A DNA stretch of 64,000 nucleotides from Artemia franciscana (taxonomy: Eukaryota > Arthropoda > Branchiopoda > Anostraca > Artemiidae), in contig NC_088866.1 of NCBI RefSeq assembly GCF_032884065.1, positions 60,587,978-60,651,977 of the forward strand. Direction: 5' to 3'. A model generated the notes under the pieces. It saw only the letters and a program-made list of their open reading frames with translations, made no database searches and was not told where the DNA came from. Position 1 is the stretch's first letter, and each line of letters begins with the position of its first letter. Below, piece after piece: positions 1 to 64,000 of this stretch. The position numbers were made by a program, and so were the translations under genes.

Positions 1-1100
1 AACTAAAAAAGAAAAAAACTAAAAAAAAGGAAAAAACTGAAGAATAAAAGAGAAAAAGAAAACTAAAAAAATATGAATAAATATATATAAAAATAAGTTG
101 TTTGTGGGTTATGTCTGTCTGTCTGTCTGTCGAGTGACGTCGTGTTTGTCCGCATATGACGTCTGAATTATTTCACACTAATACAAAAGAAGAAAAAAAA
201 CTAAAAAAGGTAAAAACTACAAAAAAAAACTAAAAAGAAAAAAACCTAAAAAAGCTAAAAAACTAAAAAAAACTAAAAAAAGGTAAAAAACTAAAAACTA
301 AAAAAAACTGAAAAAACTAAAAAAAGGCAAAAACTAAAAAAAAAACTAAAAACTAATAAAAAAGCTAAAAAAGCTAAAAAACTAAAAAAACTAAAAAAAC
401 TAAAAAAAGGTAAAAAACAAAAAAAAACTAAAAACTAAAAAAGAAAAAACTAAAAAAAAGGAAAAAACTGAAAAATAAGAGAAAAAGAAAACTAAAAAAA
501 TATTAATAAATATAAAAAATATAAATATAAATATAATATAAATTAGCAATCAACAAAGCACCGAGACACAAATGACGACCGGGACACAGGGAGTATAAAT
601 GACGACCAGGACATAAGTAAAAAAAAAAACTAAAAAAATAAAAAAATGGTAAAAACTACAAAAAAACTAAAAACTAACAAAAAAACTAAAAAATCTAAAA
701 ATCTAAATAAACTAAAAAAGAAAAAAAAGAAAAAAGGAAAAAAAAAAGGAGAAAAACAAAACTAAAAAACGAATGTATATACAGACCGGGACACCGGGAT
801 ACAAATGACGACCGGGACACAGGGAATATAAATGACGACCGGGACACAGGGACACAACTACAATGGGGACGCCGGGGGGCACAGGGGGATATAAATGACG
901 ACCGGGACACCGGGACACAAGGAATATAAATGACGCCCGGGACACTAAAAGAGAAATCACAGACTGGAACACCGGGACACAAATGACGACCGGGACACAG
1001 GGAATATAAATGACGACCGGGACACAGGGACATAACTACAAAGGGGACGCCGGGGAGCACAGGGGGATATATAAATGACGATGGCGACTCAGGGAATGGT

Positions 1101-1294
1101 CGATTAGCAATCACCATCAACAAAGCTCAAGGGCAATCATTAGAATCATGAGGTATAGATCTGAATACGGATTGTTTTCCCATGGACCATTATATGTTGC
1201 ATGTTCAAGAGTCGGTAAACCTGAAAATCTATTTATATGCACAGACAATGGGACAGCAAAGAATGTTGTATATTCGCAAGTTTTACGTAGTTAA
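1101..1294 (+). pseudogene. Helitron helicase C-terminal remnant (copy 1)
   Basis: Translation gives the Pif1-like C-terminus seen in the autonomous element: [15 protein letters not shown], then GIDLNTDCF, then after a frame change [11 protein letters not shown] and a stop. A TGA replaces the Lys-Cys codons before GIDLN. One T is missing from the run before the [13 protein letters not shown] segment, which shifts the frame. It cannot make protein and is probably retained as part of the terminal region. The same two lesions occur in the copies at 3083 and 37170, so they were present in the shared ancestor. Confidence 0.85.
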
Positions 1295-1295
1295 A

Positions 1296-1488
<193 letters not shown>

Positions 1489-1561
1489 ATATTCACAGGT
1501 GGGTACAATAGCGCGTAACTAATATGGCGCGTAACGACTTACGCGCGCGGGGGGGCTTGGG

Positions 1562-1627
1562 GGGGGGCGCGAAGCGCCCCCACCAACTAGGTGTTGGGGT
1601 GGCGCGAAGCGCCACCCCAACAGCTAG
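1562..1627 (+). other. Helitron 3' terminus with two successive hairpin/CTAG ends
   Basis: The first hairpin has stem GGGGGCGC/GCGCCCCC (1563-1581) around GAA and is followed by CACCAACTAG (CTAG 1587-1590). The second has stem GTTGGGGTGGCGC and its complement (1593-1621), a perfect 13-bp stem around GAA, followed by AG and CTAG (1624-1627). Helitrons normally end in one hairpin a few bases before CTRR. Here that pattern occurs twice, so either could serve as terminator. Confidence 0.85.
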
Positions 1628-3082
1628 TATATATATAAAAATAAGTTGTCTGTGTGTGGATCTGTGGATCAGGTGACGTCATGTTTGTCCGCATATGACG
1701 TCTGAATTATTTCACACTAATACAAAAGAAGAAAAAAACTAAAAAAGGTAAAAACTACAAAAAAAACTAAAAAGAAAAAAAAACTAAAAAAGCTAAAAAA
1801 CTAAAAAAAAACTAAAAAAAGTTAAAAATCTAATAACTAAAAAAAAACTGAAAAAAATAAAAAAAGGCAAAAACTACAAAAAAAATAAAAACTAATGAAA
1901 AAACTAAAAAAGCTAAAAAACTAAAAAAACTAAAAAAAAACTAAAAAAAGGTAAAAAACTAAAAAAAACTAAAAACTAAAAAAGAAAAAAACTAAAAAAA
2001 AGGAAAAAACTGAAAAATAAAAGAGAAAAAGAAAACTAAAAAAATATGAATAAATATATATAAAAATAAGTTGTTTGTGGGTTATGTCTGTCTGTCTGTC
2101 TGTCGAGTGACGTCGTGTTTGTCCGCATATGACGTCTGAATTATTTCACACTAATACAAAAGAAGAAAAAAAACTAAAAAAGGTAAAAACTACAAAAAAA
2201 AACTAAAAAGAAAAAAAACTAAAAAAACTAAAAAACTAAAAAAAACTAAAAAAAGGTAAAAAACTAAAAACTAAAAAAAACTGAAAAAACTAAAAAAAAG
2301 GCAAAATCTAAAAAAAAAAAAACTAAAAACTAATAAAAAAAACTAAAAAAGCTAAAAAACTAAAAAAACTAAAAAAACTAAAAAAAGGTAAAAAACAAAA
2401 AAAAAACTAAAAACTAAAAAAGAAAAAACTAAAAAAAAGGAAAAAACTGAAAAATAAGAGAAAAAGAAAACTAAAAAAATATTAATAAATATAAAAAATA
2501 TAAATATAAATATAATATAAATTAGCAATCAACAAAGCACCGAGACACAAATGACGACCGGGACACAGGGAGTATAAATGACGACCAGGACATAAGTAAA
2601 AAAAAAAACTAAAAAAAACTAAAAAAATGGTAAAAACTACAAAAAAACTAAAAACTAATAAAAAAACTAAAAAATCTAAAAATCTAAATAAACTAAAAAA
2701 GAAAAAAAAGAAAAAAGGAAAAAAATAAAGGAGAAAAACAAAACTAAAAAACGAATGTATATACAGACCGGGACACCGGGATACAAATGACGACCGGGAC
2801 ACAGGGAATATAAATGACGACCGGGACACAGGGACACAACTACAATGGGGACGCCGGGGGGCACAGGGGGATATAAATGACGACCGGGACACCGGGACAC
2901 AAGGAATATAAATGACGCCCGGGACACTCAAAGAGAAATCACAGACTGGAACACCGGGACACAAATGACGACCGGGACACAGGGAATATAAATGACGACC
3001 GGGACACAGGGACATAACTACAAAGGGGACGCCGGGGTACACAGGGGGATATATAAATGACGATGGCGACTCAGGGAATGGT

Positions 3083-3276
3083 CGATTAGCAATCACCATC
3101 AACAAAGCTCAAGGGCAATCATTAGAATCATGAGGTATAGATCTGAATACGGATTGTTTTCCCATGGACCATTATATGTTGCATGTTCAAGAGTCGGTAA
3201 ACCTGAAAATCTATTTATATGCACAGACAATGGGACAGCAAAGAATGTTGTATATTCGCAAGTTTTACGTAGTTAA
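3083..3276 (+). pseudogene. Helitron helicase C-terminal remnant (copy 2)
   Basis: This nearly exact repeat of the remnant at 1101-1294 carries the same TGA and the same one-base deletion. Its only readable parts are the [10 protein letters not shown] segment and, in another frame, the [11 protein letters not shown] terminus. Confidence 0.85.
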
Positions 3277-3277
3277 A

Positions 3278-3451
<174 letters not shown>

Positions 3452-3609
3452 ATATTCACAGGTGGGACATAGGGACACAACTACAATGGCGCGTAACTAA
3501 TATGGCGCGTAACGACTTACGCGCGCGGGGGGGCTTGGGGGGGGGGGGGCGCGAAGCGCCCCCACCAACTAGGTGTTGGGGTGGCGCGAAGCGCCACTCC
3601 AACAGCTAG

Positions 3610-4440
3610 TATATATATATATTGAAGAACAATAACTGCTTATTTTTCTCGAAAACAGCTCCATATTTTTTCGGGAAAATTGGTATCATGGGAAAGTCTT
3701 GCATAAAAAAACGACTTAGACAGGTCAGAAGTCTGGCAAAATTCGTTAAGAGGCTTAATTTTTGAAAAATTAGCTTCAATGATCAAATATTGTTGAACAG
3801 AACCTGTATAAAAAGATATTAAATTGCGGAAAGAGCAAAAAACAAGTAATTGCAAAAATATTTGTCTAAATGATGACAAGGGATTGCAACAATTCAAAAA
3901 CCTTAAAAAATAAAACCAAAAGTTTGAAGCCTAGTAGAAATCGCTGTTAGAAATTGGACTTTCTTAATAATCAAATATATTTGAAAAGAGACAGTATGAA
4001 AAGACATTAAAAAGACATTAAAGACCAAAAAACTGGTAATTGCAAAAATAAAGTTATTATATAAACTTCAAAAGTATTTAAGGTTCCAGAGCAGTAAACT
4101 TAATGTTCTAATTCAAACAAGAAACATGCCTGACAATCTTAAAATTAGTTTGCTTTTTTGCTAGATAAAATCCACTCGCTACGTGATTAAGCTTAGATGT
4201 TTGAACACAACCAGTTACATAATGTCAGTAAGAAGGCCCAAAAAACAAGAAATTGCAATTATTACAAATGACGATTCGATATTTGACTAGGGATTACAAC
4301 AATTCTAAAACATTAAAAAAAGAAAACCAAAATTTTGAAGCTTAGTAGAAATCTATTCAGGATCGTGTCAGCTAGAAGTCAAGCTAAGAATTGGCCAGGC
4401 ATCATTCAGGAAACTATCTCAAATTTGGCGCAGCCAGAAG
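3610..4440. repeat. Degenerate direct repeats, no gene
   Basis: After a short (AT)n at 3610-3622, blocks around 3740-3945 and 4150-4350 share strings such as AATTGCAAAAATA, GGGATTGCAACAATTC and TTTGAAGCCTAGTAGAAATC, with a shorter related piece near 3960-4040. These are old, diverged direct repeats. I see no coding potential. Confidence 0.5.
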
Positions 4441-4452
4441 TACTCTCTCTGC

Positions 4453-4881
4453 CTCGAGCTGGGGTTGTTCAACAGTGACACCCTCTCAATGCTTTCCTTT
4501 GGTTTTAAAACTTGGAAAGTTCTCAACAACTTGAAAAGAAACTTTCTCGTGTTCGAAAACATCTGATCAAGCCACATTCTAAATATCCACTGGTCCCAAA
4601 AAGTAACAAACGCTACTATATGGTAGAAAATATCTCAGCCACTGGTAACCAAAGTGATCAAACATAGGAAGTGGAGATACCTCGGCCATGTAATCCGCAT
4701 GCCCAAAGTTTGACTACTGAAGGCCATCCTTCAGTGGTAGCCACGTAGTACCAGAAGAAGAGAACGACCCAAAAACACCCTACGACGCAGCTACCGGGCT
4801 GACCTCACTAATCTCAATGGCTTAATCCAACCTAAATGGGAAGATGTCTGGGTGGCTGCAGCGATGAGAGATGACTGGTGA
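4453..4881 (+). pseudogene. Decayed LINE ORF2 C-terminus (RTE-like)
   Basis: One reading frame runs through the whole stretch, broken only by in-frame stops. It contains FNSDTLSMLSFGFKTW, then HRKWRYLGHVIRMPK, then RRRERPKNTLRRSYRADL and finally WVAAAMRDDW. This order (Y/FGxxTW, GHVxRM, RERPKxTLRR, Trp-rich end) is typical of the region after the reverse transcriptase in RTE-like LINEs, often annotated as craniofacial-development-protein-like or endonuclease-reverse transcriptase. The four or five stops show that it is dead. No 5' part adjoins it. Confidence 0.7.
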
Positions 4882-6944
4882 CTCTTCTTTGATGCCCTAA
4901 CTGCCTCTGGAGGCACAGGAGGATCTAAGGTCTAAGGCATATCCTAACAGTGGAGCAAGGATACAACCAAAAATCCTGTCAACAAGAATAGTTAAAATTG
5001 TATCGGTAAACTGCAAATCTTGGTACGATGATATCTTTCATCATCTGACAGTCAGGAATTCGCCACAATAATTTAGCCGGTTACTTAAAAGTGTATGATC
5101 TTGAATAATAAATCTCATGTTAAAACCAAAAACAGGGGTAGCCACTTAGAAAACTTCTCTAGCCAAATCACAGGATATTTTTTGGCTTCAACGACAGGCA
5201 TACTACAATAAATTACATAATTCTAGAGCAACTGTCTGGTTGAATTTCGCTTAGAAATGTTTTAGATCCCGGAAACATTTGAAAGTTCCTTAACATTTAT
5301 TTAGATTTTTTTAAAGCACCATTTCCCTTTATATGAATAAATATAACTGATAACCCAGTTCCATATTTTGCTGTTAATATTTGCAATACAATTTTATTTA
5401 GTCAAAATAAGCGGTTTATGAGTCTGACAAGTGGCCATTTAATATAAGTTATTGCTTAGAAGTAACAGAATATTTAGAGCAAAATGAAACTTCTATTTTA
5501 TCACGTAGTTTTGTGAATTAAAAATTTGCAACTAAACGCTTTTAGGATAAAATCACATGACTGTGTATTGTAGAGAAAACCAGTCTGCTGTCGTAACTAG
5601 TTTTCTCAATTTTTTCATAATCGACGGTTCACAGCTCTCAAATACGATCACAGATGAAAATTCGGAGTTATTGATAGGGATCACAAAACAGGAGAGACGA
5701 TTGTGTGAAGTTTGAGCAATTGTGCTACCAATAGCTTTGCTGAAAAAGTTTTCTAGCGTAAAAAAATTACATTTAAATGAAATGAAGTAACTGCCCTTAC
5801 TCGGAAAGTTAAGTTCTGAAGCACTATGTAAGGTCAGACCTGCCTAAGACCATAGGTAGGCGTGCCTTGCTTACCTCTCATTCCAGGCATTCTAACAGTC
5901 CTATTTCAATTTTAAATTCTAGATCAACCTGCCTGAGACTCCAGGCGGGCGTGCCTTTCTAAAAGCTACCAATTAAGTATTGGTCCAATAAGAGAGTCAT
6001 GCTTGCTCCTGACATTAACCCGTGTCATTTAACCAACCCTTTAAAAGCTATAGTTTCTATGACTATCTTAGTTCTATGATTATCTACCTCAGTTCTGCCC
6101 TAGGAATGACGCATGGACGGATGATAGATAGACTTATCTATTAACAAATGAACTGACATCATTCATTTTTATACAGTCCTAATAAGGGCTTATGCAAGAT
6201 TTGCCTCTCATTCAGTCGGACTTTCTGTCTTGGCTTTTTCTACAATTAACCATGGCTTGATGCCCAAAACTACTTGATTTTAATTCAAGAATGTGAAATT
6301 ATCCCTTCAAGAATCTGAGATTAGATTTTTGGGCAGTTTCGTTTTCAAGAGACAAATCTGTAAAAATATATCAAAGAAATTCGTTATTCCTATTCCCTTC
6401 CTCCTTTTAAAGCAAGATCTTAGTTTCTGACTAGATTTTTGAAATTCCGCACTTCTATTTTCTATCCGAAGCTTGAACCCAGAACTAGACACAAGTTTAG
6501 ATGGGATCCGAGCCACAGTTGCAGCGTGAAAGGGGGAGAGGAGGAGCATCACGAAGTTTCGGAGAGCCTGAAAAAACTTGATGCGTGATCCTGCTTTAAT
6601 AGGGGAGGAGGGTCCTGAATTCTAGTCATAACAAGGTATTCTTGGAGCAGCCGGTAATTCTCAATCAAACTTGGTGAGAAGTAAAAGTTAGCATCCTATT
6701 TTTGCCATTTTAAGGTCTAGACCCAATCCTTCATCTCAGAAGAGGATGATCCAAACTTTTGTAACTAGAATAACTATTTTAATGAATTTCAGTAGAACTA
6801 GATAAAAGGTCAATTTTACGCTAACCGTATTGTTTCACATCAACTCGGCCATTTCTGAGCACTTATCTTTAATGTTTTCTGGATTTTATGGGGTTCTGTA
6901 ACGAAGTTTCTGTAGAAACACGATTACTTAGTATAATAACCGGT
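4882..6944. other. Intergenic, no gene seen
   Basis: AT-rich sequence without a convincing open frame. It contains two short related GC-rich strings near 5840-5960 (CCTGCCTGAGACTCCAGGCG-type) and one member of a direct repeat pair at 6158-6295. Confidence 0.5.
6158..6295 (+). repeat. Dispersed direct repeat, member 1
   Basis: About 135 bp (from ACATCATTCATTTTTATACA to TTTTAATTCAAG) recurs diverged at 7745-7882. The second member directly follows a LINE relic, so the repeat may be a LINE 3' untranslated region. Confidence 0.6.
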
Positions 6945-7700
6945 GCTAGACTAAGATGCGTCAAAGATAAAGTTGTAAATTAAGAGCAGTGTGGCTTTAG
7001 AAAGATTTTAAGATCCACTGAACAGATTTCCAGGTTAAGAAAAAAATTGAAAAGTATCTGAAATGTCGATCCTAAATTTTATAGATTATGAAATGGCATT
7101 TGACTTAACTGATAAACAGTTCTAGTGATACTCTTATCCTCTTGGGGTATACCAGGTAAGAGATCTATGTATGAGAATAACATACAGCAGCCGATGTAGG
7201 AAATGAGGCTAGTAGTGGGCTCGATGTTCAGTCAAGAATTAAAAGGGCTTGTGTTACATCTCTGTTCGTATGAATTATTTTGATGGATTTTGCCTTAAGC
7301 AGCACAGCAAAGATTATGAGAGAAAATGGTACCAAATAGGAAGGTAAAGCTATCCTGCGCTTAGAATACTGCAAACTATTTAGAAGGTTTTTTCTTAAAT
7401 GTTTAAATGTTTCTTGAAGGTTTTCTAGCGTATATTATGCAAGGATAGGTCTAAAAGTTAAGGTTAAGAAGACTAAGTCACCTAAATTAGGAATAAATAA
7501 AGATGGGGTGGTAGTGTTAGGTGGTGAGAAGATCAACCAAGTGAATAGCCTTACTTAACTTGATACCATTATTAGCAAGGATTGTGGATGCAGAATAGCA
7601 AAGTATACGGTGTTTTTGCAATTGAGGAACGTTTAGATGAATAAGAGGATAGACCTTCAAATTAACGTCAGGACTCTGGTGGGTTTGATAGTGAGATTGG
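6945..7700 (+). pseudogene. Decayed LINE reverse transcriptase (RTE-like)
   Basis: Short coding islands appear in RT order: EQCGFRKILRSTEQISRLR near 6984 (family pattern EQxGFRxxRSTxDQI), then FIDYEMAFDLTD near 7080 (RT motif A region), then WGIPGK near 7145, and KVKKTKSPKLGINKDGV near 7460 with VNSLT and ISKDCG further on. Many stops and frame changes lie between them. This is an old, inactive copy, probably of the same general group as the fragment at 4453-4881, but it is a separate insertion because the order is reversed. Confidence 0.6.
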
Positions 7701-7744
7701 TCAAGACATGGCTCCGAAACGTCAGTGTTTCGGAAGGTTGAACA

Positions 7745-7882
7745 ACTAACATCATTTTTATACAATCCTAATAAGAGGGTTAATGTCAGATTTGCCTCTC
7801 ACTCAGATGGACTATCTCTCTTGGCTATTTCCACAATTAATTATGGGCTTGATACTCACAGCTATTCGATTTTAATTCAAGA
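7745..7882 (+). repeat. Dispersed direct repeat, member 2
   Basis: Diverged copy of 6158-6295, with shared strings TTTGCCTCTCA, TCTTGGCT and TTGATTTTAATTCAAG-like sequence, located just after the RT relic. Confidence 0.6.
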
Positions 7883-8268
7883 TCAACGGTTGATCCACTT
7901 CTTGGGCTATAATGAAAGAAATGTTAAGGTCTACATATGAAGGCCGAGAGGCAACCAAAAACGGGGTTTTTTGGTAATCCATCTAAGGTTAAACAAGAAG
8001 CAGGACGTCCTTTTACGAAAAGGTGAGAGGTCACAAAAAGGACTTAAAAACAACAGAAAATCATGGGAGGGAGTCAAGAGTGAATCTTTGGACTGAGCTG
8101 CAATCTTTGCAATCTTTTTGCTGCAAGGATTTGTTGGGAGCAATTGTAGTAGAACAACATTCAAACTAGTTGTACGTAAACCAATTTTGTCAATAAAATA
8201 TACAGCATTCGGTCCACTTCAATCTGTCATCACCCGTCAATGTGTCTGCTCATAAAATTCACAAACTC
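7883..8268. other. Intergenic, no gene seen
   Basis: Sequence between the LINE relic and the left edge of duplication copy A. I see no coding or structural feature. Confidence 0.4.
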
Positions 8269-11200
8269 TACTTTCCCCTTCGATAATTCCGTATCTATTT
8301 GATAAATTACCGAAGTTTTGCAACAGGAAAGTGAAATATATCACAATTTTTGAGTGCTGAACAGCTGGAAGTATAATTGGAAGTTATTTTATCTCCTTTG
8401 GAGCTATTAACAAAAAGAAAAATGACAGAACTAAATAAAAAACAGTAATTACATTACTAAAACTATCGAAAACCACCCAACGGTATTCCGCAGAGAACAA
8501 AACTGCAAATAATGAGCACGTTAATCTTTTTGGCCATAATTAATGAAAAATAGGATGTCCAAAAAAGGCTGGTGCTCTTACTAACCGTGATAAAAATATT
8601 CGAAATTTATATTTTGTAGTGTTATTTCAAGTGTAGATAATTTAAAGAGTTACCCCAAAAAATTAAAAGAGTAGGGCGTATATTCAAAGAGATCATAATT
8701 TTTGGTTGCAGAATGGTTCGAGACCATATCTAGGGTTTCCTAAGGAAGAGAAGTAATCGTAAAAGTTATGGAACTGAAGGATTAAAGAATATTATTCTTC
8801 AGTTTTAATTATAATTTTATAACCAACGAGAAGAAAATATGATAAGACAAATTTTAGCTTGAAAAGAATCAAAAGTAATTAATCATGGGTTTAGGGTGTG
8901 TTATAAATTTACACAACTTTATAAATTGAACCAAAACTTGCGATTATCATATTTGGGCTGTAAATTTCCGAGTAAGGGAAAAGAAGAGAAGTAATAAATG
9001 AACAAAAGGAAACATATTCGTAGAAAACAAAATAATAAAACTTAATAAATTTTTTAAAGCTGTAATCCGAAATTTTTTGTTTGGTTCTGTTTTATGGAAT
9101 CTATATCCTTACAAGACACATTATGTACTGCGTTTCGTAAAGCCAAATGTTCACGAACGGACCTAAGATTGTTTTTCGGACTCGAATGTCTTATCGTCTT
9201 TATTTCCATTTTAAAAAACAGGTATAAGCAATAAAATAGAAAAGTTGATGTCCGAAGGGCCAGATATTTTTACTTTTCTATGAAACCGTTCTAGGCTTTC
9301 TATTAATCTTGCAGAGGGGAGAAAAATTTCTTCTCATAGTTTGTTAATAACTGTAGGAAAAAATATCTTTTTGTACCCTTTGTTTTTATGCAAATAAATC
9401 TAAAACCTCAGACAGTCTACAGTTATCTTATCATAGATAGTTTTAAACCGTAACAAATATGCTTTTTTGCACAGGCTGTCAATTTGGGTATTAACACTTG
9501 CTGTACTTTATTGCAGTCTTTTTCCCTGTTTACTTATTTTACTTTCCTACTTACTTATTTTACTTCTTTACTTGCTCGTTTCATTGCTTATGATTAATAA
9601 TTTAATTCTTAAGTTAAATCATTTTCATTAGTTAATTACCTGCTTTCAGTGATTTCCAGCTTTGACTTATAATAATTTTAATTTGAACAAACTATACGGT
9701 TAGAACTTGGTTATAGCTCCAAAATAAATTCCCATTTTCCTTATTATTTTTTTTTTAATTATTGTTATTATTGCATTTCGTGAACAAGGCCATAACAATC
9801 TTTTGATTTCTTTTCTTTAAAATATTTTTTAGGGTAAATTTTAACGAAAGCTGTTTTATTTGGAACTTCTTTGTCACGCGTGAAAGGGGATTATCTAATA
9901 CTGGAAAATAAACAGAATCTTTCAGTTTTTTTTTAATAATGCAAAAACACTTAATGATTGGACTCTTCAAGCACCTCTCACAGAAAGCTCAGCGACCTGT
10001 TTCCCAGGGGAACACAAAAACAATTTTCACAAAATTACACAGAAAAGAAACGAACAACCTCACAAAACTCAATTACTTATCAAATACTAAATTTTTTTCA
10101 TACGCGAAATTGAAAAAGGAGATAGGAAGAAAAAAAACGACAAAATAATCTCTAATAGACTGGACCGGCAAAAAATACAACGAGATCCAATGAGCTTATC
10201 TAAATACTCGTTTAGTGATCATCTGAAGACCCCTAGATGATGACAGTTCTTGAAGCTCATGGACGATGTCAATTATATCTTTTTTTCATTTGGTAAGTGG
10301 AAACTTTGGCAACCATAAGTGTTTTTTAAAAATTAGGAAAATCTAGGAAATCATTTTTTAATAAAAAAAAACTTTCAAATGAACTTATGCCACTATTTTG
10401 ATAGTGGCAGATAAAAAACTTGAAAAAGAAAGGCGGTGATATTTCACCGAAAAAAAGTTAAGAACAAAGGCATCAAGCAACTTAAGAAGGTATAGCTGTC
10501 CTTTAGAGGTTCTCTTCGTGAATCCACAGATTGGTACTTTTACAATTTTTACGGATAAGAACCTTTACCAGATTTAACTAATTTAATCCTGATTATTTGT
10601 TTACACGGTTTAACATGTCAACACTGATGAAAATGTGGTTCTCTCCTAAAAACGTCATAATTTTTCAACAACAAAAAGCAAAATCTAAAAAAAAAAATCA
10701 TGATTTTCATTTGTAAGTAATCCTAAGACGTTTTTTTAAATGTTTAATTTTAAAATACTTTAATTAAAATAGGTTTTTTTTCAATGTCTAAAATTCTTAT
10801 TAATAAAAAGTGTTTTACTTTAATATCCTTGATCCTTTAAAATATAAAAGCACTGAATTCCAAACCTCACTGCATGAACATAGATGACCAAGATATTGCT
10901 CAACAATATGGATCTTTGGAACTAGACATAAATCTGGATTACTAAGAGTTAGATGATTGGCAGTAAAATAGGTGTAAGCTTGAAATTATTCATAATAATT
11001 GTGCTTAAAATTTCCTGAATAAATTCATCCAGTATTTATGTTAGATTTTTGGCTGTTTCGGACTTCTGCCAATTCCTGCAGAAGCATAGGTAACAAAACT
11101 TCATCGGACCTTGTCTAACTAGCGATGTTTCATTAAGAAACATCGCAATTCATTGCAATTCGTTCGGCCCTTTTTTAGAAGAAAAAAGGATGCTGTGAAA

Positions 11201-12564
11201 CGTTCTTTAAGAAAATCATTCGGTTTTTCTTTCCCAAATACCACCAAATGCACTAAAATTTTTCGTATTCTCTTACATCTTCGATAGCTTAAAAAAAAAA
11301 AAAAACAAGATCAAACAACAGCAGATTTCCGAAGGTCATCAGCCACCCTCCCTTATAACTTGCATACATATCTGCGTGTTACTTTTATATCAGTCTTGTC
11401 CTGTTGAATTAGATACCATAAAAACAATGATACTTTTTTTTATTACCACGTAAACTTCCATGGATTATTGCCTTAAGGCCTTGCAACAACGCCCATCAGT
11501 GATCAATACTGTCATGAAAACAAATGGAAAAAAAAGTTTATAAAAATAAATGCTCAATTACTACATCTAAACAAAAATACCAACACACAAAAATATTTAT
11601 GAGTGTTTTTGTGACTTATCTCTGATTAAGAATAACTTACGAAGGTATTTTGGGTTCGTGCTAGTGAGCGTGCGAGGGCTTTATTGATTCCCAAGGACAA
11701 GTAAAACTTTAAAGGAAAGCTGTGTCTTCCTAAACTGTTTGGCGCCATATGAGGTTTAGCTTGTTTTTGCTTATTTTTTTACCAGCGCATCTTATTTTTG
11801 AGTTTGGCACCCACAACTACCAAATCCTGTACTACTAGTGATCCTGTACTAGTGAGCGTGCGAGGGCATTATTGATTCCTAAGGACAAGTAAACCTTTCA
11901 AGGAAAGTTATGCCTCCCTAAACTTTTTGGCACCATATGAGTTCAAGCTTATAATTGCTGATATTTTTTATAAGCGCATCTTATTTTTGAATTTTGGCAC
12001 CCACAACTATCAAATCCTGCACTACTACGTATAGAGGACTTCTAAAGTTAAATGTCTGATTCATATAATTTTCATACATTTATATGGTTTTGCAAGTTAC
12101 CACTTAACCAAGCCAAAGAGTCAGATTTCATTTTGACTTACCTCCTTAATTTAACCGTAAACCAAATTGAGTTATAATTTACTGGTTAAAAAAAAAATAT
12201 TAAAAAAAAAATACTTGTCACTTTTTGCGACATCCTATGATTGTTATCCATAGGCCTTAGAAATACCACTTGTGAAGGCATTTTTATATTATTAGTGCAT
12301 TGTCTTGACTTCAGAAGAACGATGTGTCTCCCAAATGATATTTTTTCAGCCCTATCATAAAGAACACACGACTAATGTTGTTGTTTTTTTCCAGTCCCAT
12401 AATAAAGAACATACGACTAAAGAAAAGGGTTCAGTTGCACAACACACAAAAAACATATTTTAGATTTTTGATTATACATTCTAATTTGTTGCTCCACTCC
12501 CCTTGAATATTTTTGTTGAACAAAAGGGATTTATGCGTGCTTGTACATTAGAAGGGTATATTCT
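8269..12564. other. Intergenic region 3' of the astacin exon (copy A)
   Basis: AT-rich sequence with no convincing gene. It holds perfect short hairpins at 10388-10409 (TGCCACTAT, loop TTTG) and at about 11121-11146 (GCGATGTTTC/GAAACATCGC), a two-unit tandem repeat at 11655-12035, and a short direct repeat of an AAGAACACACGACTAA-type string near 12360 and 12400. Confidence 0.5.
11655..12035 (+). repeat. Two-unit tandem repeat of about 190 bp (copy A)
   Basis: Each unit starts with CTAGTGAGCGTGCGAGGGC, passes through GCACCATATGAG and CGCATCTTATTTTTGA, and ends with ACTACCAAATCCTG-type sequence. The units differ by roughly 10 percent, so the doubling is older than the A/B duplication. It recurs at 49889-50270. 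Confidence 0.8.
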
Positions 12565-14361
12565 TTAATAATAAATAGGGTATAAAATAATTTCAAAACC
12601 AGTGGCATTCCGTATGAATTCGTTTTTGTAGTTTATATGAACTTCTTGACCACGAAAAATATGATTAAAGTATTCTACATTGCACTCCTTTTGCTGCACT
12701 CCAAATAAGTCTCTTATTAGAAGAAAAGAATTGTTACAGTATGGATCTGATGAAGTTACGTCGAAGTACCTAGTGGCAGCACGAATATAAGCAGCTCTTG
12801 GAAATGTAAACCAGTTGTAACATTCAAAAAGAGAGTATGAGCGTACAATTATTGAGCCATCAGCACTGTTTACAAAAGGGCAGTAACCACTTGCAAAGGA
12901 TTTGGGAAGACAAGAAGGATCATGCTTAAAGGAAACATCAAATGCTATATAGCCTTGTTGGGCTCTTGGCATTTTCGACTGGAACTCTATCACTATATCA
13001 GGCTTTCCAACGAATTTAGAGCCTAGCTTAACCATATTCCCACATTTCATCGGCTCATCTAATTCGTACAAGCTGGCGCTTCGTATTCCAAAAAATTCAA
13101 ATCTACATTGCTGAGAAATATGCTTTAAATAAAATACTTTGATGGTGATAACAGCAACTTGGCATTTAGGAGGTTTAACCCACCAAATGCAAATAAGATT
13201 TCCACTATTTCTTGCTGAAGCATAGGATCCGGGTGTTTCAATATTCCCTCCGCACAACGGTGGTGGATAAGCTGGTAGTGAATCTGAATTCAAATATTCA
13301 CATTTCGCTCCTGAAGTTCCGAAGGGGCAAATACAAAAACAATTTGGCCCTAGGTATCCGTGATTTACGCAGTTATTTTTTGTTTGGCACTTCTTTTCCC
13401 AAGATTCAATGCAACCATATGCTCGATTAATTATTAGCTTATCATAGTGACTTACACTATGCAAGTCAGACAAAAGGTACTGAAGACTTGGGTCACGAGG
13501 TAGCATTGTAGGTAAATTATTTTTGATATCCAGGGAAAATGCATACCACTGGTAATGCATGTTAGATAAATAATTATAAGGAACACTATAATCGAATAGT
13601 GCATCTTTTTTAAAGTCCTTTTCATTTTGTCTTGGATAATTCCTTTTAATAACTATTATATTTTGATCTCTGTCTCTTCTCTGATGCTCATGACTCAAGC
13701 CAAGAGCATGTCCAAGCTCGTGAGCGGCCAGGATATCGGTCCAACATCCATTGCCCAAGCTTAAGTCCTGCAGCCACGCATGGTGGACTCTTCCAATGAA
13801 AGAATGGCATGAGCCAGGTTGATTAATAATAAAAAGCCTTGCTTCTCCGAGAAAAGGCAGCCGTGCTCCTGCTACCCATGGAACAGTACGGATGCAAGTA
13901 TCTTCTTCCCATTGTTTGAAGCCTCTTGAAATAAATGACGTATCGACATGACTAAAGCTCCGTGGATCAATTTGATAAGGAACTATAACTAGACCATTCT
14001 TTTGTTTGGGCCAATGAAAATGTTCAGATATCCTTGCCACTCTGTCTCTTAAACCAAAATCCCTTAGCATCTCCCAAGTTTCTTTTGTGTACAAAATGTC
14101 TCCTATTACACGATAGAGTTGGGCAGGCACATTTTTATACAATAAGTTTGAAGATTTGGTACCGTTTATAGTTTCTAAAAATCGATGCAAAAACCGTGAA
14201 TCACCATAATTGGATACATCTTTAACCTCAAAATCTTCATTTTTCTTTAGTTTGTTTGATTTTTTGGTTTCTTTCAAATCTACTTTGCCTTCAGAAGAGA
14301 TTACAGACCCACTGTCCACGCTCAGTGAGGTGAAAGACTCAGTTTGACGTATAGTTGAGAC
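12565..14361 (-). CDS. Astacin-family zinc metalloprotease, 3'-terminal exon (copy A)
   Basis: Family M12A secreted or pericellular protease. Counting from the codon at 14319, a prodomain-like stretch is followed by the zinc-binding, catalytic HELGHALGLSHEHQRRDRD starting at residue 200, which fits HExxHxxGxxHExxRxDR exactly. A Met-turn SNMHY, an EGF-like cysteine cluster (CQTKNNCVNHG to KCEY) and two CUB-like regions follow to the end. The frame is open to a TAA at 12565. No signal peptide or ATG is visible: the position equal to the ATG of copy B is ATA here. On the minus strand the frame is preceded by TTTTATAG/GTCTCAAC, a plausible splice acceptor with an in-frame stop just upstream, so at least one upstream exon should carry the start and signal peptide. 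The exon is likely functional. The substrate is unknown. Confidence 0.85.
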   Translation of the reverse strand, partial: VSTIRQTESFTSLSVDSGSVISSEGKVDLKETKKSNKLKKNEDFEVKDVSNYGDSRFLHRFLETINGTKSSNLLYKNVPAQLYRVIGDILYTKETWEMLRDFGLRDRVARISEHFHWPKQKNGLVIVPYQIDPRSFSHVDTSFISRGFKQWEEDTCIRTVPWVAGARLPFLGEARLFIINQPGSCHSFIGRVHHAWLQDLSLGNGCWTDILAAHELGHALGLSHEHQRRDRDQNIIVIKRNYPRQNEKDFKKDALFDYSVPYNYLSNMHYQWYAFSLDIKNNLPTMLPRDPSLQYLLSDLHSVSHYDKLIINRAYGCIESWEKKCQTKNNCVNHGYLGPNCFCICPFGTSGAKCEYLNSDSLPAYPPPLCGGNIETPGSYASARNSGNLICIWWVKPPKCQVAVITIKVFYLKHISQQCRFEFFGIRSASLYELDEPMKCGNMVKLGSKFVGKPDIVIEFQSKMPRAQQGYIAFDVSFKHDPSCLPKSFASGYCPFVNSADGSIIVRSYSLFECYNWFTFPRAAYIRAATRYFDVTSSDPYCNNSFLLIRDLFGVQQKECNVEYFNHIFRGQEVHINYKNEFIRNATGFEIILYPIYY

Positions 14362-15640
<1,279 letters not shown>

Positions 15641-15734
15641 TGGTATTTCATATAGAAGCATGGGCACCCATAAGGAGGGAGTCCGGCCCCTTCACCCCAT
15701 CCTCCTGGCTGAATAACGGTACCTCATATTTGTA

Positions 15735-15995
15735 TTAATTTGACAAACTTTTTCCTAATAAAAAGTTTTTCAAAGAAAAGTGAAGAGCTCCATTAAGCCA
15801 AAAATGGGCAGAAATAAAGTCAAACTATCTTTAAAACGTAAAACTACCATAGATCACTGGCAGTAAATAAATGGAACTCAAAACAAACAGAAATTAGGAT
15901 AAATAGCCAATTCAAACTCAAAACTAACAAAAACTAACATTATTAGTGCTGACAACCCTCATACCTTCTCAAGACCAGAACATAATTTAGGCTTT
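15735..15995 (+). repeat. About 250-bp dispersed repeat, member 1
   Basis: Motif order TTTTTCAAAGAAAAGTGAAG, GGGCAGAAATAAAGTCAAA, AAACAAACAGAAATTA, GCTGACAACCCTCATAC. It matches 20630-20855 in the same orientation and 20970-21235 in reverse. The first part is deleted in copy B near 53240. Confidence 0.7.
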
Positions 15996-17027
15996 ACCGA
16001 AAAAAAAATTACCGTGGATTGTCAGTTTAATATACATATACTGATATTTATTCCTTAAAGTTTTATTTCTTTTATTCATTTAATTAAAAAAAAGTGGAAA
16101 CATTTAAAACGTACTTTGTAATGACGTTTTTCGTAAAAATTTGATTCTATTTTAAGAATTATTTTTGTTAAATTACTAAAGCTTTTTAAATACGTTAATT
16201 TCCTTTAAAATAAGCCATTAAACAGCTTTCTAAGATGTTTCAGTGTCCAGCTAGCAGCGGAGAAGAAGAAAACGGAAATAAAAAAAGATACTGTCGATGT
16301 GGAATATTGTGGCTGCAGCCACTTTTCTTTTTTTTCAAGCCGATAGATTTTCCTCGTTATTAAAGCCAAGGGACGGTAAGTTTATTATGCAGGGGTTTCT
16401 GGCAAAGTGGTTCCAATAGTGTTCTTCTTGTTTTCTTCTAATATTAATTTTAGGAGCGTCTGAAAGCTTGTTTATACTATACTACTATTGTCTGCAGCCC
16501 CTTATTGCTGACAACTTCAGTAAGAGCCGAGCACCAGCACTTAAATTTTTGGTTGTTTAATGTGTGTGTGTTGTATAATGTATCGTGTAGTGTTTTTAAA
16601 TTCACCAAGCAGCTTGCTATTCAAGTAGTTGCTTTTCTTCACGACCGCACGAATGGCACCTACTGAATAACACCCTCTCTTGCCCCTTCCTCAATAAAAA
16701 CACTGTAGCTACGCCTCTGAGTATACACTTAGTGCCTTCTGGCTAGTTCAAAATCCCCCACAACTTACTCTTAAGGTCTAACTTAATATTATGAGTTGTT
16801 CTTGAGATGTTGCTTTGTCACCTTTTCGAAAGTCCACCTGCTCACAGTTTACTTTGATTTAATTCAACGTCCGCCTAAATATATCTTATATTTGATTACT
16901 GATGACATTGTTATATGCTCTTTGGACTATTGGTTACAAAATGGCTGTCTTGCAATTTCGATTGAACATGTTTGGGGAAAAGAGGATATCAGAGAGGCGT
17001 GGCTATTTTCCTGCCACGACGTTTGAC
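15996..17027. other. Intergenic, no gene accepted
   Basis: AT-rich sequence. It includes a splice-donor-like GACGGTAAGTTT at about 16372 and a short ATG frame just before it that is closed by a stop in both copies. I do not call an exon. Confidence 0.4.
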
Positions 17028-19180
17028 TCTTAAAACGGAACTAGTACTATACATTTCAAGTCAAAAAAGACTCCTCTAAAGTTCACAAGACCACCCTTTC
17101 TATAAAAGTATTCATGCCCCGGGGCATAGCTTACGACCCTTATTCTAGACTCTGGGGGGCTATGTCCAACCCCAAAGATTTTGTTATGTGATCTTTAGAC
17201 TGTTTTTGAACAAATGACTACCTCAAAATTTCTATCAAATGCATTTGGGAAAAATATGACGTGGAGGGTACAGCTGCCTTCCGATAAATTAACCACAATT
17301 TCCAAAAAAAACTCGAGTCATAGCTTACAAACCTGGCCCTAAGGTCTCTGGGAGCAGGGGGGGTCCCATCCTCAAAGACATAATTTCTGGAGTTTTAAAC
17401 TACGTCAAACAAAATAGCTATCTCAATGAGCCGTTTTCGAAGTTTCACAGACAACAAATGATCATCTAAAAATTTCTATCAGATGCATTTCGGGAAAATG
17501 CAACGTGTGTGTTAGGGGGGAAGGGAATAGATGCCCTCTGATCACTTTGACTCTTAAAAAGAGCACTATAACTTCTGATTACCAATCCAATGAGCCCTCT
17601 CCGAAGTTTATCCGACCGCCCTTTTTATAAAAAAACCTTATATACCCCAGGATATAATTTACAACCCTTGCCCTGAGGGCTAAGAGGGGGAGGGGTGGGG
17701 AATTTTATCCTCAAAGATATAATTCCTGGACCTTTCAACTACGCTGAACAAAATGTCTATCTAAAAATTTTGACTGGATATTTTGGAGAAAAGATTGGAA
17801 TTAGGCTGGTTGACCTCCAATTACTTTTGACTATTAAAAATGCCACTAGCCCTCTCAATTTCCAATGGAATGAGATCTTTTTGAAGTTTCTTCGACATTT
17901 CCTTCTACAAGAAGTGTCCTGGTAAAAAAAAGAAAATAATAATACATTGTCCCCACATCGGATATGGATGACTATCCGGATATGGACCCCTCTGGTCCCC
18001 CAATAAAAATGATGGAGATTTACCCTTGGAAGGAGTTGTCGTAGATGCGTCGAAAGGGACTCATTGGATTGGAAATTGAAAACTTAGTGGCATCTTTAAT
18101 CGTCAAAAGTAACTATTGGACAACCGACCCCTGCCCCATTTTTCCAAGCATAAACAGTCAATATTTTGAAATATCCATTTTTTTAGCGTTGTTGAAATGC
18201 TCATTAATTATATATTTGTGGATTACAACCCCCCCCCCCATAGCCCGCAGGACAAGGCCTATAAATTATGCCCTGGGGACATATAAGGTTTTTATAGAAT
18301 GGCTGGCTGTATAAACTTTGAAGGGTACTCATGGGATTGGAAATTGTTAATTCTACTGCCCAATTTAAGAGTCAAAGTGATCAGAGGGCAAAAAGCTCTC
18401 CTTCCCTCCGTCCTATTTTGTCATTTTGTCTAAATGCATTCGATAGAAATTTTACGATATCCATTTGCTCAGAACGGTCTAAGGATCACATAACAAGACC
18501 TTGGGGTTGACACAACCTCCACGAGTCTAGGGGGAAGGTTTGAAAGTTATATTTTAGGGGTATATAAGGAATTTTATGGAGGGGATGGTTGTGTGAACTT
18601 CAGAAGAGACTCATTTGATTCGAACTTTGAAGCTCTAGTTTCCTTTTAAGAGTCAAAATTGATGGTGAGAGAGACAAAAAACATATAAAAACACACAGAT
18701 TCAGACATACAAACAGACCAAGACAGACACTGGGACAAGTAAACATCTGTCCAGACACACGGAAGGCAACTAGCCCCTCACCCCTGACACCTTCTTCCTA
18801 TCGAAATTGTGAATATGGATTTTCCTCACAATAGTCCAAAGAGCGTATAACAATGCCTTCAGTCTGGACACAACCCCCCAGAGACATAGGTTGTGAGATA
18901 TGTCCCGGGGCATACAAGGTTTTTATGGAACAGGTGGTCGGATAAACTTTGGATCCGATGGGGCTCATTTGATTGGAATTTGCAAGCTTTAGTGTCTTTT
19001 TTAAGAGTCAAGAGGGAATGGAGGGTAATGATTCCCCTCCAAGCCTTTCATTTCCAAAAACACATCCAGTCAAAATTCTAAGAGAGCTATTTTATTTAGT
19101 ATTGTTGAAATTGTCGTAATTATTTGGGGATGACAAACTCCCCACAGTCCTCAAGGCAAGGGCTGTAAATTTGGGAATTC
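17028..19180. repeat. Head-to-head array of degenerate repeats of about 280-350 bp (copy A)
   Basis: Plus-oriented units at about 17028-17925 carry the order CTCTTAAAA, CCAATGAGCCC, GAAGTTTATCCGACC, CTTTTTATAAAAACCTTATA, GCCCCGGGGCATA. From about 18030 to 19180 the same motifs occur as reverse complements (for example ATAAGGTTTTTATAGAATGG and GGTACTCATGGGATTGG near 18280-18345, again near 18560 and 18910). The orientation therefore switches at about 17930-18030. No long frame is conserved among units. Confidence 0.7.
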
Positions 19181-19319
19181 GTTACTTGTTAGTATATAGT
19201 ATATTTTAAATGTTATTAAGAAAGGTGTTAACGTTTGAACTTTAATTTCCTAAGAGATGAAGGGCATTCACGTGAGCCTTTCACAGCATGTTGGGGCAAT
19301 TTTTGAAGTAAATTAAAAC

Positions 19320-20510
19320 ACATTATGTGCATTCAGATTGTCAAAAGGGCGTAACTGAGGAATGACTGGGTATATTAGTTTGGAACTTTCAGGAAATGAT
19401 GAGGGAGATAAACAACAAGACAATATTTGCATGCTACAACTATTACTACCAGTGCTACTGCTTCCACTGCTACTACTACTACCACACTACTCCTTTTATA
19501 ATATTGAGGGGAAATTTGAGCTAAATCAAAGGACGCTGTGTGAATGTGCATTGTCAAAAGAGCGGATCTCGAGAATAAATTTGGGTATTAAGTTGGAACT
19601 TTCAGAGAATGTTGAAAGGGGATGATCATCTGACCGAAAGACAATATGTACTCGCTACTACTAATACTACTATCACTGCTATATTTAGTGCTACTACTAC
19701 TTCTATTGCAAGAAGTAGTATATAATTACTTCTGTTGCAGTAGATGCAACTATCTACTTCTATTGTACTTCTACTTCTATTGCTATACTACTTCCATTGC
19801 TACTTCTACTTCACTTGTAAAGGCAATAAGATAATACTACTGCTGCTACTAGTACTACTGCTATTGCTATTAATACTACTACTAGTAATACCAATACTAC
19901 TGCTGTGACTACTATTACAATTATGCCTAAGGTTATGAAGGTCAAATTGTCAAAACATTTTTCGGGAGGGAGGGGGCGAATATGAACTAAATCACAAAAC
20001 TTTGTCTGTATGCAGGTTGTCAAAATGGCGTAACAGCAATATCTAAGGAACAGTTTGGTATGCTAAATTAAACTAACAGGGCTTGTTGTGATGGATGTTG
20101 AAACAACCAAAAGAAAATATTTGTATCCAAATGCTACTGCTTCTACTCGTAATTCTAGCACGGCTGCTGTTATCACCACTTTACTACTACTTCCACTAAA
20201 GCTAAGGCTACTTCTATTAATTCTACTGCTGCTACTGCTAATGCTGCAACTAAAATTAGGGGTAATTAGGCGAAAAATTTGGGAAACAATGAAACAGTAT
20301 GGAACTATATAGAAACATACGATGTCCACACAGGCTGTCAAAAGAAATTATCAGAAATGCTTCAGGAACGGATGATAGTACTTTAAACTTTCATCGTGTG
20401 TTGAAGGGGATTTTGAAGCAGCCAAAGATGGTATGCACATACTGCTACTAATACTAGTGCAACTATTGCTACTACACAAGCTAAGAGTACCAAGCTGAAG
20501 CTTTCAATGA
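19320..20510 (+). repeat. Four-unit tandem repeat with embedded CTA/TAC triplet tracts (copy A)
   Basis: Each unit (starting about 19335, 19545, 20015, 20330) begins with TTGTCAAAA-GGGCGTAAC-like sequence, continues to a GGAACTTTCA-like string, TTGAAGGGGAT and an AAGACAATAT-like string, and then enters an imperfect (CTA)n tract. The triplet tracts account for the Leu/Tyr- or Ser/Val-rich hypothetical peptides here, which are not genes. Confidence 0.7.
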
Positions 20511-20629
20511 ATACTTAGGCGGGTATTGAGCTAAATCAAGACTTCTTGTGCCCTTTTTAAGAGTCAAAAGAGACTGGAGGGCAAGCAGCCCTCCTTCCAA
20601 GCCCATTCATTTTCTAAACACATCCAATC

Positions 20630-21235
20630 AACATTTTAACCAAAAGTGAGCTCCATAAACCAAAAGTGAGCAGAAATAAAGTAAAATAATCTTCCGAGCA
20701 TAAAACTACCATAACGACCATCAATAAATAAATTAAACCCGAAGCGAACAGAAATTATAATAAATAGCGGAGTCAAACTGAAAACGAGCAAAAATTAACA
20801 TGAGTAGGGCTGACAACCCCCATACTTTCTCAACACCTGAACATAATGTTCACTTTACTTAAAACAATTTAAATGTTTTCTCTTTTTTAGATTGTATAAA
20901 CATTAAGAATTTTAAGGAATATATAGCAATATATATATATTAAACTACCAGTTTCTTTTTTTTTTAGTATAGTGCAAATTATGTTCTGCTATAGGGGTTT
21001 TCAGCCTTCCTCAAGTTATTTTTTGCTCGTTTTGAACTTGAGTCAGATATTTACAGTAATTTCTGTTTGTTTTTGGTTTCATTTATTTATTGATGGTTAA
21101 TTGTAGTAGTTTATGCCAGAAAGATGATTTGACATTATTTCTGCTCATTTTTGGTTCAATGTTGCTCTTTACTTTCCTTTGAAAAACTTGTTTGTTAGAA
21201 GAAGTATTTTCAAATTAATCTCCATAATAAGCCGA
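20630..21235. repeat. Inverted pair of the about 250-bp dispersed repeat (copy A)
   Basis: The plus-oriented member at about 20630-20855 (AGTGAGCAGAAATAAAGTAAAA, GGCTGACAACCCCCATAC) faces a reversed member at about 20970-21235 (GGGGTTTTCAGCCTTCC, TTTCTGCTCATTTTTGG). They are separated by about 115 bp, giving an imperfect foldback. Both are related to 15735-15995. Confidence 0.7.
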
Positions 21236-23026
21236 TTTTCTTATGTATCTATTGATATCGAAATTCCGTTTGTTAGAGTTTCGGTTACTATTGAGCCGGG
21301 TCACTCCTTACTTACCGTTCATTACTACGAACTGTTTGACGGGCAATTTTCCTTTTGAGTTTGTTTGGCTGTTTCGCATTGTCTATAGAAAATGGTTCAA
21401 ATATAGAAATAAGTATGAAGCTGCTTCAGCAGCTGTACGATATGTGGATTTTTCTTAGTGTTTGTTCGAAATATTGTAACGGTTTGTCTTCTTTATTCTT
21501 CTTTTGTTTATTCTCTTCTTTGTGTGATGAAAAAAAAGGAAAGATTAAATGATAATTTGCATTTTAGCTCCTAAGTTTTATCACTCCTTTCTTCACTATT
21601 ATTTTTCATCATGATTATTTTTCCTCTTATTATTTTTCTTTTTTTTAAGATCATTTATAAAAATATTTAACGATAGTCTATATGATAATTACAGCAAAGG
21701 TTTGCTATTTACTATTTTGCAATTTAAAAATTATTTAAGTAGCATTTTTTTTCATAAGGACAATAAGAATAAACAATTTTGAAAAGCCATAAAAAAACAA
21801 AACAAGTATTTTGTACAGAAAAACGAAAGGAAAAAAAGTTAACAAAAATAAAAAAGCCTTGAAAATAAACACATTAAAATTACGAAAATTCCCTGACATA
21901 AAAAAAGAAACGAATATAAAACGTTGGCATGCAAACTCGCCGACTAAGGATTTTTATAAATGCTAAATTTAGGCCAGCTATCCTTGCAGAAATTTGGATT
22001 TGCTGAAAATTGCGGAACTTGCTAAAATTTGGATTTTAAATGACAATCCAGATTATAAGAACATTCTTTTTTTTTTATAACAGAACAGTCCAAACTCTCC
22101 ACCAAAAAGGTGGCACATTCAAATACTCATCAGAAACACAGATCCAACAAGAGAAAAACACTTCGTTTCTTATACAGACAATCATTACAGTGCTTCCGCT
22201 TTTTTATTTCAATTTTCCTTATCTCAATAACAATTTTCCCTAAAAATCCTTACCTTTAGATTTCTCCCTATGTTTTCCTAAAGAAATGGATATTTTACCC
22301 TCGATTTCCACAAAGCTTACATGAAAAAGCATCAAATCGTTATTTTTTAGTTTAGATTGTAACAGCATTTGACATTTTTTACACTTACGAGGATACTGAA
22401 AAAAAAGATACAATAAAAGTCTTATCCGGCACTTCACCAAACGTAGCCTTTGCCATCGTTGTTATGCCAGTGACTGCTAACCGGGGCTTCAACTTCAAAA
22501 CTGTCAAAAACATATTATCATAGCCAAAACACATGAGAAAAGATGAGAACGTTGAAACTTGAAAAACATGAGATTTCGCACGAGAATTTTCTTTTGTTTA
22601 TATTTTGAATTAAGTGTTCAAATGAAACCCAAATTTGGCAGCAGATCATTATATCACTCATTTCTATTTAAACTCAGCTTTCAACTAATAGGCACGTATT
22701 CTGCGCTCCTAATAGTGTCTGGTTTTTACTCACTGGGGTTTGGTGCTGGTTTGGTGTTGCACCTACAAGGGAGATTCTTGGTCTCACCTAATTACCATAT
22801 CCCCTTTACTTCTTACTAGAACCTGATTCCCAAACAAGTTTTGGGGAGTCTACAATGATAAGGAAAATCTAGCCACTAATGATCCCGAAAATGGGTTAAA
22901 GAGGTCACCAGCAAATAAAAAAAGCATACATAGAAAAAAATGGAGTATCATCAGTTAGGTCGCTCGTTACTAAGGAAAACAGCTAATATCAACTTCCAAC
23001 TAAGATAATAAAAATAAATCATCGGA
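21236..23026. other. Intergenic, no gene accepted (copy A)
   Basis: AT-rich sequence. A frame of 86 codons at 22559-22819 is open in both copies, but it has no recognisable domain and the copies are too similar for that to count as conservation. Confidence 0.4.
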
Positions 23027-23614
23027 CTAAGGTTTCATAATAGGCATTCCCCGACAGTCTTCAGAAGTTGCACTGGCTTTTACCATTTTAAGTCTCTTCC
23101 ACAAATGAGTATTATCCACCACTGATGGTCCAACCCTCTTGAAGCCACTCTGAGATTGCAGACATGCACCTAAAGATTCAGATGACACAACATTTGAAAA
23201 CGGAAGTGAAAGAAGATACCTTCTGAAGGTTCTTAAATCTCAGTGACCCAAAAGGCGTTTTCATTGACACAATTTTCCGCCAGAAAAGCAGAGGACTTTC
23301 TAGTGGCTTAAACGGAATTTCGAGTGTACTGGTGTTCCTCAACCCACTCTCTATTCTCTTCTTGTCCCAGTCTGGACTGCTGTAAAAGTGAAAGAACGGT
23401 AGCAGCGTAGATGGTTCCATGTTTGCAGCCTTACATCGTTCAAGCATGACCAAGTGCTGAAATATAGGTGCTAAAAAATCGAAGCTAATCTGCACTTGAT
23501 TAACAAACTCCTGGTAAAACTCCCTTGCTGGTCTGAGAACAATTTGGACATTAGCGTCCTCGTATGTGAGGTTCCTTTCTTCGACATTATATCGAAGAAT
23601 TGTAGCTGCCTTAA
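23027..23614 (-). pseudogene. hAT-like transposase relic, C-terminal part (copy A)
   Basis: The minus-strand frame reads LTYEDANVQIVLRPAREF, QISFDFLAPIFQHLVMLE, ESPLLFWRKIVSMKTPFGS and LRFKNLQK. After a frameshift it continues LLSLPFSNVVSSESLGACL and ends at a TAG at 23027. The FWxxI..., RFxNLxx and LSLPxSN order resembles the C-terminal dimerisation region of hAT transposases and of proteins derived from them. The N-terminal part now lies at 30436-30757, because the Helitron inserted in the ATATAT codons between them. Frameshifts show it is inactive. The family assignment is from motif memory only. Confidence 0.5.
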
Positions 23615-23616
23615 AG

Positions 23617-23618
<2 letters not shown>

Positions 23619-23651
<33 letters not shown>
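23619..23651. repeat. (AT)n at the left Helitron junction
   Basis: About 30 bp of AT followed by TTG, abutting the Helitron 3' end. Copy B has one uninterrupted tract of about 20 bp at 61129-61148, the empty site. The exact junction is uncertain by a few bases. Confidence 0.8.
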
Positions 23652-23653
<2 letters not shown>

Positions 23654-23956
23654 AGTTGGTGGGGCGCTTCGCGCCCCCCCAAGCCCCCCCCGCGCGCGTA
23701 AGTCGTTACGCGCCATATTAGTTACGCGCCATATTAGTTACGCGCCATTGTAGTTGTGTCCCTGTGTCCCACCTGTGAATTTAGATAGATTTATATATGT
23801 GTTTCAAACTACGTAAAAATTGCGAATATACAACATTCTTGGCTTTCCCATTGTCTGTCCATATACAAAGCCGTATGTACTAATAATGACGTCATATGCA
23901 AACGCTCTTTTTACAAACAAACAAACATGCATACACACAACTCGTTTTTATATAGA
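23652..23956 (-). mobile_element. Mini-Helitron forming the 3' end of the large Helitron
   Basis: On the minus strand a second 5' end, TCTATATAAAAACGAGTTG, appears near 23956 and is followed by ATGACGTCATT. A third short copy of the helicase terminus ([12 protein letters not shown]), AATTCACAGGTGGGACACAGG, repeats of GGCGCGTAACTAATAT and the hairpin end follow. This is a complete Helitron layout in about 305 bp. The start is ambiguous within the (GATA)n at 23954-23974. Confidence 0.65.
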
Positions 23957-23976
23957 TAGATAGATAGATAGATACA

Positions 23977-24484
23977 ATACAAATTAACTACGTAAAACTT
24001 GTGAATATACAACAGTCTTCGCTGTCCCATTGTCTGTGCGTATAAATAGATTGTCAGGTTTACCGACCCTCAAAGATGCAACATATAATTGTACATTGGT
24101 AAAGCAATCTGTATTAAGATCTATACCGCATTTTTCTAGCGATTGCCCTTGAGCTTTGTTGATGGTGGTTGCAAATGCTAATCGAATTGGGAATTGCAAT
24201 CTTTTAAATTGAAAAAGCAGATCCGTTGGAATCATGGGAATGCGGGGAATAAGAACAGCCTCACCCTCATAAGGCCCTGTCAAGATTGTGGCATCTATTA
24301 GGTTTTCCATTGTTTTTTTTTTACGGCAAGTCGCGTGCCATTGCAAAGCTTTGGTGGGTTGATATTTCTTAAAAGTATTATTGGTACGCCTATTTTTAAT
24401 TGTAGCAGGTGTGGTGGACACCCTGAAGGATCTATGGAATTTAAAAATTCAGATGGATAATTAACCGCTTCATTTGGTTCCGAA
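23977..24484 (-). pseudogene. Duplicated helicase C-terminal tail
   Basis: Tandem copy (offset about 507 bp) of the last about 165 codons of the helicase at 24492-25838, beginning [17 protein letters not shown] and ending YSQVLRS. A longer T run near 24310-24320 breaks the frame after [14 protein letters not shown] has become NVQLYVASLR and CSENW is CTDNG-like (RTDNGT). It follows the helicase stop codon, so it would not be translated as part of it. Differences of several percent show the duplication is not recent. Confidence 0.85.
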
Positions 24485-24491
24485 ATACAAA

Positions 24492-25838
24492 TTAACTGCG
24501 TAAAACTTGCGAATATACAACATTCTTCGCTGTCCAATTCTCGCTGCATATAAATAGATTGTCAGGTTTACCGACCCTCGAACATGCAACGTACAATTGT
24601 CCATGGGAAAAACAATCAGTATTAAGATCAATACCACATTTTTCTAATGATTGACCTTGAGCTTTGTTAATGGTGATTGCAAATGCTAATCGAATTGGGA
24701 ATTGCAATCTTTTAAATTGAAAAGGCAGATCTGTTGGAATCATGGGAATGCGAGGAATAAGAACAGCCTCACCCTCAAAAGGCCCTGTCAGGATTGTGGC
24801 CTCTATTAGGTTTTCCATTGTTTTTTTTACGGCAAGTCGAGTGCCATTGCAAAGCTTTGGTGGGTTTATATTTCTTAAAAGTATTATTGGTACGCCTATT
24901 TTTAGTTGTAGCACGTGTGGTGGAAACCCTGAAAGATCTATGGAATTTAAAAATTCAGATGGATAATTAACCGCTTCATTTGGTTCCAAAACTGTGTCGA
25001 CTGACTTGTAAAGGACTGCCTGGTCTTGAATCTTGGTCAAAACAATATTGTTGATTTCGTGGACGTCTATATTTTTGGGTGCGAGAATCGCTCTTTCACT
25101 TAGCCATTTATTATTTTTATAATTTTTTAGAATATTCGGAAATACTTTTTCAATCAATTCATTTTTGGACGTCACTAAATTACAGAAATCAGCAGGTAGT
25201 TGTATACGTCCTGAAATTGAGTCTACTGGGAGCTTTCCGTTTCCCATTGCCAGCAATTGATCTGAAAATGTTTGACCAGAGTCATCGTTTTGCAATCGGA
25301 CACGCATATTTGTAGTTAATTTTAATGTTTTTACGTGTGCCCATAAATTAGAATTTTTCAGGCAAGCATTCATTTCGTCTGCAGGAGTTGATCTAGGTAT
25401 TATAGGTAATGTTTGCCTGAAATCTCCCGCAAGCAATATTAAGGTGCTGCCAAAGGGTTTCGACTTCCCTCGCAAATCTTTCAAGCATTGATCCAGAGCC
25501 TCGAGCGATTTTTTGTGTGCCATTGTGCACTCATCCCAAATAATAAGTTTGCATTGCTGCAATACTTTACCCATCCCAGATGATTTGGAAATATTGCACG
25601 TGGGAGTTTCTGTAGAATGCAAGTTCAGAGGCAATTTCAAAGCGGAATGAGCAGTTCTTCCACCAGGCAGCAATGTTGCGGCTATTCCGGACGACGCAAT
25701 TGCCAACGCTTTATCATTTTTAGATCGAATTGATGCCAGAATCAGTTTTTTCACAAACGTTTTACCAGTACCTCCTGGCGCATCCAAAAAGAAAATTTCT
25801 CCAACGTTGTTATCGACACAATGCATTATCGTATCATA
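24492..25838 (-). CDS. Helitron Pif1-type helicase domain
   Basis: SF1 helicase half of the Rep-helicase that unwinds DNA during rolling-circle transposition. From the ATG at 25826: Walker [18 protein letters not shown] at residues about 14-30, a [15 protein letters not shown] segment, Walker [28 protein letters not shown], a region with ILAPKN, then [16 protein letters not shown] and [14 protein letters not shown], and a stop after VVYSQVLRS. The true protein runs in from the linker: the codons for YDTI directly before this ATG continue the frame that ends QKDI at 26778, and a LINE lies between. The domain itself is open and has all the expected motifs. Confidence 0.92.
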
Positions 25839-26778
25839 AAGAAAGTATCAAGGGAGAAAAGGGGAGAAGGTAGTATCTATTGCTTGTCCTATGTGCGGAT
25901 CTCAGGATGAAAGTTTAATACATTTTGTGTGTGAATGTGTCGAATTGAATGATTGGAGGCGTGAGATGTATGGAAAAGAAAAATTGAATGAGATATGGAT
26001 GGTAGATAGAATGAATGATACAAATTTCCTGAGTATCAAAAGGATAGCAAGGTTTGTCAGGATTGCAGCGGTGCATCGGGAGCGTTTTCTTTGAATAGTT
26101 TTAATTTAATGTAGTGAATTTGTTGTTTGTGTATTATGTAATTTTCCTATGGCCCACGGGCTTTTTTTTTCTGGAATAATTTATTATTAATTATTATTAT
26201 AAGACACAATATGAATTATTATTATAAGTCACAAAGACAGCGAGTCTTAATAATTTGAGGCCTAGATCTGGAGAATTTCCTAAGCAAATCCTTTCTTCTC
26301 TCCACGTTCCCGGAATAGAATTGCACTAAATTTCCTCCGTTGAATCCTAGTTGAGAGTCAACTTTTTCCCATCAAGATTGGAAGTGCTCTCTCTTTCCCG
26401 TTATATGATATAAAACACAAGAATTTCTTTTTCTCTTCTTTTTTTTCTCTCTCTTTCAATCGGGAAAGCGGAAGATTTATGGGACGACCAATTAAGCGTG
26501 GGGGTCCTTGGCAATATTTTTAGAATAGGTTGTTAAGAGTGAAAATACTATTAATAAAGGGGAAAAGTCCGTTAATCCTTAGTAAGAAGAAACGTTTTTA
26601 TGATTAACTTATTTTGTCGTTAGTTTAGATATTTTCGCGCTGTATTCTGTTTCTGTGCGTGCTTGTAATTTGTACTGTTGTTTAATGTTCTTGCTTGTGT
26701 GTTATTTATTTATATTGTTGTGTGTATATGGCCCTTAGGCTTTTGAAATACACTTATCTATCTATCTATCTATCTATC
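25839..26778 (+). mobile_element. 5'-truncated LINE inserted in the Helitron coding sequence
   Basis: The insertion separates codons for QKDI and YDTI of the Helitron protein, on the strand opposite to it. TAAA flanks both sides (after GTATCA on the left, before TGTCTTTTTG on the right), a likely 4-bp target duplication; removing the insert restores the frame. Plus-strand content is a LINE C-terminus, untranslated sequence and a (TATC)n tail at about 26754-26778. Two similar 3' ends occur (CCTATGGCCCACGGGCTTTT near 26148 with a following (ATT)n, and TATGGCCCTTAGGCTTTTGA near 26728), so this may be two nested or tandem LINE ends. Confidence 0.8.
25840..26093 (+). pseudogene. LINE ORF2 C-terminal zinc-finger fragment
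   Basis: Open frame reading VVSIACPMCGSQDESLIHF, then VCECVELNDWRREMYG, ending VHRERFL and a stop. The pattern C-x2-C, then H and C (CPMCG...LIHFVCEC) is the zinc-binding motif near the end of ORF2 in several non-LTR clades. The reverse transcriptase is missing through 5' truncation. I cannot assign the clade. Confidence 0.7.
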
Positions 26779-27361
26779 TAAATGTCTTTTTGTTCCGACG
26801 TTAACTTGGAAATGTTATTTTGTACATACGACAATAGATCACTCGTACTGTAACTTTGTTCACGATCCAATTCTACACATGTCGAAACAGCAGCGATACG
26901 GTTAGGTGAAGGCATTCCCAAATCCTGAAGAGGTTTGTTTGCCATACTTATGCACAAGTCTTCTATAACAACTAAAGTGTAGTTATAAATTTCTGATGTA
27001 AAATCAAAAGTCATGTCTGACGTCTCTAACTGTTTTCGATGAAGTATATCTTCGGACATTTTTGACTTATATTTTTCCCATAAATCTGTAGGAGCTGATG
27101 GAGAGCAAGTTGTTAAAATGATGCCAAACAATGCACGAATTTGACTTGGGGTTGACGTTTCGCACGCGTCATTGATGCAGTTATCCCAGTGTTGGTCATT
27201 CTCCAATAAATTCAGAGCTTGGCATGCACTACGGTAAGTGTCATGTATAGTACCATTTAAAGTCCTCAAATACTCAAAGGATGTCGGACCGGGTACATTC
27301 ACCAAAAGCAGGCGTAGAAAGAAGCATTCATGTTGATTGGGGTGAACGGTGTAGAGTCTTC
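26778..27361 (-). CDS. Helitron Rep-helicase linker region
   Basis: Middle part of the Helitron protein. From 27305 the frame reads VNVPGPTSFEYLRTLNG, SACQALNLLENDQHWD, PSQIRALFGIILTTCSPS and ends LTSEQKDI at the LINE insertion. The VNVPGPTSF..LR.LNG and LLxDDxxW-like segments are the usual sequence between Rep and helicase in animal Helitrons. The same frame continues upstream (higher coordinates) as LYTVHPNQHECFFLRLLL, so the methionine at 27305 is not a true start. A stop at 27411-27413 and a frameshift near 27520 separate it from Rep. Confidence 0.85.
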
Positions 27362-30259
27362 CTATCGTGGTATCTTTGAAGATGGTAGGTTGGCCGTCGA
27401 CTGACTTACCCTATTTTCGACGTTCAAATACTTTATTTTTAGTATTCCACGTGTAATACGAAGGCACTTCAGTATACAGCAGTTTTTTTGCAAAAGAATC
27501 ATTTTTGCAAAGCAAAAGAAAACTGTTAATGTTGTATCCGGTGGATTCAGGACTCTTTGTTGCACGTTGGTTTCCGTGAAATAAACACGTTGACCATTCT
27601 GTAAATGTACCGCTAAGTGAACAACAGCTGGACTACGTTCATGTATCGGAAATGAAAGAATTCGCCAAACAGCTTCATTACTGCTTATGTATCTTCCAGC
27701 CTGATATTCTACGATATCATCGAAATCTTTGATTTCGGACTGCAAGCCAAAAACTGCCATGTCACTGCCTTTGTTGACGTATTTACATATGTATTTGATT
27801 GCCTTTACGGAGTTACAGTATTCAACGTTTATGTGTGCATTAAATGTTTTTGATAATAAAGGGGAATATGGAACAACCCACTGGTTATCTACTTCGATGG
27901 TGGTACCGTTACGCTTCTTTATTATTGCTGTTTTACCGCCATCTTCAGTAGATCTTCTTCTATATTGTGGGTAACCATCATTGCCAGTAATTGTTTTGGG
28001 TACTAAAAGTCGAGGATATTGCTTTGTGCACCTTCCTTTGGCCATGCATGGTGAATTTTCGTTCAGTGCACCGCAAGGTCCATGTATCATATTTTTTACA
28101 ATAATATCATGTAACCCCTTATCGACATTTTTATCAGGTATTTCAGCGGAAATCACATCATCAATTTCGTTTGAAGTAATTTTTTTATGTAGCCAGATTA
28201 GTATATGTGCGTGTGGCAAACCTCGTTTTTGCCATTCCACTGAGTACATCCAGCATCGCACTGACCCAAACACTTCATGTTTTACAAGGTAGTTTATCAG
28301 TGATTTCAACTTTTGCCGGAAGACACGTGCCGTAATGTCATGCCTATGAACCGCCGATTGTCCTTGAAGTAAAAGCTGCAGTATCTCGTCCCAAGATTGA
28401 TTACATGTAAATGTAATAAATAAATCTGGACGACCATAGAGACGAACATACGCAATAGCATCTTGAGCATATTCATGCATATGACGGGGACTGCCAGCAT
28501 TTGACGAAGGTAAAATTGTTAATCTTCCAACGTTTGTGGTATTACCGTCATTTATAACTGCATCTCGCAAATGAATGTATTGTTCAGAGCGGAGCTTGGT
28601 CTGATTCAGGCGGATATATAGCAAACGTTCTGATTCAATTTTAGCATACATATCCACGACAAATTGGTGAAACAATTCACGGCATTTTAAAATATAATTT
28701 TCTTCATCCTGCCGAATCATTAGTCTATAGGAATAATAATGCATTGCACTGCATTTCTTATTCATTTCTTTGTTAGTGGCTGGATTCATCAATTTAATAT
28801 TAAAGTGATAGCCGTCGGCTCCATCCCAAAAAATAATAGGATATTGTAGGGCATCGTAGCATCGATGAGTTTCAGCAATTCTTAACAACTGAGCGTTTCG
28901 CTTATGTAGAATAATATCTCGAGGTAAAAACTGATCACCGACCATAACGATTGCCACTTCGTCGATAGTCGGAGCATTGTATCTACGCACATGTTGGCCA
29001 GGAGGCGTTTTGTCAGCGGAAATAACAATTTTATGAGTATCAGTAGGCATCAAATCGATGGCTGTTTTGAACAGACGCACTAAATTATTATTTTCGTGGA
29101 AAAGATGTTGCAATTGGGAAACGATTGTCCTTTCAACGTTGGGAGAAATTTCGTAACGTGCATTCAATTCAGAATTTCTATCACTGATGAAGTACAATTG
29201 TAAAAATTTATGATTCTCGCCTGAGAATGGTAGAAGGGACCCTGCTTTATGATAAATTTGCCCCTTTACTTTGAAAGTAGACATAAATTGATCTGGATTT
29301 TCGATTTGGGCTCCAAACGACGTCATTTGGAAACATGAGTTGTATTGTCTGATTTTTGACAAAAAACGCTTAGATTCTGACGTAGTTCCAGTAAGGAAAG
29401 TCTTCAATGGCTCTGGTGGTGCAGCCAATAGAGGAAGTTTAACTTTTCCTGAGGCGCAACACATTCCCATTGTTTCACCATTGAATTTCAAGGCCTTGCA
29501 ATAGGGACAAATTTTAGACATTGTCCCGATTTGAACACATCTACTCAAGCTATAATCATCGACTGGGTTGTACCTGAATGCCAGGCAATAACTTTCAGAT
29601 TGCTCTGATTCCTCGGCACGCTTTCTTTTCTTACTTTCTCTATCAGCAGCAAGCCTGTTTCCCTGCTGGTCTTTTGATTCCTCGGCACGCCTTCTTTTTT
29701 CACTTTCTCTTTTAGCAGCAAGTCTGCTTCTGCGTTGCTCTGGTAGTTCCTCGGCATGCTTTCTGTTCTTTCTTTCTCTATCAGCAGCAAGCCTGTTTCC
29801 CTGCTGGTCTTTTGATTCCTCGGCACGCCTTCTTTTTTCACTTTCTCTTTTAGCAGCAAGTCTGCTTCTGCGTTGCTCTGGTAGTTCCTCGGCATGCTTT
29901 CTGTTCTTTCTTTCTCTATCAGCCTCAAGCCTGTTTCCCTGCTGGTCTTTTGATTCCTCGGCACGCCTTCTTTTTTCACTTTCTCTTTTAGCAGCAAGTC
30001 TGCTTCTGCGTTGCTCTGGTAGTTCCTCGGCATGCTTTCTGTTCTTTCTTTCTCTATCAGCCTCAAGCCTGTTTCCCTGCTGGTCTTTTGATTCCTCGGC
30101 ATGCCTTCTTTTTTCACTTTCTCTTTTAGCAGCAAGTCTGCTTTCGCGTTGCTCTGGTAGTTCCTCGGCACGCTTTCTTTTCTGACTTTCTCTATCAGCA
30201 GCAAGTTTTTTGGCATACACTCTTTGAGCATCTTCATCAGTCATTGTAAACTTAAACAT
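27362..30259 (-). CDS. Helitron Rep (HUH, two-tyrosine) with N-terminal 23-residue repeats
   Basis: Nicking and joining protein of rolling-circle transposition. The ATG at 30259 lies 160 bp from the element's 5' end. Residues about 8-214 are nine charged 23-residue repeats. A cysteine pair segment ICPYCKALKFNG follows near 245, then the body common to animal Helitron proteins (LPRDIILHKR, DALQYPIIFWDGADGYHF, LFITFTCNQSWDEI). The HUH motif is GLPHAHILIW with His683 and His685. The catalytic tyrosines are in IKYICKYVNKG, Tyr823 and Tyr827. The correct frame is lost near 27520 (after TTLTVFF), so the last about 50 residues of this frame are not genuine Rep sequence. The active-site residues are all present. 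Confidence 0.92.
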   Translation of the reverse strand: MFKFTMTDEDAQRVYAKKLAADRESQKRKRAEELPEQRESRLAAKRESEKRRHAEESKDQQGNRLEADRERKNRKHAEELPEQRRSRLAAKRESEKRRRAEESKDQQGNRLEADRERKNRKHAEELPEQRRSRLAAKRESEKRRRAEESKDQQGNRLAADRERKNRKHAEELPEQRRSRLAAKRESEKRRRAEESKDQQGNRLAADRESKKRKRAEESEQSESYCLAFRYNPVDDYSLSRCVQIGTMSKICPYCKALKFNGETMGMCCASGKVKLPLLAAPPEPLKTFLTGTTSESKRFLSKIRQYNSCFQMTSFGAQIENPDQFMSTFKVKGQIYHKAGSLLPFSGENHKFLQLYFISDRNSELNARYEISPNVERTIVSQLQHLFHENNNLVRLFKTAIDLMPTDTHKIVISADKTPPGQHVRRYNAPTIDEVAIVMVGDQFLPRDIILHKRNAQLLRIAETHRCYDALQYPIIFWDGADGYHFNIKLMNPATNKEMNKKCSAMHYYSYRLMIRQDEENYILKCRELFHQFVVDMYAKIESERLLYIRLNQTKLRSEQYIHLRDAVINDGNTTNVGRLTILPSSNAGSPRHMHEYAQDAIAYVRLYGRPDLFITFTCNQSWDEILQLLLQGQSAVHRHDITARVFRQKLKSLINYLVKHEVFGSVRCWMYSVEWQKRGLPHAHILIWLHKKITSNEIDDVISAEIPDKNVDKGLHDIIVKNMIHGPCGALNENSPCMAKGRCTKQYPRLLVPKTITGNDGYPQYRRRSTEDGGKTAIIKKRNGTTIEVDNQWVVPYSPLLSKTFNAHINVEYCNSVKAIKYICKYVNKGSDMAVFGLQSEIKDFDDIVEYQAGRYISSNEAVWRILSFPIHERSPAVVHLAVHLQNGQRVYFTETNVQQRVLNPPDTTLTVFFCFAKMILLQKNCCILKCLRITRGILKIKYLNVENRVSQSTANLPSSKIPR
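29617..30238 (-). repeat. 23-residue (69-bp) repeats in Rep, 138-bp higher-order unit
   Basis: Nine repeats of 23 codons alternate between an AEELPEQR..RLAAKRE type and an AEESKDQQ..RL.ADRE type, making a 138-bp two-repeat unit (for example GATTCCTCGGCACGCC at 29676 and 29814). The 23-residue length, the central RL and the R/K-rich end resemble the STPR repeat of silkworm FMBP-1, a DNA-binding repeat. Confidence 0.8.
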
Positions 30260-30418
30260 TAATAGAATTCTACGCGAACATATGTCTTATATAACTTGAA
30301 TGACGTCACCTTCAAGTCATAAATGATGGCAACTAATTTCATGACGTCAGCCGAAACATGACGTCACCTGATCCACAGATCCACAGATCCACAGACAACT
30401 TATTTTTATATATATAGA
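30260..30418 (-). promoter_or_regulatory. Helitron 5' terminal region with TGACGTCA palindromes
   Basis: Between the 5' TC and the Rep start codon there are three TGACGTCA or near matches (about 30302, 30342 and 30360) and a short GGATCTGTGGATC repeat. TGACGTCA is the CRE/ATF consensus. It or a one-base variant also lies close to the 5' ends of the other Helitrons in the window. A promoter role is an inference. Confidence 0.45.
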
Positions 30419-30435
30419 TATATATATATCTTTAA

Positions 30436-30757
30436 TTGGCAAGTATCCAATTTCAGTGTTTACATCCAAAGACATTATATCAGATCATTTGATATGATTG
30501 GATAACATGAAAGAAGAAGCGAAAGTACGAAGCAACTCTTCCGTTTCCAATTTGAGTTTGAACATAAGAGGCTCTTCGGTCTGGAAGGTCTTATTGTATT
30601 CTTCTTCTTGTATCTGGAATATGGACCGGTCCGAAAATATATCAAAATAATCCGGAAAAAAGGGGCTTTCGAACTTCCAGGTTTCCGAAATTTTGGGGAA
30701 TTCCGGAAAAGATGAGGGGGGCTGTACCCCCCGGTCACCCGTTCCAAATTTATGCAT
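30436..30757 (-). pseudogene. hAT-like transposase relic, N-proximal part (copy A)
   Basis: The minus-strand frame reads FPKISETWKFESPFFPDYFD, IFQIQEEEYNKTF and LETEELLRTFASSFMLSNHI. After an in-frame TGA it continues IMSLDVNTEIGYLPIKD into the (AT)n. In copy B the C-terminal part follows directly. The Helitron therefore inserted in the dead transposase at an AT-rich codon run. The N-terminal limit is a guess. Confidence 0.45.
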
Positions 30758-33326
30758 GGCTGAATATTCTGGACTCCCCCTTCCTCTACTCCCCCCGCGA
30801 CTATCAGACCGAGTAAAATCTTATTTACAAGTCACTTTGATCGGGTCCTTGATGCACCGATCCCTCCATTCTAACCGTTTTTTTTAGATTTCTGGTCTCC
30901 CCAAAACAGACCAAAATAACACACTTTGAACACCGTGACTTAAAATTTAAACATATCGGCACTTTGAAAACAGATTTGTCCCTTTGAAAACAGATTCGGT
31001 ATGGCCTGCTTTGGCCTGCATCTTAAAAGCCATCCTCTTATATTGTGGAGCCGATTTTACTGGCACTCGAAATCGTTATTTTGATATAGACTAGGCTATT
31101 AGTCTGACAAATACTGAATGTCAATAAGATCCGTAAGAATAGTGTATTCGAATTTGTACTATAGAATTCTTGAACTGGCAACAGGTTAAGAACTGGCTTC
31201 AAGTTGAAACATGTTATTCTGGTAAAGAAACAGATAATAGAAGTAAAAAAGCCGCCTAACCCCTTAGAAGAGGTCAGTAGCCTACTTCTTGGGTTGCACA
31301 CGTGCAGGCATGTATAATTGTCCTGTTCCATTAAACTTCGCACTTACCCTAAAAAAAAAACCTTCGCGTAAGGTAAACCACGTTCTTATTCTAGACAAAT
31401 TATCCAGTGAACCTGATCTGGTCAGATCAGATGAAGTTATGAACTTAGATTCAAATCAAATCAACCCTTTTTCGAACACAACAGTGATGAGTCACGGGAA
31501 AAGCTGCCGACTAAGAAAATTGCGGAAGATCATAAGCTTCAAGCTGGACAGAGCTCAAATCAACAGAAGTCGGGAGATTATATCGAATGAAGGTAAACAT
31601 GAGAATAAAAACCTGAATATCTCTAAAAATGTAAGAAAAACATGAGAAAATCTCTAAAAACGTGAGAAAAACATGAGAACATGAGACAAATTTTTTTCCC
31701 ATGAGAAATCTTCCGAAAATATGAGATCTCATGGGAAAACATGAGAAGTGGAAGCCCTGCTGCTAACAAATGTTCAGCTGAACATTTCTAACGGGTGACG
31801 AAAAGATCAGTGATAAGCACTTCTCCAGTATGGGGTACTTAATTTTACCACTGCAACTATTTATACCAACAATACTCTTCTAAGTATTCAACTGAGAGGA
31901 ATTCAACTTGAGCTCAGTGCCATCAGTCATTGCCTCTGACCTCATTCCATGTCCGTTTTCTAGAGGAAATATTAAAAATAACCTCAGAGCTTTTAGCGTA
32001 TATTTTTCTTGTTTTTCTTGGTTAAATTAAAGCTAATATGCTATCAATTTCGTCTTCAAACTTAAACAAGTCTTTCATTGGCACTATAAACTATTTTTAA
32101 TAAGAATGGTAAGAAAGATCAACGCCATCACTTGCCTTTTGGGTATCTTCAAGCTTTTGCCTGAAATTAATTGCAGCTATTCCCAAATTTGTCTGCTTTA
32201 AAGGTTTCACTTGAAGGGTTCACTTCTAAGGTTCACTTGAATTCACTTGAAGGGTAACTATCCAGTTTGTTCGATAAGCTCAAACGACAAATTTAATCCG
32301 GCTCTATTAGGTTAGACGCAGTATCATTGAAAAGTTTGCTGATACTTCTCTACAGAAAGTTAAGAAGTGATTGAAAGACTCTTTTAAATTCTATAGAGAA
32401 GCCAAGGGAGTTGTCGTTGAATTCAAGGTATGTCTTTGACAATTTGCTTTGTATAGTCGAGAAGTAAGTTTACTTCAGTTTCGGTCTTGATGGTTTTGGA
32501 ACCTAGAGATATACTAAGCCTAAACTATACTAAGCCCTTGAGGCATTCAATGTATACTATTGACTTCTGTTTGTCTATTGAGGTATTTTAGCAAGTATTA
32601 CTAACAATACTAGCAAATATTTTGAAAGTATTCCCCCTGGTAGCCTATACACATGATGGTGCTTTCGTTGCATCCCAAGTCTTTTGTCGATTTCTTAAGC
32701 ACCGGAACGAGCAATCAGCATCCCTGTTCTATTGAACCTCTAAATTACCTGGGTAACAAAATCAGCAACTATCTGACCGACTTTCGATCCAACAGGGTCC
32801 ATTCTGAACTACTGAAGAACCACCTTTTGTTTTACTACTTTATTTTTGGGAAGAAGTGTAAGAAATAGATATATTTTTGTTATTTATTGAAATAATATAT
32901 ATAATTCATTTTATTACACAGAATAATAGAAAAAAAGATTTCGCTGTTTTTTGCAGTTAGCAACATTAAATGACAATTACACCTACTCATGGTCCTTAAA
33001 TTAATGAAATGACCTAGTGTTGCATCTACTCGATAAACAATCATAATACATACATATAAATGAAATCAAATACAATAATCAAAAGGTTTTTAGCAATTAT
33101 ATAATCAGGAGGCTTTTCAATTTCAAAAAGCATGTATTTCACGTGGTGCACGCCATGCATCAAAGAAAATTGCCAACTTTTGTCTAAAGATATGCGGTAC
33201 TTTGGCAGTGTGAATTGTGCAAAAAAAAAAACTGTCGCACTGAGATTTACACTGGGCGGTGGACAGTGAGCATCTCCTTCCACATGACTAATAAAAATGG
33301 TTCTATATCAAAAAGCTATATCAATC
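30758..33326. other. Intergenic, right part of copy A
   Basis: No gene accepted. At about 31590-31750 a CATGAGA-type heptamer recurs at least seven times. Near 32215-32260 copy A has extra short repeats of TTCACTTGAA that copy B lacks. A 118-codon frame at 31289-31645 is open in both copies but has no recognisable feature. Confidence 0.45.
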
Positions 33327-35027
33327 TTTCCAATCCATGCAATATTCTCTAGAGTTCAAAAAAAAACTTTTTGGAGGGTATTTTCATTGGAAAATACCCT
33401 CTTTGGTATTTTCATAATTAAATAAAAAAACATCCTAACATCCCGCATCCTAAGATTTAAAAACCATGTTTTGTCCCTTGTCCAATATTTTGCGAATTGA
33501 CGTCACCTGACACAAGATTTATGCTACGGACGATGTTCACAAACCACGACGTAAACTGTTAAATTAGGCTAGCCTGAAAGGTTATATTGTGTACTGGGAA
33601 AGTACCATCGTTGCAGCAACGGCATAGAGATATTATATGTGGCAAAGTGTTACATTCTTAACATCGAAGTCACTAGACAGAGTCTAACCCAAAATCATGT
33701 GCTTTCATATCAGATCTGAAATTTTGGCAAACCTAGGATAATTTTTCAACGAAAGATTTTACCCATAAACTTTTCTATATACTTCGGTTTTCCATAAAAA
33801 TCGACGGTGTTATGGGAAAGAGGAATACTGAACAGATAAAGAAAAAGGCATGTAACTAGAAACAGCAAAAATCACATTGACTTGCAAAGGAAAACGCTGT
33901 ACAGCGAAATCTGCTGTTTAAAGACAAAGCCAAATTGCAATAGAAGGAAGGAATATGTTGGTTTAGCGCTTGTGAATCTGAAAAGGATAAACAGGAGGAA
34001 AGATTTGATTTAACGCCAGATTTACTTAATTCAGTTGAAATTGTTGATTTTTCACCCTAGAATGAAGAAGTGTTTTTTGGTATCTGTTATATATCTGTTA
34101 GTATCTGATATATATTTAGTAAGTGTTGTCTTAGTATCTGCAAAGATATACAGGAAGGAGAAAATTATTCCATGCTTGAATTTCTTAACCACCCTGGAAC
34201 GAATTAGAGTTAATTTGAAGTCAGTTAAGGATAAACAAGAAATAGGTTTCATCAAAACGAAATCTATGGTTAAAAGACAAATCAAAATTATAACAGAATG
34301 AAGGAACGCGCTGGTTTAGCGTGTGTTAGCCGGCGAAGGATAAACAGGAAGAGGAAATTAATTTTCAAAATTTACGAATTCATGGCAAAATTTTCAACTT
34401 GTATTTTAGCTATTCAGAGGGCGTAAGCATTGGAATATTCCTTGTGGTTTCTTAATTGTATAACAGTGCAATAAAGCAAAATATAATGACTAGAGAAAGC
34501 TAAGAAAGAAGAAATTTTGGTATCTTACACAAGGTAAAATTATACAAAATTTTAAAGGAACCCGTAAAGCTAAAGCAGAAGACATGGGAAAATGTCTGAG
34601 GTAATGATGTATGAAAGTTAAGCGCAACAAAATCACTGGATAGGAAACATGTGACAAAAAACATCACAACGAAACCCAAATGAAAATAATAGACAAAGAA
34701 ACTTGCGTTTAGAAAATAAGTGACAAGAATGATCAGATCGAAGCGTAATCGAAATCTCGGATAAGAAAAGAAGCAACAGTAAGAATAACAACGAGTACAA
34801 AGAGAAAACAAATCCTATAAGATGGATGATTATTTTACGCAGTGAAAGGAAAGGAAAGAATTTCTGATTTTATTGAAATTGCTGATATGACACCTCGTGA
34901 CTTAAAACTAAACAATAAGGCGATGATTATGTTATTGCGGAATTAAATAATAAACTATGCACAAGCCTGGTGCGGGCTGAGTGCCAGGGCCAGGGCGAAA
35001 CCCTGAAACCCTGTAATTTTTATATAA
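33327..35027. repeat. Degenerate repeats, no gene
   Basis: The strings GGTTTAGCG-TGTG and AGGATAAACAGGAAG recur near 33960-34000 and 34310-34350. A GAAATTGTTGATTTTTCACC-type string near 34035 recurs near 34875. These are diverged direct repeats of about 350-550 bp spacing. I see nothing else. Confidence 0.4.

Positions 35028-35275
<248 letters not shown>

Positions 35276-35324
<49 letters not shown>
35276..35324. repeat. (AT)n microsatellite at the left edge of Helitron copy 3
   Basis: About 48 bp of AT directly joined to the (CA)n on the left and the Helitron 5' TC on the right. Confidence 0.95.
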
Positions 35325-35327
<3 letters not shown>

Positions 35328-37169
35328 ATATATATAAAAATAAGTTGTCTGTGGATGGATGGATGGATGTGTCAGGTGACGTCACCTGAAAAAACTGGAT
35401 CAGGTGACGTCAAAACTGAAAAAACTAAAAAAAGGCAAAAACTACAAAAAAAACTAAAAACTAATAAAAAAAATAAAAAAGCTAAAAAACTAAAAAAACT
35501 ATAAAGGTAAAAACCAATAAAAAACTAAAAAAAAAAAACTGAAAAAACTAAAAAAAGACAAAAACTACAAAAAAAACTAAAAACTAATAAAAAAAGTAAA
35601 AAAGCTAAAAAACTAAAAAAACTAAAAAAAAACTAAAAAAAGGTAAAAAACTAAAAAAAAATAAAAAATAAAAAAAAACTAAAAAAAAGGAAAAAACTGA
35701 AAAATAAGCTAAAATAAAGGTAAAAACCAATAAAAAACTAAAAAAAAAAAGGAAAAAACTAATAAATGACGACACTCAAAGAGAAAGCGACCAGGACAAA
35801 AGGAATGTTCGATTAGCAATCAACAAAGCACAGGGACACAGGGAGTATAAATGACGACCAGGACATAAGTAAAAAAAAAAACTATCTATATATATAAAAA
35901 TAAGTTGTCAAACTAAAAAAAGGCAAAAACTACAAAAAAAACTAAAAACTAATAAAAAAGCTAAAAAACTAAAAAAACTAAAAAAAAGGCAAAAACTACA
36001 AAAAAAACTAAAAACTAATAAAAAAAAATAAAAAAGCTAAGAAACTAAAAAAACTAAAAAAACTAAAAAAAGGTAAAAAACTAAAAAAACTAAAAACTAA
36101 AAAAAACTAAAAAAAAGGAAAAAACTGAAAAATAAGCTAAAATAAAGGTAAAAACCAATAAAAAACTAAAAAAAAAACTGAAAAAACTAAAAAAAGGCAA
36201 AAACTACAAAAAAACTAAAAACTAATAAAAAAAGTAAAAAAGCTAAAAAACTAAAAAAACTAAAAAAACTAAAAAAACTAAAAAAAGGTAAAAAACTAAA
36301 AAAAATAAAAAATAAAAAAAAACTAAGAAAAAAGGAAAACACTGAAAAATAAGCTAACATAAAGGTAAAAACCAATAAAAACTAAAAAGAAAAAAAGGAA
36401 AAAACTAAAAAAAATTTTCATCTAAAAAACTAAAAAAAACTAAAAAAGGTAAAAACTAAAAGAACTAAAAAAGAAAAAAATAAATGACGACACTCAAAGA
36501 GAAAGCGACCAGGACAAAAGGAATGTTCGATTAGCAATCAACAAAGCACCGGGACATAGGGAGCATAAATGACGACCAGGACATAAGTAAAAAAAAAATT
36601 AACAAAACTAAAAAGAAGGTAAAAACTACAAAAAAACTAAAAAGAAAAAAAAACTAAAAACTAATAAAAAAACTAAAAAATCAAAAAATCTAAATAAACT
36701 AAAAAAGAAAAAAAAAGGAAAAAAATAAAGGAGAAAAACAAAACTAAAAAACGAATGTATATACAGACCGGTACACCGGGATACAAATGACGACCGGGAC
36801 ACAGGGAATATAAATGACGACCGGGACACAGGGACACAACTACAACGGGGACACCGGGGGAAACAGGGGGATATAAATGACGACCGGGACAAAAAAACTA
36901 AAAAGAAAAAAAAACTAAAAACTAATAAAAAAACTAAAAAATCTAAAAATCTAAATAAGCTAAAAAAGAAAAAAAAAGGAAAAAAATAAAGGAGAAAAAC
37001 AAAACTAAAAAACGAATGTATATACAGACCGGGACACCGGGATACAAATGACGACCGGGACACAGGGAATATAAATGACGACCGGGACACAGGGACACAA
37101 CTACAACGGGGACACCGGAGGAAACAGGGGGATGTAAATGACGACCGGGACACCGGGACAGGGAATGGT

Positions 37170-37363
37170 CGATTAGCAATCACCATCAACAAAGCTCAAG
37201 GGCAATCATTAGAATCATGAGGTATAGATCTGAATACAGATTGTTTTCCCATGGACCATTATATGTTGCATGTTCAAGAGTCGGTAAACCTGACAATCTA
37301 TTTATATGCAAAGACAATGGGACAGCAAAGAATGTTGTATATTCGCAAGTTTTACGTAGTTAA
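37170..37363 (+). pseudogene. Helitron helicase C-terminal remnant (copy 3)
   Basis: Same remnant as at 1101 and 3083, with the same TGA before GIDLN and the same one-base loss. Minor differences include GACAATC rather than GAAAATC. Confidence 0.85.
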
Positions 37364-37464
37364 AACCATATATATATATATCTATCTATATTCACAGGTG
37401 GGACATAGGGACACAACTACAATGGCGCGTAACTATTATGGCGCGTAACGACTTACGCGCGCGG

Positions 37465-37538
37465 GGGGGCTTGGGGGGGCGCGAAGCGCCCCCACCAACT
37501 AGGTGTTGGGGTGGCGCGAAGCGCCACCCCAACAGCTA

Positions 37539-37539
<1 letters not shown>
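37465..37539 (+). other. Helitron 3' terminus with two hairpins (copy 3)
   Basis: First hairpin around GCGAAGC followed by CACCAACTAG, then the perfect 13-bp GTTGGGGTGGCGC stem (37505-37533) and CTAG at 37536-37539, followed by T and (AT)n. Confidence 0.85.
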
Positions 37540-37578
<39 letters not shown>

Positions 37579-37634
37579 CCCTTGTGTTGGGATGTTGCCT
37601 CTGAATTATTTGTCTTTTTTTCTACTGTTTTTAA
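37540..37634 (+). repeat. (AT)n and left part of a dispersed repeat
   Basis: (AT)n at 37540-37576, then CCCTTGTGTTGGGATGTTGC and CTCTGAATTATTTGTC, the reverse-complement equivalent of about 14730-14790. The match stops at TTTTTCTACTGTTT and resumes at 39309, so this repeat has been split. Confidence 0.65.
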
Positions 37635-39308
37635 TATCAAGGAGGCACACTCGTGCCTCTATAAAGAGGCGACACACGACAATGTTAAGCGATCTTCGGT
37701 TCCAGTGGTCGCAGACGGATGGGGAGGGATGCATTTCGTAGCCCGAGCTCCAACTAAGAAACCTGCAAAATTTCATCCCCCTCCAACTTTTTCTTCATGG
37801 GGAATCTGGCCGAAAATTTCGACCTGTCAACCCAAGCCCCTCTTTAACGTTGTCCGATCGGGCTGAAATTCACAAGTTAAGGTCCCCTAGGGCCCAGGAG
37901 CTTATCCGCGAAATTTCAGCTTGATCCGATAACTCCTTCCCTGTTTTCCAGAAACCACGCATAGCCACTTAAAATTCATTTACTTTTTTTTTCTAGACGC
38001 CTACAGGTCACATCCGACATCGGATCTGGGTGTACGAAGACTCATTCGATGCGGAATTCTCCGAGTAAGTGCCCATGAAAGTTTCGTAGGAAAATCTTAA
38101 CCCCCCGAAAGTTTCGAATTAATATGAAAATAAATTAAACCTGTACAAAAGAGTCTTTAAAAGCGGGGGGTTTGCCTCTCCTAATAGTCTTCTTATAGTC
38201 CTAATAGTCTAATAGTCCCATGTTAATTTTTGAAATTCTTAAAAGTTACGAATATCAACATTCAAGTACATCAAAATAATCAGCTCGGCACGGCGAGAAT
38301 AACTGCAAGCATCATAAAAATCCAGCTCCATTCCAGATGTCCGAAATAAGTGTGATATAAATGTGCTTTAAGTATATATTTTATAGCCTTTAAGTGCTCA
38401 TTGCCAATTTTTAGGCGAATTTTCAAATGTTTTGAAGAAGTTTAAGTTTTTCTCGATTTAATGAAACGTGGATATTTACTTATTTTATATAAATAGTTGC
38501 TAAATAAGATAAATAATATATAATTTACTATAATTACCTAAAGATGTTTCCTATATGAGAAGGCATTTTTAGAATAAATTCTTTATTATAGGCTTTTGGA
38601 CGTAGCGATCAAAATAAAAGTGTATACTTTTGTTAACACCCGGACTGCTTATCATTTGAGAGATAACAGAATATTAGCTTCTTATGAGCAAAAGAAACAT
38701 TTCGGTCATTCTATCTATTTTTTTTTCTATTTTATACAATGATTTAAAAGTGATATACAATGATTTAAAATTCCTCTACGAGGAGTACAGGAATTATTAA
38801 ATTACATCCACCATGGATTGTAGAAAAACGTACAGAAATAATATGAAAAAAACTTCGTTTTCTTAAAGAGTTAAAGAGGCTGCGTCCCAAAGTCGAACCT
38901 TAAAACGTACAGGAATTAGAAGAGGCAGTTGGGGGGCTGCCGCCCCCCAAACCCCCAGCTTTTAAAGACTCTTTTGTACAGGTTTTTTGTTTTTTTGCTA
39001 ACCCCCCGCTCTTGGCTTCGGAAAGGCCCTCTTTTAATTAACAAAAAATTGAAATGAATGAATAATGGAATAACTTCGAAAAATGTTAAACACAAGAGGA
39101 CAGGAGAACCATTGCGCCGAAACTAGTAATTAGTAACAATGAAGTCCCCCCACAAAAAAAAACTGTACAAAAGAGTCTTTAAAAGCTGGGGGTTTGGGGG
39201 GCGGCAGCCCCCCAACTGCCTCTTCTAATTCCTGTACGTTTTAAGGTTCGACTTTGGGACGCAGCCTCTTTAACTCTTTAAGAAAACGAAGTTTTTTTCA
39301 TATTATTT
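37635..39308. mobile_element. Unclassified 1.67-kb insertion in the dispersed repeat
   Basis: Comparison with 14462-14790 shows the repeat interrupted between CTACTGTTT and GGTAAATGACG. The left part (about 37660-38110) is more GC-rich than its surroundings and contains GAGGCAC-ACTC-GTGCCTC, a short hairpin, near 37641. The right part is a foldback element. A third partial copy of its arm lies at about 38139-38175. No coding sequence is recognised. Confidence 0.5.
38836..39308. mobile_element. Foldback (MITE-like) element with 146-bp inverted repeats
   Basis: Arms 38836-38981 and 39163-39308 are nearly perfect reverse complements (outer end AAATAATATGAAAAAAACTT, centre GGCAGTTGGGGGGCTGCC, inner end TTTTGTACAG). 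The spacer is about 181 bp. No transposase is present. I could not see a clear target-site duplication. Confidence 0.75.
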
Positions 39309-39569
39309 GGTAAATGACGAATTATACTTACTGACACGACTGCCTGTCCATGGATTATTCTTTATGGTTGATTGTGTATGGCTATGCTGTTTGACCTATG
39401 TGATTGTATGGATGAGTAGGGTTAAGGCTTCATTCAAGTACTGATCTATATTAACCACTAATGTAGGAAAACATTATGTCTTCCTTTTCTCCTTCTGTCT
39501 TCCTTTTTTTGTGTTTTTGCTGTTGCATTGGTGATTTCTCTTTTCATTATATATATATATATATATATA
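39309..39569 (+). repeat. Right part of the split dispersed repeat
   Basis: Reverse complement of about 14462-14710: GGTAAATGACGA, ACTGCCTGTCCATGG, GGATGAGTAGGGTTAAGGC and GGTGATTTCTCTTTTCAT, then (AT)n. Both copies end directly against (AT)n. Confidence 0.75.
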
Positions 39570-40091
<522 letters not shown>

Positions 40092-40508
40092 GCAACGCTA
40101 TGTCATTTTTGGATCGAATTGATGACGTAATTTGGTTTGGTTTTCTGTTTTAAGGTTTTCGAATTGCTTTAATCCATTGTCAAAATATGTAGAAATATTT
40201 GTACAATCACCAGTTTTTTACATTTTAAGCAATTTAATGATAATTTATTTTTGACGTTAATTGAGACTTTGACAAATTTTCTTTGAGCAGCAAAATCTGT
40301 AAGCTATTTTTTGTTAGATAGAGATAAATGTTCAATTATGTTGGTCCCATAGCGGGGGGGGGGTGCATTAGGTGGACCTATTCAAAATGGAAATTTTCAT
40401 AGTTTAGTTGGCTTTAACCATTTTTTTAAATAATAGCAGAGGCTCCGTTTAAATTTGACTTCATGAATGTGTACAAAACTGAAAATTAAACATCATTTTT
40501 TGTTTAGT
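40092..40508. other. Intergenic, no gene seen
   Basis: AT-rich sequence with one G9 run near 40355. I see no feature. Confidence 0.4.
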
Positions 40509-41070
40509 TATAATCCTCAATCGAATGAGTTATGTGAGAATCGTGTGAAGGTAAGTAACAAAATCTGTATTAACATTCTATTGTCAGGAGCATCCCAAAT
40601 CTTGGGATTCTTATTTACCTTTCGTTAATCATGTATCGAATTCTACTAAATCTTCCGCAGCTCAATCCTCCTCTTATCATGTAATTTTTGGTAGGCAGCC
40701 TCTTTCATTTTGGATATTCAATTGTCACCGCCTTCCATTGATTATTTTGATAGTTACGAGGATTATATGGTTAATTTAGTTAGAAATTAGTTTACGGTTT
40801 GCAGGATCTGTGATGAACAATAGGAAAACAGGGATAGTCTTAAAGAGTACAGTATAATAAAAAGGCTGTAAATTTACTAGTTTCATGAGAAAGCGACTTA
40901 GTTTATGTCCAAGATAAAGCTCGGAGTTCCAGGGAAGTCAAAGGTTTAAAACTTTAACTTCGTGGAACCAATATAGTTTTAAAAATCTTAAAGGATTCGG
41001 GGACGTGTGTAAGAAGGACAGTAAACGGTCGTCTGATAAAGCCTATAAAGGATTCAAAAACTTTCTTAAG
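40509..41070 (+). pseudogene. Ty3/gypsy-like integrase C-terminal relic
   Basis: Short frames in sequence resemble the end of an LTR-retrotransposon integrase: YNPQSNELCE near 40509, WDSYLPFVNHV near 40600, YHVIFGRQPLSF near 40677 and YVQDKARS near 40907. Several frameshifts and stops separate them, no LTR or upstream pol sequence is visible, and it is inactive. The assignment rests on motif order. Confidence 0.6.
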
Positions 41071-41520
41071 TTTGAATCCTTTTTTTTCAGGAAAAAATTG
41101 GTAAAATAAAAAAGAAATCTAATATTGTCACTAGTAAATTCAACCAAGCTACGGCAAGAACTCTAAAAGTGACACTTTACACATATTTCAAAAGCATACA
41201 TACGTCTCATTTGCCTCCCTAGTGGATATAGTAGTAGTATTAATTTATTAACCAAAGGAAATAACACAGACAAAATCAATCGGTAGCACACCAAAAGCGT
41301 TGCTTGCGAGGGTGTGTTACTAACAAAAAGAACAAAAAATAGAAGAAAAAAAGAACAAAAACAGAAAAACAATGAGTTAATCTAAAATGAGCAGAAAGGT
41401 GAAACCGTGTACCGAGAAAAAAAAAATTATATAAATAATTCATACACAATCAAACAACATAATATCATGATCCCGAAGCAAAAAAAGAAAACAAAAGAAA
41501 AAAACAATAAACAATTATTT

Positions 41521-44500
41521 TCACAGAAACCCCACACGCAGCACGGCCTTAAATTGATTAATGGGCAATTCTTTAATACTTGGAACAAGCTTATTCCATA
41601 GCTTAGCCCCTCTATAAATAATTGAAAAAGCAGTCCTACTTGAAACTAGGCGAGGAACCTCAATATCTCCACTTGTTCGAGTTCTATGATCATGAATATT
41701 AGACCTATCCCGAAAACTTCCTGTAAAACATTCTGGAACGCACCCATAATGGTACTTATACATAAAAACCAGTGTATAAAAATCACGCAATCCGGCTGCA
41801 GGCATTATATTTATCATACTATACATTGACCTGACCGAATTCCGGTTCCCTATTCCACAAAGTGATCTAATGGCATTATTCTGCAGTACGCGGATTGGGC
41901 GAAGTATTGAGGGGAATGTCCCAAGCCATACAGACGAGCAATACAAAATATACGGATGAATCAGAGAAAAATATAATAACCGTATAACATTTGAAGGAAA
42001 TAAATGTTTTAGTTTACGGATAATCCCTAAATTCCGCGATAATATTCTACTTATAGCTTTTACATGGCACTTAAATGATAAAATTTCGTCAATAATAATC
42101 CCAAGGTACTTAACGGACTTTGACCGCTTAACAATTCCCTTCGGTGTAGCTATTTCCATAATCCAAGGGTAATAATTTGGGGACCGTGAAAAAATAACAA
42201 AATTTGACTTATTTATATTTAGGTCAAGGCGGTTTATCTTCAACCAAAGACATGTCATAGTCATTGCTGCATTAATTGTTGAGGTAAGTTGTTGTTCAGT
42301 TGAGGCAACACACATCAATGTCGCATCATCAGCAAATAAGGGTGTAGTGATCCTGGTTCCCGAAGGTGCGGGATTCACTATATCCCCTATTCTAGAAGTA
42401 GTTGCAACAGCATTTGGCAGATCATTTATAAAAATCAAAAAAAGAGTAGGCCCTAACACAGAACCCTGGGGGATACCATATTTAACAAGACTCTTACTTG
42501 AAGAAAATCCATTAATGTGAACATAATGCTCTCTATTTTGGAGATAATCACAAATCAAAGCTAAAGTAGCCCCTCTTAGTCCATAAAATTCACATTTTTG
42601 AAGTAGTAATTGGTGGTCAACAGTGTCAAATGCCTTAACCAAATCAAGAAACAGACCCGCTACTCTAAGCTTATTATCAAGAGCTCCATTGATTATCGAA
42701 GTTATATATCATAATACCATCTCTGTGGTTCTCCCTTTTCTGAAGCCAAATTGAATTGGATTTAACAGATTATGCAGTTCCAAATGATCATAAACTCTAG
42801 TATTAATACACTTTTCAAGCAGTCGAGAAATAACGGGTAAGACTGAGATAGGCCGATAATTTCCTAGATCATTCTTATTACCGCCTTTAAAAACAGGGGT
42901 AATCTTAGCAATTTTCAAGCAATCAGGAAACGTTCCCCGTTTTAAGCACAAATTAATGAGAGAAGTAAGAATATCAGCAACATAAGGAAACGCTATTTTC
43001 AACACCAGAAGATTGAGTGAATCACTACCTGCCGATGTATTTTTCATCCCAAAGATAATTTTCTCTACTTCATCACGAGAGAAGGGTCTCATATACATAG
43101 AAATATCAATTGGAGTCTTCATAAAAAAACTCCAAGGGAGGATCATCATCAGAAGATACTATACGGGAAGATAAATCTACGCCAATATTAGCAAAATGTT
43201 TGGAAACAGCATTACATATCTCTTCGGGTTCCTTCGTTGGTAGGCCAAATAATAGAGTTCTCTGTCGATATCACACTTTTAATTATTTTCCATGTTTTTG
43301 CAGGGTTACCACAAGTCTCAGTGAATTTATTTACGAAATATTTTTTTTTGCATTTCTCAGTAATTTATTCAGGGCATTTCTATAATTTTTATAAATTCTT
43401 AAGCAGATCGGATCATTTCCATTATTTATGGCATTCTTATAAAGTTTATCTCTTTTATTAATACAGCGCAACAAGCTAGGCGACATCCATGGTTTCTTAG
43501 GATTATTTTTCCTTGATGACGAACGAACCATTATAAATGTTTTTGTCACTAACAAAATTAGTTTATCGTAAAATCTTTGAAAACTCGTATTTATATCATC
43601 CGTAAGGTCTATTAAATTATTCCAATCAACTTCTGCAATTGCCTGCGTAAATTTTTGAAGATTACTCTGGCTAAATACGTGCATTGGACTCTTAGGAATT
43701 ATTGTTGCTAACTTTTGGGGAATACAGAGATCAAATCTTGTTGAAATCCCAAAATGATCGGATACATCTGTAATAATAACTCTTGGAGCTGAAAAAAATA
43801 AATTTGAAAAATATTGTCAATTAGCTTTGATGATGAGGTGGTTACTCGTGTGCATATATTTATAGTTGGAAATAAACCATAGGACATACAAAGCCGCAAA
43901 AAATCCATAGAAACACTCGCATCAAGCTCACTTAGGTCAATATTAAAATACCCGAGCATCATAAATGGATGTGAACTAGTTGCTAGTTTCTCCAGCTGCT
44001 TATCCAAAAGATCCATAAAGATTGGTATGGAGCCAGATGGCGGCCTATACAATATAATAACAAATGCATCTTTAGGTTTCAGCCTAAGCTGAAGAATAAA
44101 TGGTTCAAAAACCATTTCCTGGTATACTACTAAGTCATTTCTTACCAAAACCTCAATATCGCTTCGAATATATGCACCGTTTCCTCCATGTTGCCGAAAC
44201 TGTCGATTCCTATTGTAGAAATTATATCCTGATATATTTAAAAGAGCGGAGTTGTGGTCATTCAGCCAGGTTTCAGTACGACCGATGACCTGGAAAACCG
44301 AAAGATCACATACTTCATTTAAAAAATTAAACGAAGAATTTAATCCTTGGCAATTAAGATGGAAAACATTGAGGCCTCTCGCATCTCCATACTCAGATTG
44401 GATTCCATCTTTAAACAAATATTTGGAACTAACAGATCTATAATGCCCTGCTACCCCAATGTCATAACTCCGATGTAGCTGCTCCGTAAATATACCCCCA

Positions 44501-44586
44501 AAAGCTACATTAGAAGCTTCCAAAGTATTAAGACGGATACTGCTCCGGGAATCACGATCATAATTATCCATTGTCATTAAAAACAA
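41521..44586 (-). pseudogene. LINE ORF2: APE endonuclease and reverse transcriptase, broken
   Basis: Makes the nick and copies RNA into DNA in intact relatives. Endonuclease: NVFHLNCQGL, RTETWL, HGGNGAYIR, YRPPSGS and MLGYFNIDL, where the usual catalytic Asp of GDFN is Tyr. The TDVSDHFGI motif near 43765 is in another frame. RT: FKGGNKNDLGNYRPISVLP, FGFRKGRTTE, then VKAFDTVDH, GIPQGSVLGPTLFLIF and FADDATLM. Breaks are frameshifts at T or A runs near 43795, 43330 and 43132 and an in-frame TGA at 42709-42711. The C-terminal frame 42642-41521 is intact. Loss of the Asp suggests an inactive nuclease even without the frameshifts. Confidence 0.9.
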
Positions 44587-44842
44587 AATAAATCTCGGTA
44601 CATGGTTTTAATAAACATAACAAACAGACACAAAAAAGTAAAACAAAAATGATCCACATAATAACACAAATAAGAAAAATAACAGGCCATGAAAATATTG
44701 CCTGTAACCCGTTCTTATAAAGCTCAAGCTTCTAACACAACGGCTCACCACTTAATAATAAGCACACATCACAATATCGTAAGAATACTTAAAAACTAAC
44801 TTAACAAGACTTCAATAAGACTTGATCACCAAAATACACAAG

Positions 44843-45679
44843 TTACGGTATCAACAGATTCTTTGCATTGTACCAAAGCACTTTCGCTACAGTGTTATCT
44901 TTTTTTACACAAATAACAGGGGGTAAGGTAGGGGGTACCCAGCATTCCACTCCTTTATCCACTAGACATTTACGGATGGCCAGGAGTTCCTTGCGTACAA
45001 TACGCACACGAGGCGTAACGTCATCACCAATAAAAATATTATTATAAGTGCTGAACTTTTTCCCTTTAAGTTTCTTCGCATTTTTCAGAAGAGAAAATCG
45101 AACTTGCGTATTATCCACTTTAATTTTAACGAACTTTTTAGAGCACTGGATAATACTAAACGACGGCAAATTTTCGCTATTTAATGATAATCCTATTACC
45201 ATCACTTCTTTAATCAAAGACTCAGCATCCTCGAATGGTACTTCATTCAATCCCCAAAATAATACATTGCACTCATTACTGCGATTTTCCTCCACAAATG
45301 ATTGGCTGACTACTGAATTTATTTCCTCTTTACATTTATTAATAATGTCCGTTTGGCCCTCCACAATATTCTTCAAAATCCGAAGTTCCGATTTAACTGA
45401 TACAAGTTCATTCTCCAGCATATTATTTTTATTTTCAATCGTTGTAACACGATTAGTCACTGCACTAATATCTGATTTTAACTCCAAGAAATTATGTTGG
45501 AGCGCCTCAATGTTTGTATTTATGGATTGGACCATTTCCAGTATTTTAATAATATTTTCAGCATTAGTTCTCTGACAGTCAGTGAGAACGCTACCATCGG
45601 AATTATTTGTCGAATTCATCACAGGGTCCGATAAGTCCGCTTCGGTTCTGTTACGTTTACCGCTGCCTTTCTTTCCCAT
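44843..45679 (-). CDS. LINE ORF1 (coiled-coil RNA-binding type)
   Basis: Intact frame of 278 codons starting MGKKGSGKRNRTEADL. Residues about 45-120 form a heptad-patterned coiled coil (VTTIENKNNMLENELVSVKS), as in trimeric ORF1 proteins. The remainder (NVLFWGLNEVPFEDAESLI, FIGDDVTPRVRIVRKELLA) resembles the RNA-binding part of L1/CR1-type ORF1 proteins, which act as nucleic-acid chaperones. No zinc knuckle is seen. It lies directly upstream of ORF2 on the same strand. Confidence 0.8.
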   Translation of the reverse strand: MGKKGSGKRNRTEADLSDPVMNSTNNSDGSVLTDCQRTNAENIIKILEMVQSINTNIEALQHNFLELKSDISAVTNRVTTIENKNNMLENELVSVKSELRILKNIVEGQTDIINKCKEEINSVVSQSFVEENRSNECNVLFWGLNEVPFEDAESLIKEVMVIGLSLNSENLPSFSIIQCSKKFVKIKVDNTQVRFSLLKNAKKLKGKKFSTYNNIFIGDDVTPRVRIVRKELLAIRKCLVDKGVECWVPPTLPPVICVKKDNTVAKVLWYNAKNLLIP

Positions 45680-45720
45680 AGTAACAGTATGAAAATAAGA
45701 CTATTCGCCTAATTTAAATG

Positions 45721-46400
45721 AACTATATTTACCCACGCTAGTTCCTAGCATGCAATGAACATATGCGTTAAAAAGGAACGTCTTACACCAAAAGATATTT
45801 ACAAAAATACCTTGCATAAAACAGAAATCGCTGGCCAAAAATTACAGCAAGAAACTCCTTCTTATCCAATTATCAATTAAAGTTATTTCATGCTATCACG
45901 AGTATTCACAGAGTCAAAACATTACATAACATTCGCTGTGTTAGTTTCAATGCAGTCAAACAAGTTCACTCATTGACTGCTGAATGAGAACTGAAATTAT
46001 AAAGTTTTTAGTTTCTAAGATGCATGCAAAATTAGACAAGAAACATAGCCAAGGTTAAAATACCAAGCGTAATGAGTTTTTTAGTAAAGGTTACAGCTTT
46101 AAGGGAGACTTTGTTTTTTTCTCAGGGTAGTTGTATCAAACCTATTGTGACGCCATGACATCAAGAAGGAGCTAACATTGTCTTGGAGGACAAGCGACAA
46201 TGAGAATCAATTTATACAAGTTTACGGCATTGCTGTCCTGGGGCCCAGCCTCAAAATCGGCTATATTGTTGTTGTTTTTTTCTTAAAACGGACATATTGG
46301 CATTACTGGCAACATAAACAATCTAAAAATTTCACAATTTAAAGGAAGAATTTGTATTTCCCTTGGGTGGTTGTATCGAGCCTATGGTGACGCCATGACA
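45721..46400. other. Intergenic with a direct repeat next to the gap
   Basis: A roughly 60-bp string (GTTGTATCAAACCTATTGTGACGCCATGACA at about 46128-46160) recurs, diverged, at about 46370-46400, where the gap begins inside it. No gene. Confidence 0.6.
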
Positions 46401-46500
46401 NNNNNNNNNNNNNNNNNNNNNNNNNNNNNNNNNNNNNNNNNNNNNNNNNNNNNNNNNNNNNNNNNNNNNNNNNNNNNNNNNNNNNNNNNNNNNNNNNNNN
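46401..46500. other. Assembly gap, 100 N
   Basis: Exactly 100 N, the usual placeholder for a scaffold gap of unknown size. Copy B of the duplication starts at the first base after it. Confidence 1.
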
Positions 46501-49500
46501 CTACTTTCCCCTTCGATAATTCCGTATCTATTTGATAAATTACCGAAGTTTTGCAACAGGAAAGTGAAATATATCACAATTTTTGAGTGCTGAACAGCTG
46601 GAAGTATAATTGGAAGTTATTTTATCTCCTTTGGAGCTATTAACAAAAAGAAAAATGACAGAACTAAATAAAAAACAGTAATTACATTACTAAAACTATC
46701 GAAAACCACCCAACGGTATTCCGCAGAGAACAAAACTGCAAATAATGAGCACATTAATCTTTTTGGCCATAATTAATGAAAAATAGGATGTCCAAAAAAG
46801 GCTGGTGCTCTTACTAACCGTGATAAAAATATTCGAAATTTATATTTTGTAGTGTTATTTCAAGTGTAGATAATTTAAAGAGTTACCCCAAAAAATTAAA
46901 AGAGTAGGGCGTATATTCAAAGAGATCATAATTTTTGGTTGCAGAATGCTTCGAGACCATATCTAGGGTTTCCTAAGGAAGAGAAGTAATCGTAAAAGTT
47001 ATGGAACTGAAGGATTAAAAAATATTATTCTTCAGTTTTAATTATAATTTTATAACCAACGAGAAGAAAATATGATAAGACAAATTTTAGCTTGAAAAGA
47101 ATCAAAAGTAATTAATCACGGGTTTAGGGTGTGTTATAAATTTACACAACTTTATAAATTGAACCAAAACTTGCGATTATCATATTTGGGCTGTAAATTT
47201 CCGAGTAAGGGAAAAGAAGAGAAGTAATAAATGAACAAAAGGAAATATATTCGTAGAAAACAAAATAATAAAACTTACTAAATTTTTTAAAGCTGTAATC
47301 CGAAATTTTTTGTTTGGTTCTGTTTTATGGAATCTATATCCTTACAAGACACATTATGCACTGCGTTTCGTAAAGCCAAATGTTCACGAACGGACCTAAG
47401 ATTGTTTTTCGGACTCGAATGTCTTATCGTCTTTATTTCGTCTTTATTTCCATTTTAAAAAACAGGTATACGCAATTAAATAGAAAAGTTAGATGTCCAA
47501 AGGGCCAGATATGTTTACTTTTCTATGAAACTGTTCTAGGCTTTCTATTAATCTTGCAGAGGGGAGAAAAATTTCTTCTCATAGTTTGTTAATAACTGTA
47601 GGAAAAAATCTCTTTTTGTACCCTTTGTTTTTATGCAAATAAATCTAAAACCTCAGACAGTCTACAGTTATCTTATCATAGATAGTTTTAAACCATAACA
47701 AATATGCTTTTTTGCACAGGCTGTCAATTTGGGTATTAACACTTGCTGTACTTTATTGCAGTCTTTTTCCCTGTTTACTTATTTTACTTTCCTACTTACT
47801 TATTTTTCTTCTTTACTTGCTCGTTTCATTGCTTATGATTAATAATTTAATTCTTAAGTTAAATCATTTTCATTAGTTAATTACCTGCTTTCAGTGATTT
47901 CCAGCTTTGACTTATAATAATTTTAATTTGAACAAACTATACGGTTAGAACTTGGTTATAGCTCCAAAATTCCCATTTTCCTTATTATTTTTTTTAATTA
48001 TTGCTATTATTGCATTTCGTGAACAAGGCCATAACAATCTTTTGATTTCTTTTCTTTAAAATATTTTTTAGGGTAAATTTTAACGAAAGTTGTTTTATTT
48101 GGAACTTCTTTCTTACACGTGAAAGGGGATTATCTAATGCTGGAAAATAAACAGAATCTTTCAGTTTTTTTTAATAATGCAAAAACACTTAATGATTGGA
48201 CTCTTCAAGCACGTCTCACAGAAAGCTCAGCGACCTGTTTCCCAGGGGAACACAAAAACAATTTTCACAAAATTACGCAGAAAAGAAACGAACAACCCCA
48301 CAAAACTCAATTACTTATCAAATACTAATTTTTTTTAATACGCGAAATTGAAAAAGGAGATAGGAAAAAAAAAACGACAAAATAATCTCTAATAGACTGG
48401 ACCGGCAAAAAATACAACGAGATCCAATGAGCTTATCTAAATACTCGTTTAGTGATCATCTGAAGACCCCTAGATGGTGACAGTTCTTGAAGCTCATGGA
48501 CGATGTCAATTATATCTTTTTTTCATTTGGTAAGTCGAAGATTTGGCAACCATAAGTGTTTTTTAAAAATTAGGAAAATCTAGGAAATCATTTTTTAATA
48601 AAAAAACTTTCAAATGAACTTATGCCACTATTTTGATAGTGGCAGATAAAAAGCTTGAAAAAGAAAGGTGGTGATATTTCACCGAAAAAAAGCTAAGAAC
48701 ACAGGCATCAAGCAACTTAAGAAGGTATAGCTGTCTTTTAGAGGTTCTCTTCGTGAATCCACAGATTGGTGCTTTTACAATTTTTACGGATAAGAACCTT
48801 TACTACATTTAACTAATTTAATCCTGATTATTTGTTTACACGGTTTAACATGTCAACACTGATGAAAATGTGGTTCTCTCCTAAAAACTTCATAATTTTT
48901 CAACAACAAAAAGCAAAATCTAAAAAAAAATCCTGATTTTCATTTGTAAGTAATCCTAAAACGTTTTTTTAAATGTTTAATTTTAAAATACTGTAATTAA
49001 AATAGTTTTTTTTCAATGTCTAAAATTCTTATTTATAAAAAGTGTTTTACTTTAATATCCTTGATCCTTTAAAATATAAAAGCACTGAATTCCAAACCTC
49101 ACTGCATGAACATAGATGACCAAGATATTGCTCAACAATATGGATCTTTGGAACTAGACATAAATCTGGATTACTAAGAGTTAGATGATTGGCAGTAAAA
49201 TAGGTGTAAGCTTGAAATTATTCATAATAATTGTGCTTAAAATTTCCTGAATAAATTCATCCAGTATTTATGTTAGATTTTTGGCTGTTTCGGACTTCTG
49301 CCAATTCCTGCAGAAGCATAGGTAACAATACTTCATCGGACCTTGTCTAACTAGCGATGTTTCATTAAGAAACATCGTAATTCATTGCAATTCGTTCGGC
49401 CCTTTTTTAGAAGAAAAAAGGATGCTGTGAAACGTTCTTAAAGAAAATCATTCGGTTTTTCTTTCCCAAATACCACCAAATGCACTAAAATTTTTCGTAT

Positions 49501-50796
49501 TCTCTTACATCTTCGATAGCTTAAAAAAAAAAAAAAAACAAGATCAAACAACAGCAGATTTCCGAAGGTCATCAGCCACCCTCCCTTATAACTTGCATAC
49601 ATATCTGCGTGTTACTGTTATATCAGTCTTGTCCTGTTGAATTAGATACCATAAAAACAATGATACTTTTTTTTATTACCACGTAAACTTCCATGGATTA
49701 TTGCCTTAAGGCCTTGCAACAACGCCCATCAGTGATCAATACTGTCATGAAAACAAATGGAAAAAAAGTTTATAAAAACAAATGCTCAATTACTACATCT
49801 AAACAAAAATACCAACACACAAAAATATTTATGAGTGATTTTGTGACTTATCTCTGATTAAGAATAACTTACGAAGGTATTTTGGGTTCGTACTAGTGAG
49901 CGTGCGAGGGCTTTATTGATTCCCAAGGACAAGTAAACCTTTAAAGGAAAGCTGTGTCTTCCTAAACTGTTTGGCGCCATATGAGGTTTAGCTTGTTTTT
50001 GCTTATTTTTTTACCAGCGCATCTTATTTTTGAGTTTGGCACCCACAACTACCAAATCCTGTACTACTAGTGATCCTGTACTAGTGAGCGTGCGAGGGCA
50101 TTATTGATTCCTAAGGACAAGTAAACCTTTCAAGGAAAGTTATGCCTCCCTAAACTTTTTGGCACCATATGAGTTCAAGCTTATAATTGCTGATATTTTT
50201 TATAAGCGCATCTTATTTTTGAATTTTGGCACCCCCAACTATCAAATCCTGCACTACTACGTAAAGAGGACTTCTAAAGTGAAATGTCTGATTCATATAA
50301 TTTTCATACATTTATATGGTTTTGCAAGTTACCACTTAACCAAGCCAAAGAGTCAGATTTCATTTTGACTTACCTCCTTAATTTAACCGTAAACCAAATT
50401 GATTTATAATTTACTTGTTAAAAAAAAAATATTAAAAAAAAATACTTGTCACTTTTTGCGACATCCTATGATTGTTATCCATAGGCATTAGAAATACCAC
50501 TTGTGAAGGTATTTTTATATTATTAGTGCATTGTCTTGACTTCAGAAGAACGATGTTTCTCCCAAATGATATTTTTTCAGCCCTATCATAAAGAACACAC
50601 GACGAATGTTGTTGTTTTTTTCCAGTCCCATAATAAAGAACATACGACTAAAGAAAAGGTTTCAGTTGCACAACACACAAAAAAACATATTTTAGATTTT
50701 TGAATATACATTCTAATTTGTTGCTCCACTCCCCTTAAATATTTTTGTTGAACAAAAGGGATTTATGCGTGCTTTTAAATTAGAAGGGTATATTCT
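46501..50796. other. Intergenic region 3' of the astacin exon (copy B)
   Basis: Same content as 8269-12564. The hairpin at about 48622-48645 is unchanged. The one near 49360 has lost one base pair (ACATCGTAATT instead of ACATCGCAATT). Confidence 0.5.
49889..50270 (+). repeat. Two-unit tandem repeat of about 190 bp (copy B)
   Basis: Counterpart of 11655-12035, with both units present, confirming that the tandem predates the larger duplication. Confidence 0.8.
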
Positions 50797-52593
50797 TTAA
50801 TAATAAATAGGGTATAAAATAATTACAAAACCTGTGGCATTCCGTATGAATTCGTTTTTGTAGTTTATATGAACTTCTTGACCACGAAAAATATGATTAA
50901 AGTATTCTACATTGCACTCCTTTTGCTGCACTCCAAATAAGTCTCTTATTAGAAGAAAAGAATTGTTACAGTATGGATCTGATGAAGTTACGTCGAAGTA
51001 CCTAGTGGCAGCACGAATATAAGCAGCTCTTGGAAATTTAAACCAGTTGTAACATTCAAAAAGAGAGTATGAGCGTACAATTATTGAGCCATCAGCACTG
51101 TTTACAAAAGGGCAGTAACCACTTGCAAAGGATTTGGGAAGACAAGAAGGATCATGCTTAAAGGAAACATCAAATGCTATATAGCCTTGTTGGGCTCTTG
51201 GCATTTTCGACTGGAACTCTATCACTATATCAGGCTTTCCAACGAATTTAGAGCCTAGCTTAACCATATTCCCACATTTCATCGGCTCATCTAATTCGTA
51301 CAAGCTGGCGCTTCGTATTCCAAAAAATTCAAATCTACATTGCTGAGAAATATGCTTTAAATAAAATACTTTGATGGTGATAACAGCAACTTGGCATTTA
51401 GGAGGTTTAATCCACCAAATGCAAATAAGATTTCCACTATTTCTTGCTGAGGCATAGGATCCGGGTGTTTCAATATTCCCTCCGCACGACGGTGGTGGAT
51501 AAGCTGGTAGTGAATCTGAATTCAAATATTCACATTTCCCTCCTGAAGTTCCGAAGGGGCAAATACAAAAACAATTTGGCCCTAGGTATCCGTGATTTAC
51601 GCAGTTATTTTTTGTTTGGCACTTCTTTTCCCAAGATTCAATGCAACCATATGCCCGATTAATTACTAGCTTATCATAGTGACTTACACTATGCAAGTCA
51701 GACAAAAGGTACTGAAGACTTGGGTCACGAGGTAGCATTGTAGGTAAATTATTTTTGATATCCAGGGAAAATGCATACCACTGGTAATGCATGTTAGATA
51801 AATAATTATAAGGAACACTATAATCGAATAGTGCATCTTTTTTAAAGTCCTTTTCATTTTGTCTTGGATAATTCCTTTTAATAACTATTAGATATTGATC
51901 TCTGTCTCTTCTCTGATGCTCATGACTCAAGCCAAGAGCATGCCCGAGCTCGTGAGCTGCCAGGATATCGGTCCAACATCCATTGCCCAAGCTTAGCTCC
52001 TGCAGCCACGCATGGTGGAGTCTTCCAATGAAAGAATGGCATGAGCCAGGTTGATTAGTAATAAAAAGCCTTGCTTCTCCGAGGAAAGGCAGCCGTGCTC
52101 CAGGTACCCATGGAACAGTACGGATGCAAGTATCTTCTTCCCATTGTTTGAATCCTCTTGAAATAAAAGACGTATCGACGTGACTAAAGCTCCGTGGATC
52201 AATTTGATAAGGAACTATAACTAGACCATTCTTTTGTTTGGGCCAATGAAAATATTTAGATATCCTTGCCACTCTGTCTCTTAAATCAAAATTCCTTAGC
52301 ATCTCCCAAGTTTCTTTTGTGTACAAAATGTCTCCTATTACACGATAGAGTTGGGCAGGCACATTTTTATACAATAAGTTTGAAGATTTGGTACCGTTTA
52401 TAGTTTCTAAAAATCGATGCAAAAACCGTGAATCACCATAATTGGATAAATTTTTAACCTCAAAGTCTTCATTTTTCTTTAGTTTGTGTGATTTTTTGGT
52501 TTCTTTCAAATCTACTTTGCCTTCAGAAGGGATTATAGACACACTGTCCACGCTCAGTGAGGTGAAAGACTCAGTATGACGCATAGTTGAGAC
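50797..52593 (-). CDS. Astacin-family zinc metalloprotease, 3'-terminal exon (copy B)
   Basis: Open frame of 595 codons from an ATG at 52584. HELGHALGLSHEHQRRDRD lies at residues 211-229 (zinc His211, His215, His221, catalytic Glu212), the Met-turn SNMHY at 263-267, EGF-like cysteines at about 322-351, and CUB-like regions at about 367-472 and 477-595. It differs from copy A at about 20 residues, none in the zinc motif. The ATG is probably not the real start: no signal peptide follows, copy A has ATA there, and TTTTATAG/GTCTCAAC just upstream looks like a splice acceptor. An upstream exon on the minus strand is expected. Likely functional, secreted, substrate unknown. Confidence 0.85.
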   Translation of the reverse strand, partial: VSTMRHTESFTSLSVDSVSIIPSEGKVDLKETKKSHKLKKNEDFEVKNLSNYGDSRFLHRFLETINGTKSSNLLYKNVPAQLYRVIGDILYTKETWEMLRNFDLRDRVARISKYFHWPKQKNGLVIVPYQIDPRSFSHVDTSFISRGFKQWEEDTCIRTVPWVPGARLPFLGEARLFITNQPGSCHSFIGRLHHAWLQELSLGNGCWTDILAAHELGHALGLSHEHQRRDRDQYLIVIKRNYPRQNEKDFKKDALFDYSVPYNYLSNMHYQWYAFSLDIKNNLPTMLPRDPSLQYLLSDLHSVSHYDKLVINRAYGCIESWEKKCQTKNNCVNHGYLGPNCFCICPFGTSGGKCEYLNSDSLPAYPPPSCGGNIETPGSYASARNSGNLICIWWIKPPKCQVAVITIKVFYLKHISQQCRFEFFGIRSASLYELDEPMKCGNMVKLGSKFVGKPDIVIEFQSKMPRAQQGYIAFDVSFKHDPSCLPKSFASGYCPFVNSADGSIIVRSYSLFECYNWFKFPRAAYIRAATRYFDVTSSDPYCNNSFLLIRDLFGVQQKECNVEYFNHIFRGQEVHINYKNEFIRNATGFVIILYPIYY

Positions 52594-52655
52594 CTATAAA
52601 ATGAATTGAAACCAATATTTTAATTATTAAAACCTATATATAAAACAATGAAAAC

Positions 52656-52723
<68 letters not shown>

Positions 52724-54439
52724 TAATTTAGGCATGAATTTTACTTAAACAGGAATATAGGGAGGGGGGGGGGGGGTGGAAATACGCATTGAATAAAAAA
52801 AATGATTAAATCCTGTCCCCAAATTGAGTTAATTTTTGTGTATTAGGTTCCTTGAATGCTATCTCAAGACCATGAGGTCCTCGGGCAATGAAAAAGATAA
52901 TTTCTAGATTCTACAAAGGCCAATTTTACCCTAGCTTTTCAGACTTATTGTCAGAACGAACATATAAATAGGAATATTTTCATCCATTTTTGCATTACAT
53001 TTCCCTTCAATGGATAATCGGGTTGTCATATCGAAAGTCAGATGAAAAATTAGATTTTGACTGACAATCTGTCAATCAGATGATGGTTTTAGTCTTAAAA
53101 TCGAGACTCTATCTTCTAAGTTAGTTGATCGACTTTAGGCCTTCTGACATTTTGTTTGTTTGTTGTTATTCTCCTTCGAGTAAGCAGAAAAAATATAGAA
53201 CATGGAATTTCATATAGAAGCATGGGCACCCATAAGGGGGGAGAAATAAAGTCAAACTATCTTTAAAACGTAAAACTACCATAGATCACTGGCAGTAAAT
53301 AAATGGAACTCAAAACAAACAGAGATTAGGATAAATAGCCAATTCAAACTCAAAACTAGCAAAAACTAACATTATTAGGGCTGACAACCCTCATACCTTC
53401 TCAAGACCAGAACATAATTTAGGCTTTACCGAAAAAAAATGACCGTGGATTGTCAGTTTAATATAAATATACTGATATTTATTCCTTAAAGTTTTATTTC
53501 TTTTATTAATTTAATTTAAAAAAAGTGGAAACATTTAAAACGTACTTTGTAATGACGTTTTTCGTAAAAATTTGATTTTATTTTAAGAATTATTTTTGTT
53601 AAATTACTAAAGCTTTTTAAATACGTTAATTTCCTTTAAAATAAGCCATTAAACAGCTTTCTAAGATGTTTCAGTGTCCAGCTAGCAGCGGAGAAGAAGA
53701 AAACGGAAATAAAAAAAAAGATACTGTCGATGTGGAATATTGTGGCTGCAGCCACTTTCTTTTTTTCAAGCCGATAGATCTTCCTCGTTATTAAAGCCAA
53801 GGGACGGTAAGTTTATTATGCAGGGGTTTCTGGCAAAGTGGTTCCAATAGTGTTTTTCTTGTTTTCATCTGATATTAATTTTAGGAGCGTCCGAAAGCTT
53901 GTTTATGTTATAGGCTACTACTATTGTCTGCAGCACCTCATTGCTGACAACTTCAGTAAGAGCCGAGCACCAGCACTTAAATTTATGGTTGTTTAATGTG
54001 TGTGTTGTTGTATACAATGTATTGTGTAGTGTTTTTAAATTCACCAAGCAGCGTGCTATTCAAGTAGTTACTTTTCTTCACTACCGCATGAATAACACCC
54101 TGTCTCTCCCCCCTCCTCAATAAAAACACTGTAGCTACGCCTCTGAGTATACACTTAGTGCCTTCTGGCTAGTTCAAAATCCCCCACAACTTACTCTTAA
54201 GGTCTAACTTAATGTTATGAGTTGTTCTTGAGATGTTGCTTTGTCACCTTTTCGAAAGTCCACCTGCTCACAGTTTACTTTGATTTATTCAACGTCCGCC
54301 TAAATATATCTTATATTTGATTACTGATGACATTGTTATATGCTCTTTGGATTATTGGTTACAAAATGGCTATCTCGCAATTTCGATTGAATATGTTTGG
54401 GGAAAAGAGGATATCAGAGAGGCGTGGCTATTTTCCTGC
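52594..54439. other. (AT)n and intergenic sequence (copy B)
   Basis: A single (AT)n tract at about 52657-52724 takes the place of the two tracts and insert seen in copy A. Then AT-rich sequence with no gene, including the 131-bp deletion near 53240 that removes the start of the dispersed repeat. Confidence 0.6.
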
Positions 54440-56670
54440 CACGACGTTTGACTCTTAAAACAGAACTAGTACTATACATTTCAAGTAAAAAAAGACTCCT
54501 TTAAAGTTCACAAGACCACCCTTTCTATAAAAGTATTCATGCCCCGGGGCATAGCTTACGACCCTTATTCTAGACTCTGGGGGGCTATGTCCAACCCCAA
54601 AGATTTTGTTATGTGATCTTTAGACTGTTTTTGAACAAATGACTACCTCAAAATTTCTATCAAATGCATTTGGGAAAAATATGACGTGGAGGGTACAGCT
54701 GCCTTCCGATAAATTTGATTACAAGGGCACTTAAACTTCTGATTTTTGATCCAATGAGCACCTTCAAAGTTAACCACACTTTCCAAAAAAAAACTCGAGT
54801 CATAGCTTACAAACCTGGCCCTAAGGGCTCTGGGGGGAGGGGGGTCCCATCCTCAAAGACATAATTTCTGGAGTTTTAAACTACGTCAAACAAAATAGCT
54901 ATCTCAATGAGCCGTTTTCGAAGTTTCACAGACAACAAATGATCATCTAAAAATTTCTATCAGATGCATTTCGGGAAAATGCAACGTGTGTGTTAGGGGG
55001 GAAGGGAATAGCTGCCCTCTGATCACTTTGACTCTTAAAAAGAGCACTATAACTTCTGATTACCAATCCAATGAGCCCTCTCCGAAGTTTATCCGACCGC
55101 CCTTTTTATAAAAAACCTTATATACCCCAGGATATAATTTACAACCCTTGACCTGAGGGCTAAGAGGGGGAGGGTGGGGAATTTTACCCTCAAAGATATA
55201 ATTCCTGGACCTTTCAACTACGCTGAACAAAATGTCTATCTAAAAATTTTGACTGGATATTTTGGAGAAAAGATTGGAATTAGGCCTGGTTGACCTCCAA
55301 TTACTTTTGACTATTAAAAATGCCACTAGCCCTCTCCATTTCCAATGGAATGAGATCTTTTTGAAGTTTCTTTGACATTTTTTTCTATAAGAAGTGTCCT
55401 GGTAAAAAAAGAAAATAATAATAAAAGAAAAAAATAATACATTGTCCCCACATCGGATATGGATGACTATCCGGATATGGACCCCTCTGGTCCCCCAATA
55501 AAAATGATGGAGATTTACCCTTGGAAGGATTTGTCGTAGATGCGTCGAAAGGGACTCATTGAATTGGAAATTGAAAACTTAGTGGCATCTTTAATCGTCA
55601 AAAGTAACTATTGGACAACCGACCCCTGCCCCCATTTTTCTAAGCATAAACAGTCAATATTTTGAAATATCCATTTTTTTAGCGTTGTTGAAATGCTCAT
55701 TAATTATATATTTGTGGATTACAACCCCCCCCCCCATAGCCCGCAGGACAAGGCCTATAAATTATGCCCTGGGGACATATAAGGTTTTTATAGAATGGCT
55801 GGCTGTATAAACTTTGAAGGGTACTCATGGGATTGGAAATTGTTAATTCTACTGCCCAATTTAAGAGTCAAAGTGATCAGAGGGCAAAAAGCTCTCCTTC
55901 CCTCCGTCCTATTTTGTCATTTTGTCTAAATGCATTCGATAGAAATTTTACGATATCCATTTGCTCAGAACGGTCTAAGGATCACATAACAAAACCTTGG
56001 GGTTGACACAACCTCCACGAGTCTAGGGGGAAGGTTTGAAAGTTATATTTTAGGGGTATATAAGGAATTTTATGGAGGGGATGGTTGTGTGAACTTCAGA
56101 AGAGACTCATTTGATTCGAACTTTGAAGCTCTAGTTTCCTTTTAAGAGTCAAATTGATGGTGAGAGAGACAAAAAACATATAAAAACACACAGATTCAGA
56201 CATACAAACAGACCAAGACAGACACTGGGACAAGTAACCTCTGTCCAGACACACGGAAGGCAACTAGCCCCTCACCCCTGACACCTTCTTCCTATCGAAA
56301 TTGTGAATATGGATTTTCCTCACAATAGTCCAAAGAGTGTATAACAATGCCTTCAGTCTGGACACAACACCCCAGAGACATAGGTTATGAGATATGTCCC
56401 GGTGCATACAAGGTTTTTATGGAACAGGTGGTCGGATAAACTTTGGATCCGATGGGGCTCATTTGATTGGAATTTGCAAGCTTTAGTGTCTTTTTTAAGA
56501 GTCAAGAGGGAATGGAGGGTAATCATTCCCCTCCAAGCCTTTCATTTCCAAAAACACATCCAGTCAAAATTCTAAGAGAGCTATTTTATTTAGTATTGTT
56601 GAAATTGTCGTAATTATTTGGGGATGACAAACTCCCCACAGTCCTCAAGGCAAGGGCTGTAAATTTGGGA
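54440..56670. repeat. Head-to-head array of degenerate repeats (copy B)
   Basis: Counterpart of 17028-19180. The plus units here keep about 70 bp near 54715-54785 (TTACAAGGGCACTTAAACTT, CCAATGAGCACC) that copy A lost, which makes the unit structure clearer. The orientation switch is at about 55400-55530. Confidence 0.7.
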
Positions 56671-56819
56671 ATTCGTTACTTGTTAATATATAGTATATTT
56701 TAAATGTTATTAAGAAAGGTGTTCACGTTTGAACTTTAATTTCCTAAGAGATGAAGGGCATTCACGTGAGCCTTTCACAGCATGTTGGGGCAATTTTTGA
56801 AGTAAATTAAAACACATTA

Positions 56820-58010
56820 TGTGCATTCAGATTGTCAAAAGGGCGTAACTGAGGAATGACTGGGCATATTAGTTTGGAACTTTCAGGAAATGATAAGGGA
56901 GATAAACAACAAGACAATATTTGCATGCTACAACTATTACTACCAGTGCTACTGCTTCCACTGCTACTACTACTACCACACTACTCCTTTTACAATATTG
57001 AGGGGAAATTTGAGCTAAATCAAAGGACGCTGTGTGAATGTGCATTGTCAAAAGAGCGGGTCTCGAGAATAAATTTGGGTATTAAGTTGGAACTTTCAGA
57101 GAATGTTGAAAGGGGATGATCATCTGACCGAAAGACAATATGTACTCGCTACCACTAATACTACTATCACTGCTATATTTAGTGCTACTACTACTTCTAT
57201 TGCAAGAAGTAGTATATAATTACTTCTGTTGCAGTAGATGCAACTATCTACTTCTATTGTACTTCTACTTCTATTGCTATACTACTTCCATTGCTACTTC
57301 TACTTCACTTGTAAAGGCAATAAGATAATACTGCTGCTGCTACTAGTACTACTGCTATTGCTATTAATACTACTACTAGTAATACCAATACTACTGCTGT
57401 GACTACTATTACAATTATGCCTAAGGTTATGAAGGTCAAATTGTCAATATTTTTTTCGGGAGGGAGGGGGCGAATATGAACTAAATCACAAAACTTTGTC
57501 TGTATGCAGGTTGTCAAAATGGCGTAACAGCAATATCTTAGGAACAGTTTGGTATGCTAAATTAAACTAACAGGGCTTGTTGTGATGGATGTTGAAACAA
57601 CCAAAAGAAAATATTTGTATCCCAATGCTACTGCTTCTACTCGTAATTCTAGCACGGCTGCTATTATCACCACTTTACTACTACTTCCACTAAAGCTAAG
57701 GCTACTTCTATTAATTCTACTGCTGCTACTACTAATGCTGCAACTAATATTAGGGGTAATTAGGCGAAAAATTTGGGAAACACTGAAACAGTATGGAACT
57801 ATATAGAAACATACGATGTCAACACAGGCTGTCAAAAGAAATTATCAGAAATGCTTCAGGAACGGATGATGGTACTTTAAACTTTCATCGTGTGTTGAAG
57901 GGAATGTTGAAGAAGCCAAAGATGGTATGCCCATACTGCTACTAATACTAGTGCAACTATTGTTACTACACAAGCTAAGAGTACTAAGCTGAAGCTTTTA
58001 ATGAATACTT
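56820..58010 (+). repeat. Four-unit tandem repeat with CTA/TAC tracts (copy B)
   Basis: Counterpart of 19320-20510 with the same four units and small differences in triplet number. Confidence 0.7.
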
Positions 58011-58119
58011 AGGCGGGTATTGAGCTAAATCAAGAGTTCTTGTGCCCTTTTTAAGAGTCAAAAGAGACTGGAGGGCAAGCAGCCCTCCTTCCAAGCCCAT
58101 TCATTTTCTAAACACATCC

Positions 58120-58740
58120 AATCAACATTTTAACCAAAAGTGAGCTCCATAAACCAAAAGTGAGCAGAAATAAAGTAAAATAATCTTCCGAGCATAAAAC
58201 TACCATAACGACCATCAATAAATAAATTAAACCCGAAGCGAACAGAAATTATAATAAATAGCGGAGTCAAACTGAAAACGAGCAAAAATAAACATGAGTA
58301 GGGCTGACAACCCCCATACTTTCTCAACACCTGAACATAATGTTCACTTTACTTAAAACAATTTAAATGTTTTCTCTTTTTTAGATTGTATAAACATTAA
58401 GAATTTTAAGGAATATATAGCAATATATGTATATTAAACTACCAGTTTCTTTTTTTTTCAGTATAGTGCAAATTATGTTCTGCTCTTGAGAAGGCATAGG
58501 GGTTTTCAGCCTTCCTCAAGTTATTTTTTGCTCGTTTTGAACTTGAGTCAGATATTTACAGTAATTTCTGTTTGTTTTTGGTTTCATTTATTTATTGATG
58601 GTTAATTGTAGTAGTTTTATGCCAGAAAGATGATTTGACATTATTTCTGCTCATTTTTGGTTCAATGTTGCTCTTTACTTTCCTTTGAAAAACTTGTTTG
58701 TTAGAAGAAGTATTTTCAAATTAATCTCCATAATAAGCCA
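58120..58740. repeat. Inverted pair of the about 250-bp repeat (copy B)
   Basis: Counterpart of 20630-21235. The spacer holds an extra TTGAGAAGGCATAGG-like string near 58484 that is missing from copy A, and this lengthens the match between the two arms. Confidence 0.7.
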
Positions 58741-60534
58741 ATTTTCTTATGTATCTATTGATATCAAAATTCCGTTTGGTAGAGTTTCGGTTACTATTGA
58801 GCCGGGTCACTCCTTACTTACCGTTCATTACTACGAACTGTTTCACGGGCAATTTTCCTTTTGAGTTTGTTTGGCTGTTTTGCATTGTCTATAGAAAATA
58901 TTTCAAATATAGAAATAAGTATGAAGCTGCTTCAGCAGCTGTACGATATGTGGATTTTTCTTAGTGTTTGTTCGAAATATTGTAACGGTTTGTTTTCTTT
59001 ATTCTTCTTTTGTTTATTCTCTTCTTTGTGTGATGAAAAAAAAAGGAAAGATTAAATGATAATTTGCATTTTAGCTCCTAAGTTTTATCACTCCTTTCTT
59101 CACTATTATTTTTCATCATGATTATTTTTCCTCTTATTATTTTTCTTTTTTTTTAAGATCATTTATAAAAATATTTAACGATAGTCTATATGATAATTAC
59201 AGCAAAGGTTTGCTATTTACTGTTTTGCAATTTTAAAATTATTTAAGTAGCAATTTTTTTTTTCATAAGGACAATAAGAATAAACAATTTTGAAAAGCCA
59301 TAAAAAAACAAAACAAGTTTTTTGTACAGAAAAACGAAAGGAAAAAAAGTTAACAAAATAAAACAGCCTTGAAAATAAACACATTAAAATTACGAAAATT
59401 CCTGACATAAAAAAGAAACGAATATAAAACTTTGGCATGCAGACTCGCCGACTAAGGAGTTTTATAAATGCTAAATTTAGGCCAGCTATCCTTGCAAAAA
59501 TTTGGATTTGCTGAAAATTGCGGAACTTGCTAAAATTTGGATTTTAAATGATAATCCAGATTATAAGAACATTCTTTTTTTTGATAACAGAACAGTCCAA
59601 AGTCTCCACCAAAAAGGTGGCACATTCAAATACTCATCAGAAACACAGATCCAACAAGAGAAAAACACTTCGTTTCTTATACAGACAATCATTACAGTGC
59701 TTCCGCTTTTTTATTTCAATTTTCCTTATCTCAATAACAATTTTCCCTAAAAATCCTTACCTTTAGATTTCTCCCTATGTTTTCCCTAAGAAATGGATAT
59801 TTTACCCTCGATTTCCACAAAGCTTACATGAAAAAGCATCAAATCGTTATTTTTTAGTTTAGATTGTAACAGCATTTGACATTTTTTACACTTACGAGGA
59901 TACTGAAAAAAAAGATACAATAAAAGTCTTATCCGGCACTTCACCAAACGTAGCCTTTGCCATCGTTGTTGTGCCAGTGACTGCTAACCGGGGCTTCAAC
60001 TTCAAAACTGTCAAAAACATATTATCATAGCCAAAACACATGAGAAAAGATGAGAACGTTGAAACTTGAAAAACATGAGATTTCGCATGAGAATTTTCTT
60101 TTGTTTATATTTTGAATTCAGTGTTCAAACGAAACCCAAATTTGGCAGCAGATCATTATATCACTCATTTCTATTTAAACTCAGCTTTCAACTAATAGGC
60201 ACGTATTCTGCGCTCCTAATAGTGTCTGGTTTTTACTCACTGGGGTTTGGTGCTGGTTTGGTGTTGCACCTACAAGGGAGATTCTTGGTCTCACCTAATT
60301 ACCATATCCCCTTTACTTCTTACTAGAACCTGATTCCCGAACAAGTTTTGGGGAGTCTACAATGATAAGGAAAATCTAGCCACTAATGATCCCGAAAATG
60401 GGTTAAAGAGGTCACCAGCAAATAAAAAAAGCATACATAGAAAAAAAATGGAGTATCATCAGTTAGTTCGCTCGTTACTAAGGAAAACAGCTAATATCAA
60501 CTTCCAACTAAGATAATAAAAATAAATCATCGGA
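58741..60534. other. Intergenic, no gene accepted (copy B)
   Basis: Counterpart of 21236-23026, AT-rich, with the same anonymous 86-codon frame at 60066-60326. Confidence 0.4.
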
Positions 60535-61475
60535 CTAAGGTTTCATAATAGGCATTCCCCGACAGTCTTCAGAAGTTGCACTGGCTTTTACCATTTTAAG
60601 TCTCTTCCACAAATGAGTATTATCCACCACTGATGGTCCAACCCTCTTGAAGCCACTCTGAGATTGCAGACATGCACCTAAAGATTCAGATGACACAACA
60701 TTTGAAAACGGAAGTGAAAGAAGATACCTTCTGAAGGTTCTTAAATCTCAGTGACCCAAAAGGCGTTTTCATTGACACAATTTTCCGCCAGAAAAGCAGA
60801 GGACTTTCTAGTGGCTTAAACGGAATTTCGAGTGTACTGGTGTTCCTCAACCCACTCTCTATTCTCTTCTTGTCCCAGTCTGGACTGCTGTAAAAGTGAA
60901 AGAACGGTAGCAGCGTAGATGGTTCCATGTTTGCAGCCTTACATCGTTCAAGCATGACCAAGTGCTGAAATATAGGTGCTAAAAAATCGAAGCTAATCTG
61001 CACTTGATTAACAAACTCCTGGTAAAACTCCCTTGCTGGTCTGAGAACAATTTGGACATTAGCGTCCTCGTATGTGAGGTTCCTTTCTTCGACATTATAT
61101 CGAAGAATTGTAGCTGCCTTAAAGCCAATATATATATATATATATATCTTTAATTGGCAAGTATCCAATTTCAGTGTTTACATCCAAAGACATTATATCA
61201 GATCATTTGATATGATTGGATAACATGAAAGAAGAAGCGAAAGTACGAAGCAACTCTTCCGTTTCCAATTTGAGTTTGAACATAAGAGGCTCTTCGGTCT
61301 GGAAGGTCTTATTGTATTCTTCTTCTTGTATCTGGAATATGGACCGGTCCGAAAATATATCAAAATAATCCGGAAAAAAGGGGCTTTCGAACTTCCAGGT
61401 TTCCGAAATTTTGGGGAATTCAGGAAAAGATGAGGGGGGCTGTACCCCCCGGTCACCCGTTCCAAATTTATGCAT
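60535..61475 (-). pseudogene. hAT-like transposase relic, uninterrupted (copy B)
   Basis: Here the two parts split by the Helitron in copy A are joined: FPKISETWKFESPFFPDYFD, ELLRTFASSFMLSNHI, a TGA, IMSLDVNTEIGYLPIKD, a short (AT)n reading as Tyr-Ile repeats, GFKAATILRYNVEERNLTY, LRPAREFYQEF, SFDFLAPIFQHLVM, LLFWRKIVSMKTPFGS, LRFKNLQK and, in another frame, LLSLPFSNVVSSESL to a TAG at 60535. The (AT)n tract itself shifts the frame. An old dead transposase or transposase-derived gene; no BED finger or terminal repeats were found. Confidence 0.5.
61129..61148. other. Empty Helitron insertion site (copy B)
   Basis: AAAGCCA, (AT) of about 20 bp, then CTTTAATTGGCAAG. In copy A the same flanks are separated by the 6.8-kb Helitron. 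Confidence 0.9.
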
Positions 61476-64000
61476 GGCTGAATATTCCGGACTCCCCCTT
61501 CCTCTACTCCCCCCACGACTATCAGACCGAGTAAAATCGTATTTACAAGTCAGTTTGATCGGGTCCTTGATGCACCGATCCCTCCATTCTAACCGTTTTT
61601 TTTAGATTTCTGGTCTCCCCAAAACAGACCAAAATAACACACTTTGAACACTGTGACTTAAAATTTAAACATATCGGCACTTTGAAAACAGATTTGTCCC
61701 TTTGAAAACAGATTTGGTATGGCCTGCTTTGGCCTGCATCTTAAAAGCCATCCTCTTATATTGTGGAGCCGATGTTACTGGCACTCGAAATCGTTATTTT
61801 GATATAGACTAGGCTATTAGTCTGACAAATACTGAATGTCTATAAGATCCGTAAGAATAGTGTATTCGAATTTGTACTATAGAATTCTTGAACTGGCAAC
61901 AGGTTAAGAACTGGCTTCAAGTTGAAACATGTTATTCTGGTAAAGAAACAGATAATAGAAGTAAAAAAGCCGCCTAACCCCTTAGAAGAGGTCAGTAGCC
62001 TACTTCTTGGGTTGCACACGTGCAGGCATGTATAATTGTCCTGTTCCAGTAAACTTCGCACTTACCCTAAAAAAAAAACCTTCGCGTAAGGTAAACCACG
62101 TTCTTATTCTAGACAAATTATCCAGTGAACCTGATCTGGTCAGATCAGATGAAGTTATGAACTTAGATTCAAATCAAATCAACCCTTTTTCGAACACAAC
62201 AGTGATGAGTCACGGGAAAAGCTGCCGACTAAGAAAATTGCGGAAGATCATAAGCTTCAAGCTGGACAGAGCTCAAATCAACAGAAATCGGGAGATTATA
62301 TCGAATGAAGGTAAACATGAGAATAAAAACCTGAATATCTCTAAAAATGTAAGAAAAACATGAGAAAATCTCTAAAAACGTGAGAAAAACATGAGAACAT
62401 GAGACAAATTTTTTTCCCATGAGAAATCTTCCGAAAATATGAGATCTCATGGGAAAACATGAGAAGTGGAAGCCCTGCTGCTAACAAATGCTCAGCTGAA
62501 CATTTCTAATGGGTGACGAAAAGATCAGTGATAAGCACTTCTCCAGTATGGGGTACTTAATTTTACCACTGCAACTATTTATACCAATAATACTCTTCTA
62601 AGTATTCAACTGAGAGGAATTCAACTTGAGCTCAGTGCCATCAGTCATTGCCTCTGACCTCATTCCATGTCCGTTTTCTAGAGGAAATATCAAAAATAAC
62701 CTCAGAGCTTTTAGCGTATATTTTTCTTGGTTAAATTAAAGCTAATATGCTATCAATTTCGTCTTCAAACTTTAACAAGTCTTTCATTGGCACTATAAAC
62801 TATTTTTAATAAGAATGGTAAGAAAGATCAACGCCATCACTTGCCTTTTGGGTATCTTCAAGCTTTTGCCTGAAATTAATTGCAGCTATTCCCAAATTTG
62901 TCTGCTTTAAAGGTTTCACTTGAAGGGTAACTATCCAGTTTGTTCGATAAGCTCAAACGACAAATTTAATCCGGCTCTATTAGGTTTGACGCAGTATCAT
63001 TCAAAAGGTTGCTGATAATTTTCTAAAGAAAGTTAAGAAGTGCGTACTCGGATTGAAAGACTGTTTTAAACTCTTTAGAGAAGCCAAGAGAGTTGTTGGT
63101 GAATTCAAGGTATGTCTTTGACAATTTGCTTTGTATAGTCGAGAAGTAAGTTTACTTCAGTTTCGGTCTTGATGGTTTTGGAACCTAAAGATATACTAAG
63201 CCTAAACTATACTAAGCCCTTGAGGCATTCAATGTATACTATTGACTTCTGTTTCTCTACTGAGGTATTTTAGCAAGTATTACTAACAATACTAGCAAAT
63301 ATTTTGAAAGTATTCCCCCTGGTAGCCTATACGCATGATGGTGATTTCGTTGCATCCCAAGTCTTTTGTCGATTTCTTAAGCACCGGAACGAGCAATCAG
63401 CATCCCTGTTCTATTGAACCTCTAAATTACCTGGGTAACAAAATCAGCAACTATCTGACCGACTTTCGATCCAACAGGGTCCATTCTGAACTACCGAAGA
63501 ACCACCTTTTGTTTTACTACTTTATTTTTGGGAAGAAGTGTAAGAAATAGATATATTTTTGTTATTTATTGAAATAATATATATAATTCATTTTATTACA
63601 CAGAATAATAGAAAAAAAGATTTCGCTGTTTTTTGCAGTTAGCAACATTAAATGACAATTACACCTACTCATGGTCCTTAAATTAATGAAATGACCTAGT
63701 GTTGCATCTACTCGATAAACAATCATAATACATACATATAAATGAAATCAAATACAATAATCAAAAGGTTTTTAGCAATTATATAATCAGGAGGCTTTTC
63801 AATTTCAAAAAGCATGTCTTTCACGTGGTGCACGTCACGCATCGAAGAATTGTGCCAACTTTTGTGTAAAGATATGCGGTACTTTGGCAGTGTGAATTGT
63901 GCAACAGATAAACTGGCGCACTGAGATTTACACTGGGCGGTGGACAGTGAGCATCTCCTTCCACATGACTAATAAAAATGGTTCTGAAAAGCTATATCAA
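61476..64000. other. Intergenic, right part of copy B
   Basis: Counterpart of 30758-33326, with the CATGAGA cluster at about 62308-62466. No gene accepted. Confidence 0.45.

Follow-up and report, generated by a model that had tools for sequence, protein, structure and literature searches.

Results

A Helitron with an N-terminal repeat array

The window, by which we mean the whole stretch of 64,000 nucleotides analysed here from the 1.27-Gb genome of Artemia franciscana, carries a Helitron copy on its minus strand. The Rep protein of this copy begins with tandem 23-residue repeats that resemble the STPR domain of the silkworm transcription factor FMBP-1. The features are listed below, with the slash in A/T, A/TC, CTAG/T and T/T marking a point of insertion here and throughout.

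23650..30418, minus strand: Helitron copy of about 6.77 kb in an (AT)n tract, with an empty paralogous site, a 5' A/TC end, and Rep and PIF1 domains
30379..30418, minus strand: 5' terminus, TCTATATATATAAAAATAAGTTGTCTGTGG..., with ATATATATA, an exact match to the FMBP-1 motif ATNTWTNTA (motif as given in PMC4821344)
29617..30238, minus strand: predicted STPR array at the N-terminus of the Helitron Rep protein, one degenerate and eight full 23-residue repeats of two alternating types
27362..30244, minus strand: 960-aa open frame with the STPR array, a cysteine-bearing stretch and the Rep/HUH domain
28196..28738, minus strand: Helitron_like_N (Rep) domain, aa 503-683 (Pfam PF14214, 4.8e-57)
24492..25847, minus strand: PIF1-like helicase part in a separate open frame (Pfam PIF1, 5.9e-63)
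23650..23700, minus strand: 3' terminal region with the GC-rich hairpin GGGGCGCGAAGCGCCCC
23620..23649, no strand: (AT)15 flank at the element's 3' end
30419..30429, no strand: short alternating AT flank at the element's 5' end
61128..61147, no strand: empty site, (AT)10, in the duplicated copy of the locus

The 960-aa open frame, whose translation starts MTDEDAQRVYAKKLAADRES, joins the array to the cysteine-bearing stretch, which is putatively zinc-finger-like by its likeness to what the Helraiser literature describes, and to a Rep domain homologous to the solved Helraiser transposase (6.8e-140). Together with the Helitron_like_N match, this homology upholds the identity that the original prediction had given to the protein. 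Rep (Helitron_like_N) and the PIF1 helicase, the two constituents of a RepHel transposase, are both present in the window copy in two separate frames. As the helicase lies in another open frame downstream of Rep, this copy is broken; it has a frame change and nested insertions. Its 3' boundary can be placed only to within a few bases, and its 3' end is non-canonical, being without the second hairpin and the terminal CTAG found at other copies.

Positions 25848-26780 hold one or more insertions within the Helitron, one of which has a (TATC)n tail and, by eye, looks like a non-LTR retrotransposon 3' end. Within the same Helitron copy, the helicase 3' end is present as a 510-bp tandem duplication (23976-24485 and 24484-24991; 92%). 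Elsewhere in the window, an inverted repeat of 153 bp (38836-38988 and 39156-39308) is 99% complementary, with a spacing of 167 bp.

When cut every 23 residues, the array consists of a degenerate leading repeat, EDAQRVYAKKLAADRESQKRKRA, eight full repeats and then a truncated one. Thus, of the nine repeats originally counted, eight are full, and the ninth is the degenerate leading unit. The repeats alternate between two types, EELPEQRxSRLAAKRESEKRRxA (type A) and EESKDQQGNRLxADRExKxRKxA (type B), and the spacing between units is always 23 residues. Tandem Repeats Finder reported a period of 138 bp (4.3 copies, 96% matches, score 1096) as well as the 69-bp half period, so that the unit length, the alternation and the DNA period were all recovered as predicted. 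Full units of the same type are 93-100% identical at the DNA level, and those of different types 70-77%.

The repeats match the STPR family

The Pfam STPRs family (PF21107) has a curated cut-off of 27 bits. The whole 960-aa protein scored 49 bits against it (E 8.3e-13, five stretches), the first 219 aa scored 73.4 bits (E 2e-20), and the eight native repeats alone scored 52.6 bits. None of nine controls, in which the 23 columns were reordered identically in all repeats so that composition and period were kept, matched STPRs at E<=10. In the reverse direction, a profile made from eight arrays (the window and seven loci) was searched against 177635 PDB sequences, and two FMBP-1 sequences came out on top (E 0.002 and 0.31), followed by an unrelated sequence at 8.5. 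Alignment of the array profile with FMBP-1 by hhalign gave 90.7%, E 1.3e-6 (a one-against-one value) and 34% identity over 53 columns, with the register unshifted. The window sequence alone gave a weaker match to FMBP-1 (E 0.022 to 0.11).

FMBP-1 is described as rigid when bound to DNA, a form for which the Glu4-Arg9 salt-bridge pair is important (PMC4821344). In the corresponding columns, the commonest residues are the same: among 125 distinct Helitron repeats, 109 have E and 90 have R. The window's type B repeats carry Asp4 and Arg9. These comparisons support the view that the repeats are genuine members of the STPR family, in register with FMBP-1, and the resemblance originally proposed for the array has held up in both search directions. 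By analogy with STPR, the array is predicted to bind AT-rich duplex DNA in a helical form.

Copies, repeat number and constraint across the genome

The 622-bp stretch coding for the array was found at no fewer than 40 near-full-length places in the genome at 96-100% identity, counting the one in the window; 35 of these are exactly 622 bp long. Two partial places came in addition, and of 1997 first-look candidates 40 were scored. Matches to the STPRs family were found at no fewer than 149 places, all over the cut-off (one only together with its neighbours), when 150 of 15825 first-look candidates were scored. No STPRs match was found in 14 control genomes, the genomes searched besides the host's own being prokaryotic, and two scans of viral contigs found no Helitron relatives there.

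In 28 of the 30 best STPR loci, the protein part that follows the array is present on the same strand and no more than 900 bp away, the exceptions being loci L017 and L026. The Rep domain proper was seen in 15 of the 30, each locus spanning only 1.5 kb to either side. At least two scored repeats are present in 28 of the 30 (not in L017 and L037), and the best frame holds 3 to 9, degenerate end units counted. Over the window and the loci scanned, 95 of 120 gaps between neighbouring repeats are exactly 23 residues. The subfamilies differ in that the repeats run A-A-..-B, are all B, or have an 8-residue spacer, and the E..EQR..RL core is kept across loci whose following protein part is roughly 54-97% alike. 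In L017 (plus strand, frame 0), a 173-aa open frame holds STPR-like repeats of a different type (ENEEQRHTRLEDMRHRACERVK); Helitron sequence was not found within that locus, and its array is perhaps a host-type STPR sequence.

The original prediction had named, as counting against it, the possibility that the repeats are found only in this copy, as a recent minisatellite expansion. The first half of this proposition is contradicted by the number of copies and by the Helitron sequence at 28 of the 30 loci. The second half survives in part: within the window's subfamily, the alternation of A and B does appear to be a recent, later minisatellite-type amplification of an older module, since its 138-bp units are 96% alike and other subfamilies are A-A-..-B or all B.

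The STPR array was the route to every locus except one, and the loci are biased towards it. The exception came from a search with Rep only (150 of 7435 candidates scored) and was chosen for its 1663-aa open frame; the 390 bases read from it are in-frame STPR repeats throughout. In another locus, L043, the array and Rep lie within one open frame of 1602 aa. Open frames 1464-1688 aa long hold 37 of the 150 scored Rep matches (a further frame, of 2091 aa, was left out). Five length classes that are multiples of 23 aa apart (1548, 1571, 1594, 1640 and 1663) account for 22 of these 37, and 15 fall outside them. When distinct frame lengths were compared pairwise, the difference was a multiple of 23 in 17 of 120 pairs, with 5.2 expected. 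This fits the gain and loss of whole repeats, as judged from frame lengths, the repeats having been read in one member only.

A codon alignment was made from 14 of 21 anchored rows, six being left out for stops or frame breaks and L037 for having no array. Comparison between two groups gave a dN/dS of 0.75 in the last STPR repeats, as opposed to 0.41 in the core next to them; the within-group values were 0.76-0.90 for the repeats and 0.58-0.82 for the core, and decayed copies drive these values towards 1. The STPR part is under looser constraint than the core, which we count against a strict sequence requirement. The STPR-bearing clade is large and apparently recently active.

Insertion sites

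The window contains two arms that are about 95-98% identical over their main blocks (8268-33324 and 46501-64000), which may reflect either a genuine duplication or the joining of two haplotypes one after the other. The second arm is without the Helitron. The empty arm reads AAAGCCA(AT)10CTTTAATTGG, and the filled arm reads AAAGCCA(AT)15, the element, a short alternating AT stretch and CTTTAATTGG. As the empty arm holds (AT)10, the tract exists without the insertion.

From the loci and the window, 53 5' and 36 3' junctions were picked by exact or near-exact terminal sequence, non-autonomous elements included; they are not fully independent, with distinct 60-bp flanks numbering 45/53 and 30/36, and pure (AT)n flanks are indistinguishable from one another. 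In 16 of the 53 (5') and 18 of the 36 (3'), the 20 bp at the junction were nearly pure alternating AT. On the 5' side, the background was 0.85% of 2231 A/T sites in one window arm and 9.0% of the A/T sites sampled over all loci plus the window, which contain such insertions. An FMBP-1 motif lay within 30 bp of the junction in 35 of the 53 (5') and 31 of the 36 (3'), compared with 171/3182 and 135/3182 host A/T sites (4-5%); 18 of the 53 5' flanks had none. When only flanks of at least 90% A+T were considered, alternating AT was present in 21/24 (5') and 19/22 (3') versus 21/65 and 21/66 for the host. Fisher p values ranged from 1e-5 to 2e-36, which is too small given the overlap of neighbouring background sites and the dependence among flanks. 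The enrichment of insertions in alternating (AT)n, together with the empty (AT)10 site in the window, confirms the insertion preference that had been proposed.

Of the 53 5' flanks, 40 end in A, 11 in T and 2 in G, and all 36 of the 3' flanks start with T. Across the loci, the ends are those of RepHel elements (5' TC, 3' CTRR, a 3' hairpin, and A/T insertion without target duplication), apart from the window copy's own 3' end; the junction sets had been selected for TC and for CTAG, and those letters are no independent test. Helentrons, or non-canonical Helitrons, insert at T/T and have another terminal structure. A Helentron identity was rejected, as the ends are mostly A/TC and CTAG/T.

Two regions of the window, 1-3622 and 35326-37539, hold non-autonomous elements that have the double-hairpin CTAG 3' end in common with the Helitron, as well as its 5' end in the same or a variant form. 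The former is a tandem pair, and the latter sits between (AT)n tracts. In six of the 53 5' flanks, the junction adjoins the 3' end of another element. Head-to-tail joints, with a CTAG 3' end directly against the TC 5' end of the next element, are seen in L039 (near 7950) and L048 (near 730), and they resemble the circle junctions reported for Helraiser.

Discussion

The Helitron array and the STPR domain of FMBP-1 (PF21107; PDB 5d23, 5d2q and 5d2s) have in common a 23-residue tandem unit, an E-x-x-E-Q-R-x-x-R-L core in the same register, and a basic character. STPR is described as a DNA-binding domain for a 9-bp AT-rich motif, and it acts together with a neighbouring basic region in the nuclear entry of FMBP-1 (PMC4821344). 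However, silkworm FMBP-1 is described as a 218-aa transcription factor with four repeats, whereas the Helitron array precedes a cysteine stretch, Rep and a helicase. The half-repeat M..YAA..RL of FMBP-1 is also replaced by R-E/D-S/N-x-K-R-K-R in the Helitron array. In the crystal, the FMBP-1 helices reportedly follow the major groove, with each repeat taking up about 4 bp; on that scale, an array of nine might span some 36 bp.

Helraiser (Helibat1; PDB 7lcc), a canonical RepHel element, is the closest comparison for the element as a whole, with a homologous Rep, A/TC and CTAG/T ends, a 3' hairpin, AT-rich targets and an N-terminal DNA-binding region. This bat element is reported to insert at A/T, with flanks that are AT-rich over about 20 bp, and to lose both ssDNA binding and ssDNA cleavage when the N-terminal 489 residues are removed; its authors credit the binding, tested on single strands, to a zinc-finger-like motif (PMC4778049). 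The Helraiser N-terminus differs in having its own repeats, with 20 of 33 residues identical at a 42-residue lag (PDB 7lcc). We rejected it as an STPR, as it fails the STPR profile, a PSSM (p 0.25 and 0.61; 0.007 for FMBP-1) and hhalign. Other DNA transposons are found in microsatellites: MuTAnT Mutator-like elements lie in (TA)n, but they are terminal-inverted-repeat elements with a mudrA-like transposase, and lepidopteran Helitron-like elements disrupt (GAAA)n, according to a title cited in the same article (PMC4486113).

On balance, we favour the reading that the STPR array is the DNA-binding N-terminal part of a RepHel transposase, which holds Rep on (AT)n targets and possibly on the element's own 5' end. 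The array would be placed along the groove of an alternating AT duplex, as in the FMBP-1 domain, and would thereby keep the Rep nuclease on (AT)n target tracts; it might also grip the TATATATATA-bearing 5' end of the element itself. Rep would then cut and join between A and T at the tract. For loci that were reached, with one exception, through the array, the data suggest that STPR causes the choice of (AT)n. This causal role is what we infer; Helraiser fails the STPR tests yet prefers AT-rich sites, which counts against it.

The main rival to this reading, which we regard as possible although somewhat unlikely, is that the array is a basic module for general tethering and nuclear localisation, and that the (AT)n preference comes from A/T cleavage by Rep combined with easy melting or cruciform formation, which would offer a single-stranded target. 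As (AT)n melts and forms cruciforms, it could alone attract a single-strand nuclease, and this counts against an STPR-driven choice. Helraiser, with its A/T insertion and AT-rich flanks but no recognisable STPR (PMC4778049), and the joint action of STPR and its basic neighbour region in the nuclear entry of FMBP-1 (PMC4821344) both speak for such a tether. The excess of alternating AT among very A+T-rich flanks speaks against it, although cruciform-prone (AT)n predicts that excess too. It is also conceivable, but unlikely, that the array recognises the AT-rich 5' end of the element (TCTATATATATAAAAATAAG) and not the target, with (AT)n flanks following as the protein also rests on genomic (AT)n. 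The exact FMBP-1 motif within the 5' end agrees with this; however, where the genome itself is AT-rich, finding the motif once in an AT-rich terminus is nothing unusual, and at the 3' ends that were read, the element carries GC-rich hairpins and is without such an internal tract.

Two further explanations would deny the array any specific binding. If the array were a minisatellite that had expanded in a permissive N-terminus and played no part in DNA binding, this would account for the near-identity of the 138-bp units, the variable repeat number and the repeats' dN/dS of 0.75-0.90. Such an origin is nevertheless very unlikely: most gaps are exactly 23 residues, the E..EQR..RL core persists across diverged loci, the STPR match is gone on permutation, and an open frame of 1663 aa carries the array. 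That the repeats form a charged helix or coiled coil of a generic kind, which scores through its composition, is hardly credible and largely refuted, for although the sequence is rich in E, K, R and A, the permuted controls do not score and the FMBP-1 match is in register.

If the array does hold Rep on its targets, its adjustable length could make it a ruler-like reader of alternating AT, in which the gain or loss of units retunes the length of (AT)n needed, steers insertions into microsatellites where they do the host no harm, and lets the clade reach a very high copy number. This extension is speculative, and we consider it rather improbable.

Helitrons, STPR domains and microsatellite-targeting transposons are each known separately; what appears to be new here is a canonical RepHel Helitron with an STPR array as its N-terminal region. 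A literature search, of a kind that misses most subscription papers, found no paper on Helitrons and STPR together, and wider searches gave nothing among the matches listed. Predicted arthropod Helitron proteins in public databases have similar repeats, and the feature may therefore be common though unnamed. For Helraiser, the N-terminus is needed for DNA binding; in the available text of PMC4778049, its fold is described only as a zinc-finger-like motif, and the AT-rich preference is left unexplained. An STPR array at that same N-terminal place would provide a solved DNA-binding template, making target choice by such a module directly testable. An STPR domain would also sit in the enzyme of a mobile element, which raises the question of the direction in which the domain has moved between host genes and transposons.
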